A stretch of DNA of 45,676 nucleotides from IMG/VR virus record IMGVR_UViG_3300020417_001760, positions 1 through 45,676 of that record. One strand, 5' to 3'. The notes beneath the pieces are model-generated. The model was not told the DNA's origin, did no database searches, and saw nothing but the letters and a program-made list of their open reading frames with translations. Below, one piece after another: positions 1 to 45,676 of this stretch. Each line of letters opens with the position of its first letter. The first letter of the stretch is position 1. Source of the stretch: a virus. Made by a program: the position numbers and the translations under genes.

Positions 1-285
1 CCTACAAGTGATTGGTATGGTTGTAGAAAAGAAGTATGTATTAATACAGTTATTAACGACTGTAACGATCCTTATATAAGAGATCAATACAAAGGATGTG
101 GAGCAAACATTGAGGGAAGATGCGACCCTTATTACTGTACTAAAGAACAAAGAGCTTGTGGTCTTTTATTTGCTACTTCATTAAGCGGCGGGTTCTATAA
201 ACAAGCACTTGATTATGAACAGTTTTACCCGCTTAATACCTGGAAAGAAATATTTAAAAATAAAACTGTTTTTTATAAACCCTAA
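1..285 (+). CDS. C-terminal fragment of Cys-rich virion-type protein
   Basis: The frame is open from the first base and ends at TAA 283-285, giving the last 94 residues of a gene that starts outside the window. The fragment has eight cysteines within its first 60 residues, in pairs and loops such as GCRKEVC and CDPYYC, followed by a Trp/Phe/Tyr-rich tail. This composition resembles the large Cys-rich protein at the right end of the window (42663-45659), and both end in short aromatic, Trp-containing segments, so a virion protein stabilised by disulfides or metal is plausible. No family is recognised. The next gene starts 15 bases downstream in the same direction. Confidence 0.6.
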   Translation, partial: PTSDWYGCRKEVCINTVINDCNDPYIRDQYKGCGANIEGRCDPYYCTKEQRACGLLFATSLSGGFYKQALDYEQFYPLNTWKEIFKNKTVFYKP

Positions 286-300
286 CGAAACCTATTAATC

Positions 301-1959
301 ATGACAATTGAAGGCGATCAAACAGTAGAACTTTGTAATCGTACGCATTTGTATGAAGATATTACCTTTAATACTCCTATTAAAACCATTGCACAAAACG
401 GTCAAGATTTTAAGCTTGTATATAGTGACTATCCAGAAGTCGGTCAGATCCAAATTAATATGGCCTCAACTGGAAACAATTGCATTTCAAAAGTTGGTGC
501 ATTAAGTGTTATTTATCCACGACATGGTACTCCTCGGAGTGTACCAGACCCAGACAACCCTGGTCTATCGTTAAAAGATAGCTATGGAGTCATCATTATG
601 CAAAGTGGTCTTAGAATGAATAAGTTACGAATACAGACTGTACCGGGTGATGCCAACTCAACTTCACCAGCCGGTAATCATTTTGGAAAAATAGAAATGA
701 TTGGAGGCTCAGGTACATTAGATCTGCAACTATCTGCTAAATTCAGTGGAATTTCTGAAGAAATTGGGGTAATACGAGCTACTACAGCTTTTATAACTAC
801 TAACTCGATAGCGGGCGACAGTGCGGGCGCAGCAGGTAGCAATCACAAAAATAGGATTCAGATAGGTGAAATCGATGCTTATGACTTCGTAAGCCTGAGT
901 GGAGTATCGGGTGTTGTAGGAGATGTTCAAGCATCAATATCACAAGGAAGAGTACATTATGGTTTGAATAGATTAGAGGGAGGTATAGTAGAGTGTAGTG
1001 GTATTGAGATTGACAAATCTACTTTATTAGGTACTGAATTAATTGCTACGACAACAGGGTTTATATTACCACCGGAGGATCCTAAAGTAGTAAAAAATTT
1101 CTTCACACGTCCTGATGGTACAAGAGATTTTACAGAAACATTTGTTCCCGCTCAGTCAGTTACTAGTAAAACACCATATGTCAGTATTAACAAATCTATT
1201 TTAGTAGACACTCCTATAAAGACACATGATCTAACAATATCAGGTTCTGGTGTTGCTGAATCTTTTAATTATGACATCGAATTCGTCAGAAGGGCAACTT
1301 GCGAAAACTACGGGTTCATGGCTGGAACTATGAAATGTAAAGATCCTTTTTATATACAAACAACAAAAACAATGGTTGGTCCAAAAGGTCAGAAAAGGGT
1401 TCTAGAAACTTATGCGGGCCCTAGACTCAAAACAAAATCTCTGCGATTTGCATCAAAGGTAACGGATGTAACAGCGTTTGTACATGAAGGAAACTACGTT
1501 GGTAGTACCCAGCCTACAATTGAATCTAATATAGAAATAGAACCGGTAGACGCAATTCTAGAAAAATTACCTTCAGGTAACATCGGCAATCACCACAAAT
1601 ACAAAAAAATGGATAGAAGCATAAGAGTCTTTTCTGATACAGTAGTTGATGTTCACGCTACAGGGGCCGCTGGCGTTAGAAACGGATTAGATGGAGCATT
1701 ACATATCAAGGGTACACTTACAGCACCAAGAGTAGGAGCACAAAATTTTATAAATTATGGCACAATAGTTGCTAATGATCTTGCAACTCTTACAAATGGA
1801 ATAAATTATGGTACAATTAGAGCTTCTGGTTTTAATATTGATGGAGGTTATAGTGGCGAGCCCGATGACGACGGACAACCTACATGGGTTTCTAATTTTA
1901 TAAATAGTGGCGTACTACAATACTTTGATGGTTCAGAATTTCCCCATGATAATCCCTAG
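301..1959 (+). CDS. Probable beta-rich structural or fibre protein
   Basis: The 552-residue product is rich in Gly, Ser, Thr, Ile and Val, has few charged clusters, and carries no enzyme motif I recognise. Near the C terminus (about residues 482-510) the unit INYGTI occurs twice, each followed by a short polar stretch; such repeats are typical of beta-helix or beta-solenoid folds in tail fibres and adhesins. The ATG at 301 has only a weak ribosome site, and the gene follows another Cys-rich presumed structural gene by 15 bases. The product ends just before the carbohydrate cluster. A virion role is inferred from composition and neighbours; the exact part (fibre, fibril or decoration) cannot be told. 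Confidence 0.5.
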   Translation: MTIEGDQTVELCNRTHLYEDITFNTPIKTIAQNGQDFKLVYSDYPEVGQIQINMASTGNNCISKVGALSVIYPRHGTPRSVPDPDNPGLSLKDSYGVIIMQSGLRMNKLRIQTVPGDANSTSPAGNHFGKIEMIGGSGTLDLQLSAKFSGISEEIGVIRATTAFITTNSIAGDSAGAAGSNHKNRIQIGEIDAYDFVSLSGVSGVVGDVQASISQGRVHYGLNRLEGGIVECSGIEIDKSTLLGTELIATTTGFILPPEDPKVVKNFFTRPDGTRDFTETFVPAQSVTSKTPYVSINKSILVDTPIKTHDLTISGSGVAESFNYDIEFVRRATCENYGFMAGTMKCKDPFYIQTTKTMVGPKGQKRVLETYAGPRLKTKSLRFASKVTDVTAFVHEGNYVGSTQPTIESNIEIEPVDAILEKLPSGNIGNHHKYKKMDRSIRVFSDTVVDVHATGAAGVRNGLDGALHIKGTLTAPRVGAQNFINYGTIVANDLATLTNGINYGTIRASGFNIDGGYSGEPDDDGQPTWVSNFINSGVLQYFDGSEFPHDNP

Positions 1960-1971
1960 GAATTTAAATTT

Positions 1972-2601
1972 ATGAATATATCTTATACTATAACAGTTTA
2001 TAATGAATTAGAAGAGATAGAAAGATTGCTGCAATTACTACAATTAGCTAAAAGTAGCAATGATGAAATTATCGTAGTGCATACATATAGAGAAGAAAAA
2101 GAACAAAACACAGAAACAGATAAAAAAATACAAGAACTTTGTAAAGATGTAGAGATTTACAAACGATATCATTTTGATAATAAATTTGCAGAAATGAAAA
2201 ACTTCACCAACAGCCTTGCCACAAAAGATTATATCATCAACTTAGATGCAGATGAGTTCGCCTCTGTTGAAACAATAAATATTTGGAGAGAAGCCATAAA
2301 TGCAGACAACGATTTGTATCATTTGCCTCGCGTTAATACTGTAACAGACTATACATTAGATGATGTAAAAAAGTATAATTGGCAAATTAATACTAATGGT
2401 TGGATTAACTGGCCAGATTATCAACCTAGAATATATAAAAATAATGGTAATATTAAATGGATAGGTAATGTTCATGAGCAATTAACGGGTTTTACAAATG
2501 CAGCAGCCTTGCCAGCTAACCCACAATATGCTATAATACATCATAAGGCTATAGAAAAGCAAAGATCCCAAAATACACTGTATGAAAATATAACTAGATG
2601 A
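1972..2601 (+). CDS. Family 2-type glycosyltransferase
   Basis: This 209-residue protein has a GT-A fold signature: an N-terminal beta strand and turn (ISYTITVYNELEEIERLL), a hydrophobic strand IIVVHT, and a metal-binding DAD at residues 92-94 in the context INLDADEF. Further on it has W-rich segments and WIGNVHEQL, a pattern seen in small GT2 enzymes of the LgtF/SunS-like group. Such enzymes move a sugar from an NDP-sugar to a glycan or peptide in the cytoplasm. It opens the carbohydrate cluster and overlaps the next gene by four bases (ATGA). It is short for GT2, so it is probably only the catalytic domain. Donor and acceptor are unknown. Confidence 0.8.
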   Translation: MNISYTITVYNELEEIERLLQLLQLAKSSNDEIIVVHTYREEKEQNTETDKKIQELCKDVEIYKRYHFDNKFAEMKNFTNSLATKDYIINLDADEFASVETINIWREAINADNDLYHLPRVNTVTDYTLDDVKKYNWQINTNGWINWPDYQPRIYKNNGNIKWIGNVHEQLTGFTNAAALPANPQYAIIHHKAIEKQRSQNTLYENITR

Positions 2602-3350
2602 ACTTATCTACCGTATTATTGTATTCTACTATAGACCACAGATGGCTGGATGAGTGTCTGTCTTCTGCCTGTGAAGTATCAAATGAAGTTATTGTTGTTA
2701 CTTGTGATAGATTCTGGAATGGACAACTGGAGAATGAGCAATCTGTATTGGATAGTCATAAAATTATTGAGAGTTACAAAAATGCAAAGTTAATTACTAC
2801 ATCGTGGAGTCCAGGTTATCCGACTTTTTTTTGGGAAGCTCAATGTAGAGTTAACGGTATTTTAAATACTAGTCATGATTGTGATTACATACTATTTTTA
2901 GATACTGATGAAATTATAGACGTAAATAATTTTACAGAGTGGTTAGAAACCAAAGAGTATGCAAATTATGACTCTATGAAACTTGCTAACTATTGGTATT
3001 TTAGAGAAAAAAATTATAGAGCTAATACTACAGAAGATAGCATAGTGCTTATAAACAAACATTTAATTTGCTATGATGGAGCAATGGTTGTGCAAACTTT
3101 ACCCACCGGTAGAGAACAGTATCATGAACTTATGAATTGTAATAAAAAACGTATGGTAGTTGGCACTGATGGTAATCCTATGATACATCACTATAGTTGG
3201 GTAAGAACAAAAGATGAAATGATACAAAAGGTCAAATCATGGGGTCACAACAAAGACAGAAACTGGATACCTTTAATAGAAGAAGAATTTAGTAGAGAAT
3301 TTAATGGCAAATGTTTTGTCAACGATTATCAATTTACAACATTAGGATAA
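2598..3350 (+). CDS. GT-A fold glycosyltransferase-like protein
   Basis: The 250-residue product begins with a strand and helix of GT2 type and has a DTD at residues 102-104 within LFLDTDEI, the expected nucleotide-sugar/metal site. The C-terminal half is rich in Trp, His and Tyr (IHHYSWVRTKDEMIQKVKSWGH), a feature shared with many glycosyltransferase-like proteins of phages and viruses. The start overlaps the stop of the previous glycosyltransferase gene, implying coupled translation. Sugar donor and acceptor cannot be deduced. Confidence 0.7.
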   Translation: MNLSTVLLYSTIDHRWLDECLSSACEVSNEVIVVTCDRFWNGQLENEQSVLDSHKIIESYKNAKLITTSWSPGYPTFFWEAQCRVNGILNTSHDCDYILFLDTDEIIDVNNFTEWLETKEYANYDSMKLANYWYFREKNYRANTTEDSIVLINKHLICYDGAMVVQTLPTGREQYHELMNCNKKRMVVGTDGNPMIHHYSWVRTKDEMIQKVKSWGHNKDRNWIPLIEEEFSREFNGKCFVNDYQFTTLG

Positions 3351-3354
3351 AATT

Positions 3355-3918
3355 ATGTTTAATTATGAATCATCTATAGGAGAAACAGACAAGTTTAGAA
3401 AGCCACATAATTATCAAATTATTTTTCCAAACTTTTTTCTAACTAAGCCAAAAAATATATTGGAGATAGGCACTTCTTCTTGCGGGTTTGCTAAGTTTTT
3501 AAAAGATAACAAAATAGGGGAATGGATTGTCGGCGCAGATATCACAAAAGGATTAGTTTCTCACCATATACCTTCCAATTTAACTTGGGAGCATTTATTC
3601 GATGATTTTTTTGAGGGTGATGCCATGTCACAAGAGTTTCGTGATTGGATAGCTAAAAAAGAATACAAGTTTGACCTAATCTTTGAGGATGCATCGCACA
3701 CATTAGAAATGCAAAAACATATGATTAGTACATGCGATACACTTCTATCTGAAAATGGTGTGTACATTACTGAAGATATCGCTTCATATATGAATGCAAA
3801 ATCTATTATTCGTAGTGTACCTACTGCACTAAGACAGTATGCATATATTGCAGACCTTACTGACTCTATAGGCGACCCATATGATATGGTTGTAGTGGTT
3901 GATAAAAGAAGGCTTTAA
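3355..3918 (+). CDS. SAM-dependent methyltransferase (class I)
   Basis: The 187-residue protein has a class I methyltransferase core: motif I ILEIGTSSCGF (about residues 35-45), an acidic residue after the second strand (GADITKG), a motif DLIFEDASH, and a later strand after LLSENGVYITEDI. The order and the EDASH motif resemble the CmcI/macrocin-O-methyltransferase group, which methylates sugar or macrolide hydroxyls. Set between glycosyltransferase genes, it may O-methylate a sugar of the phage glycan. It starts four bases after the previous stop. The substrate is inferred from context only. Confidence 0.75.
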   Translation: MFNYESSIGETDKFRKPHNYQIIFPNFFLTKPKNILEIGTSSCGFAKFLKDNKIGEWIVGADITKGLVSHHIPSNLTWEHLFDDFFEGDAMSQEFRDWIAKKEYKFDLIFEDASHTLEMQKHMISTCDTLLSENGVYITEDIASYMNAKSIIRSVPTALRQYAYIADLTDSIGDPYDMVVVVDKRRL

Positions 3919-3922
3919 CATC

Positions 3923-4549
3923 ATGAGTAAACATGCCTTTGTTATTTCTACTAAAATAGATACAGAAGAGTATAGCCATCTTAAATCAACTATAGATGCT
4001 ATTACTAAATATCATCCTAACAGTACAATTATTGTTGTAGACTCTTGCTCTACTAATAAAGCATATATGCAAGAATACAAAAATATTCAAGTAGAAGATA
4101 TTTGTAATAAAAATTATGAATACGGAGCCATAATACATGGGTTTACAAAATATAAACAAGAACATGATACTTTTATGTTTATGCAAGACAGTGTGTGTTT
4201 AACTGGAGATATTAATCAGCAAATAGATCAAGCTAAGAACGGTCGCGCTGTTGTAATACAACGGTCTTTTGATCCGGGGTACGATGATTATTCTTACTAT
4301 AAATCTATAAAAAATCCTGTCGAAACACCGATCATTACACCTATATCTATTTATAATACTTTTATTATAAGTACCAGTAATATGCAAAAATTAATTGATT
4401 CATCTTTTTTTGCTAATACTATACCCCCAGTGAATAAATTTGGTTCTACGCATTGGGAAAGATTATTTTCTATATGCTGGACAAAAGTAGGTATAGGTAC
4501 TGTAGTAGATGGTAACAATATTACAAAAACATGCTTAGGTAGACAATAA
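3923..4549 (+). CDS. GT-A-like glycosyltransferase
   Basis: I place the start at ATG 3923, which has GAAGG (3908-3912) ten bases upstream and begins just after the methyltransferase stop; the ATG at 3899 would give a longer overlap. The product is about 208 residues. It shows a Rossmann-like start (HAFVISTKIDTEEYSHLKST), the strand STIIVVDSCS, and FMFMQDSVCL where GT2 enzymes have their DxD strand, although a classic DxD is absent. It is therefore probably a divergent glycosyltransferase. It abuts the HAD phosphatase gene with no spacing. Confidence 0.55.
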   Translation: MSKHAFVISTKIDTEEYSHLKSTIDAITKYHPNSTIIVVDSCSTNKAYMQEYKNIQVEDICNKNYEYGAIIHGFTKYKQEHDTFMFMQDSVCLTGDINQQIDQAKNGRAVVIQRSFDPGYDDYSYYKSIKNPVETPIITPISIYNTFIISTSNMQKLIDSSFFANTIPPVNKFGSTHWERLFSICWTKVGIGTVVDGNNITKTCLGRQ

Positions 4550-4903
4550 ATGAATAAAACTATTTTCTGTGACATAGATGGTACTCTTTTAAAACATCAC
4601 GGAGGGTTGTACCCAATTACACAAGAAAAACCAGAACTTCTGCCTAATGCTATTGAGGCGATAGTATCTTGGAAAAATAAAGACTATAAAATTATTCTAA
4701 CTACTGGTCGTCCAGAAAGCATGCGTAAATTAACTATAGATCAATTAAATACTACCGGTATTTTTTACGATATGTTAATTATGGGTTTACCTAGAGGGGA
4801 AAGAATTGTTATTAATGATTGCAAGCCCGATAGAACTAGTACAGCCAAAGCGATAAATGTTCCAAGAAATTCTGGCTTTACAGCAGAGCATTTTATACTA
4901 TAA
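4550..4903 (+). CDS. HAD-family phosphatase of capsule/sugar type
   Basis: At 117 residues this is a minimal HAD phosphatase. The nucleophile and acid motif DIDGT is at residues 8-12, motif II is TTGR at 51-54, and motif IV is IVINDCKPD around 87-93. It lacks a cap domain. Small HAD enzymes of this kind are common in capsule and LPS loci next to nucleotidyltransferase/kinase genes and remove phosphate from sugar phosphates. Here it lies just before a cupin and a fused nucleotidyltransferase-kinase, so it could take the GmhB role of removing the 7-phosphate from heptose 1,7-bisphosphate, although classical GmhB is larger (about 190 residues). The promoter of the downstream genes overlaps its 3-prime end. 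Confidence 0.75.
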   Translation: MNKTIFCDIDGTLLKHHGGLYPITQEKPELLPNAIEAIVSWKNKDYKIILTTGRPESMRKLTIDQLNTTGIFYDMLIMGLPRGERIVINDCKPDRTSTAKAINVPRNSGFTAEHFIL

Positions 4904-4904
4904 T
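4877..4904 (+). promoter_or_regulatory. Sigma70-like promoter before the sugar genes
   Basis: TTTACA (4877-4882) and TATAAT (4899-4904) are separated by 16 bases, a near-consensus sigma70 promoter. The -10 lies in a perfect 16-base palindrome, CTATAATATATTATAG (4898-4913). Transcription would begin near 4911, leaving a short leader with a GAGAGGA ribosome site before the cupin ATG at 4935. It suggests that the sugar-nucleotide genes can be transcribed by host polymerase apart from the upstream glycosyltransferases. Confidence 0.5.
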
Positions 4905-4934
4905 ATATTATAGCAAATAACAAGAGAGGAAAAT

Positions 4935-5411
4935 ATGTCTAAATACGACCATGTATCTGATGATTGGGTCAGAGAAGCCTTAGAAGAATATAAAGATAAA
5001 ATAGATGCCAACAAATCACACGCATTAGATGTAAGTTCATATCAAGTAGACAAGCCTTGGGGTTACGAAGTATGGCTAGAGCTAAATGAATTTTATGCTT
5101 ATAAAATTATTTTTATGAAAGCTGGTAATAGAAGTAGTTTGCAATCACATGAAAAAAAGATAGAGACTAATTTTGTAATTGAAGGGGAAGCAGAAGTTAT
5201 TCTGGAAAAAGAAGATGGGACATTGGAAAGCAAAGTGTATAAAGCGGGAGAAGGTTGGTGTGTACCTGTAAATAGAAAACATAGGGTATGTGCAGTTACA
5301 GATTATAAAGCATTAGAGTGTTCTACTGCTCACCTCAATGACTGCATCAGATTCCAAGACGACAGCAACAGAGAAAGCGGTAAAATTCTTTCTGAACATC
5401 AGCCTAAGTGA
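4935..5411 (+). CDS. Cupin, mannose-6-phosphate isomerase-like
   Basis: The 158-residue protein is a single cupin domain preceded by a charged helix. The stretch PWGYEVWLE, metal-ligand candidates around Q70/H72/E77 (LQSHEKKIET), the FVIEGEAEV strand, a second cupin motif with H near 120, and a final region DDSNRESGKI match type II phosphomannose isomerase C-terminal domains and relatives annotated as sugar-phosphate isomerases in phages. It is the first gene after the 4877 promoter and has a good ribosome site (GAGAGGA). It may isomerise a hexose or heptose phosphate feeding the nucleotide-sugar genes that follow. The exact substrate is not evident. Confidence 0.75.
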   Translation: MSKYDHVSDDWVREALEEYKDKIDANKSHALDVSSYQVDKPWGYEVWLELNEFYAYKIIFMKAGNRSSLQSHEKKIETNFVIEGEAEVILEKEDGTLESKVYKAGEGWCVPVNRKHRVCAVTDYKALECSTAHLNDCIRFQDDSNRESGKILSEHQPK

Positions 5412-5415
5412 TAAA

Positions 5416-6969
5416 ATGAAGGTATGCTTATTATCTGCTGGTCGAGGCACTAGAAATTCTAGTATTAAAGGACTTCATAAAGCTCTATTACCCATAGAGA
5501 ACAAGCCTGCTATATCTCATATTATTGATAAAATTCCTGACAGCATAGATGTTATTATAGCAGTAGGTTATAAGGCCGACCAAATTAAAACCTACATTAA
5601 TGAGATTCATCCTACTCGGAATATAACATTTGTTGATGTCGATAATTATGATGGTGAAAATTCTGGCCCCGGCTATAGCTTGCTTTGCTGCGAACCTTAT
5701 CTTCAAGAACCATTTGTTTTTACTTCGATTGATACTATCATAGAAGAAGACTACCCATATATGGAATGTACCTATGATTGGATAGGAGCGTCTGAAATAA
5801 ATGAAGATTGTTCCGACAAATATTGTTTAATAGATTCTGATGCTCATGGACATTTAAGAAAATTATATTATGGTAAGGGTACTTATGCCTATACAGGTAT
5901 TGCAGGTATATATGACTATGATCAGTTTTGGTATAGTTTAAAAAATCCTAAGATTATTAATAATGAATATCAGGTGATTAATGGATTTGATGGGTTAAAT
6001 CTACAAATCTTGAAATGTACTTGGTATGATATAGGCAACAATGAGTCATACAATGAAGTAAGAAAGAAGTTCCACAAAGAAGTAGTTGCCAATAAAAATA
6101 ATGAAGCATTATTAATAGATAATAATAAAGTTACAAAGTTTTTTGATGACACTAATAGGGTTAAGCAACGACTTGAAAGGTGTGCATTTATACCCAATAC
6201 TAATATTAGGCGTATTAATGACAATATGTATTCATATGATTATATCAAAGGACATATGCTTTCAGATGTTTATGATGAACGTATTTTACTACAGTTTTTA
6301 AATTATTATATAAAAAACTTTTATGAGCATAAGGGTACTAAAGATGATAATTTTATATCTAACTGTAAACTGATGTATGAACAAAAGACAATCAATAGAC
6401 TAAGACCGTTGTTTGATAGTGATCTAGATAGAATAGATTACATTAATGGCATAAAGGTAAAGCCCGCACAACAGCTTTTAAAAGATATAGATTGGATTAG
6501 CATATATGATAAAGCAAAACCTGTAAGATTTCATGGAGATTTACAGCCAGAGAATATACTTTATGATAGAGAAAGACATCAGTTTTCTGTGATTGATTGG
6601 AGAGAATCTTTTGGATCTAGCATGGAATTTGGAGATACTTACTATGATCTCTCTAAGCTATACCACGGCCTATTGATTAATGGAACAACAATCATGCAAG
6701 GTCATTACAACTATAACATAATAGATGAGTCTACTGCAGAAATTAGTTTTATGATTAAGAACAATTTGTATAATCTAAAAAATATATTCAAACAATTTTG
6801 TGAAACTCATAATTTTTGTTGGCAAAACATAAAATTACTAGCGATAGTACACTATATGAGTATATGTAATTTATATAGTGATTTTGATAACAATAGATAC
6901 GGCAACTTTTTGTTTTTATATAGTAAATATTTATTGTCTAAATGGGAGAGTGATAATGTTTTATCTTGA
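5416..6969 (+). CDS. Fused sugar nucleotidyltransferase and APH-type kinase
   Basis: I start at ATG 5416, four bases after the cupin stop; an in-frame ATG at 5338 would overlap the cupin gene by 74 bases. The 517-residue product has two domains. Residues 1 to about 230 are a nucleotidyltransferase with the loop SAGRGTR (7-13) and KALLPI (22-27). Residues about 280-500 form an APH/choline-kinase fold with the Brenner-type motif HGDLQPEN (373-380) and the metal motif DWRES starting at D394. This pairs kinase and NMP transfer in one chain, like separate AmgK and MurU, or the unrelated fused HldE for heptose. It could turn a sugar phosphate into an activated NDP-sugar. The nucleotide used is unknown. 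Confidence 0.8.
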   Translation: MKVCLLSAGRGTRNSSIKGLHKALLPIENKPAISHIIDKIPDSIDVIIAVGYKADQIKTYINEIHPTRNITFVDVDNYDGENSGPGYSLLCCEPYLQEPFVFTSIDTIIEEDYPYMECTYDWIGASEINEDCSDKYCLIDSDAHGHLRKLYYGKGTYAYTGIAGIYDYDQFWYSLKNPKIINNEYQVINGFDGLNLQILKCTWYDIGNNESYNEVRKKFHKEVVANKNNEALLIDNNKVTKFFDDTNRVKQRLERCAFIPNTNIRRINDNMYSYDYIKGHMLSDVYDERILLQFLNYYIKNFYEHKGTKDDNFISNCKLMYEQKTINRLRPLFDSDLDRIDYINGIKVKPAQQLLKDIDWISIYDKAKPVRFHGDLQPENILYDRERHQFSVIDWRESFGSSMEFGDTYYDLSKLYHGLLINGTTIMQGHYNYNIIDESTAEISFMIKNNLYNLKNIFKQFCETHNFCWQNIKLLAIVHYMSICNLYSDFDNNRYGNFLFLYSKYLLSKWESDNVLS

Positions 6970-7588
6970 TTTAGTTGCTTTGTACAAAAAAGAATCCTCA
7001 GAAAGATTCTATCAAATTGATAATGAATTAATTTGTAAATTTATAGAGATTATATTTGAAGCCTATGAAAAAGAAAAGACAATATTTGTAGCTGGCAATG
7101 GTGGCACCGCAGGATACTTGCAAAATTTTGTTGTAGATTTCAATATGCATCCTTTTGTGTCTGACGATAAAAGCAAACCAAGTAATATAAAAAGAAATAA
7201 ATTTAAGTGTGTCAACTTGTGTGCTGATCAAGCCACTATAACAGGTATAACTAATGATTTAGGATACGAAAATGTGTATTTAGAGCAATTAAAGTATCAG
7301 CTTAAAGAAGGAGATGTTTTTATCGGAATGTCTGGTTCTGGTAACTCTAAAAATATTGTAAATGCTATGCAATATTGTGTATCTAATAATGCAAAGACGG
7401 TTTTACTTACTAGGAATCAGGAAAATAAATGTAATGAATATGCTGATTTATGCATTTCTTTAAATGGTAAATCATATTTTCCAGGACAAACAGGAGGTAA
7501 TAATAATAATTTTCATTTCGAAGATATTATTTCTAAATTAACGCATTTGGCTTGCGGAGTAATTAAACAAAGGATACAAAATGCTTGA
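6956..7588 (+). CDS. SIS-domain isomerase, phosphoheptose isomerase-like
   Basis: The start at ATG 6956 has GGGAGAG (6944-6950) five bases upstream and overlaps the previous gene by 14 bases; this gives 210 residues. The SIS sugar-phosphate site is clear: GNGGTAG at 47-53, then a TxxTGITNDLGYE segment near 94-105, and SGSGNSKN at 126-133, all laid out as in GmhA, which converts sedoheptulose 7-phosphate to D-glycero-D-manno-heptose 7-phosphate. At the C terminus one histidine of the GmhA HxxxxH pattern seems to be Ile (FEDIISKLTH), so activity on exactly that substrate is uncertain. The next two genes encode transketolase, the enzyme that makes sedoheptulose 7-phosphate, which favours a heptose role. 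Confidence 0.75.
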   Translation: MFYLDLVALYKKESSERFYQIDNELICKFIEIIFEAYEKEKTIFVAGNGGTAGYLQNFVVDFNMHPFVSDDKSKPSNIKRNKFKCVNLCADQATITGITNDLGYENVYLEQLKYQLKEGDVFIGMSGSGNSKNIVNAMQYCVSNNAKTVLLTRNQENKCNEYADLCISLNGKSYFPGQTGGNNNNFHFEDIISKLTHLACGVIKQRIQNA

Positions 7589-8348
7589 CCCAAATAAGCT
7601 TAGAATTAAAGTTTTAAATATGGTATATCAGAAACAATCTGGCCATATCGGTGGTAGCTTTTCTATTGCTGAACTTATTAGCATACTTTACAATAACTAT
7701 GACATCAATGGTAGAGATAAATTGATATTATCTAAAGGCCATGCAGTACCAATCATATATGCGGCATTGCATGAACTAGGTAAGATATCCGATGAAGATT
7801 TAAACCTGTTTAGAGAAATCAATTCACCGCTACAAGGACATCCAGATAAATTAAGACTGCCAGTACTAGATGCAACTACTGGATCTTTGGGTCAAGGTCT
7901 TAGCATAAGCATAGGACACGCTTTAGCACAAAAAATTAAAGATAAACATGGTACTGTATTTTGTATACTGGGTGATGGAGAGATACAAGAAGGACAGGTG
8001 TGGGAAGCACTTATGTATGCTCCTAAAGAAAACCTAAATAACTTAATTTGTTTTATTGATTACAATGGAGGACAAAGTGAAGGTTCTCCAGATGATATAA
8101 TGCCCATATATAAAAATTTACAAGAAAAAATTTCTGCTTTTGGTTGGCACTGTCAAAATGTGGACGGTCACAATTTAATACGATTAAGTGATGCTATAAA
8201 AACGCCAAGTAAAAAACCCAAATGTATAATTCTTAATACAATTAAAGGTAAGGGTGTTTCTTTTATAGAAGAAGGTAGATGGCATTCATCTATCCCTAAC
8301 GAAGAACAATATAATTTAGCACTTAAAGAACTGGAAGCATTACTATGA
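7581..8348 (+). CDS. Transketolase N-terminal subunit (ThDP-binding)
   Basis: At 255 residues this is the PP (diphosphate-binding) half of transketolase as a separate protein. It contains SGHIGGS with His22, LSKGHA, GSLGQGLS, the ThDP motif GDGEIQEGQ from G131, and IDYNGG where the Asn ligand is expected. Split transketolases are known in archaea, some bacteria and secondary-metabolite clusters. With the next gene it would transfer two-carbon units between sugar phosphates, yielding for example sedoheptulose 7-phosphate. It overlaps the SIS gene by eight bases and the C-terminal subunit gene by four (ATGA), so 1:1 coupled translation is likely. Confidence 0.9.
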   Translation: MLDPNKLRIKVLNMVYQKQSGHIGGSFSIAELISILYNNYDINGRDKLILSKGHAVPIIYAALHELGKISDEDLNLFREINSPLQGHPDKLRLPVLDATTGSLGQGLSISIGHALAQKIKDKHGTVFCILGDGEIQEGQVWEALMYAPKENLNNLICFIDYNGGQSEGSPDDIMPIYKNLQEKISAFGWHCQNVDGHNLIRLSDAIKTPSKKPKCIILNTIKGKGVSFIEEGRWHSSIPNEEQYNLALKELEALL

Positions 8349-9280
8349 AAGCAACAAGAGAAGCTATCAAAGATGTTTTACCTTTGATGGGTGAGATTAA
8401 TCAAGACATTGTTGTATTAGATGCAGATATAGGAGGAGCCACAAGACTAGCTTCGTTCGGTAAAAAATTTCCGAATAGATTTTTTCAAATTGGAATTGCA
8501 GAAGCTAATATGATAGGCATATCTTCGGGATTGGCTGAACATGGATTCAAAGTATTCTTGGGATCTTTTTCTTCTTTCCTAACTGGCAGATATGATATTA
8601 TAAGATGCAGTTTAGCTTATTCAGAATCACCTGTAATACTAGTAGGCTCTCATGTGGGTATGGCTATCGGTAAAGATGGTGTCACTCAAATGGGTTTAGA
8701 AGATGTAAGTATTATGAGAGCATTACCTAATATGACAATATTAAATCCGGCTACATATACTGAGGCTGTAGAGATTGTAAAGTATTTATGTAACAATCAA
8801 ATTAATGGTCCACATTATTTAAGGATTGGTAGACAACCAGTAGAAGACCCCATATCTGAACTGGACTATACTTTTGAATTTGGTAAAGGTTATCAAATAT
8901 CTGATGGTAAAGATATTACTTTATTTACAACAGGCTGTGTTTTATCCGACGTACTAAAAGCAAAACATAAGATAGAGTCTGATACAGATTTAACCGTAAG
9001 AGTAATTAATTTTCATACACTTAAACCAATAGACAAGCAGATTATAGCTACAGCCGCAAAAGAAACGAAACACCTATTTTCTGTAGAAGATCATTCTGTA
9101 ATTGGTGGTCTTGGTTCTATAGTAGCAGATGTCTTATGTGAAACCAAGCCTCAAAAGCTGATTAAACTTGGACTACAAGATCAATTTCCTGAATCTGGTC
9201 CTCCAACAGAACTATATGAAAAATATGGTTTAACTGCTGATAAGATTTGCGAAAAGGTATTAAATCATGTTGATAGATAA
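8345..9280 (+). CDS. Transketolase C-terminal subunit
   Basis: The 311-residue product holds the pyrimidine-binding domain and the C-terminal domain of transketolase. The catalytic glutamate that activates the ThDP aminopyrimidine ring is E53 in FQIGIAEANMIGISSGLA; GSHVGMAIGKDG and a transketolase-C region (about 190-305, with FHTLKPID) follow. It is close to full length for a split subunit. Together with the preceding gene it forms a complete enzyme, so the pair should be active and not a remnant. Its 3-prime end overlaps the AroE-like gene by 14 bases. Confidence 0.9.
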   Translation: MKATREAIKDVLPLMGEINQDIVVLDADIGGATRLASFGKKFPNRFFQIGIAEANMIGISSGLAEHGFKVFLGSFSSFLTGRYDIIRCSLAYSESPVILVGSHVGMAIGKDGVTQMGLEDVSIMRALPNMTILNPATYTEAVEIVKYLCNNQINGPHYLRIGRQPVEDPISELDYTFEFGKGYQISDGKDITLFTTGCVLSDVLKAKHKIESDTDLTVRVINFHTLKPIDKQIIATAAKETKHLFSVEDHSVIGGLGSIVADVLCETKPQKLIKLGLQDQFPESGPPTELYEKYGLTADKICEKVLNHVDR

Positions 9281-9896
9281 AGACACAAAATTATATTGTA
9301 GTTTTGCTAGAGTTGCAGGTAGTACAGGATGTGCGTTCCATAATGCTGGTTTTAAAAAGCACAATATTAATGCTATATATAAATCTTTTTCTGTACGTGA
9401 TATATATGATGCGGTACAATGCATGCGAGTTTTAGATATTAAGGGTGCTGGTGTTACCATGCCTTATAAAACAGATGTGATACGTTTTCTGGACGATGTA
9501 GATCAAACTGCCCTAGATATCAATGCATGTAATACTCTGATTAATAATAATGGTAAAATTAAAGGATATAATACAGACGTCCAATCTGCAATAGATTATT
9601 TACAGCCTTTAGAACTAAAACACTTAGTAGTACTGGGTAGTGGAGGTTATGCTAAAGCTGTTATTAGGGCTTGTAGAAAATTGGATATTGATGTAAAAAG
9701 AATTGTCAGAGAGAGCTGGCACCAACTTCCAGAGGTAAAAAATCATACAGTATTTAACTGTACTCCTGTAGAAAATATTAAACTTCATGAATCAAATAAA
9801 TTTATTGATTGTATAGCTACTACTCCAACAGGAAAAATATTAGCAGATAAACAAGCAGCTTATCAATTTAAATTATATACGGGTATAGATTATTAA
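9267..9896 (+). CDS. Short shikimate dehydrogenase-like (AroE family) enzyme
   Basis: The 209-residue protein keeps the AroE hallmarks: GVTMPYK with the catalytic Lys at K68, NT at 89-90, GYNTD with the catalytic Asp at D104, an NADP loop GSGGYAKA at 124-131, and a C-terminal KQAAYQFKLYTG that mirrors the conserved QAA helix. Two differences stand out. It is about 60 residues shorter than normal AroE, mostly in the cofactor domain, and the N-terminal SxS substrate motif is altered (VAGSTGCAFHN). It should be an NAD(P)-dependent polyol dehydrogenase, but the substrate may not be shikimate since no other shikimate gene is near. Its placement after transketolase suggests a role in the sugar pathway. 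Confidence 0.75.
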   Translation: MLIDKDTKLYCSFARVAGSTGCAFHNAGFKKHNINAIYKSFSVRDIYDAVQCMRVLDIKGAGVTMPYKTDVIRFLDDVDQTALDINACNTLINNNGKIKGYNTDVQSAIDYLQPLELKHLVVLGSGGYAKAVIRACRKLDIDVKRIVRESWHQLPEVKNHTVFNCTPVENIKLHESNKFIDCIATTPTGKILADKQAAYQFKLYTGIDY

Positions 9897-10589
9897 ATGA
9901 AAATATATTACAGAATAAGTGATACAGGATATAATAAAGTTAAGCCTGATTATATTAATAATGAAAATTGCTTAAGTAATTTTTGCAAGCACTTTTCAGA
10001 TTGTGACATAACTATAATTGCAGATAATATCTCTGATAATACATATGACATGATTTGCAAATATACTAAGGAATCTAATATAACAAATGTTTATGAAGGA
10101 AACGGTGCTGCTACTTTTAACATAGCATTGACTGAAGCATTAAAACTAAATGACAGTGAATCTGTGTACTTTGTAGAAAATGATTACATACATCTGCCTA
10201 ATAGCTGTAACGTATTACAAGAGGGTTTAGATTTTGGAATAGCATATGTAACCCTATATGATCATCCAGATAAATACTTAGATCCAAGTCTTGGAGGAAA
10301 TCCTTACTGTCAAGGCGGTGCAGAAAATACTAAAGTTTTTTTAACTCACTCTACCCATTGGAAAATTACAAATTCCACAACTATGACTTTTGCCGCAAGA
10401 GTCGAGACTCTACGCCAAGATGAAGAAATATTAAGACGCTGGACTAGTGATACACATCCACATGACTTTAAAATGTTTATCGAACTAAATCAAAAAGGCA
10501 GAAATATTATATCTCCTATTCCTAGTTATGCTACTCATGGAGAAACAAAATGGTTATCTCCTTTAGTAAACTGGAGGAAGAGTGTTTAA
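9897..10589 (+). CDS. Glycosyltransferase-like protein (GT-A type)
   Basis: The 230-residue product looks like a viral GT-A protein. A strand/helix start (YYRISDTGYNKVKP), the strand ITIIADN, and the acidic motif YFVENDYIHLP (END at 94-96) in the DxD position are followed by a C-terminal half with SYATHGETKWLSP. I recall proteins of this type in large phages and algal viruses within glycan clusters, but have no named family. It starts directly after the AroE-like stop and overlaps the next gene by eight bases. Confidence 0.5.
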   Translation: MKIYYRISDTGYNKVKPDYINNENCLSNFCKHFSDCDITIIADNISDNTYDMICKYTKESNITNVYEGNGAATFNIALTEALKLNDSESVYFVENDYIHLPNSCNVLQEGLDFGIAYVTLYDHPDKYLDPSLGGNPYCQGGAENTKVFLTHSTHWKITNSTTMTFAARVETLRQDEEILRRWTSDTHPHDFKMFIELNQKGRNIISPIPSYATHGETKWLSPLVNWRKSV

Positions 10590-11220
10590 ATTTGATTATG
10601 ATATTAACAAGTTTAATTTTAGTAAAATATTGTCATCGCTATTCGAAGTAGATAATTTAGAAAATATTAGTAGCGATATATCTGTATTAGATAGACCTCA
10701 CGATCAGTCTACTGTCCACCACAAGAAGTTTTACTCATGGATGAAAGAGTCAGAATTTCCTCTACTCTACGAAAGTTTTATAAAACAATATGTAAGACCA
10801 CTATATAAAACTAAAATAGTTGTACAGCAATATCCGACATTTAGAATATGTTATCCTAATAATGTAGCTATAGGCGAGTATCATAAAGATAAACACTATA
10901 GAGATAGTAATTGGGCAGAACAAGTACAAGAACTAAATTTCTTTTTGCCCTTTACAAATGCTTTTGATAGTAATACTATATGGGTAGAGTCAGAAGAAAA
11001 TAAAAAAGATTTTTCTGCTATGGAATGTAATTATGGTGAATGTATACGTTGGGATGCGTCTAATTTAACTCATGGTAATAAAATTAATACAACAGGTAAA
11101 AGTCGTGTGAGTATTGATTTTAGAGTAATAGCATATGATAATTATATTCCTAGTGACACAGGATCTATTAATCACAATATAAAATTTAAAATAGGAGAGT
11201 ATTACAAACTATATGATTAG
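10582..11220 (+). CDS. 2-oxoglutarate/Fe(II) oxygenase-like protein, StrG-like
   Basis: The 212-residue protein carries a possible Fe(II) facial triad: H101 and D103 in GEYHKDKHY, and H164 in LTHGNK, followed by R175 in TGKSRVSIDFRVI, which would bind 2-oxoglutarate. The spacing and the strongly conserved-looking SRVSIDFR ending resemble StrG-like proteins of streptomycin-type pathways and other phytanoyl-CoA-dioxygenase-fold enzymes. It could hydroxylate or oxidise a sugar or a protein side chain that is later glycosylated. It overlaps genes on both sides by eight bases and lies between two glycosyltransferases. Confidence 0.6.
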   Translation: MFKFDYDINKFNFSKILSSLFEVDNLENISSDISVLDRPHDQSTVHHKKFYSWMKESEFPLLYESFIKQYVRPLYKTKIVVQQYPTFRICYPNNVAIGEYHKDKHYRDSNWAEQVQELNFFLPFTNAFDSNTIWVESEENKKDFSAMECNYGECIRWDASNLTHGNKINTTGKSRVSIDFRVIAYDNYIPSDTGSINHNIKFKIGEYYKLYD

Positions 11221-12001
11221 CGTTATTATACCTACACTAAATACTCCTACAGCTTTAGATCTGTGTTTAGAATCTGCAATCGAAGGCCAAAATCAGTTAA
11301 ATGATATTGTTGTAGTTGTTGATGGTCACTTTAATATTAATGAAAAGGTTTTGGCTAAATATGCTGGTAAGATACATGCACTAGTATTGGATCAAAATGT
11401 AGGCACTTCCAAAGCTGCAAATTTTGGTGTGTATGCTGCCCAACATGATAACATCTTAATTGTCAATGATGATAATGTATTTCCTAAAGATTGGGATACT
11501 ATATTGTCAAAAATAGATTTATCTAATTGTGTGGTTGCACCCAATCAAATAGAACCATATAATAGTATATTCCACCAATTTCACATACATGATTTGGGTA
11601 GGACAATCGAGGATTTTGACTTGAATAAGTTTTGGGAGTACGAAAAATCTTTACGTCAAGATATGATTGAATATACAGGATCAACGTATCCTATATATAT
11701 AGACAAATTTAATTTTTTAAGGTGTGGAGGTTTTGATAGTGATTATCCCGGTAAGCCCGGTATGGTAGCAGATTGGGAGCTTTTTATGAAATGTGAAATG
11801 AATGGATTAAAAATGCTAAGAACTTATCAATTGTATTTTTACCATTTTGTTTCTATATCACATAAGACTCCCGAACGCATCGCAAAATCACAAGAAGATG
11901 AACAAAAGTGTCACCTATTTTTTAAACATAAGTGGGGGCAATTTGCGCAACATAACCCATTGAACAATTCTAAACTATTAACGAGGGAAAAAAATGCCTA
12001 A
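11213..12001 (+). CDS. Family 2 glycosyltransferase
   Basis: This is a clear GT2 enzyme of 262 residues. It starts ISVIIPTLNTPTALDLCLES, has the strand IVVVVDG for the nucleotide site, LDQNVGTSKAANFGV, and the metal-binding NDDN at 85-88. Later come a FLRCGGFDSDYPG acceptor-loop motif and ADWELFMKCEMNG with the ED-like base region. The C terminus resembles enzymes of cell-surface polysaccharide synthesis. Its final bases, including AGGG, lie upstream of and overlap the dehydratase gene start by eight bases. Confidence 0.85.
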   Translation: MISVIIPTLNTPTALDLCLESAIEGQNQLNDIVVVVDGHFNINEKVLAKYAGKIHALVLDQNVGTSKAANFGVYAAQHDNILIVNDDNVFPKDWDTILSKIDLSNCVVAPNQIEPYNSIFHQFHIHDLGRTIEDFDLNKFWEYEKSLRQDMIEYTGSTYPIYIDKFNFLRCGGFDSDYPGKPGMVADWELFMKCEMNGLKMLRTYQLYFYHFVSISHKTPERIAKSQEDEQKCHLFFKHKWGQFAQHNPLNNSKLLTREKNA

Positions 12002-12998
12002 AACAATTTTAGTCACAGGAGCAGCAGGTTTTCTAGGTTCTCATTTTGTAGAAGAACTATTAGTTAATACTGATTGGAACATTGTATGCCTTTGTAGGTT
12101 AACTTATGTAGGTGATTTAGAAAGACTATTAGATAGTTTACATGTTAAACAACATGCAGATAGGGTTAAATTAGTCTATCATGATTTAAAATTTGATATC
12201 CCTCCTCATATTGAAGAATCCATTGGTAATGTAGACTACGTTGTGCATATCGCTGCTAATAGCCATGTAGATCGTAGTATTGTACATCCTAAACAATTCT
12301 TTGAAGATAATGTAATGGGTACAGTTAATTTACTAGAATGGTATAGAAAAACTAATCCTAGTGCTTTGTTTATTAATTATCTAACCGATGAAGTTTTCGG
12401 TCCCGCACCAGACAATTACGACTTTAAAGAAGATGACAGATGGCGACCAAGCAATCCTTACAGCGCAAGTAAAGCTGGACAAGGGGCAGCAGGTATTGCT
12501 TATTGGAATACATATAATTTACCAATCATCAGTACCTATACAATGAATTTATATGGTGCTAGACAACACAAGGAAAAACTAGTAGCTAAAGCTATTGGTA
12601 AAATACATAATGATGAAATTATACCTATTCATGCTAAGATGGATGGAGATAAAGTTTTATATGTAGGACAACGACATTGGTTACACGCTCGTAATGCAGC
12701 TAATGCTACGTTATTCTTACTAAAACACGGTAAGCCGGGAGCACATTATAATGTTGTAGGAGACACAGAACGACATAATGATGATTTAGTTAAAGCTATT
12801 GCTGAATTGATGGGTAAAGAAGCACGAATACAATATGTAGATTGCGATAAAGCTAGACCGGGACACGACAAGAGATACAGTTTAGACGGTTCTAAACTTA
12901 GAGATATGGGTTGGCAGCAACCTATTGATTTCCAAACTTCACTACAAACCACAATTGAATGGATGTTAAATGATCAATCTAAAAAATATAGTTTCTAA
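11994..12998 (+). CDS. NDP-sugar 4,6-dehydratase (RmlB-like)
   Basis: The 334-residue protein is an extended SDR: NAD-binding GAAGFLGS at 9-16, TDEVFG at 131-136 and YSASK at 156-160. The Thr-Asp-Glu triad (T131, D132, E133) plus Y156/K160 is the signature of dTDP-glucose or GDP-sugar 4,6-dehydratases, separating it from plain C4 epimerases. It removes water from an NDP-sugar to form a 4-keto-6-deoxy sugar. Followed closely by an RmlC-like epimerase gene, it should make a modified 6-deoxy sugar; in the heptose reading it would correspond to a DmhA-type GDP-heptose dehydratase. The length is typical. Confidence 0.85.
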   Translation: MPKTILVTGAAGFLGSHFVEELLVNTDWNIVCLCRLTYVGDLERLLDSLHVKQHADRVKLVYHDLKFDIPPHIEESIGNVDYVVHIAANSHVDRSIVHPKQFFEDNVMGTVNLLEWYRKTNPSALFINYLTDEVFGPAPDNYDFKEDDRWRPSNPYSASKAGQGAAGIAYWNTYNLPIISTYTMNLYGARQHKEKLVAKAIGKIHNDEIIPIHAKMDGDKVLYVGQRHWLHARNAANATLFLLKHGKPGAHYNVVGDTERHNDDLVKAIAELMGKEARIQYVDCDKARPGHDKRYSLDGSKLRDMGWQQPIDFQTSLQTTIEWMLNDQSKKYSF

Positions 12999-13905
12999 AT
13001 CTTTAATCGGATTAGTGGCTACGCTTGATGATGTTCGTTCTGTACAACGAGCATGGGAATATGCTAAATACAATAGTGCTTGGCTAGAAGAATTCGATAC
13101 TATTATTTATAGCGTGAATGGAGACATAGATTATATCTCTAAATTTGGTGTTGAGATTGATAATATATTAAGAAAACCAACAGTTGAAATACTTGATAGT
13201 AAAAATTTAGGACATACCTTTGGTACGTTTGATAATGATAGAAAGATTTTTGACTATGCCAAAGACAAAGACTATGAGTATATCTGGAAATTTTCTGTAG
13301 ATACTATAGCCCAATCAAATATCTTTGATGTACAAATAGATGAGTCTAAAGATTTTTTCTACATCAACAATATAGGATACGCTGCTTTTGCAAATACCAG
13401 TAAAAAACAATTAATATCTCAAATTAAAGATAAATCATATTTTTATCCACAAACAAATTATTATATCATTAAAAATAAAATTAAAAACTGGCATCCTTCT
13501 TATAATGAAACAATAAGTCTTCGAGATAAATTTGCAGAAGAATATCATAAACAAAATAATCCTGGATTTACACCATGGGAAGCTATACCGGGTTGCGATT
13601 GCGAATCGATGCTAGTTAAAACTATTGAAGAAAATAACTTACAACCATATCATTTATTGTCCGATATTGAAACTAAAAATATAGTTAATTTTGTCTACAC
13701 ATATAAGGTTGGTGATGGAAGCCATAAAAATGTACAATATACTAATATAGGTGGGCTATGTCATTATCATGTCATTAACCATCCCGTAGCAACTATATTG
13801 CCTACTTTACAGAAATTTATTACAGAAGATGAATATAACGCTCTGCAAAAACAAAAAGAAAGCGTAAAAGCAAATGATAAAGTTACACTCGACCATAATC
13901 CCTGA
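12970..13905 (+). CDS. Glycosyltransferase-like protein of unknown family
   Basis: The 311-residue product starts inside the dehydratase gene (29-base overlap) and has no exact family that I recognise. The order of elements resembles a GT-A core: LIGLVATLDDVRSVQRAWEY, then IIYSVNG, a KNLGHTFGTFDN loop similar to the NxGxxxxxN region of GT2 enzymes, and YIWKFSVDTI with a VD-T acidic site. The C-terminal third includes HYHVINHP. I infer a divergent glycosyltransferase placed between the two nucleotide-sugar enzymes. It overlaps the epimerase gene by 32 bases. Confidence 0.45.
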   Translation: MINLKNIVSKSLIGLVATLDDVRSVQRAWEYAKYNSAWLEEFDTIIYSVNGDIDYISKFGVEIDNILRKPTVEILDSKNLGHTFGTFDNDRKIFDYAKDKDYEYIWKFSVDTIAQSNIFDVQIDESKDFFYINNIGYAAFANTSKKQLISQIKDKSYFYPQTNYYIIKNKIKNWHPSYNETISLRDKFAEEYHKQNNPGFTPWEAIPGCDCESMLVKTIEENNLQPYHLLSDIETKNIVNFVYTYKVGDGSHKNVQYTNIGGLCHYHVINHPVATILPTLQKFITEDEYNALQKQKESVKANDKVTLDHNP

Positions 13906-14362
13906 TTGTGTATGGATTGAGCCTAAAAAATTTGAAGATAATAGAGGTATATTTTGTGAAACCTTTAAAAGCTCATTTTTGCCTCATTTTAAACCTGTAC
14001 AAACAAACTATAGTTTCTCTAAAAAGGGTGTCTTACGAGGCGTTCACAGAACTCCATATGCCAAATTAGTCACTTGTGTCAAAGGTAATGTATATGATGT
14101 TTGCGTGGATTTAAGACCAGATAGCCCAACCTATAACAATTATTTTGGTGTGGTATTGCATGAGACTGTACTTAATAGTCTATATATTCCTCCATACTGT
14201 GGACATGCTTTTATAGCTATGACAGATTCCGTGCTGGTTTATCAACAAGATCACGAATATGATAAAACTATGGACGAAGCATACTGTTATAATAACTATG
14301 ATATAAACTGGCCAATTGCTCCTACAATCATTTCTGATAAAGATAAAAACTGCTGTGACTGA
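13874..14362 (+). CDS. dTDP-4-dehydrorhamnose 3,5-epimerase-like (RmlC family)
   Basis: The 162-residue protein has the RmlC cupin barrel: FEDNRGIFCETF near the start, VLRGVHRTPYAKLV with the catalytic His at H58 and Lys at K64, IPPYCGHAF at 105-113, and a Q-D-EY region with Tyr129 that fits the catalytic tyrosine. It should epimerise C3 and/or C5 of a 4-keto-6-deoxy NDP-sugar made by the dehydratase two genes upstream. No RmlD-type reductase gene is seen nearby, so the final reduction may use another enzyme, possibly the AroE-like protein or a host enzyme. The start gives a 32-base overlap but fits the family N terminus. Confidence 0.85.
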   Translation: MIKLHSTIIPDCVWIEPKKFEDNRGIFCETFKSSFLPHFKPVQTNYSFSKKGVLRGVHRTPYAKLVTCVKGNVYDVCVDLRPDSPTYNNYFGVVLHETVLNSLYIPPYCGHAFIAMTDSVLVYQQDHEYDKTMDEAYCYNNYDINWPIAPTIISDKDKNCCD

Positions 14363-15977
14363 TAATATAAAATTACCTAAAGATTTTAATTGGCAGCATT
14401 ATCTGGCTGTCAATAAAGATTTACAAAAAGATGGAGTCACAGATGAAACAGCCGCTATTGAACATTGGCTTAAATTTGGTCATAAAGAAGATAGAGAATA
14501 TTGTCCCAAAAAAGACACCTTCTCACTAATAGTAGCTTGCAAAAATAGAACAGAGAATTTAGTTAAAACTTTACCGTCTTGGTTGTGTATAAATAAAATT
14601 ACAGAATACATTGTGGTGGATTATGATTCTGATGAACCTATATCAGAAAATCCTTCTTTTAAATCTTGGAAAGACAATGCTCAAATTGAAATTGTTAGAG
14701 TCACAGGTAAAGATAAATTTAATTTAGGTCAAGCATACAATCTTGCTACGGATTGTTGTACTAATAATAATATTATTAAAATAGACGCCGATCATGCGTG
14801 TATAGATCCTAGCTTTTTAGACTACTTTACAGAGCCACATTTACAAACCCTCTTTATTCATGCAGATCATAATTTTAGTAATAAAGGACTATCTGGTTTC
14901 TGTATGTTTCCAAAATCAAAAAATGTATATTATAGAGAAGATTTAAATGGTTGGGGTTACGATGATTTAGATTTTTATGCTCGTCTTAGACAAAGACCTC
15001 ATCCGTTTGAAGAAAACACAAAACTCAAAGAAATTATATTCTTCGATATAGAAAAATATATTGAGCATGTAGACCACGAACCTGTTCCAGACAAAGATAT
15101 TATTCATTACTCTAACAAAATAATATGTTTAATAGATCCATATGTGCAACCTCTAAGACAGGGTTACAAACTAAACGATCAATCTGAAGTTGTGTTTACA
15201 AATCAAAAAACTATAGATAAAATATATTGCATTAATCTTGAACATAGAAATGATAGATGGGAATACTGTAGTGGTATACCAAATGTGGAAAGATTTGACG
15301 CAATCAAAACTACCGATAACATACACAAGTATACTGAATATAATTTAGGTTATGATCCTGTAGATCTAGAAGTTGCAATTTATTTTCATGTACACAAAGG
15401 TGCGTATGGGGCTTATCTCAGTCATTATTTATTGTGGAAAAAAATAGCAGAAGAAAACATAGATTATGCGCTAGTGTTGGAGGACGATATAGACACAAAC
15501 TCTGTTAACCATTTGCTAGATTCTAATTTATTAATAGGTAATTACGATCTTATACAATTATCAAAAAGAGTGAGATTTGACAGAGATGACAATCCTGTTT
15601 TTGATGGTGCTGAATCTTACATCATATCTAAACAGGGAGCAAATACTTTATTATCACTAACACACTCTCCCTTTCTATTTAGTAAGCTAGGCGTAAAAAA
15701 ATATAATAATTTAAATTATTTAGATAGTAAGCTAGATTTACAACTCCATAACTATAAATGGTCTGAACAGCCTGCTATCACCTGTCCTGTAGATAAATTT
15801 ATGGGGTATGCATGTCAAACTGATTTGCTCGATTTGTTTTTATATCCAGTAATCGATATTAATAAATCTGTAGCTAGTAATTCAGACATAGGACTGTCAG
15901 AAGGTATTAATGCTTGGCACTTTGGTCATGATACTATTATACATTATTCAAAACTATTAGGAGGAAATAATGGATAG
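14355..15977 (+). CDS. Two-domain glycosyltransferase (GT2 plus GT25)
   Basis: I prefer the GTG at 14355, overlapping the epimerase stop by eight bases; an in-frame ATG at 14316 is the alternative. The product is about 540 residues. After a short N-terminal module with HYLAVNKDL and HWLKFGHKE, a motif common in front of sugar enzymes, a GT2 domain runs from about residue 56 with a DAD at 144-146. A second domain from about residue 288 begins IYCINLEHRNDRW and has ED-D (LEDDID, D377/D378), the signature of GT25 enzymes of lipooligosaccharide synthesis. One chain may therefore add two sugars in succession. It overlaps dCMP deaminase by eight bases. Confidence 0.8.
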   Translation: MTDNIKLPKDFNWQHYLAVNKDLQKDGVTDETAAIEHWLKFGHKEDREYCPKKDTFSLIVACKNRTENLVKTLPSWLCINKITEYIVVDYDSDEPISENPSFKSWKDNAQIEIVRVTGKDKFNLGQAYNLATDCCTNNNIIKIDADHACIDPSFLDYFTEPHLQTLFIHADHNFSNKGLSGFCMFPKSKNVYYREDLNGWGYDDLDFYARLRQRPHPFEENTKLKEIIFFDIEKYIEHVDHEPVPDKDIIHYSNKIICLIDPYVQPLRQGYKLNDQSEVVFTNQKTIDKIYCINLEHRNDRWEYCSGIPNVERFDAIKTTDNIHKYTEYNLGYDPVDLEVAIYFHVHKGAYGAYLSHYLLWKKIAEENIDYALVLEDDIDTNSVNHLLDSNLLIGNYDLIQLSKRVRFDRDDNPVFDGAESYIISKQGANTLLSLTHSPFLFSKLGVKKYNNLNYLDSKLDLQLHNYKWSEQPAITCPVDKFMGYACQTDLLDLFLYPVIDINKSVASNSDIGLSEGINAWHFGHDTIIHYSKLLGGNNG

Positions 15978-16437
15978 AATTGATTGGGTAACTTATTTTA
16001 TGGGTATTGCAAAAGTAGTTTCTCAAAGAAGTCATGATATACATACACAGCATGGTTGTGTCATAACAGATAAAGACAATCATATTTTATCAACAGGCTA
16101 TAATGGTTTTCCTAGAGGTGTTGATGATAGTGAATTTCCAACATCTAGACCAGATAAGTACCACTGGATGATTCATGCAGAACGTAATGCTTTAGCAAAT
16201 TGTCTTACTAGACCAGAAAATGGCATAGCATATGTCACAGGACAATGCTGTAACGACTGTATCATGGCTTTATGGCAACATGGAATTACAAAAGTTGTCA
16301 TGATGGACAGCCATGGAACAAAGCTTTTCGATGCAGAAGCTCAAAAAAGATTTGATTTTTTTGTACACCAAACAAAAATAACTGTAGAAAAAGTTAGCCC
16401 AGACTTTTCTTGGGCAGCAAAAACCTTCGGTGTATGA
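15970..16437 (+). CDS. Deoxycytidylate (dCMP) deaminase
   Basis: The 155-residue enzyme converts dCMP to dUMP, feeding dTMP synthesis. The zinc-binding site is HAERNA at 69-74, with His69 and proton-shuttling Glu71, and the second half is CCNDC with C94 and C97. The early part, TQHGCVI and GYNGFPRG, is typical of phage and bacterial dCMP deaminases. It overlaps the GT2-GT25 gene by eight bases but belongs functionally to the nucleotide genes that follow. An intergenic gap of 124 bases separates it from nrdJ. Confidence 0.92.
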   Translation: MDRIDWVTYFMGIAKVVSQRSHDIHTQHGCVITDKDNHILSTGYNGFPRGVDDSEFPTSRPDKYHWMIHAERNALANCLTRPENGIAYVTGQCCNDCIMALWQHGITKVVMMDSHGTKLFDAEAQKRFDFFVHQTKITVEKVSPDFSWAAKTFGV

Positions 16438-16473
16438 CATTGTTAAGATAAGTAATTTTTTTCTTTTATGGCC

Positions 16474-16502
16474 TTGCAAACTCTAACCCAATGATTTATC
16501 AT
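16474..16502 (+). promoter_or_regulatory. Candidate promoter before nrdJ
   Basis: In the 124-base gap after the deaminase gene, TTGCAA (16474-16479) and TATCAT (16497-16502) are 17 bases apart, a moderate sigma70-like match (4/6 and 5/6). The ten-base word GTGTATGACA occurs at 16430-16439 and again at 16505-16514, bracketing the promoter. TGGCC/GGCCA (16469-16473 and 16531-16535) could pair. The nrdJ ATG at 16562 has a strong AAGGAG at 16551-16556. Confidence 0.3.
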
Positions 16503-16561
16503 ATGTGTATGACAAAATCAATTCTCTACAGGCCAAAATCATAGAATTCTAAGGAGCGAAT

Positions 16562-18760
16562 ATGTCGGCGTTAAATGAATTACAGAATTATACTTTCGTT
16601 AGCAAGTATGCACGTTGGATTGAAAGCGAAAATCGTAGAGAAACTTGGAGGGAAGCAGTAGATCGCGTTAAAAATATGATGCATACACAATATGCCGATA
16701 AAGACGTCTCTGAACAGATTGATTGGGCTTATGACTTGATGTTTAAAAAGAAAGTACTAGGTAGTCAAAGAGCTTTACAATTCGGTGGAGAACCTATTCT
16801 AAAGCGTCACGCCAAAATCTATAACTGCACCAGCTCGTATTGTGATCGTTTAAGATTTTTCCAAGAGTGTTTTTGGCTACTATTATGCGGTAGTGGCACA
16901 GGATTCAGTGTACAAAAACATCATGTATCAAAATTACCTAATCTTTCCATGAATAAAAAAGACAAGCGTAAAGGTGTAAAATATAAAATAGAAGATAGTA
17001 TTGAGGGCTGGGCAGATGCTTTAGGTGTTTTGCTTAGTTCCTACTTTAATAAGCCTGCTGAAGAAAAATTTAAACAATACAAAGATCAGTATATAGTTTT
17101 TGACTATAGTAATATTAGAGAAAAAGGTGCTCAGTTATCTTCTGGTGTAGGTAAGGCTCCTGGATTTGAGCCACTACAAAACGGTTTGGAAAAAATCAGA
17201 GAATTATTGGAGGCATGCATTGAAAACAAACAGAAAAAACTCAGACCAATTGATGCTTATGATATTATTATGCACTCAAGCGATGCTGTATTATCTGGTG
17301 GTGTTCGCAGAAGTGCGTCGTTAGCATTATTTAGTGCAGATGACGAAGAGATGGCCAAAGCTAAAACAGGCAACTGGTATGTAGACAATCCGCAAAGAGC
17401 CAGAAGCAACAACTCGGCTTTATTGCTTAAAGATGACACTACGTACGAACAGTTTGCAGAACTTATGGAGTCTGTCAAAGAGTTTGGAGAACCGGGCTTT
17501 ATCTGGAGTGATTCTACTGAAATGACATTTAATCCCTGTGTTGAGGTTGGTATGTGGCCTGTTGATGAAAAAACAGGAAAGTCTGGTTGGCAAGGCTGTA
17601 ATTTATCTACAATCAATTGTTCTTCTGTAGTTGATGAAGAAGACTTTTATGAAAGATGTAAGGCTGCTGCGGTTATTGGTACTTTACAAGCTGGTTTTAC
17701 GGGTTTGGATTATTTAGGAGACACTAGTAAAGCAATATTTGATAGAGAAGCTTTACTAGGAGTCTCACTGACAGGTATTATGGAGAAGCATGAATTGGTA
17801 CTGACAGAAAAAGTCTTAAAGAAAGGTGCTAAAATCGCTGTTGATACCAACAAAGAATTAGCTAAAAAAATAAATATTAATCAAGCAGCAAGAGTAACTT
17901 GTCTAAAACCTGAAGGTACCAGTAGTAGTATGTTAGGTACTAGTTCTGGAATTCATCCTCATCATGCAAAAAGATACATAAGACATGTACAGGCTAATAT
18001 TTTAGAACCTCCCTATCAATACTTTAAAAGTTATAATCCACAAGCATGCGAAAAATCATCTTGGTCAGCAAATGATACAGACGAAGTTGTTAAATTCCCT
18101 ATAGAAGTGCCTGATGGATCGAAACTTAAAAACCAACTACCAGCTGTAGAAATGCTGGGTGTAGTAAAAGATGCACAGAAGAATTGGGTTCATTCTGGTA
18201 AAAATAGATCTTTATGCACTCAAGATTTTTTGAGTCATAATGTCAGTAATACAGTTACCGTTCAACCAGAAGAATGGGAAGATGTAACAAAGTTTATTTA
18301 TAACAATAGAAAATTCTTTGCCGGTATTAGTTTGATACCACAAAGCGGAGACAAAGATTACCCGCAGGCTCCGTTTACTACTGTGTATACAAGTAGAGAA
18401 ATAGTAAAAGAGTATGGAGATGCGGCCCTATGGTGTTCAGGATTAATTGAATTAGGTTTGAATGCTTTTGAAAATAATCTGTGGGCAGCATGCGATTATA
18501 TTACCCTTGAACAAGAAGGAGAAAAAGACTCAGAGGACAAAAAGTTATTTGCATTAAAAATGCATAGATTTGCTAATAAGTATTTCGATGGAGACTTGAA
18601 GCGTGTCACATATTGCATGAAAGATGTATATAATTGGAAACGATACAAAGATCTCTTTGAGAGCTTTACTAAGGTTGATTACACACAACTACTGGAAACT
18701 GAGGATAATACCGTAGGAATAGAGGAAATTAGTTGTGCCGGTGGCGCTTGTCTAATTTAA
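16562..18760 (+). CDS. nrdJ: Adenosylcobalamin-dependent ribonucleotide reductase (class II)
   Basis: The 732-residue length matches the monomeric class II enzyme, ribonucleoside triphosphate reductase, of Lactobacillus (739). It reduces NTPs to dNTPs with a cobalamin radical. Visible active-site parts are C89 in YNCTSS, the NPCVE motif with C326 and E328, C346 in GCNLS for the redox partner, and the C-terminal swinging-arm pair C725 and C730 in CAGGAC. The loop between NPCVE and GCNL is longer than in the Lactobacillus enzyme. It has its own strong ribosome site. The enzyme works with or without oxygen but needs B12 from the host, which limits suitable hosts to B12 makers or importers. Confidence 0.92.
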   Translation: MSALNELQNYTFVSKYARWIESENRRETWREAVDRVKNMMHTQYADKDVSEQIDWAYDLMFKKKVLGSQRALQFGGEPILKRHAKIYNCTSSYCDRLRFFQECFWLLLCGSGTGFSVQKHHVSKLPNLSMNKKDKRKGVKYKIEDSIEGWADALGVLLSSYFNKPAEEKFKQYKDQYIVFDYSNIREKGAQLSSGVGKAPGFEPLQNGLEKIRELLEACIENKQKKLRPIDAYDIIMHSSDAVLSGGVRRSASLALFSADDEEMAKAKTGNWYVDNPQRARSNNSALLLKDDTTYEQFAELMESVKEFGEPGFIWSDSTEMTFNPCVEVGMWPVDEKTGKSGWQGCNLSTINCSSVVDEEDFYERCKAAAVIGTLQAGFTGLDYLGDTSKAIFDREALLGVSLTGIMEKHELVLTEKVLKKGAKIAVDTNKELAKKININQAARVTCLKPEGTSSSMLGTSSGIHPHHAKRYIRHVQANILEPPYQYFKSYNPQACEKSSWSANDTDEVVKFPIEVPDGSKLKNQLPAVEMLGVVKDAQKNWVHSGKNRSLCTQDFLSHNVSNTVTVQPEEWEDVTKFIYNNRKFFAGISLIPQSGDKDYPQAPFTTVYTSREIVKEYGDAALWCSGLIELGLNAFENNLWAACDYITLEQEGEKDSEDKKLFALKMHRFANKYFDGDLKRVTYCMKDVYNWKRYKDLFESFTKVDYTQLLETEDNTVGIEEISCAGGACLI

Positions 18761-18782
18761 CCTTCTTCCGAAAGGTAAACAA

Positions 18783-19481
18783 TTGAGAAAGAAAACTAAA
18801 CATAATAGCAGTAAAAAAGGCGATCCGTATAAAAAACCAGAAGAGATAGTCGTTGGATTTAAAAATAGATTAAAACCTAGAAGTTTAAATCAAAGAGACT
18901 ATATCAGAACGGTTGCAGAAAATACTATATCTTTCTGTCAAGGGGTTCCCGGTAGTGGTAAAACACACATCGCTGTAGGTATGGCATTAGAATATCTATT
19001 AGATGAACGTGTTAAAAAGATTGTTATCACTAGACCTATAGTAGAAGCTGGTGAGAAATTAGGTTTTTTGCCAGGTTCTGCTGAAGATAAGTTACATCCA
19101 TACCTATTGCCTTTATTTGATGAAGTAGATTACTTCTTACAAATGCATCATTTTAAAAAGCTTAAAGCTGATCGGCAAATTGAAATTGTGCCTTTGGGTT
19201 TAATGAGAGGTAGAAGTTTTCATGAAGCGTTTATCATCGCAGATGAGTGTCAAAATGCTTCTTACGATCAATTAAAAATGCTACTCACCAGAATCGGTAT
19301 AGATAGTAAAATGGTTTTAACAGGAGATTTAGATCAATCTGACCTGCAAGCACCCAGACAAGGTGGATTAGAGTCTATTATTCATAGATTAGGAGGTGTT
19401 GACGGTGTAGGGTTTGCAAAATTAGAAACCTCAGATATTGTCCGTAATCCTATTATAGCTGACATTGTACACAGACTATGA
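18783..19481 (+). CDS. phoH: PhoH-like P-loop ATPase
   Basis: Translation appears to start at TTG 18783, with AAAGG at 18771-18775 seven bases upstream. The 232-residue protein has a basic N terminus, Walker A GVPGSGKT at 54-61, ITRPIVEAGEKLGFLPGS, Walker B IIADECQNA, and TGDLDQSD, the full PhoH signature. PhoH-like proteins are very common in marine and freshwater phages; their function is unsettled (RNA helicase/RNase-associated or phosphate stress). It follows nrdJ by 22 bases and overlaps the HNH nuclease gene by four. Confidence 0.9.
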   Translation: MRKKTKHNSSKKGDPYKKPEEIVVGFKNRLKPRSLNQRDYIRTVAENTISFCQGVPGSGKTHIAVGMALEYLLDERVKKIVITRPIVEAGEKLGFLPGSAEDKLHPYLLPLFDEVDYFLQMHHFKKLKADRQIEIVPLGLMRGRSFHEAFIIADECQNASYDQLKMLLTRIGIDSKMVLTGDLDQSDLQAPRQGGLESIIHRLGGVDGVGFAKLETSDIVRNPIIADIVHRL

Positions 19482-20053
19482 TAAATCATGAAGATTGTTT
19501 AGTTTTAAATGCTGATTATTCCCCAATCGGTATTATCGGTTGGAGAAAAGCTATGATATGGTCATTTAGATATTCACACTCTCAATATTCTGGTATAGAA
19601 ATTATAGATCATTATAAAGATGATATAGTTTTAGGTGCTAATGGTCGGTGTAAAATACCTGCTGTGGTAAGAACAACTAAATATTTTAAATTGATAGGTC
19701 AACCTGTAGTTTTTTCTCGTAAAAATCTTTTTATTAGAGATGATTATTCCTGTCAATATTGTGGAGCTAAACCTCCTATAACTCAATTAACTTATGATCA
19801 TGTAATACCAAAGTCTAAATGGCCATTTTCTAGAAAATCTGCTACAAGCTGGACTAACATAGTGACAGCCTGTTACAAATGTAATGCTAAAAAGGGCAAT
19901 AAAACCATTAAACAAGCCGGAATGAAGCTTAGAAATCAACCGTATATTCCCAAGAAAAGCAAAAAATACTTGCATGTCAACCATCAATTGCTTACTATAA
20001 GGAAAGATATTCCAACCGAATGGGAACTTTACGTTAAAGATTTTACAACATAA
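19478..20053 (+). CDS. HNH endonuclease with zinc ribbon
   Basis: The 191-residue protein starts LVLNADYSPIGIIGWRKA, an N-terminal segment typical of phage and cyanobacterial HNH nucleases. The nuclease core runs from about residue 87 to 137: CQYCGAKPP, YDHVIPKSK with the catalytic His, TNIVTAC, and YKCNAKKGN. Two CxxC pairs bind zinc. The final 50 residues are basic. Its gene overlaps phoH by four bases and is not inside an interrupted gene, so it may be a processing or recombination nuclease and not a homing enzyme. Confidence 0.88.
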   Translation: MINHEDCLVLNADYSPIGIIGWRKAMIWSFRYSHSQYSGIEIIDHYKDDIVLGANGRCKIPAVVRTTKYFKLIGQPVVFSRKNLFIRDDYSCQYCGAKPPITQLTYDHVIPKSKWPFSRKSATSWTNIVTACYKCNAKKGNKTIKQAGMKLRNQPYIPKKSKKYLHVNHQLLTIRKDIPTEWELYVKDFTT

Positions 20054-20406
20054 TGCCAACGTATACATATTTCTGTCAAACATGCAAAGGCTCTTTTGAC
20101 TTAATTGCTAATATTAGTAGCTACAAGGAAAAAGAAAAATGCCCATCTTGTGATGAGATTTGTTGTAGAGATTATAATGATATGTTGACGCTTAGTAGTT
20201 CAGTAGTCAAATCTGATTCCGAACTTGGCACTGTTGGGGATTTGGCAAATAGAAATAGAGATAGATTAACAAACGATCAAAAAGCCGCCCTTGATCATAA
20301 ACACAATGAATACAAAGATCACAAACTTAAAGACGAACTAGTAAAAGAACTACCCAAGGGTATGTCTAGAATGGCAAAACCTAAATACAAACCTAAATGG
20401 AGATGA
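20053..20406 (+). CDS. FmdB-type zinc-ribbon protein
   Basis: At 117 residues the protein opens with the FmdB putative-regulator zinc ribbon: PTYTYFCQTCKGSFD followed by KCPSCDEICCRDY, giving two CxxC pairs about 20 residues apart. The rest is charged and probably helical, ending in a basic tail (MAKPKYKPKWR). Similar short proteins occur widely in bacteria and phages, with a presumed regulatory or nucleic-acid-binding role. Its start overlaps the HNH stop by one base. Confidence 0.7.
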   Translation: MPTYTYFCQTCKGSFDLIANISSYKEKEKCPSCDEICCRDYNDMLTLSSSVVKSDSELGTVGDLANRNRDRLTNDQKAALDHKHNEYKDHKLKDELVKELPKGMSRMAKPKYKPKWR

Positions 20407-20407
20407 T

Positions 20408-20803
20408 ATGGCATTTTACCAACAAACAGATAATATCTACAAGAGAGAAGCAAATATAAACGATGAAGATCTAACCTCTGTATTCTATACGTTGTCTGGT
20501 CAAGAAGATTCTATAGTAGATGACAAACCTGTTAAGTCTACAGAAGATGACGAAGTATACGCAAAACTGTTACAAAAAAAAGATGGATCTTACAAACATA
20601 TGATTAGGACATCCGCAGATGGTAGACTATACAATCCTATGTCTATATATGGTCAAGAAAAAACAAATGATTTTTTAGATAGAGTCTGCAAATCTAATGA
20701 CAAATTTAAAACAGTAAATGAAAAATCTTTTAACTGGTATATACAATTTTTAACCACTAAAAATTTAGCATGGTTTCATAATGCAGAAAGGGAGATTGAA
20801 TAA
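20408..20803 (+). CDS. Hypothetical phage protein, 131 residues
   Basis: I do not recognise this protein. It is acidic in the first half (STEDDEVYAK), then has a mixed region with SADGRLYNPMSIYG and a Trp/Phe-rich end (NWYIQFLTTKNLAWFHNAERE). There is no signal peptide or membrane segment. It lies in a run of small genes between HNH/FmdB and recA, with coupled starts (one base after the FmdB stop, one-base overlap with the next gene). It may serve in replication or recombination, but only location suggests this. Confidence 0.6.
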   Translation: MAFYQQTDNIYKREANINDEDLTSVFYTLSGQEDSIVDDKPVKSTEDDEVYAKLLQKKDGSYKHMIRTSADGRLYNPMSIYGQEKTNDFLDRVCKSNDKFKTVNEKSFNWYIQFLTTKNLAWFHNAEREIE

Positions 20804-21141
20804 TGGGAAGAATTAATAAGACACAAAAATATGCTGCTATGTGGTTACATAGTCAAGGTTGGGCTGTTAGTAAGATTGCAAGTGAATTAGAGTTGACAGA
20901 TTCACAAATTAAAAATGCTGTTAAGGGATCGCAACAACAAGCAAGCGGTATTAAAACAAAATCATCTGTAGTGTCTAAAGATCCAAACTCAAAGAACTTA
21001 ATGATTACAGAAAGCAATTCTGGCAAACATAATGTAGCAGTGATGACCAAGGCTGCTTCTGAGCGTAATGACGCTGCAAGTAAAGCCCATAGACAACAAA
21101 CCCCTCCCGATAACCCAAATATCTTTAGGCCCAATGGATAA
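20803..21141 (+). CDS. Small helix-turn-helix protein
   Basis: The first 45 residues of this 112-residue protein form a likely helix-turn-helix: QKYAAMWLHSQGWAVSKIA then ELELTDSQIKNAVKG, as in sigma-region-4-like or resolvase-type DNA-binding domains. The remainder is Ser/Lys/Asn-rich and probably disordered. It could be a phage transcription regulator. It overlaps the preceding gene by one base and the following gene by eight. Confidence 0.6.
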   Translation: MGRINKTQKYAAMWLHSQGWAVSKIASELELTDSQIKNAVKGSQQQASGIKTKSSVVSKDPNSKNLMITESNSGKHNVAVMTKAASERNDAASKAHRQQTPPDNPNIFRPNG

Positions 21142-21553
21142 TAATCAAGACCCTCTCAAAGATGTAGACTTAACAGACGAAGAAAAAGCACTTCTAGAAT
21201 CTATTGGTAAGAAAATTGCAGACAATATGGAGGCTGTTAAAAAAGATGTGCATGCTAATCCTGATAAGTATTTAGATAATCCTAAAATACTACAAGATGA
21301 TCCTCTAGAACCAAGACACATAACAGACTATGATAGAGAAGTATATGTCTCTTTAAACATAGAAATGACAGCTATAGATGAAAATGGTAATTTTAAAGAA
21401 ATATCACAACTACTTAATAACTCATATCATATACCCGTAGCATCTGGTGTTGACTATGCTGTAAAGGTACATGACTTTGTAAATAAATTTGATCAAGGAT
21501 TAGGAGATTGCGCACAAAAAATTAGCATTCAAACAGATGAGCAAAAACAATAG
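21134..21553 (+). CDS. Hypothetical acidic protein, 139 residues
   Basis: I take ATG 21134 as the start, which overlaps the HTH gene by eight bases; the ORF upstream to 21068 lies inside that gene. The product is acidic, with a start MDNNQDPLKDVDLTDEEKALLE, a charged helix, a central ITDYDREVYVSLNIEMTAI strand region, and a C-terminal HVPVASG-like strand (HIPVASGVDY). No family is recognised. It sits in the small-gene run leading to recA. Confidence 0.6.
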   Translation: MDNNQDPLKDVDLTDEEKALLESIGKKIADNMEAVKKDVHANPDKYLDNPKILQDDPLEPRHITDYDREVYVSLNIEMTAIDENGNFKEISQLLNNSYHIPVASGVDYAVKVHDFVNKFDQGLGDCAQKISIQTDEQKQ

Positions 21554-21965
21554 TTATATCTCCAAATACTCTAATGGCAAATCGGTATCCGCTGCTCAAT
21601 ATATAACAGAGCTTATCTGTGAAAGAAAGGCACAAAAAGATAAGAAGGATTTGCATTATAGATTCTGGTTGTCTAAAGAGTGGGAAAAGTATTTTAAAAA
21701 TCAAATAGGGTCTGCCCATAAATTACTTAAGACCTATTCAGATAAGGCAATTGTAAAAGCATTGCTAACACCAAAAGGTAAGAGTATTTACTCGTTGCGA
21801 GCACCCCATCTTCCTAATATGATAGAACAGGAACAAAAAAAACTGGATGCTGAAAATAAGGATTTTACCAAACAGGTAGATAGAAAATCAAAAGTTTCAT
21901 ATAGTAAAGCAAAGACAAAAAAAGGTATAGTTTCCAAGCTAGAGGATTTAGATAATGGCACTTAA
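21537..21965 (+). CDS. Hypothetical basic protein, 142 residues
   Basis: The product is strongly basic, Lys-rich, and contains RFWLSKEWEKYFKNQI and a helix after AHKLLKTYSDKAIVKALL, which could form a small DNA- or RNA-binding bundle; the last 50 residues are probably a charged coil. I know no named family. Its position directly in front of recA (11-base overlap) hints at a recombination or replication accessory role. Confidence 0.6.
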   Translation: MSKNNSYISKYSNGKSVSAAQYITELICERKAQKDKKDLHYRFWLSKEWEKYFKNQIGSAHKLLKTYSDKAIVKALLTPKGKSIYSLRAPHLPNMIEQEQKKLDAENKDFTKQVDRKSKVSYSKAKTKKGIVSKLEDLDNGT

Positions 21966-22968
21966 AGAAGACATCAAAAAACAATTTGGTGATGAGGTAG
22001 TTTTATCAGGTAATTCTATTGTAGACAAAGACCAGATTATCATCCCGGTAAGTCCTGCTTTAGATTTAGGATTGGGTGGTGGAATTCCAGAAGGTAGTTT
22101 TGTTATTTTTACTGGTCAGCCTAAATGCGGTAAAACAACATCCTCATTAGATTTCACAGCTACGGCACTCAATGAAAAATATCAAGGCAACTTAAAAAAG
22201 CCTAGACAAGCATTTTATTTGAATATTGAAGGTAGATTAAAAAAGAGAGATCTACAAGGTATTGCGGGATTGGATTTGGATCGTTTTGAAATTATAGGTT
22301 CTCAACAGGGTAAAATTTTACATGGAGAAGAATACTTAGCAATTGCAGAACGCATTATTAATGAGATTCCCGGATCTATTATTATTATAGACTCATACTC
22401 TGCCCTGTGTACAGAAGCTGAAATCACATCTAGTATGGATAAAATGCAACGTGCAGATGGTGCTAAATTATTAGCTAAGTTCTGTCGTAAGGTGGCAAAT
22501 GTAATTCCTGTTAACAAAAACATTGTTATCGGTATTACACACTTAATGGGTAATCCTACAGGATATGGTAAAGCTTTTAAGGAAAAGTCTGGTCAAGCAG
22601 TAGCTTATCAAACCGATGTAAAACTATGGGCTGAACAAGTAGAAGCATGGAACGAACCAGCCACAGGGCCACAAATTGGTCAAAAGGTTACATGGAAGAT
22701 AGTAACCTCTGCTCTTGGTCCACCGGGAGGTAAAAGTGTTAGCTACTTACGTTACGGACATGGTATAGATGGTGTTCACGAACTAACAGAACTATGTGCG
22801 GACTTAGGTATTATTAAAAAAGGTGGTGCTTGGTACACATTAATATCTGTTAAAGATACGCCTAAATTTCAGGGAGCAGCAAAAGTTAGAGACTATTTGA
22901 CAGCTAATCCTAAGGTAGCAGAACAACTACACAAAGAATTAAAGGAAATGATGGGACTGACAGTATGA
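21955..22968 (+). CDS. RecA/UvsX-like recombinase
   Basis: The 337-residue protein is a RecA-fold ATPase: Walker A GQPKCGKTT at 54-62, the glutamate of IEGR at E92 that activates water, and Walker B SIIIIDSYSA around 141-150. It lacks the extended N- and C-terminal parts of bacterial RecA and looks like a phage form. Strand exchange on phage DNA would support recombination-dependent replication and repair. The neighbours are telling: a nuclease gene overlaps its end by four bases, and a UvsY-like gene follows. Confidence 0.9.
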   Translation: MALKEDIKKQFGDEVVLSGNSIVDKDQIIIPVSPALDLGLGGGIPEGSFVIFTGQPKCGKTTSSLDFTATALNEKYQGNLKKPRQAFYLNIEGRLKKRDLQGIAGLDLDRFEIIGSQQGKILHGEEYLAIAERIINEIPGSIIIIDSYSALCTEAEITSSMDKMQRADGAKLLAKFCRKVANVIPVNKNIVIGITHLMGNPTGYGKAFKEKSGQAVAYQTDVKLWAEQVEAWNEPATGPQIGQKVTWKIVTSALGPPGGKSVSYLRYGHGIDGVHELTELCADLGIIKKGGAWYTLISVKDTPKFQGAAKVRDYLTANPKVAEQLHKELKEMMGLTV

Positions 22969-23396
22969 GTAGGACTGTTGTAGATTTGGATGGTACAGTC
23001 GTTAAATTAAATTTATCTAGAGGTATCACTCGTGCTTCTGGTAGAAATACTAGGTCTAAATATCATGTAATAGCTAGACAATTAATCAAAGAATGTTTTC
23101 CTACTTTACAAGTGTGTGAAGAAATTACAGTGCCTCTTAAAAAAGGTAAAACAGTATATTTAGATTTTTTTCTACCTTTAAATAATAAATGCATAGAAGT
23201 ACACGGTGAACAACATTATAAATTTATACCACACTTTCATCAAACTATGATGGGATTTGCCAAGCATAAACAAAGAGATAGAGAAAAACAAGAATGGTGC
23301 GAGTTAAATGATATTGAGTATATTGAGTTGCCCTATGATGAAAATGTTGAACAGTGGAAGCGGAGAATATTAAATGACAACAACCAAAACATCTAA
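22965..23396 (+). CDS. PD-(D/E)XK-type endonuclease
   Basis: The 143-residue protein contains a nuclease core of Vsr/DUF559-like type: YLDFFLPL with D67, then KCIEVHGEQHY with E78 and H80, and a later basic helix with RDREKQEWCEL followed by IEYIELPYDE. The same D-LP...EV-G--H layout occurs in the nuclease at 39396-40184 (D174, E185). Being sandwiched between recA and a UvsY-like gene, it may resolve or trim recombination intermediates rather than act in homing. It overlaps both neighbours. Confidence 0.75.
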   Translation: MSRTVVDLDGTVVKLNLSRGITRASGRNTRSKYHVIARQLIKECFPTLQVCEEITVPLKKGKTVYLDFFLPLNNKCIEVHGEQHYKFIPHFHQTMMGFAKHKQRDREKQEWCELNDIEYIELPYDENVEQWKRRILNDNNQNI

Positions 23397-23871
23397 AGAA
23401 CAAGTTGAATTTTGGGATGGTGTTTTAGATGAGTACGAAAAAGGTATCGGTTTACCCAACTACTCTAACGACAGTTTACCAGAAGAAGAATTACAAGAAT
23501 ACTTAGTAATGAATAGAAATGTACTTGAAAAATTAGATTTGGTACAGTGTGCAGAGATTGCTTATCGAATTGGTCAGTATGGTTTCCATATTCAAAGAAC
23601 ACTTAATCGTGAACAGGCTCGTATGAATTGGGCTGAGAATGAAATTAAAATAACAATTGCTGATGAGATCAATAATTATAAGGGTTATGGATATATAGAA
23701 AAATCTTCTCAGGCTATAAAACATAATGATAAAGCAAATCAATTAAATAAAATTGTTACATTCGCTAAACAACGTATGGATCGTTTAACATACTTGTCCA
23801 GTGCATTAAAGAATCTTTCAGATATACTAATCTCTATACAAAGAGCAAAAGGAATGGTGAAAAATGGGTGA
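23374..23871 (+). CDS. UvsY-like recombination mediator candidate
   Basis: This 165-residue all-helical protein has no enzyme motif. Residues about 85-155, YKGYGYIEKSSQAIKHNDKA then long helices ending LKNLSDILISIQR, follow the pattern I recall for T4 UvsY (a Y-G region, Y-KS, then a helix ending near I-R--I--I), although identity is low. T4 UvsY loads the recombinase UvsX on SSB-coated DNA. Here the gene is two places after the recA-like gene. The assignment is inference by pattern and neighbourhood. Confidence 0.45.
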   Translation: MTTTKTSKEQVEFWDGVLDEYEKGIGLPNYSNDSLPEEELQEYLVMNRNVLEKLDLVQCAEIAYRIGQYGFHIQRTLNREQARMNWAENEIKITIADEINNYKGYGYIEKSSQAIKHNDKANQLNKIVTFAKQRMDRLTYLSSALKNLSDILISIQRAKGMVKNG

Positions 23872-24232
23872 GAATCTTTCAGAAGCTCAAATCAAACAAA
23901 TGATTGATATGTTAAAAAATATGTTGCCAGAAGAACAATCTGACGACAAAGATGAACCCGTTCAGGAAAGCCCGATTAGAACTAGAGGCAGTAGAAAACC
24001 AAAATTTGTTGAAAATAAATTTGATAGCATGTCGGAAAAAAATCTACATAAAGCAGATATTGCGATAGATCAGAAACTAAATAAGTACGGACCTACTCCT
24101 AGAACCAGAACATTTAAAGCTATAAAAGTTAAGTGTAGAGTTTGTGGCAAGACAGAAGAAATCAACCCTGTTTTATTATCAGATACTCCAGAAAGATACA
24201 AATGTAACGCTTGTGCAAGGAGTGCTGGGTAA
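23864..24232 (+). CDS. Small zinc-ribbon protein, 122 residues
   Basis: The C-terminal third holds two CxxC pairs, CRVCGK and CNACARS, 28 residues apart, forming a zinc ribbon. The N-terminal part has a helix (SEAQIKQMIDMLKNML) and a charged linker. Similar small ribbon proteins occur in phage replication blocks but I cannot name one. It overlaps the UvsY-like gene by eight bases and its stop overlaps the helicase ATG by one base. Its last codons contain the ribosome site of the helicase. Confidence 0.6.
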   Translation: MGENLSEAQIKQMIDMLKNMLPEEQSDDKDEPVQESPIRTRGSRKPKFVENKFDSMSEKNLHKADIAIDQKLNKYGPTPRTRTFKAIKVKCRVCGKTEEINPVLLSDTPERYKCNACARSAG

Positions 24233-25695
24233 TGGTACTTTCGGATACAGCAGCAGAAAGAGCAGTATTAGCTGGAGTATGTCAATATGGAGATGATGCG
24301 TATCTTGATATTGCAGACATAGTTCAGGATACCTCTTTTACTGTTGATAGTAATAAGATTATTTTCCAATGCTTAAAAACAATTTTTGAAAGAGATCATA
24401 AGGTTTCTGTTGATGTAGCATTAATTTTCTCTACGGCAGAGGAACTAGGTCTTTCCAATGTATTTAACAAAAAAGAAGAAGTACAACACCTTAAAGCTGT
24501 TCTAGATTTTCCTGTTAATCTAGGTAATGTTCGTAAATTTGCTGCAAAAATTCGTAAACTAGAAATAGCTAGATTACTAAGAAAACAATTAGATAAAGCT
24601 CAAGATAAAATCTTAGATGTTACTGGAACCGAATCAATAGGTAGTATCCTCGGTATTGCAGAAGATACTGTGTTTGATTTTACTAACATGCTTAATGATG
24701 TGGATAACAACCCTGTGTCCATCAGCGATGACTTAGATGAATATGTGCAAGGATTAATAGATAATAAAGTAGATCAAGTAGGTATCCCTACAGGGTTTCC
24801 GGTATACGATCAAGCTATTGGTGGAGGACTAAGACGCAGTACAGTAAATGTAATTGCTGCTAGACCTAAAACTGGTAAAACATTATTGTCTGATAATATG
24901 GGTTTTCATATTGCTAATAAACTACAAATTCCTGTACTCAATATGGATACAGAAATGACCAAAGAAGATCATTTAAATAGAGTAATGGCAATGATGACAG
25001 AGATTGAGATCAATGACATTGAAACAGGTAAATTTGCACAAACACCCAATAAAGATATGAAGGTAAAACAAGCAGTTAAAGATTTAAAAAATACTAAATT
25101 ATTCTATAAGTCTATTGCTGGAAAACCTTTTGAAGATCAGCTATCAATTATGAGAAGATGGCTCATTAAAGAGGTAGGATTAAATGAAGATGGTACAGCT
25201 AAAGACTGCGTAATTTTTTATGACTATTTAAAACTTATGGATAGTCAAGGCATGAGTCAAGATATGAAGGAATATCAGGTGCTTGGTTTTATGATGACTT
25301 CACTACATAATTTCGCTACAAGATACAAAGTACCTATTGTAGCTTTTATACAATTAAATAGAGACGGAATTACAAAAGAAAGTACAGACACAGCGTCGGG
25401 CTCAGATAGAATTGTTTGGTTGTGTAGTAATTTTAGTATATTTAAACGCAAAACTCCAGAAGAAATTGCTGAAGACGGAGCAAATAATGGCAATAGAAAA
25501 TTGGTACCTTTGATCAGTAGGCACGGTGGAGGTCTTGATGATAACGATTATATCAATTGTAACATGAAAGGCTGGTGTGCTAAGATTACTGAAGGTCAGA
25601 CTAAATTAGAAGTAATGAATAATAATAAAAGTAATGATGATGGCTTTATAGTAGAGGACGATAATGCTGATGACCAAGAAATCCCGTTTGAATGA
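24232..25695 (+). CDS. dnaB: DnaB-type replicative helicase
   Basis: ATG 24232 is favoured over 24211: it has AAGGAG (24217-24222) nine bases upstream. The 487-residue protein has an N-terminal DnaB domain (about 1-110; DTAAERAVLAGV), a linker, and a RecA-like motor from about residue 180 with GIPTGFPVYDQAIGGG and Walker A ARPKTGKT at 210-217, then FYDYLKLMD for Walker B and LNRDG. It unwinds DNA ahead of the phage polymerase and forms a pair with the next gene, the primase. The C-terminal tail is acidic. Overlap with the primase gene is 32 bases. Confidence 0.9.
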   Translation: MVLSDTAAERAVLAGVCQYGDDAYLDIADIVQDTSFTVDSNKIIFQCLKTIFERDHKVSVDVALIFSTAEELGLSNVFNKKEEVQHLKAVLDFPVNLGNVRKFAAKIRKLEIARLLRKQLDKAQDKILDVTGTESIGSILGIAEDTVFDFTNMLNDVDNNPVSISDDLDEYVQGLIDNKVDQVGIPTGFPVYDQAIGGGLRRSTVNVIAARPKTGKTLLSDNMGFHIANKLQIPVLNMDTEMTKEDHLNRVMAMMTEIEINDIETGKFAQTPNKDMKVKQAVKDLKNTKLFYKSIAGKPFEDQLSIMRRWLIKEVGLNEDGTAKDCVIFYDYLKLMDSQGMSQDMKEYQVLGFMMTSLHNFATRYKVPIVAFIQLNRDGITKESTDTASGSDRIVWLCSNFSIFKRKTPEEIAEDGANNGNRKLVPLISRHGGGLDDNDYINCNMKGWCAKITEGQTKLEVMNNNKSNDDGFIVEDDNADDQEIPFE

Positions 25696-26818
25696 TCAAG
25701 CGAAACTTAAAATTTTGTGTGACGATCTTTGTGATAATATAGAAGATCTATTGGAACACTTTGAATTAGACTATAAAGATCATGGCAAGATGATTAGTAT
25801 GGCATGTCCTATACATGAAGGTGACAACACAAGCGCCTTAAATCTATATGTTGAAGGAGATACTTATAGAGGTAATTGGAAATGCAGAACACACGGATGC
25901 GAAAAATGCTTCAAGGGATCTATTATAGGTTTTGTTAGAGGCTTACTCTCAAATAAAAAGTATCAGTGGAGCAAAGAAGGTGACAAAACCGCAACTTTCA
26001 AAGAGACTATAGATTTTATTACATCTTTTTTGAAAAAAGACTTAAATGATATTAAGGTGTCTACTGAAACCAGAAACAAAAGTAGATTTACTAATGCTGT
26101 TAATCAAATTAAGAATAGTGTTAAAATAGATACAACTAATTGTTTAACTAGAAATCGCATTAGAGGTTTATTAAAAATTCCAGCACAATACTATGTTAAT
26201 AGAGGGTTTACTCCAGCCGTTTTAGATAAGTATGATATTGGACTCTGCGACAACCCCGACAGAGAAATGTACAATAGGGTTGTTGCTCCTATTTATGATC
26301 CTGAATACCAATATATGATAGGGTGTACGGGTAGGAGTATTTTTGAAAAATGTGATAAATGTGGATGTTTTCATGATCCTAATAATAACTGCCCAGAGGA
26401 TCATCAGAAATATCTATATTCTAAATGGAAACATAGTGCAAATTTTAAAAGTCAAAATTCTCTATATAACTTTTGGTTTGCTAAAAAGCATATCCAAGAA
26501 ACAGGCGTTGCTATTCTAGTTGAAAGCCCCGGTAATGTTTGGAAATTAGAAGAAAATAATATACATAATAGTGTTGGTATTTTTGGAGCAGCATTAAGCG
26601 ACCGTCAAAAAATTATCCTAGACTCGTCTGGAGCAATGACTATTATAGTTTTAACTGATAATGATGATGCTGGCAGAAAAGCAGCACAACAAATTAAAGA
26701 AAAATGTCAAAATACATATAGAGTATTTATACCCTCTATTACCAAAGCCGATATTGCAGATATGACTTCAGAAGAAATTGATACGGAAATCAAAAATTAC
26801 ATAAGAGGCATAGTATGA
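25664..26818 (+). CDS. DNA primase (zinc-binding and TOPRIM domains)
   Basis: The 384-residue product is shorter than bacterial DnaG. The zinc domain has C48, H51, C74 and C79 or C82 near the start (CPIHEGDN then CRTHGCEKCF). The TOPRIM domain, about 285-350, shows LVESPGNVWKL with its glutamate and LTDNDDAGRKAA with the DxD. A second Cys cluster, CDKCGCFHDPNNNC, is inserted before the TOPRIM domain. It synthesises RNA primers at the fork with the adjacent helicase. Two ATGs (25664, 25670) are possible; AGAGGA at 25653-25658 serves either. Confidence 0.85.
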   Translation: MLMTKKSRLNDQAKLKILCDDLCDNIEDLLEHFELDYKDHGKMISMACPIHEGDNTSALNLYVEGDTYRGNWKCRTHGCEKCFKGSIIGFVRGLLSNKKYQWSKEGDKTATFKETIDFITSFLKKDLNDIKVSTETRNKSRFTNAVNQIKNSVKIDTTNCLTRNRIRGLLKIPAQYYVNRGFTPAVLDKYDIGLCDNPDREMYNRVVAPIYDPEYQYMIGCTGRSIFEKCDKCGCFHDPNNNCPEDHQKYLYSKWKHSANFKSQNSLYNFWFAKKHIQETGVAILVESPGNVWKLEENNIHNSVGIFGAALSDRQKIILDSSGAMTIIVLTDNDDAGRKAAQQIKEKCQNTYRVFIPSITKADIADMTSEEIDTEIKNYIRGIV

Positions 26819-27405
26819 TTATAGCATTTGCTGGTAGAAAACAGTCAGGTAAAACAACATCTGCTGAATTTGTAAAAAACATTTTTGAAAATCGTGGACT
26901 AGGTGTGGGAACAATATATAATTTTGCTGACCCTTTAAAAAAAGATGTATGTATGAATGTATTTGGCTTAACATATCATCAATGCTATGGTTCCGATGAG
27001 TCAAAAAATGAATTAGTAGATTGCTACTGGCCAGATACAGATCAGCAAATGACAGCTAGGGAAGTTATGCAATATGTAGGAACTGATGTTTTTAGGAAAA
27101 TACAACACAATGTATGGGCTAGCGCTACTATTAATAAAATTAATTTAGAAAAACCTAATCTAGCAATTATTGCAGACTGCCGATTTCCCAATGAAGTTGA
27201 AGCTATTAAAAATAACAATGGGATAGTTATCAAACTTAATAGAAACCCATACAACTCAACACATGCCAGTGAAGAGTCATTAGACGCAAACAACTATAGT
27301 CCAGAAAACTTTGATTTGGTCATTGATAATGGCGAATTATCTATTGGAAAGCAAAACGAAATTATTCATGATTTTCTAATAGACAAAGGAATTTTACCAT
27401 TATAG
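26815..27405 (+). CDS. Deoxynucleoside monophosphate kinase
   Basis: The 196-residue enzyme has a Walker A GRKQSGKTT at 7-15, FADPLKKD, the substrate lid region with QMTAREVMQYVGTDVFR, and AIIADCRFPNEVEAI, all typical of phage dNMP kinases such as T4 gp1. It phosphorylates dNMPs from host DNA breakdown and from the phage deaminase pathway. It overlaps the primase gene by four bases (ATGA). Its final codons contain an AAAGGA that may serve the following nuclease gene. Confidence 0.9.
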   Translation: MIIAFAGRKQSGKTTSAEFVKNIFENRGLGVGTIYNFADPLKKDVCMNVFGLTYHQCYGSDESKNELVDCYWPDTDQQMTAREVMQYVGTDVFRKIQHNVWASATINKINLEKPNLAIIADCRFPNEVEAIKNNNGIVIKLNRNPYNSTHASEESLDANNYSPENFDLVIDNGELSIGKQNEIIHDFLIDKGILPL

Positions 27406-27443
27406 TAACATACATTAGAAGTAGTTCATACGGTACACATTCC

Positions 27444-28442
27444 ATGTGTCCTATGCAATACTTTATAGAATATAATCTAGGTCATAGATCACCATCTAAT
27501 AAAAAAGCAGACAAAGGAACTATTGTACACAAAGTTCTAGAAATTTTAGCTTTTGTTAAATTAAATATACAAAATAATAATAGATATTTTGAAGACGATA
27601 TTATAGGCCCTGTAGATATTACAAACTATAATTTAGATCATATGATAGAAAAGGTCTATCACTATTATACCTCTCAGTTTACACATCACAAGTGGACAGA
27701 TAGAGATTATAAAGATTGCCACAAATGGGTCTACAAAGCTATCGAATATGGTGATGGGATGTTTGATCCTAGAAATAGAGAGATAGTTGAACCTGAACAA
27801 CACTTTGATATAACTATAGATAAAGAATGGGCTAAATATAGCTACGATACCAAAGAAGGACATCTAGAAGGACAACTGTCTATTAAAGGTACAATTGATT
27901 TAATTACTAAAGTTAATGATAACACATATGAAGTTATAGATTGGAAAACAGGTAGAAGACTAGATTGGGCTACGGGTCAAGAAAAAACTCTTAAAAAATT
28001 ACATAATGATCCTCAATTAATGCTATATTATTATGCGGTACATCAGCTTTATCCTGATATTGAAAATATTATGGTATCTATTGATTTTATTAATGATGGT
28101 GGTATGTTTTCTGTTTGTTTTAGTAAAGACAATCTATATCAAGTAGAAATGATGCTCAAAAGAAAATTTGAAGCCATTAGAGATACAACCAATCCACCGC
28201 TTAATAAAAGTTGGAAATGTACTAAGCTATGTCATTTTGGCAAAACTACTTTTGAAAATAGTCCATATCTTCCAATAGTTGAATATAGAGAGGGACAACT
28301 AATGAATATGGGAGATACAATGACTAAGTGTGAACAAATAAAACATGACGTAACTATAAAAGGTATGGATAATGTGATTGACGAGTATCAGGCTGAAGGC
28401 TATAATATAGGACACTACAAGGCACCGGGAAGTGCTGAATAA
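27444..28442 (+). CDS. RecB-like PD-(D/E)XK exonuclease
   Basis: The first ATG in frame (27444) gives 332 residues, but the reading frame stays open upstream to 27372 and codes for YIRSSSYGTHS just before MCPMQYFIEY, which is the expected start of this family. An ATT at 27399, nine bases after AAAGGA (27385-27390), may be the real start. Catalytic residues are H29 or H30 of GTIVHKVLE, D152 in GTIDL, and D166-W-K168 in EVIDWKTG, followed by QLMLYYYAV. Cas4/RecB-type nucleases of this kind process DNA ends in phage recombination. It lies between dNMP kinase and DNA polymerase. Confidence 0.85.
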   Translation: MCPMQYFIEYNLGHRSPSNKKADKGTIVHKVLEILAFVKLNIQNNNRYFEDDIIGPVDITNYNLDHMIEKVYHYYTSQFTHHKWTDRDYKDCHKWVYKAIEYGDGMFDPRNREIVEPEQHFDITIDKEWAKYSYDTKEGHLEGQLSIKGTIDLITKVNDNTYEVIDWKTGRRLDWATGQEKTLKKLHNDPQLMLYYYAVHQLYPDIENIMVSIDFINDGGMFSVCFSKDNLYQVEMMLKRKFEAIRDTTNPPLNKSWKCTKLCHFGKTTFENSPYLPIVEYREGQLMNMGDTMTKCEQIKHDVTIKGMDNVIDEYQAEGYNIGHYKAPGSAE

Positions 28443-28457
28443 CTTTGGGATGGTAAA

Positions 28458-30335
28458 ATGAAAAAATATACTCCTTTACATGTACACAGCATGTATAGCT
28501 TATTGGATGGCTTATCTAAGCCAGAACAAATCGCTGCTCGTTGTCAAGAGATAGAAGCAACTTCTTGTGCTTTAACAGATCATGGTAATATAGCGGGTGC
28601 AATCAAGTTCTATACAGCCATGAAGAAAAAGGGCATTAAGCCTATCTTGGGTTGTGAACTATATATATCTGAACATGATGCTACTATTAAAGATAAAGAA
28701 AACAGATCTTTAACTCACTTTTTAGTATTAGCCAAAAATTATGATGGCTGGAAAAATCTTATTCGTATAGTTTCAGAATCTAATCGTCCAGAACACTATT
28801 ATCATAAACCTCGATTAGATCTTAATAAATTAGGTGAAATGATTGATGGTAACATGATAGGAATATGTGGCCATCTAGGTTCTACTCTTGCTAATAAGCT
28901 TGTAGAAAATGACACAATAATTTCCGATTGGAAAAAAGTTGGAACCAACTATATTAATCAATTTAAGGATATTTTTGGTAAAGACAATTTCTTTTTAGAA
29001 GCACAATTAATGGATAGAGACAATCTTGATGTTCAATCAAATCTAACTGACTGCATTAGAGAACTATCTCAACACACTGACACTAAAACTATTTGTACCC
29101 CTGACGCACACTATTGTCGTAAATCCGATGCTGTTGATCAAAGAATCTTGCTTTGTAATAATTTGAAAACTACATTTACAGAAATCAATCGTAAACTTAG
29201 TACAGATGAATCGGTACCTATGGGATGCTTTTTTACTTCTGATAACTATCATATTCTTTCACAGGAAGAAATTAGAGAGCTGCACACAGAAGAAGAAATA
29301 GAAAATACTAATTTAATAGATTCATTGTGCGAAGAGTATGACATTTTAAGTAAACCTAATCTTCCACCTTTTTCTTGTCCAGAAGGCTATGATGATGCTG
29401 AATACCTAAGACAACTATGTAGAGATGGATGGAAACAAAAAATTGCTAATGATGTACCAGAATCGGAACATTCAACATATGTCGATAGAATTAAATACGA
29501 ACTAGATGTGTTACAAGGTGCTGACCTGTCTAGCTATTTTTTAATTGTGCAAGATATAGTCAATCATGTTCGTGAACAAGGATGGTTGCCGGGGCCGGGT
29601 CGAGGTAGTGCTGCTGGTTGTTTAGTATCATATTTGATCGGTATTACAGACATTGACCCTATTAAATATAATCTGATGTTTGATAGATTTTACAATGCAG
29701 GACGTAATACTGCTGAACACATATCTATGCCTGATATTGATGTGGATGTACCTATCAATAAAAGAGAAAAAATTATCCAATATATCAAAGATAAGTATGG
29801 AGAAAATAAAGTTTCGCAAATGATTACCTTTAATACGATCAAGGGTAGGGGAGCACTTAAAGATGTTTTAAGGGTTTATGGTAATGTATCTTTTGCTGAA
29901 ATGAATGATATTACTAAAAACATTCCTGATGAAGCTAGGATTGCAGATCAATTACAGGAAATGAAAGAAGATACTGGAGAAGCATCAATTATTAGATGGA
30001 CATTAGAAAATAATTCGGATAAATTAAAAGATTGGTGTTCTGTAGATAAAAAAGGAGAACTGCAAGGACCACTTGCCAAACGCTTTGAACAGGCTATAAG
30101 ATTAGAGGGAGTTAAGTCTAATCAGTCTAAACACGCGGCTGGGATTGCTATTAGTTCTCAAGCACTAAGCGATGTGTGTCCTATGGTGTATGATTCAAAA
30201 AATAAACAAATGATTGCTGGCATGGAAATGCAAGACTTAGAATCGATTGGGATTATTAAGTTTGATATATTAGGAATAGCTATGCTAGATAAAATCATGA
30301 CAATTCAAGACCTACTAAAAGAGGAGACCATATAA
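28458..30335 (+). CDS. DNA polymerase III alpha, N-terminal half (PHP and palm)
   Basis: The 625-residue protein begins with a PHP domain (HVHSMYSLLDG at 8-18, then TDHGN) and continues through the polymerase palm: PGRGSAAG, MPDIDVDV with D426 and D428, and KFDILG with D603. These are the three catalytic aspartates of C-family polymerases, so the active site is complete, but the chain stops 22 residues after the third one. Fingers and later domains are on a separate gene at 31199-32812. The split point lies in the normally variable stretch between KFD-LG and FQLE. Translation is coupled to the next gene through a TAATG overlap. Confidence 0.9.
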   Translation: MKKYTPLHVHSMYSLLDGLSKPEQIAARCQEIEATSCALTDHGNIAGAIKFYTAMKKKGIKPILGCELYISEHDATIKDKENRSLTHFLVLAKNYDGWKNLIRIVSESNRPEHYYHKPRLDLNKLGEMIDGNMIGICGHLGSTLANKLVENDTIISDWKKVGTNYINQFKDIFGKDNFFLEAQLMDRDNLDVQSNLTDCIRELSQHTDTKTICTPDAHYCRKSDAVDQRILLCNNLKTTFTEINRKLSTDESVPMGCFFTSDNYHILSQEEIRELHTEEEIENTNLIDSLCEEYDILSKPNLPPFSCPEGYDDAEYLRQLCRDGWKQKIANDVPESEHSTYVDRIKYELDVLQGADLSSYFLIVQDIVNHVREQGWLPGPGRGSAAGCLVSYLIGITDIDPIKYNLMFDRFYNAGRNTAEHISMPDIDVDVPINKREKIIQYIKDKYGENKVSQMITFNTIKGRGALKDVLRVYGNVSFAEMNDITKNIPDEARIADQLQEMKEDTGEASIIRWTLENNSDKLKDWCSVDKKGELQGPLAKRFEQAIRLEGVKSNQSKHAAGIAISSQALSDVCPMVYDSKNKQMIAGMEMQDLESIGIIKFDILGIAMLDKIMTIQDLLKEETI

Positions 30336-30520
30336 TGAAACAGAAATTTAAAGACATTGCCGTTGGAACAATGTTTATGGATGGTGACCAAAAGTTGGTT
30401 AAAATTAATGATATTAGGGTAACATGTTGTAAAGTGTTTAATGCAACTAAATTTGATGACCCTAATCAAAAACATTTCATAGTACCTATTCATGAGGTGG
30501 AAGTTATAAAAAATGATTAA
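30335..30520 (+). CDS. Small hypothetical protein between polymerase halves
   Basis: The 61-residue product starts on the last base of the polymerase stop codon and overlaps the exonuclease gene by eight bases. It has a compact beta-strand pattern (VGTMFMDGDQKLVKINDIRVTCC, HFIVPIHEVEVI), perhaps a small SH3-like barrel. It has no known family. Its tight coupling on both sides indicates a real gene, possibly a subunit that helps join the split polymerase. Confidence 0.6.
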   Translation: MKQKFKDIAVGTMFMDGDQKLVKINDIRVTCCKVFNATKFDDPNQKHFIVPIHEVEVIKND

Positions 30521-31199
30521 TTATAATAAAATTTGCGTATTTGATTTTGAAACAGATGGAGTAAATCCAGAGGTTTGTAGTCCAGTGCAATTGGCTGCTG
30601 TTATGGTTGACCCTATGAAATTAGAGGTTATACCTAATTCTGAATTTAATATACATTTTAAACCAGAAACCATAGCTAAAGACCCAGATTATGAATATAC
30701 AACAGATGTGGTAGATTTTCACGCAAAGGTTGCTGGTTGTTCTAAAGCAGATATAATGGACAAGTGGAGAAGCTATCCTGCTCAAGAACATTCTTGGAAA
30801 ATGTTTGTAGACTATCTAGATAAATATCATACTAGATCCTCTAAGAAAAGTAAGTTTTCTGCACCGATTGCTGCTGGCTATAATATTTATAGATTTGATT
30901 TACCTATAATTGATAGATTGAGTAATAAATATGGTAACATTACTAAAGAAAAGAAAACAGATATATTTTTCCCCAGAGATGTTATTGATATTATGAATTT
31001 AGTTTTTTATTGGTTTGAACACAATGGAGAACTTAAAAGCTATACTCTTGATTCGCTAAGAGATTATTTTGGAATTTCTAAAGAAGGTGCTCATGATGCC
31101 CTAAAAGATATTCGTGATAGTGCGGAAGTTATGGTTCGTTTTATGAAATTACACAGAAAATTGGCAGCTAATATTAAGTTTAAGGATTCTTTTAAGTAA
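30513..31199 (+). CDS. DnaQ-family 3-prime to 5-prime proofreading exonuclease
   Basis: The 228-residue protein is a DEDDh exonuclease: D11 and E13 in FDFETDG, D129 in IYRFDLPI, H194 and D199 in GAHDALKD. These match the epsilon subunit of DNA polymerase III. It removes mismatched 3-prime ends as the phage polymerase moves. Remarkably its gene is placed between the two halves of the polymerase alpha gene, all four genes being translationally coupled, so a complex of three or four proteins is likely. Confidence 0.88.
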   Translation: MINYNKICVFDFETDGVNPEVCSPVQLAAVMVDPMKLEVIPNSEFNIHFKPETIAKDPDYEYTTDVVDFHAKVAGCSKADIMDKWRSYPAQEHSWKMFVDYLDKYHTRSSKKSKFSAPIAAGYNIYRFDLPIIDRLSNKYGNITKEKKTDIFFPRDVIDIMNLVFYWFEHNGELKSYTLDSLRDYFGISKEGAHDALKDIRDSAEVMVRFMKLHRKLAANIKFKDSFK

Positions 31200-32812
31200 T
31201 GGATAAATATAAATTTGATTGTGGATGTTCTTTTAGGGTTTTGTCTAAAGATCCTTTAAAAATAGATTTTGATCCAATTCACGATGACATTAATTTTAAT
31301 TGTAGTAAAACATGGGACTTGCTATCCGATGGTAATACTAAAGGTTGTTTCCAGTTGGAGACTAGACTCGGTAAGTCTATGTCTAAGAAACTAAAGCCAG
31401 AAAACGTAGAGCAACTTTCTGCTTTAATTAGTATTCTTAGGCCCGGATGCTTAGAAGCTATTAGAGATGGTAAAAGTGTTTCTAATCATTATATAGATAA
31501 AAAGAATGGTGAAGAATCTGTGGATTATTATCATCCTGCACTAGAGCCTGTATTAAAAACTACTTACGGCGAAATGATTTATCAAGAACAAGCTATGAAT
31601 ATTGCTAAACAAATTGCTGGTTTTAATTTGCAAGAAGCAGATAACCTTAGAAAAGCTATCGGTAAAAAGAAACCAGAAGAAATGGCTAAATTGAAAAAGA
31701 AATTTATTGCAGGTGCTAAAAAACTTAAAATAGTTAACTCCGATGAAGCTGAAGAAATCTTTGGATGGATTGAAAAAAGTCAAAGATATAGTTTTAATAA
31801 AAGTCATGCTGTCAGCTACGCATACAACGCTTACTTGTCAGCATATACCAAAGCGCATTTTCCTAAAACATTTTTTGCTTCCTATCTTAGATTTGCTAAA
31901 GATAAAATAGATCCAAAAGCAGAAATTAAAGCATTAATACAAAATGCTATGGAAATGGATATAAGCGTAGCTGTTCCAGATATTAGAAACATGAATCCCC
32001 TCTTTATTATGAAAGATCAACAAATTTATTTTGGTCTGACAGATGTAAAAGGTTTTGGAAATTCTGTATTTAAGAAACTTACCAATTTAGTATCAGAACA
32101 ACAAATTGATTTTAGTAAAATTACTTGGTGCGAACTGTTATTTAATATTTTACTGAATATTAACTCTACAGCAGCTAAGGCTTTAATTACTAGTGGTGGT
32201 GTGGATTTTGTAAAAAATACTAGAACCTCTATGCTTTTTGATTATAGCATAGCCAGTGAACTTACAAAAAAAGAATCAGAGTTCGTTATTAATAATTTAT
32301 CATCATGTAACAACCTGTATGAATGTATTTACAAATTATATCATGAGCATAAAATTACATCCCGCAGAAAAGATAAAGTTTTAGGTTTGCTAAATACTAT
32401 GGAAAATCCACCGTACTCTTTAGAAGATAGTCCTGAGTGGCTTTCTGACGCGGAAGAAACTTCTTTGGGTTGTAGTATTACTTGTTCTAAAGTAGATATG
32501 TATGATGTTACTATGACTAATTGCAATTGTAAAGAATATAAAAATACACTATTAAATGATATGATTATATGTGGAGAGATATCTAGTTTAAGTGTTACCA
32601 AAACTAAATCTGGTAAAAACCCTGGAGCAGAGATGGCTTTCGTTTCTTTATCTGATAGCTTCGGTATGATTGATAGTGTTATATTTTTTCCAGAAGCATA
32701 CAAACAATACAGAAATATACTATTTGACAACAATGTTATTATAGTCAAAGGTAATAAGAGTAGAAACGGAGACTCACTTATCGTCCAAAAGGCTTTTATA
32801 CCCAAAACTTGA
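31199..32812 (+). CDS. DNA polymerase III alpha, C-terminal half
   Basis: The 537-residue protein contains the fingers and following parts: GCFQLETRLG, RPGCLEAIRDGK, YGEMIYQEQAMNIA, and LRKAIGKKKPEEMAKLKKKF, all strongly conserved in bacterial alpha subunits. An OB-fold lies near the C terminus (about 450-530). The first 45 residues are not the usual alpha sequence: YKFDCGCSFRVLSKDP contains a C-x-C and may be an interface added after the split. It starts on the exonuclease stop (TAATG). The end is overlapped by the ssb promoter. Confidence 0.9.
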   Translation: MDKYKFDCGCSFRVLSKDPLKIDFDPIHDDINFNCSKTWDLLSDGNTKGCFQLETRLGKSMSKKLKPENVEQLSALISILRPGCLEAIRDGKSVSNHYIDKKNGEESVDYYHPALEPVLKTTYGEMIYQEQAMNIAKQIAGFNLQEADNLRKAIGKKKPEEMAKLKKKFIAGAKKLKIVNSDEAEEIFGWIEKSQRYSFNKSHAVSYAYNAYLSAYTKAHFPKTFFASYLRFAKDKIDPKAEIKALIQNAMEMDISVAVPDIRNMNPLFIMKDQQIYFGLTDVKGFGNSVFKKLTNLVSEQQIDFSKITWCELLFNILLNINSTAAKALITSGGVDFVKNTRTSMLFDYSIASELTKKESEFVINNLSSCNNLYECIYKLYHEHKITSRRKDKVLGLLNTMENPPYSLEDSPEWLSDAEETSLGCSITCSKVDMYDVTMTNCNCKEYKNTLLNDMIICGEISSLSVTKTKSGKNPGAEMAFVSLSDSFGMIDSVIFFPEAYKQYRNILFDNNVIIVKGNKSRNGDSLIVQKAFIPKT

Positions 32813-32836
32813 CATAATATCAGTAAATAGTATTAT
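32809..32836 (+). promoter_or_regulatory. Consensus sigma70 promoter of ssb
   Basis: TTGACA (32809-32814), a perfect -35, is followed after 16 bases by TATTAT (32831-32836), matching five of six -10 bases. The -35 overlaps the stop codon of the polymerase half. A transcript from about 32843 would carry a 106-base leader before the ssb start. This is the best promoter in the window. Confidence 0.65.
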
Positions 32837-32843
32837 ATGGTAT

Positions 32844-32907
32844 CTTCACCTTCAATCAGGATAAGTTTTACGAGATTTCTTAATTTAGGTGAGGTGTAAA
32901 AAATCTC
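32844..32907 (+). promoter_or_regulatory. Structured ssb leader, possible pseudoknot
   Basis: Two complementary pairs interleave in the leader. CTTCACCT (32844-32851) can pair with AGGTGAGG (32887-32894, with one G-U), and GAGATTT (32872-32878) with AAATCTC (32901-32907). The order 5-prime A, 5-prime B, 3-prime A, 3-prime B fits either an H-type pseudoknot or two alternative hairpins. In T4 the SSB gp32 represses its own mRNA through a leader pseudoknot; an equivalent control is inferred here, not shown. Confidence 0.4.
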
Positions 32908-32948
32908 TTTTGTGTTCGATTGGTTTTTAATTTTTTTAGGAGGAAATG

Positions 32949-33320
32949 ATGAATATTAATCTTCTTCGAGGTAATCTTGCTCGTGATCCTGAAGTGCGTC
33001 AAGTCAATACCAATGGCAAGCAAACTTCAGTAGTCAATTTTACTATTGCAGTATCTAGGGAATATACTAAGTCTAATGGAGAGAGAGATAAGATTACTAC
33101 TTTTGTCCAGTGCGAAGCATGGGACACTGGTGCAGAAATTATCGGAGAATCTTTCAAGAAGGGTGACTTGGTTATGGTCGAAGGATCTCTTAGGAATGAT
33201 TCGTGGGAGAAGGATGGTGTTAAGCACAACTCTCTAAAGGTTAGAGTTAATAATTTTTCTAAGATTACTAAACTTTCTCGTCAGAAGAAAGATCAATCTC
33301 AAGAAAAGGTGGCGTTCTAA
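32949..33320 (+). CDS. ssb: Single-stranded DNA-binding protein (bacterial SSB type)
   Basis: I choose ATG 32949, five bases after a full AGGAGG (32938-32943); the ATG at 32946 is only two bases away from it. The 123-residue OB-fold protein has the bacterial SSB pattern NINLLRGNLARDPEVRQV, FTIAVSREY, TTFVQCEAWDTGAEII, and KKGDLVMVEGSLRNDSW. Unlike many SSBs it lacks the long acidic tail; it ends in a Gln/Lys-rich stretch. It stands alone between its own promoter and terminator, allowing high expression separate from the replisome operon. It belongs with the RecA/UvsY-like proteins. Confidence 0.92.
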   Translation: MNINLLRGNLARDPEVRQVNTNGKQTSVVNFTIAVSREYTKSNGERDKITTFVQCEAWDTGAEIIGESFKKGDLVMVEGSLRNDSWEKDGVKHNSLKVRVNNFSKITKLSRQKKDQSQEKVAF

Positions 33321-33327
33321 GTTGTGT

Positions 33328-33375
33328 GTAATTTATCGGGTGTGTGATGGCGCACCCGGTAAATTATTTCTTTTT
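33328..33375 (+). terminator. Rho-independent terminator after ssb
   Basis: A stem of 16 pairs (33329-33344 with 33351-33366, two G-U pairs, core CGGGTGTG/CGCACCCG) with a six-base loop is followed by TTTCTTTTT. This is a strong intrinsic terminator directly after the ssb stop (33318-33320). It isolates the ssb transcript from the glycosyltransferase genes that follow. Confidence 0.85.
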
Positions 33376-33386
33376 ATAATAAAAAT

Positions 33387-35051
33387 ATGCAAAATAAAAA
33401 ACTAAAAATTCTAATGGTTTCAGAAGCAAGCTTTTTAAGTTCTGGTTTTGGAACCTATACCAAAGAAATACTTAGCAGACTATATGCTACAGATAAATAT
33501 GAGATAGCAGAATTTGCTTGCTATGGTAAGGTCAATGATCCTAAAGATAAGGATATACATTGGAGATACTATGCTAATGCTGTAGGTAGTGAAGATCCCA
33601 GATCTAAAGAATATAATTCTAGTATGGAAAATCAATTTGGTCGATGGCGATTTGAAAGAGTACTACTAGATTTTAGACCTGATGTAGTTATTGATGTTAG
33701 AGATTATTGGATGAATGCCTATCAGCAATTTTCTCCGCTCAGACCATTTTTTCACTGGATATTAATGCCAACAGTGGATTCTGCTCCACAACAAGAAGAT
33801 TGGATTGATACCTTTATGCATGCTGATGCTATCTTTACATACTCAGATTTTGGTAGAGATACTTTAGCAGATCAGAGTAATAATAAAATTAACTATATTG
33901 ATACTGTATCACCCGGTGTTAGTTTAGACATATTTAAACCACTACCTAATAGACAAGAAGTAAAAAAGGCTTTAGGTGTAGATGATAAGTTCATTATCGG
34001 TGGGGTTATGAGAAATCAAAAAAGAAAACTCATACCAGAACTATTCGCTGCATTTAAACAACTATTAAATAAAATGCAAGAAGAAAATAATCCAATAGGT
34101 GAAAAACTATTTTTGCATTTACACACAAGCTATCCTGATGCTGGATGGGATTTGCCTAAGCTATTAAAAGAATATGAAGTTGGCAACAGAGTACTATTCA
34201 CCTACTCATGTAAAAATTGTGGATTTTTTAGACCTTCAAAATATTCACATCCACTATCTGTTTGTCCTAAATGTGGCTCAAAATCTTTTTCCATGCCTAA
34301 TGTTTCTAGTGGGTTATCTCAAACTGATCTAAACGTCATTTTTAATACCTTTGATTTTTATGTGCAATATGCTATCTGTGAAGGTTTTGGTATGCCTCAA
34401 GTTGAAGCTGGTGCTGCTGGTGTCCCTATAGCATCTGTAGACTATAGTGCCATGAATGATGTTGTTAATAAATTAAATGGCTATCCTATTAAAGTCAATC
34501 AGTTCTTTAAGGAGTTGGAAACACAAGCCATTAGAGTATATCCTGATAATGATAGTTTCGTAGAAATACTTACTGAATATTTAAATTTACCAGATGTACT
34601 GAAAGAACAAAAAAGACATGAAACACGACAACTAGTAGAAAAATATTATAATTGGGATGATATTGCAAAGAAATGGGAGACTTACCTAGATAACATTAAG
34701 CTAACTGGCTTACAAGGACAGTGGGATCAAAGGATACCTCCTATACAACCAACAGGAGATTTAAATAAAGATGGTAATGCATACGATGTTCTGATCAATT
34801 GGATTTCTACTAATATGCCTCATCATCAAATTAGCACATCAATCTCAACACTAAATATGATTAGAAATTTAGATTATGGTTTTGCTATTAATGGTATGCA
34901 AACTCAAAACTATAATATGGACAACGTTAAAAGTAATCTAGAGATCATGATCAATAATCATAATACTGCTATGATAGCAAAAGATCAACCTGATAAAATG
35001 AATAAAGAAGATTATATAGAGTATGCAAATATGAAGGATCAAACTAAATGA
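33387..35051 (+). CDS. GT-B glycosyltransferase (GT4 type) with inserted zinc ribbon
   Basis: The 554-residue protein opens like a GT4 enzyme (ILMVSEASFLSSGFGTYTKEIL) and has its NDP-sugar site in CEGFGMPQVEAGAAGVP. Between the two Rossmann domains a zinc ribbon is inserted: C275 and C278 in CKNCG and a second CPKCG starting at 293, in place of a normal loop. The C-terminal 100 residues are an extra, Asn-rich extension. The start at 33387 lacks a ribosome site; TATAAT at 33375-33380 would place a transcript start at the ATG. It opens the second glycan cluster and overlaps the next gene by four bases. Confidence 0.85.
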   Translation: MQNKKLKILMVSEASFLSSGFGTYTKEILSRLYATDKYEIAEFACYGKVNDPKDKDIHWRYYANAVGSEDPRSKEYNSSMENQFGRWRFERVLLDFRPDVVIDVRDYWMNAYQQFSPLRPFFHWILMPTVDSAPQQEDWIDTFMHADAIFTYSDFGRDTLADQSNNKINYIDTVSPGVSLDIFKPLPNRQEVKKALGVDDKFIIGGVMRNQKRKLIPELFAAFKQLLNKMQEENNPIGEKLFLHLHTSYPDAGWDLPKLLKEYEVGNRVLFTYSCKNCGFFRPSKYSHPLSVCPKCGSKSFSMPNVSSGLSQTDLNVIFNTFDFYVQYAICEGFGMPQVEAGAAGVPIASVDYSAMNDVVNKLNGYPIKVNQFFKELETQAIRVYPDNDSFVEILTEYLNLPDVLKEQKRHETRQLVEKYYNWDDIAKKWETYLDNIKLTGLQGQWDQRIPPIQPTGDLNKDGNAYDVLINWISTNMPHHQISTSISTLNMIRNLDYGFAINGMQTQNYNMDNVKSNLEIMINNHNTAMIAKDQPDKMNKEDYIEYANMKDQTK

Positions 35052-36169
35052 ACGGTTTATTTATAGGACCATATCGACAAAATGACGGCTGGGGTATGGC
35101 ATCTAGAGATTATATAAAAGCTATCTCAACACAAATACCTAATTTGACTACTCGACCAGTATATTTTATTAATAATGTTACTGATGTATCTAAGCAGATA
35201 TCTCAATACGAATCATCCCGATATAAAAATTACGACATAGTCTTTCAAAAAACATTACCCCATTGTATTGCCCCCAATAAAACTATTAAGAAAAATGTTG
35301 GATTATTTGTTTTAGAAACCAATGATCTTTCAAAATCTATGTGCATCAATAATCTAAATAACATAGATGAGATTTGTGTACCATCAAAACAAGAAGCCAA
35401 ATGTCTATCAATTTCTGGTGTAACCACACCCGTTAAAGTTGTATCAGAACCAATTGATGTAGAATTTTATCATAAAAATAAAGAGCATAAAATTAGTTTT
35501 AGTCCTAAAATAGACAAAACATTTAAGTTTTACTCTATAGGTGAATTTATAGAAAGAAAAAACTTATTAGACTTAGTAGCTGCATTTCATTTAGCTTTTA
35601 AATCTACAGACAATGTATCATTAGTATTAAAAACTAATCGTCCCGGACTTAATCCAAAGCAGAGTTTAGACTATGTAAAACAACAAATTACAGAAATTAA
35701 AAAACAATTAAATATAAGTAACCAATATCAGTCAGAGATTATAATCACAGATAGACTATCCGATGAAGATATGGTAGGCTTACATAACGCTTGTGATTGT
35801 TTTGTAATGCCTTCATACGGTGAATCATTTTGTAGACCAGCAGCAGAAGCATTAATTCTAGGCAATACCCCTATCGTTACAGACCATACTGGTATGATTG
35901 ATTTTATTAACAATGATAATGGATATATTATCAATAGTAAGAAACACCCGGTTATGCTAAAAGAACGAACATTATCAAATGAGTTTGATATATATAATGC
36001 ACATGAGTACTGGTTTCAGCCCAATATTTATAGTTTGATTGAAGCTATGCGAAATGTCTATACTATGTCTAAAAAAGACAAAAAGAAATATGAGCAAAAG
36101 AAACAAATAGGTATAGACTCTTATGAACAATTCACTTATGAAACAGTAGGGAAAAAGATATGCACTTAA
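35048..36169 (+). CDS. GT-B family glycosyltransferase
   Basis: The 373-residue protein begins NGLFIGPYRQNDGWGMASRDYI, has the acceptor-side NVGLFVLETNDLS, and the donor-site FVMPSYGESFCRPAAEALILGNTPIV, where the two acidic/Arg positions of the E-x7-E motif of GT4 enzymes can be seen. It is of normal length for the family. Start overlaps the previous stop (ATGA), so the two glycosyltransferases are made together and may act in sequence on one glycan. Confidence 0.85.
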   Translation: MNGLFIGPYRQNDGWGMASRDYIKAISTQIPNLTTRPVYFINNVTDVSKQISQYESSRYKNYDIVFQKTLPHCIAPNKTIKKNVGLFVLETNDLSKSMCINNLNNIDEICVPSKQEAKCLSISGVTTPVKVVSEPIDVEFYHKNKEHKISFSPKIDKTFKFYSIGEFIERKNLLDLVAAFHLAFKSTDNVSLVLKTNRPGLNPKQSLDYVKQQITEIKKQLNISNQYQSEIIITDRLSDEDMVGLHNACDCFVMPSYGESFCRPAAEALILGNTPIVTDHTGMIDFINNDNGYIINSKKHPVMLKERTLSNEFDIYNAHEYWFQPNIYSLIEAMRNVYTMSKKDKKKYEQKKQIGIDSYEQFTYETVGKKICT

Positions 36170-37056
36170 GTTTTGTAACTTCAAACATATTACATCAAGT
36201 TTTAGATAAAGAAATAAATATAGTATACAATCCCGTGTCGAATATATTTGATAAAATATTATTTGCTACTGGTAATAATTTTTTTGTATTTGGAGATTAT
36301 AATCCGCATTCAGAAAACTGTGTATCTTACTCTAATGAATATATAGACTTAAGAAATTATGACCTATATCTACACACAGGTATTGCTACGTCAAATACAA
36401 GCACTATACCTTTAACACTACATGCTAATATGGTTATTTTTGAGCACAATTTTAGAGATGCCAACCTTAAGAAAGAAGACCTAGCAATACTTAATCAAAG
36501 AACACAAAAATATAAAAAGATATTTTTTAATGAACAACATCAAAATAGTTGGGGGTTAACTAATTCCACAACAATTAATTATGGTATACCTGAAATATTT
36601 AAATCAGATATAGATTATAAAGAACGTAAGAATATATTAATCAACAGCAAAAAGAATCCACAAGCTGCGGATCAATTAAAAGATCATCTAGAATCTCAAG
36701 GTTTAATCTGTGGATTACTAGATGATAGACAATCACTCGATCAAATGAATGTTCAATTAAATAATTATCAAATATTAATCAATCTAGATGATGACCATCT
36801 ATTAAACCTTATTGCTGCACAATGTGGTTGTTACGTACAGAGAGTTTCTAACAATCCGGAAGACATACCTAATAACTTTAAATATAATGATATTCCTAGT
36901 TTAGTGCAGGATGTGCCAAATATAATTACTAAAGAAGATAATAATTTAGACTCTATTAATAAATATATAGATGAAAAACATAACTTCAATCTATTTAAAA
37001 TTAAAATTTCTGATATTATTGAATCATCAGCAAAGAGAGAGGCTTTTATACTATGA
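36160..37056 (+). CDS. Possible reduced GT-B-like protein, 298 residues
   Basis: I have no definite family. The C-terminal half resembles the second Rossmann domain of a GT-B enzyme: YKERKNILINSKKNPQAADQ, SQGLICGLLDDRQSLDQMN, NYQILINLDDDHLLNLIAAQCGCYV, in which LL-LIAAQCGC stands in the place of the usual E-xxx-AxxxGxPV. The N terminus is Asn/Tyr-rich with HTGIATSNTST. Located after two GT-B genes with a 10-base overlap, it could be a degenerate or specialised glycosyltransferase. Confidence 0.4.
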   Translation: MHLSFVTSNILHQVLDKEINIVYNPVSNIFDKILFATGNNFFVFGDYNPHSENCVSYSNEYIDLRNYDLYLHTGIATSNTSTIPLTLHANMVIFEHNFRDANLKKEDLAILNQRTQKYKKIFFNEQHQNSWGLTNSTTINYGIPEIFKSDIDYKERKNILINSKKNPQAADQLKDHLESQGLICGLLDDRQSLDQMNVQLNNYQILINLDDDHLLNLIAAQCGCYVQRVSNNPEDIPNNFKYNDIPSLVQDVPNIITKEDNNLDSINKYIDEKHNFNLFKIKISDIIESSAKREAFIL

Positions 37057-37460
37057 TTAAAAATTTGAATGTTGTAGATGTTATAGATGACTCTAATCCT
37101 AAAAATATGAATAATATTGACGCAGAGCAATTGAAGGGTGTGACCAATGGATTTGTTGAGCATATAGATTGTTTATGTTTAGATCAACTAGAACTTAAAG
37201 AAAGAAATGATCTAATTGTACTTATGTCAAATAAATTATCTAATAAAGGTGTGTTATCCTTAAAGATATTAAACTTAAATTTACTAGCTAATCAGATTGA
37301 TAAAGGTGGAATTAATGGTCAAAAGCTTTCAGAAATATTGCCACACATAAAGTCTGTCTGGTCTACACAAGAGTGTGATGATGTTATTAATCAACTAAAT
37401 TTAAAAACCAAAGGCATGTACTACGATTATATATATACTATATACCAACTAGAAAAATAA
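37053..37460 (+). CDS. Short methyltransferase-like protein
   Basis: At 135 residues, the protein has an acidic strand (VVDVIDDS), the segment FVEHIDCLCLDQLELKERNDLI, and LMSNKLSNKGVLSLKILNLNLLANQ, in the order of the second half of a class I methyltransferase. The SAM-binding motif I (ExGxG) is absent, so catalysis by this chain alone is unlikely. It may be a fragment that works with a partner or a scaffolding protein in the glycan cluster. It overlaps its left neighbour by four bases. Confidence 0.4.
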   Translation: MIKNLNVVDVIDDSNPKNMNNIDAEQLKGVTNGFVEHIDCLCLDQLELKERNDLIVLMSNKLSNKGVLSLKILNLNLLANQIDKGGINGQKLSEILPHIKSVWSTQECDDVINQLNLKTKGMYYDYIYTIYQLEK

Positions 37461-37461
37461 C

Positions 37462-38160
37462 ATGAAGATTGCTTGTTGTATTTTATCTTATAACATCACA
37501 AAAGGCATGAAGTCTTTCGGTCCTATAGGAATGTTAAAAAAAAATAAAAACTCCAAAGAACTAATATTACATCAAATAGAAAATTTACGAAAAATTTTTG
37601 GAACAACAGATATCTATGTAATTACTGGCTTTGGGGAAGATAAGATATATAAAAAACTTGAATCAAAAAAATATGTTAAAACAATATCGAATGATGAATA
37701 TACTGATAAAAACTACGGTTATGCTGTCAAGTTATTTTTAGATAAAATTAAAGAAAACATAGATGATTACTATGGAGTATTTTTTGTAGACTGCAACATA
37801 TTGATTAAAAAACTCAAGAATAAAAAAAGAAATAATTCTTGGTTAGTCGCACAAAAACACAAGAATACTAAGAAGAATAACAAGATAGATTTTTTAGGCA
37901 TAAATTCGCAAGACCTACATTTAAAATATTTGTTTTACAATATAGGTAATATGAGTTGGTGTAAAAGTTTTTATTTGACGCAGACTGACATGAAGACTAT
38001 GATAGAGTGTACTGATAATTATCACGACAACATGTTTTTGTTTGAAATTTTAAATCAGTCAGTAGAAAAACTGAATCTTGACATAGGTATTAATCAAATT
38101 ACTTCTAGTCAAGACTATGTAGAAATTCGCGGCATAAAGGACAAGAATAAAATCAAATGA
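37462..38160 (+). CDS. Nucleotidyltransferase-like (GT-A fold) protein
   Basis: The 232-residue protein follows the outline of a sugar nucleotidyltransferase: KSFGPIGMLKK in place of the signature loop, ELILHQIENLRKIFGTTDIYVITGFGEDKI as the helix/strand after it, and YYGVFFVDCNILI as the expected metal-binding strand with D-x-N. The usual GxGTR loop is not conserved, so an inactive or altered enzyme is possible. It is Lys- and Asn-rich with poly-Lys runs. It overlaps the next gene by four bases. Confidence 0.45.
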   Translation: MKIACCILSYNITKGMKSFGPIGMLKKNKNSKELILHQIENLRKIFGTTDIYVITGFGEDKIYKKLESKKYVKTISNDEYTDKNYGYAVKLFLDKIKENIDDYYGVFFVDCNILIKKLKNKKRNNSWLVAQKHKNTKKNNKIDFLGINSQDLHLKYLFYNIGNMSWCKSFYLTQTDMKTMIECTDNYHDNMFLFEILNQSVEKLNLDIGINQITSSQDYVEIRGIKDKNKIK

Positions 38161-38945
38161 TAACAATAGCATCCCATGATGGCGTTAATAATATTGTTAA
38201 AGCTATAAATAAATATTTAATTAGATCCTTAAGTCAAGACAAAAACAGTCAAATGATTTTTGCTTCTTTACATGGTAAGCTTTTCTCCATGTATAATCAA
38301 CATAAACCAAATTACTTAATTTGGCCAGTATCTGAATACACTCAAGAATTACAAGATTTTATTACAGAATATCCTGTTGGTATTAAAATTATATTGATTG
38401 TGGATGTAGCTATACCACAAGATGAACTGAATGCGTTTTTAAATTCAAGAAATAATATTGCTATAGTTCTTAATAGTAACATTTCTACAGAATATAGAAA
38501 TACAATTAGTAAGTATGGTCGTATGTACGACGATGAAGTTTATCACGCATCTGAACTAGATCGTAATGATAAAATTGTAACATTACTTTCTACAGATAAC
38601 GATAAAAATCACCGCATGCTTGATGAGATTATATATCCTAATAATGAACATGACCATAAAATAATTGTACTCAATAATCCTGAATTTCAATCGCCTGTAA
38701 ATCTTGGTATATTTAATTATAATGATTTAGCATTTATATTACAAACTTTTAGTGGGGTTGTCGATATAGATCGTACTTTTGAACTGGAGTCTCAAGTATG
38801 TGGGATTAAATATTTTAATATTGAGGACGGTAATATTTTAGATGCTATAAACAATAATAAATGCCACACACCGATTGAAGACATAGCACAACATACGTAT
38901 AAAAATTTTGTCGAGCAAAAACTCTTGCCACAACTTAGGGAATAA
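38157..38945 (+). CDS. Hypothetical protein, 262 residues, glycan cluster
   Basis: I do not recognise a family. The chain alternates beta strands and helices (ITIASHDGVNNIVKAI, IKIILIVDVA, IAIVLNSN, KIIVLNNPEF), as in a Rossmann-type or GT-B-like fold, and includes IFNYNDLAFILQTFSGVVDID. The C terminus is a helical tail. Its coupling with the neighbouring NTase-like and hypothetical genes suggests a function in the same glycan assembly. Confidence 0.5.
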   Translation: MITIASHDGVNNIVKAINKYLIRSLSQDKNSQMIFASLHGKLFSMYNQHKPNYLIWPVSEYTQELQDFITEYPVGIKIILIVDVAIPQDELNAFLNSRNNIAIVLNSNISTEYRNTISKYGRMYDDEVYHASELDRNDKIVTLLSTDNDKNHRMLDEIIYPNNEHDHKIIVLNNPEFQSPVNLGIFNYNDLAFILQTFSGVVDIDRTFELESQVCGIKYFNIEDGNILDAINNNKCHTPIEDIAQHTYKNFVEQKLLPQLRE

Positions 38946-38947
38946 CT

Positions 38948-39415
38948 ATGAATATAGGATTTTATCTATTAGATGTAGATACTCAAAATCAAGAACATCA
39001 AACAATATTAAATAGTATTAATCAGCTTTGTAGCAATAGACCATATGACAATATAGTTTTATTTAATAATAAATTCAATGCACTTGATGTGGATCACAAG
39101 TATTATATATTACACATAAGCGAAGCTAAATATTTTAAAGGTATACTGTTTGTTTTTGACATCAAAAGCGCTATGCTAACAAAAACTTTCCCTGCTCCTA
39201 AAAAACAAATATTACATGTTGGAAAACCTACATGGACAGAAAAAAATAATATACCATATAAATTTTGGCACGACATATATATGGACGATAACTTTGAATT
39301 AATTACCGATAATAGGGATATGTATGAACTTTGTGATACTTGTTGGAAAACCCCTATTGCTAATGTTTTAAACTTTCAGCCGAAAGATATAGAAAATGTC
39401 ATACAAAAATTATAG
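38948..39415 (+). CDS. Hypothetical protein, 155 residues, glycan cluster
   Basis: The product is hydrophilic and starts MNIGFYLLDVDTQNQEHQTI, followed by strands like NIVLFNNKFNA and LFVFDIKSAMLTKTFPAPKKQILHV, and a Trp/Cys-containing end (ELCDTCWKTPIAN). It looks like a small alpha/beta domain, possibly the partner of the preceding 262-residue protein (gap two bases). No function can be assigned. Its 3-prime end overlaps the nuclease gene by 20 bases. Confidence 0.5.
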   Translation: MNIGFYLLDVDTQNQEHQTILNSINQLCSNRPYDNIVLFNNKFNALDVDHKYYILHISEAKYFKGILFVFDIKSAMLTKTFPAPKKQILHVGKPTWTEKNNIPYKFWHDIYMDDNFELITDNRDMYELCDTCWKTPIANVLNFQPKDIENVIQKL

Positions 39416-40184
39416 CAGTTATTCTGACTACGATAAAAAACAAATTATCGAAAAAATGTATGTTAAAGAAAAATTAAGTTTTTCTTCTATTGCTCAACAA
39501 CTTAGCACCTACGCTAATAAAATTAGAAGAGACGCTATTAAATATAAGATACCTATCAGAGACAAAAGCCAAGCACAATCCAATGCTTTAGCTACAGGTA
39601 TACACAAGCACCCAACAAAAGGAACAAAGAGACCAGAAACAACAAAAAACAAAATTGGTAAGTCTGTAATGGACGCTTGGGATAACATCGACGAAAAAGA
39701 ATTAGCAAGACGTAAACGCAATTCTAAAAAAATATGGAACAGTTTAAGTGACGATGAAAAACAGAATCGTTTAAATTTAGCTAATCAAGCAGTTCGCAAT
39801 AGCAGCAAAACAGGATCTAAGTTAGAACATTATCTTTTAGAAGAACTAATTAAGGATGGTTACAAAGTAGATTTTCATAAAGAGCAAATTTTATCGAATA
39901 CAAAGTTGCAGATAGACCTCTTCTTGCCTACTATGAATATAGCACTAGAGGTTGACGGGCCTTCTCATTTCTTACCTGTATGGGGAGATGATGTGCTAGC
40001 AAAAAATCAAAAGTATGATAAAAAGAAAACAGGTCTAATTATAGGCAAAGGATTGAAACTGATTAGGGTTAAACAAATTCATGACTTTTCAAAATCTAGA
40101 GCTGCCGTTCTATATACTAAATTAGTTAAAGCAATTAATAAAATTGAAAGTTCTAACATTAAATCTATAGAAGTAGAGGATTAA
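39396..40184 (+). CDS. Free-standing homing-endonuclease-like protein (HTH, NUMOD-like, PD-(D/E)XK)
   Basis: The 262-residue protein has three parts. Residues about 10-55 form a helix-turn-helix (LSFSSIAQQLSTYANKIRRDAI). Residues about 65-115 contain short NUMOD3-like modules (HPTKGTKRPETTKNKIGKS). The C-terminal domain from about 145 has a Vsr/DUF559-like nuclease site: D174 in QIDLFLP and E185 with D187 in LEVDGPSHF, then a Lys-rich KKKTGLI and IRVKQ. This architecture is typical of homing or mobility nucleases of phages (I-Bth0305I-like). No intron or intein is seen around it. Confidence 0.78.
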   Translation: MSYKNYSSYSDYDKKQIIEKMYVKEKLSFSSIAQQLSTYANKIRRDAIKYKIPIRDKSQAQSNALATGIHKHPTKGTKRPETTKNKIGKSVMDAWDNIDEKELARRKRNSKKIWNSLSDDEKQNRLNLANQAVRNSSKTGSKLEHYLLEELIKDGYKVDFHKEQILSNTKLQIDLFLPTMNIALEVDGPSHFLPVWGDDVLAKNQKYDKKKTGLIIGKGLKLIRVKQIHDFSKSRAAVLYTKLVKAINKIESSNIKSIEVED

Positions 40185-40185
40185 A

Positions 40186-40887
40186 ATGCCAAGGAAAAAA
40201 GCAGAAACAGTTGAAGAAGTAAATACAAATGTAACACCTAATGATCTAGGGTGGACTGACCATGTTTTAGAATTATTATCCGATGATGAGAAAATCAAGG
40301 GAAATCCTACTACAGATGGTTTGCGTAGAGTTTTTGAGATTGCTCTAAATTGCACAGTAATTAAGTCAGAATCCACTGTAGAGCAAACTCCTGATCTAAA
40401 TAACGCCAATAGAGGCACAGTATCGCATTCTCTGACATATGTTTTAAATGATAGCGAAGTTGATCCAGCTATTAAAACCAAGACCGTAAATGGGGCAGCA
40501 GACGTCTATTGGGGTAATTGTGATAAAATTTTTAGAAATCATCCTATTGCTGTAGCTGAAACTAGAGCAGAAGGTAGAGCGTTACGTCGAGCCTTAAAGC
40601 TGCGTAAGGTTGTTGCAGCAGAGGAATTAGCTGATGAAATTGAGGATGATATTGATGGTAACACTGTTGGTAAAATGAGTTCTAATCAAATTAATTTTAT
40701 TGATGTGTTAGCTAAGCGTCTTAATATTGATGTATTAAAACTAACCGATAAGCTTGACTTTTCTTACGATACTATTTATAATATTAAACATGGGGAAGCT
40801 GTATCTCTTATACAAGAGCTGAATGCCTATCAACAAGATACAGATTCTGTTCCTGAAGGTATCACAGGCTATAAAGAATGGAAATAA
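40186..40887 (+). CDS. Conserved phage protein with TRAEGRALRRAL motif
   Basis: The 233-residue protein has a central beta region (TVSHSLTYVLNDSEVDP, VNGAADVYWGN), followed by the helix PIAVAETRAEGRALRRALKLRKVVAAEEL. I recall this motif in conserved proteins of many tailed phages, often close to recombination genes, and it has a distant resemblance to single-strand annealing proteins (Rad52-like) in which a similar basic helix lines the DNA groove. The C-terminal domain (about 155-225) is a small helical bundle with SSNQINFIDVLAKRLNI, as in RecT/recombination-associated C-terminal modules. Function is inferred. Confidence 0.5.
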   Translation: MPRKKAETVEEVNTNVTPNDLGWTDHVLELLSDDEKIKGNPTTDGLRRVFEIALNCTVIKSESTVEQTPDLNNANRGTVSHSLTYVLNDSEVDPAIKTKTVNGAADVYWGNCDKIFRNHPIAVAETRAEGRALRRALKLRKVVAAEELADEIEDDIDGNTVGKMSSNQINFIDVLAKRLNIDVLKLTDKLDFSYDTIYNIKHGEAVSLIQELNAYQQDTDSVPEGITGYKEWK

Positions 40888-40888
40888 T

Positions 40889-41221
40889 ATGAAGGTTCTA
40901 TTTAAACCTAGCGACAAGCTAACTTTTGAAATTGAAGGTGCTGGACAGAAAGAAATTTTTAAGGGTCTAGCAATGGTTCAGGAAGTTTTTTCTGAGGCAA
41001 AGTGTGGTGTGTGCGGTTCTGAAAATATTAAATTTGTTGTAAGAACTGTGGAAGGTAATGATTATTATGAACTAAGATGCATGGACTGTGGCGCTGCATT
41101 ATCGTTTGGTCAGCATAAAAAGGGCGGAACACTCTTCCCTAAGCGTAAAGATGAAAATGGCAATTGGTTAGAGAATGGTGGTTGGCACAAATGGCAAAAA
41201 GATCAAGGTTCAAAGAAGTAA
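40889..41221 (+). CDS. Zinc-ribbon protein, 110 residues
   Basis: The start is ATG 40889, just after the previous stop; the ORF up to 40823 runs in the preceding gene. The zinc ribbon has C39, C42, C64 and C67 in CGVCGSEN and CMDCGAAL, then FGQHKKGGTLFPKRK, a conserved-looking C-terminal sequence ending in a Trp-rich stretch. The pairing with the TRAEGRALRR gene recurs, as far as I recall, in other phages, so a nucleic-acid role, for example partner of a recombination protein, is plausible. Confidence 0.6.
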   Translation: MKVLFKPSDKLTFEIEGAGQKEIFKGLAMVQEVFSEAKCGVCGSENIKFVVRTVEGNDYYELRCMDCGAALSFGQHKKGGTLFPKRKDENGNWLENGGWHKWQKDQGSKK

Positions 41222-42192
41222 TAAAAAAAGGTTATGATCGTGGTATATGGCAAAGTGCTATTATACACGAATTGGTATTCATAATTCTTATTTTAATAGC
41301 TATAGATGTACCTGCTATAGATAGGATCACTCCTATATCTCTTAGTTTTAGTGATCCTAAACCTGTATTAACTATGGAGCCTGTATTATCTCTAGATTTT
41401 GATTCTGTCGACAAAAATATAGAAGAAAGTATTGCGTCAAATTCTTCTACTATATCAGAAATTTTTGATGCTGAAACACCCAAGCTAGTCCAAGAGCCAG
41501 AACTAGAAACACAAGAGACACCCCAATCTACCAGTAAAATGGAAATTGCAGACATAGACCCTAAGGATTTAGTCTCTGAGCTGGTAACAAAAGTTGAGGA
41601 TGAAAAACCTACTTTATTTGATAAAAAACCATCAAAATCTAAAGTAAATAAAAAGGGTCAATCTCAACAGGTTGCATCCTCTAATACAGGAAATGCTTTG
41701 ACTAGACTAATCAGGTCTGGTACTACACTCGGTGATGGTATTCCTAGATCGTTATTAGGAATGGGTAATGGTTTAAGTTCTGGTGGTAAAGCAGGTGATG
41801 CTGAAGCTAGATTAAAATTTTACGGAGCCAAAACTGGCGATATACAAATATCATTAATATGGAATACTGTAGATGATATAGATTTACATGTGAGTGATGG
41901 TGTTCAAATCATTAGTTGGAAACGTCGTAGAAGTGTTACAGGTGGGATGTTGGATATTGATATGAATGCTCGGGGTCCTCAAAGCAATAAACCTATAGAA
42001 AATATTTTCTGGCCTTTTAATACTGCTCCTAGAAGTCATTATGTAGTAGCAGTTCACTTTTTCCGTGCTTGGACCAACAATAGATCAGTTCCTGTCAAAG
42101 TCAGAATTAAAACAAATAAGGGTGTCTCTTACTACGATGTTGTTGCGAAGAAAGGTGCTGGTATTCAGCAAGTGATACAATTTTCTAACTAA
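41191..42192 (+). CDS. Membrane-anchored protein with DUF2135-like domain
   Basis: I take ATG 41191, giving 333 residues; an ATG at 41164 would overlap the zinc-ribbon gene further. A basic N terminus is followed by one membrane helix (about 20-40, SAIIHELVFIILILIAI). Then comes a long acidic, Ser/Pro/Lys-rich linker, as in TonB- or energy-transducing proteins, a Gly-rich segment, and a C-terminal beta domain (about 205-330) with ISLIWNTVDDIDLHV, GGMLDIDMNARGP, PIENIFWPF and APRSHYVVAVHFF. This is the DUF2135/YfaP-like pattern, which I associate with many Planctomycetes surface-anchored proteins. It is unusual for a phage and suggests gene capture from the host. Confidence 0.7.
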   Translation: MAKRSRFKEVIKKGYDRGIWQSAIIHELVFIILILIAIDVPAIDRITPISLSFSDPKPVLTMEPVLSLDFDSVDKNIEESIASNSSTISEIFDAETPKLVQEPELETQETPQSTSKMEIADIDPKDLVSELVTKVEDEKPTLFDKKPSKSKVNKKGQSQQVASSNTGNALTRLIRSGTTLGDGIPRSLLGMGNGLSSGGKAGDAEARLKFYGAKTGDIQISLIWNTVDDIDLHVSDGVQIISWKRRRSVTGGMLDIDMNARGPQSNKPIENIFWPFNTAPRSHYVVAVHFFRAWTNNRSVPVKVRIKTNKGVSYYDVVAKKGAGIQQVIQFSN

Positions 42193-42659
42193 TCATTCAC
42201 TGGACCCCATCGACCATCAGGACACATTGATTCTTTTTTAGCTAATTTGTTCATATAGTTTTTCTCTCTAACTATATGGCAACCACAAAGAGTGCAAGCA
42301 TCATTTTCATAATATTCACATCTATTACAAATAGCTAATCTATCGCTAATTTGTTCATCTGTACACAGTGTTTCTTCTGCTGGTGCCTCATCAGGAGGAG
42401 GGGCGTAAGCGTCTAAGTCATTATGTTTTGCTATAACCTGTTGAGCCAAAGCATCTATCTCAGCTTGAGTTTTAATATTAACAGGTTTGCCAGTAACACC
42501 CTTACCATCCAATTCCTGATTAAATACTGTTTGAGAATATGAAAAGCAAGTTATTTTAGCATCAGGATCTTCTAAGGCTAATGTTAAATCACAATTAGAA
42601 CATTTATATATTTTTTTATTCTTAAATACTTCGCCAGTTGGTTCAAATTCACAATACAT
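42189..42659 (-). CDS. Small Cys-cluster protein, probably virion-associated
   Basis: The 156-residue protein is encoded on the minus strand. It has an N-terminal CxxC (KCSNCDLTL), a proline-rich acidic linker (YAPPPDEAPAEE), and a C-terminal cluster ICNRCEYYENDACTLCGCHI...MCPDGRWG with six or more Cys, which may hold zinc or an iron-sulfur cluster. Proteins with the same R---C-xx-C...CGC...CP---W pattern are frequent near phage structural genes. Its stop overlaps that of the convergent plus-strand gene by three bases. It sits two to three bases downstream of the very large structural gene. Confidence 0.6.
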   Translation of the reverse strand: MYCEFEPTGEVFKNKKIYKCSNCDLTLALEDPDAKITCFSYSQTVFNQELDGKGVTGKPVNIKTQAEIDALAQQVIAKHNDLDAYAPPPDEAPAEETLCTDEQISDRLAICNRCEYYENDACTLCGCHIVREKNYMNKLAKKESMCPDGRWGPVND

Positions 42660-42662
42660 TAT

Positions 42663-45659
42663 TTATACCCATGTTTCTTTAGGTCTTTGTCTATTTAAAA
42701 ATACTGAAGCATTCCAATTTGGAAATGAATTATTAGCAGCCCAGCATTGCCAATCATCATAATTACATATAGTTTGTTTGTCATCATAACTATTATAGTC
42801 ACTGACATTACTATCGCAAGCAGACATACTAAATACGGGAGTTGTGGTTATATAAGATGGTATAGAACTAGGTCGAATATATCCATCATGTTCTGCTTTT
42901 AAAAATCTATCAGGAAACTGATTAAATTCACAATTATCTACTGGATTATTAGTACTTACAATTGGTCCATAGCCACTTGTGTTAAATACTACCTCAGAAT
43001 CACCATCGTCAGCAGATTGTGTACTAGTAATTGTCGCGGTTGTTTTATATTTATACTGAATATATGCTACTGTATAAGTCATAGTAAAACTTCCAAATTG
43101 AGTATTATTAATACCTGCTTGTCTAACTTTACCATATGTCTTAGTATAATCATAAAATTTAAGCTCACATGATCCTGGTACAACACCTTCAAAAATTTCG
43201 TCTTCTGGAATATCTGTTACTACTTGACAAGCCTGCGTTGAGCCACTAAAAGGACCAACTACATATGAAGTCGTACTACCTTGTCTAATAGTTGAACCAA
43301 GCGTATTATTAAAAGATCTAATTATTCCGTTTTTCCAAATTGTATATTCTAAGAATGACGTTGGACCACCAAGACCACCACCAGTTGGACTACATGAAAC
43401 AGTAGCTGCACCACTACCCGGCTTTGGGGCTCTCGTATTTTCGTCGTATAGACCATTCCTATATCCTGCTCCAGCACGAACGATTTTACCATTATGACAA
43501 GCTATCCAAGGAGCACCACTACCATCACACAAAGTAGCCATATGACCACTATTACCATAACACGGAGGCATTGCTCTACCAAAATCGTCACGACCATCTG
43601 ATGGACGTATAGCAGTTACCGTTGGTTCCACACCTGGTCCGCCATGTATATTACCATGTCCGTTGTGACCAAGAACACACACTGCGGTGTATGTTTTTGT
43701 ACTAAACTTTTTGCTTTGACGAGGAACTATAATATTAGCGTCATTGCTACAGTCTACATCACAAGAGGTGTTAAGATTTTCACTAACTGTATATCCAGCA
43801 GGTAAATTTACCGAAACACTAGGACAACCATTTACACTAAGATCAACACAATAAGTTTTACTTCCTCCGGATTGACCTACTACTCCATTAGACAGTGTAG
43901 CTTTATTATCAGGTAACACTATAGTTAATGTTTTATTAGTAAAATTTACAGTAAAGAAATGACCGGGACAAGCACTACTAGAATATTGTGGTGCAGAGCG
44001 TGTTTTAGTCCTGATGTAAACCTTTTGTTTAAGATTAAGATCATCTTTTATGTAGTAAGATCCACATCCACGAGTGGCTTGATACATTCTCATGCTTTCA
44101 GGATGACAACCATATGTAATATTACCACCATCACCACCGCTATCATCCATATCAGTAGGAGCTGTGTCTTCTTCTGAGGGTTCCTCTTCGTCTGGTAATT
44201 CCTCATCAATTGCATCGGATTCTACATACTTATCTCTATAGGAGTGTCCAAATAAAGTAAACTTTTTAGAACAATCTTCAAAACTATATTGAACATTTAA
44301 TGAGCCACCAGCACCAGCTTCTTTTTCTTCAAAAAGTTCGCAATCGGTGCAATTTTCTGCATCTTCATCTATTCTACAATATCCATAGTTAAAAGGATCT
44401 CCAGGCTGAGTTCCAGGATGACAAGGTGATCGACTAACCACAGTTCTAAATATTCTCGCCGGATTACTAATAGCCCATGCCATACCATCACTAGGATAAT
44501 AGTTCCAATCGGGTCCTGTTACGTAACCATACATTCCCGGTGGTCCGCTTCCAGCAATATATCCATCTCCTAGATATTCTCTAGTAGATACTAATGATAT
44601 AGTTTCTCCGTCTGCAGATGGTTCAGGAGGTGCGGGATCTGTAAAATTATCGTCGGTTCTAAATACTTGTCTAATCAAAGATTTTTCTATGTATGATGAA
44701 CGATACAAAACAGTACTTACTGCTTCCGATCCTATATTACCTTCTATTAAAATATCGTCATCAGATTGTACAATAGAAAGACTCACAGAAACATTTCCAA
44801 TTGAAAAAGTTACAGTGTCTCCAACTCTACGCATTCCATTGATAGTGTATGAACCCGTAGCGTTAATAGCAGCTGTGGCTTTCTTATCATAATTATATAA
44901 AATCTCATTATACAAATCTTTTGCTTTAACTTCAGGAGCAACATATCCAATTAAATCATTTTTAGTTAACGGTTTTCTATTAACAAATAATTGTTCTTTA
45001 TTTATAGGGGTTTTTTCACCATATAGTATTCTAAAAAGCATTTCATTAGCATGTATATCCATGTTTTTAACAATGGTAGAATGCCCCTCATCGCCTTGGT
45101 TTGCATCGACATAGTTTTGATACATAGATGTTAAGGTCTTATTGTATTTAGGTGTTTTAGTGGTGGTGCTACAAGTTAATTCTGTATCGATAGGATTATC
45201 TAATGGTAATTCTGTTCTAACAATTTGTGTGTACCTACTATCTCCTAGAGGATTATACAGTCCCCCCTCATACGAAATAAATCCTTTTGTAGCATCAGGT
45301 AATCCTTCGTAGCTTAAAGTTCTGGGCTTACCTATTTTAAAACGAGCTTTTAGTTCTATGTCACCCAAACTTCTTATAAGACATGTAGCTCCTGTTCCAA
45401 TGGATCTCTGGGGCTTACAACCATTTGGGCTATCCATATCAGACAAAACTTTTTCACGATAAAATGCACTCTCTCTATCGATAGTCTCTGTATTAAAACA
45501 GCTTAAAGTCATAGAATTCGTAACAGTATCGATTTTAGAAGGTATAATCATTCTACCTTCTCTTCTATTTGGTTGCTCCTTGATAGTCTTATCCAGCCAA
45601 AACAAAGGATTGCTGACCCTAAAAGTTTCAGTATAAAAATTTGAGTCTGGATCTGGCAT
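42663..45659 (-). CDS. Very large Cys-rich virion-type protein, 5-prime end possibly outside window
   Basis: From ATG at 45659 this gene gives 998 residues, but the frame is open up to the edge of the window (the preceding codons read LETAY), so the start may lie beyond it. The protein is rich in Cys, Gly, Tyr and Pro. Features: a first third with many charged residues; an acidic linker at about residues 495-520 (EELPDEEEPSEEDTAPTD); CYGNSGHMATLCDGSG and similar Cys-containing, Gly-rich loops; repeated disulfide-type pairs. It has no enzyme motif. The composition recalls fibre or capsid-decorating proteins and the Cys-rich fragment at position 1. A virion function is inferred. Confidence 0.6.
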   Translation of the reverse strand: MPDPDSNFYTETFRVSNPLFWLDKTIKEQPNRREGRMIIPSKIDTVTNSMTLSCFNTETIDRESAFYREKVLSDMDSPNGCKPQRSIGTGATCLIRSLGDIELKARFKIGKPRTLSYEGLPDATKGFISYEGGLYNPLGDSRYTQIVRTELPLDNPIDTELTCSTTTKTPKYNKTLTSMYQNYVDANQGDEGHSTIVKNMDIHANEMLFRILYGEKTPINKEQLFVNRKPLTKNDLIGYVAPEVKAKDLYNEILYNYDKKATAAINATGSYTINGMRRVGDTVTFSIGNVSVSLSIVQSDDDILIEGNIGSEAVSTVLYRSSYIEKSLIRQVFRTDDNFTDPAPPEPSADGETISLVSTREYLGDGYIAGSGPPGMYGYVTGPDWNYYPSDGMAWAISNPARIFRTVVSRSPCHPGTQPGDPFNYGYCRIDEDAENCTDCELFEEKEAGAGGSLNVQYSFEDCSKKFTLFGHSYRDKYVESDAIDEELPDEEEPSEEDTAPTDMDDSGGDGGNITYGCHPESMRMYQATRGCGSYYIKDDLNLKQKVYIRTKTRSAPQYSSSACPGHFFTVNFTNKTLTIVLPDNKATLSNGVVGQSGGSKTYCVDLSVNGCPSVSVNLPAGYTVSENLNTSCDVDCSNDANIIVPRQSKKFSTKTYTAVCVLGHNGHGNIHGGPGVEPTVTAIRPSDGRDDFGRAMPPCYGNSGHMATLCDGSGAPWIACHNGKIVRAGAGYRNGLYDENTRAPKPGSGAATVSCSPTGGGLGGPTSFLEYTIWKNGIIRSFNNTLGSTIRQGSTTSYVVGPFSGSTQACQVVTDIPEDEIFEGVVPGSCELKFYDYTKTYGKVRQAGINNTQFGSFTMTYTVAYIQYKYKTTATITSTQSADDGDSEVVFNTSGYGPIVSTNNPVDNCEFNQFPDRFLKAEHDGYIRPSSIPSYITTTPVFSMSACDSNVSDYNSYDDKQTICNYDDWQCWAANNSFPNWNASVFLNRQRPKETWV

Positions 45660-45676
45660 ATATGCTGTTTCTAATT

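Follow-up and report, generated by a model that had tools for sequence, protein, structure and literature searches.

The closest described counterpart of the locus considered here is the GDP-heptose-type pathway, in which a ketose phosphate passes through a SIS-domain isomerase, a C1 kinase, a distal phosphatase and a nucleotidyltransferase. DmhA, the dehydratase of the GDP-6-deoxyheptose pathway, is GDP-mannose 4,6-dehydratase (GMD)-like. The isomerase GmhA holds its zinc through a His, a Glu, a Gln and a His that are conserved in all orthologues, and replacement of the Gln alone by Glu (Q175E) leaves the enzyme inactive (PMC5705639). Three further systems bear on the comparison: the GatZ/KbaZ family, which includes a fructose-6-phosphate C4 epimerase in E. 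coli (PMC11907403); the synthesis of CDP-6-D-glucitol by a cytidylyltransferase and an NADPH reductase (PMC10918830); and phage transketolases, reported from ocean viromes in 2013 and interpreted as auxiliary metabolic genes (PMC4053976). The last of these reports means that a transketolase carried by a phage is not new as such; the original prediction had thought that one serving to make the precursor would be.

The window (the whole stretch of DNA analysed, 45,676 nucleotides of the IMG/VR virus record IMGVR_UViG_3300020417_001760, from a marine phage) carries a seven-gene cassette at positions 4550–9896, all on the plus strand. In order, its genes encode a small HAD phosphatase of 117 aa (4550–4903; Pfam Hydrolase_3, 35.5 bits); a cupin of 158 aa resembling the C-terminal domain of mannose-6-phosphate isomerase (4935–5411; MannoseP_isomer, 33 bits), a possible isomerase or epimerase; a fusion of 517 aa joining an N-terminal nucleotidyltransferase to a C-terminal APH-type kinase (NT-APH, 5416–6969; NTP_transf_3 and APH), for which the ATG at 5416 is the start that agrees with homology; a SIS-domain sugar-phosphate isomerase-like protein of 210 aa with a GmhA fold and an altered metal site (ATG at 6956, end at 7588); the N-terminal subunit of a split transketolase, bearing the ThDP diphosphate domain (TKN, 7581–8348; Transketolase_N, 126.8 bits); the C-terminal subunit with the pyrimidine and C-terminal domains (TKC, 8345–9280; Transket_pyr and Transketolase_C); and a compact, shikimate-dehydrogenase-like (AroE-like) NAD(P)-dependent dehydrogenase of 209 aa (9267–9896; Shikimate_dh_N, 64.8 bits). 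Domain matches bear out every enzyme named in the original prediction – HAD, nucleotidyltransferase/APH kinase, SIS, split transketolase, RmlB-like and RmlC-like – which had, nonetheless, overlooked the dehydrogenase and left the cupin without a use.

We consider it probable that this cassette specifies a modular phage pathway for one nucleotide-activated rare sugar, built from a remodelled ketose phosphate. The proposal starts from what is observed: which genes are present, how they are conserved, their catalytic residues and folds, and the exchange of supply modules. In its logic the cassette follows the GDP-heptose-type pathway: a SIS isomerase would act on a ketose phosphate, and a kinase for C1, a phosphatase for the distal position and a nucleotidyltransferase accompany it. 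It departs from that pathway in that the APH kinase is fused to the nucleotidyltransferase, the zinc site of the SIS protein differs, a dehydrogenase, a cupin and a transketolase are added, and the unit holds no DmhA-type dehydratase.

A search for the same gene order in related phages, suggested at the outset, found the seven-gene cassette in about 15 other IMG/VR viral contigs at 42–90% protein identity, far above chance. Cupins of the transketolase-type cassettes are 58–90% identical, and in almost every viral locus recovered the dehydrogenase gene adjoins that for NT-APH. Most cassette loci include the HAD; in L028, L033 and the bacterial loci L094–L096 a KdsC-like HAD stands in for the small enzyme. 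Among 50,697 named phage records a single one contains NT-APH, and the full-length protein was found in three of several hundred genomes sampled (the by-phylum samples being largely the same genomes). A single-sequence search of IMG/VR with a transketolase subunit gave no match, and none of 345 bacterial genomes matched the SIS family at E ≤ 1e-35, in a search run without a positive control. The closest bacterial split transketolases lie in unrelated, ordinary gene contexts; relatives also occur in bacterial loci where glycosyltransferases and a flippase are neighbours.

Across phages the dehydrogenase marks a wider module, which comprises the cupin, nucleotidyltransferase and kinase together with this enzyme and the HAD, and whose supply enzymes vary. 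A GatZ/KbaZ-like protein, absent from the window and found in sister phages, occurs in 51 of 64 loci, and the SIS protein with transketolase in 13. The two are, as observed, nearly mutually exclusive: 49 loci have the GatZ-like protein only, 11 the transketolase only, two have both and two neither (related loci being counted as they are, and some of the loci gathered through SIS and cupin queries). A third type pairs a ribulose-phosphate 3-epimerase (219.9 bits, over the cut-off) with SIS. The phage GatZ-like proteins score weakly or not at all in Pfam, the cut-off being passed only by bacterial forms and L075. The residues that match the zinc site of the E. coli epimerase are invariant (75/75). 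All alternative supply modules belong to families of ketose-phosphate enzymes, and on the dehydrogenase tree the supply type switches at least five times. Because GatZ/KbaZ-like or ribulose-phosphate-3-epimerase modules feed the kinase–nucleotidyltransferase elsewhere, in phages and in bacteria, it is not heptose-specific by nature.

The NT-APH motifs GxGTR, DT, WxDxGN, HGD(x4)N and DWR are nearly invariant among 44 relatives; in 34 of the 64 loci the polypeptide exceeds 600 aa, and the cases inspected are cupin–NT–APH fusions, which ties the three domains to one job. That a phosphatase accompanies the kinase suggests a shift of phosphate from the distal carbon to C1. Nucleotidyltransferases are combined with APH-type kinases also in LicC-LicA type fusions and in AmgK/MurU, a pairing that the cassette protein has in common with them; their substrates are other and there is no strong sequence match; the likeness serves as a lead only.

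The transketolase is predicted to be active, since the catalytic residues are kept. In TKN, H22, H54, H87, GDG131–133, N162 and H235 are invariant, and TKC retains R5, E53, H103, D111 and R163. Two positions of TKC are changed relative to the E. coli enzyme, S385 to A32 and H473 to Q115, with all other tested ThDP, metal and catalytic residues conserved; the Gln recurs in two bacterial split transketolases (L006 and L007), and the Ala is found in the transketolase-type phages. The nearest solved structures, 6yak for TKN and 6yaj for TKC, are both from the split-chain transketolase of Carboxydothermus hydrogenoformans, which likewise has two subunits and a complete ThDP site but differs from the phage clade at the S385 equivalent. 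In the E. coli enzyme S385 is a phosphate-contacting serine.

For the dehydrogenase the predicted structure (pLDDT 94.5) has HI0607 (1npy) as its best fold match. It shares with the shikimate dehydrogenase family the fold, the catalytic Lys and Asp, an Asn, a Gln and the NADP arginine (K68, N89, D104, Q196 and R148), the AroE catalytic residues Lys65 and Asp102 corresponding to K68 and D104 in all sequences compared. Yet its nucleotide-binding domain lacks some 60 residues by comparison, and the serines that hold the shikimate carboxylate are missing: Ser14 and Ser16 of AroE are replaced by T20/F/W and C22/A in all sequences compared. With 93 bits it falls under the NCBIfam aroE cut-off of 200. 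A role in shikimate or aromatic metabolism is rejected because those serines are lost. The fold includes a sugar reductase, 5-ketofructose reductase (7cok/7col), and the phage enzyme is a small member of this fold that has probably moved to sugars. The joint presence of transketolase and an AroE-like protein also led us to consider a C7-cyclitol pathway; visual inspection of loci turned up no gene for a sugar phosphate cyclase.

The order of steps that we infer, with its substrates, nucleotide and final sugar, would run as follows. The split transketolase would remodel a central ketose phosphate by C2 transfer, and the SIS protein would interconvert ketose and aldose phosphates. The APH domain would then phosphorylate C1, the HAD take off the distal phosphate and the nucleotidyltransferase domain add NMP, with the cupin acting alongside NT-APH as an isomerase, epimerase or mutarotase. 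In an NADPH-linked step the dehydrogenase would reduce or oxidise a keto or hydroxy group on a substrate that has no carboxylate, and the neighbouring glycosyltransferases would be the users of the activated sugar.

A critical issue is the nature of that sugar. No single product is likelier for the transketolase version than a C7 sugar made via sedoheptulose 7-phosphate, to which we give somewhat less than an even chance. Tentatively, and as a sub-case of the modular pathway, we envisage transketolase and SIS supplying an aldoheptose 7-phosphate that the APH kinase, HAD and nucleotidyltransferase activate and the dehydrogenase modifies, while RmlB and RmlC make a separate dTDP-hexose. Transketolase and the GmhA-fold SIS protein are co-inherited (the 13 loci above) and go together with an NT-APH clade of their own – transketolase-type forms fall for the most part in one clade of 13 rows with support of 100/100 – as expected if this version makes another, longer-chain sugar than the GatZ version. 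In one locus (L075) a related transketolase pair is coupled to a gene resembling the HldE kinase (91 bits with TIGR02198, whose cut-off is 345). Several features argue the other way. The kinase is of the APH type, neither HddA (GHMP) nor HldE (PfkB), and its family is not known for heptoses; ketoses of the C4, C5 or C6 type could just as well come from the transketolase, and in transketolase-type phages its S385 equivalent is alanine. The zinc site of the SIS protein is changed too. Its top 23 PDB matches are all GmhA, it is closest to that family in sequence, and it keeps the phosphate-binding serines and one zinc histidine; but profile alignment shows all four ligands in 15 of 15 bacterial GmhA, whereas three of the four are replaced in the phage protein (H to N, E to D and Q to E: N57, which is H in the distant L075, then D61, E189 and the retained H197, each of these three in 16 of 16), which also has two insertions. 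It scores 66.9 bits against the NCBIfam gmhA cut-off of 209, under which many bacterial GmhA-like genes fall too. The GmhA-like isomerase of the original prediction therefore stands as to fold and fails at the zinc site: membership of the GmhA family is rejected on the ligands, and the chemistry may be altered, or the protein inactive as a heptose isomerase.

Unlikely, though with some precedent, is a polyol or alkyl-phosphate pathway in which transketolase and SIS supply a ketose, the dehydrogenase turns it into an alditol and NT-APH makes the NDP-alditol, as for CDP-ribitol and CDP-glucitol. The sugar reductase within the dehydrogenase fold, the weak similarity of the nucleotidyltransferase domain to CTP:inositol-phosphate cytidylyltransferase, and the cytidylyltransferase–reductase pair behind CDP-6-D-glucitol speak for it. 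Against it stand the relocation of phosphate to C1 that the phosphatase–kinase pairing suggests and the WxDxGN motif, which resembles that of sugar-1-phosphate nucleotidyltransferases.

Less likely still, indeed improbable, is a single GDP- or dTDP-(6-deoxy)heptose route in which transketolase, SIS, NT-APH, HAD, RmlB and RmlC act in sequence. Its attraction is that transketolase yields the GmhA substrate, that the SIS fold is GmhA-like, and that isomerase, kinase, phosphatase and nucleotidyltransferase are all there, as in Campylobacter (PMC10680097). However, the RmlB-like 4,6-dehydratase (11994–12998, plus strand) and RmlC-like 3,5-epimerase (13874–14362, plus strand) lie outside the conserved cassette, 2–4 kb beyond it among glycosyltransferases, and the cassette is conserved without them: of 64 contigs, 10 have an RmlB homologue near NT-APH and 5 an RmlC homologue. 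Both score as dTDP-hexose enzymes. The RmlB-like protein, which keeps the motifs TDEVFG at 131 and YSASK at 156, gives 254 bits as dTDP-glucose 4,6-dehydratase (TIGR01181, under the equivalog cut-off of 365) against 50 as GDP-mannose 4,6-dehydratase, and is not of the DmhA type. The RmlC-like protein (TIGR01221, 135.8 bits; cut-off 155.8) could be set beside the MlghB-type epimerase that such a route needs, but its family is silent on substrate. The kinase is of the wrong family, the altered zinc ligands include the Gln-to-Glu change that inactivates GmhA, and the conserved dehydrogenase has no place, known heptose pathways assigning no step to such an enzyme. Finally, the marine virus AG-345-E15 (L002) combines its NT-APH set with an HddC-like gene and a kinase that resembles HddA (281 bits, where the cut-off is 600), and since both coexist the two routes are distinct pathways. 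A heptose route with RmlB and RmlC as one unit, their dehydration and epimerisation being heptose steps, is accordingly rejected; what survives of the one ordered route first proposed is a dedicated series of steps that starts from a ketose phosphate and employs an isomerase, a kinase, a phosphatase and a nucleotidyltransferase.

That the transketolase and the dehydrogenase serve as auxiliary metabolic genes, raising pentose phosphate or shikimate flux in the infected cell and unrelated to glycans, follows the earlier interpretation of phage tkt but is scarcely credible, given their fixed position within a glycan-precursor cassette, frames that overlap in series with those of SIS and NT-APH, the lost carboxylate recognition, and the finding that the pair and the dehydrogenase do not commonly stand alone away from NT-APH in phages – the opposite is seen. 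A literature search for phage-borne shikimate dehydrogenases in an auxiliary metabolic role gave no papers.

The modular pathway invites a broader suggestion, to which we give not quite even weight: that a plug-and-play system, so far undescribed, is common to phages that infect aquatic bacteria, and that in it a constant core (cupin, nucleotidyltransferase with APH kinase, a miniaturised sugar oxidoreductase of the shikimate-dehydrogenase fold and HAD phosphatase) is joined to swappable ketose-phosphate editors, either a GatZ-like C4 epimerase or transketolase with SIS, to give at least one nucleotide sugar that known pathways do not make. If true, viruses would carry a defined, swappable sugar-building pathway whose alternative front ends are a natural experiment for inferring substrate from genome context; and the exchange of front ends suggests that module swapping lets phages diversify the glycans that they make, whether for virions, DNA or the surface of the host.

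The 45.7 kb virus fragment from IMG/VR codes for ribonucleotide reductase, PhoH, a UvsX-like recombinase, helicase, primase and DNA polymerase. The cassette, flanked by glycosyltransferase genes and with mostly overlapping reading frames, comprises a small HAD protein (4550-4903), a cupin (4935-5411), a fusion protein of nucleotidyltransferase and APH-type kinase (NT-APH; ATG at 5416, to 6969), a SIS protein (ATG at 6956, to 7588), the two transketolase halves (TKN, 7581-8348; TKC, 8345-9280) and a shikimate-dehydrogenase-like protein of 209 residues (9267-9896). Nearby, 10582-11220 weakly matches NCBIfam SpoChoClust_2 (40 bits; cut-off 150), the 2OG-Fe(II) oxygenase of the 'sporadic carbohydrate cluster'. 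Elsewhere, DNA polymerase A is split over two ORFs (28458-30335 and 31199-32812) that match consecutive stretches of a single PHROG profile and are separated by an exonuclease-subunit gene (30513-31199); the large ORFs 42663-45659 (minus strand) and 301-1959 matched neither PHROG nor Pfam.

The cassette's gene order is conserved beyond chance: HAD, cupin, NT-APH, SIS, TKN, TKC, dehydrogenase recurs in approximately 15 further viral contigs at 42-90% protein identity. The HAD gene lies 3′ of the dehydrogenase in loci L004, L022 and L031, and the transketolase pair is inverted in L035. L028 and L033 keep cupin, SIS, transketolase and dehydrogenase, but their NT-APH is of another lineage; in L028 a KdsC-like HAD (TIGR01670, 72.7 bits, below cut-off) stands between TKC and dehydrogenase, and L033 is similar. 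Phage contig L033 carries two different transketolase pairs (2-1199 and 10660-12386).

Transketolase activity is likely, given that 13 phage N halves and all but one of 14 C halves (the exception is the distant L075) keep every ThDP, metal and catalytic residue tested, and that the nearest solved structures of both halves are the subunits of the Carboxydothermus split transketolase. In the phage clade the position of E. coli S385 is alanine and that of H473 is Gln; the Gln also occurs in the bacterial split enzymes L006 and L007.

The likeness of the SIS protein to GmhA holds for the fold and fails at the metal site. Its best family matches are GmhA models (~67 bits, well below cut-offs), and GmhA structures rank first among fold matches to its predicted model (pLDDT 90). 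GmhA binds zinc through H64, E68, Q175 and H183 (B. pseudomallei numbering), which are conserved in all orthologues and needed for activity, Q175E being inactive (PMC5705639). All four are invariant in 15 retrieved GmhA sequences, whereas N, D, E and H stand at these positions in the phage family; despite the shared fold, we reject on these ligands its identity as GmhA. Possibly the protein is an isomerase whose metal site or substrate differs.

For the dehydrogenase (predicted model pLDDT 94.5) HI0607 was the first fold match, and 5-ketofructose reductase also matched. It retains the Lys, Asp, Asn and Gln together with the NADP arginine, and every sequence aligned lacks the two serines that bind the shikimate carboxylate; it is thus most likely an NADPH-linked enzyme whose substrate is a sugar with a keto or hydroxy group. 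An IMG/VR search with this protein gave 113 relatives, of which 80 were kept, and NT-APH adjoins nearly all of the loci kept.

The layout in the majority of them is cupin-NT-APH (a single polypeptide of ~635 residues in L118, L140, L157, L115 and L121, the loci inspected), dehydrogenase, a GatZ/KbaZ-like protein and HAD. The zinc site of E. coli GatZ comprises Asp, two His and Glu (PMC11907403); matching residues, paired by motif and spacing, are kept in 75 of 75 GatZ-like proteins. Bacterial forms, at 39.9 and 29.1 bits, exceed the Pfam cut-off; phage scores are mostly weak or absent. Among 64 contig clusters flanked on either side by 4.5 kb or more, counted without correction for relatedness and gathered by searches with NT-APH, SIS, cupin and dehydrogenase (the bacterial sample being small), GatZ-like proteins occur in 51 and transketolase with SIS in 13, with both in two and neither in two. 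A third supply form pairs ribulose-phosphate 3-epimerase (RPE) with a different SIS (L076; bacterial L089/L094).

Phage L075 (8022-16899) combines cupin, GatZ-like protein, KdsC-like HAD, NT-APH, SIS, the distant transketolase pair and an HldE-kinase-like gene (TIGR02198, 91 bits). In marine virus AG-345-E15 (L002:11308-19208), genes for HAD, cupin, NT-APH and a GatZ-like protein are accompanied by an SDR gene, an HddC-like gene and one for a kinase resembling HddA (281 bits; cut-off 600). Bacterial L094-L096 join NT-APH and KdsC-like HAD to either RPE and SIS or GatZ-like protein and cupin, accompanied by glycosyltransferases, methyltransferases or a flippase.

In the dehydrogenase tree, loci of the transketolase and GatZ types are intermixed, which forces no fewer than five changes of type; nearest to the window is one of each, L020 and L114 respectively. 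In the NT-APH tree, transketolase-type loci form one clade of 13 (support 100/100), with the L028 and L033 rows outside. We infer from these sequences that NT-APH switches along with the supply module, which a shared substrate would predict, while the dehydrogenase serves both supply types.

The original prediction placed the genes from 4550 to 14362, including the RmlB-like (11994-12998) and RmlC-like (13874-14362) genes 3′ of the cassette, in a complete 6-deoxyheptose route. This is improbable: a homologue within 6 kb of NT-APH occurs in only 10 (RmlB) and 5 (RmlC) of 64 well-flanked loci. Each of the three supply modules comes from a ketose-phosphate-editing family – by C4 epimerisation (GatZ), C3 epimerisation (RPE) or C2 transfer (transketolase) – and HAD, APH kinase and nucleotidyltransferase would together shift the distal phosphate to C1, yielding an activated sugar. 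Together these argue that the cassette is probably a modular pathway for rare-sugar activation, with putative substrates, nucleotide and product. A C7 sugar would be the likeliest single product of the transketolase and SIS form, a tentative assignment somewhat short of an even chance.
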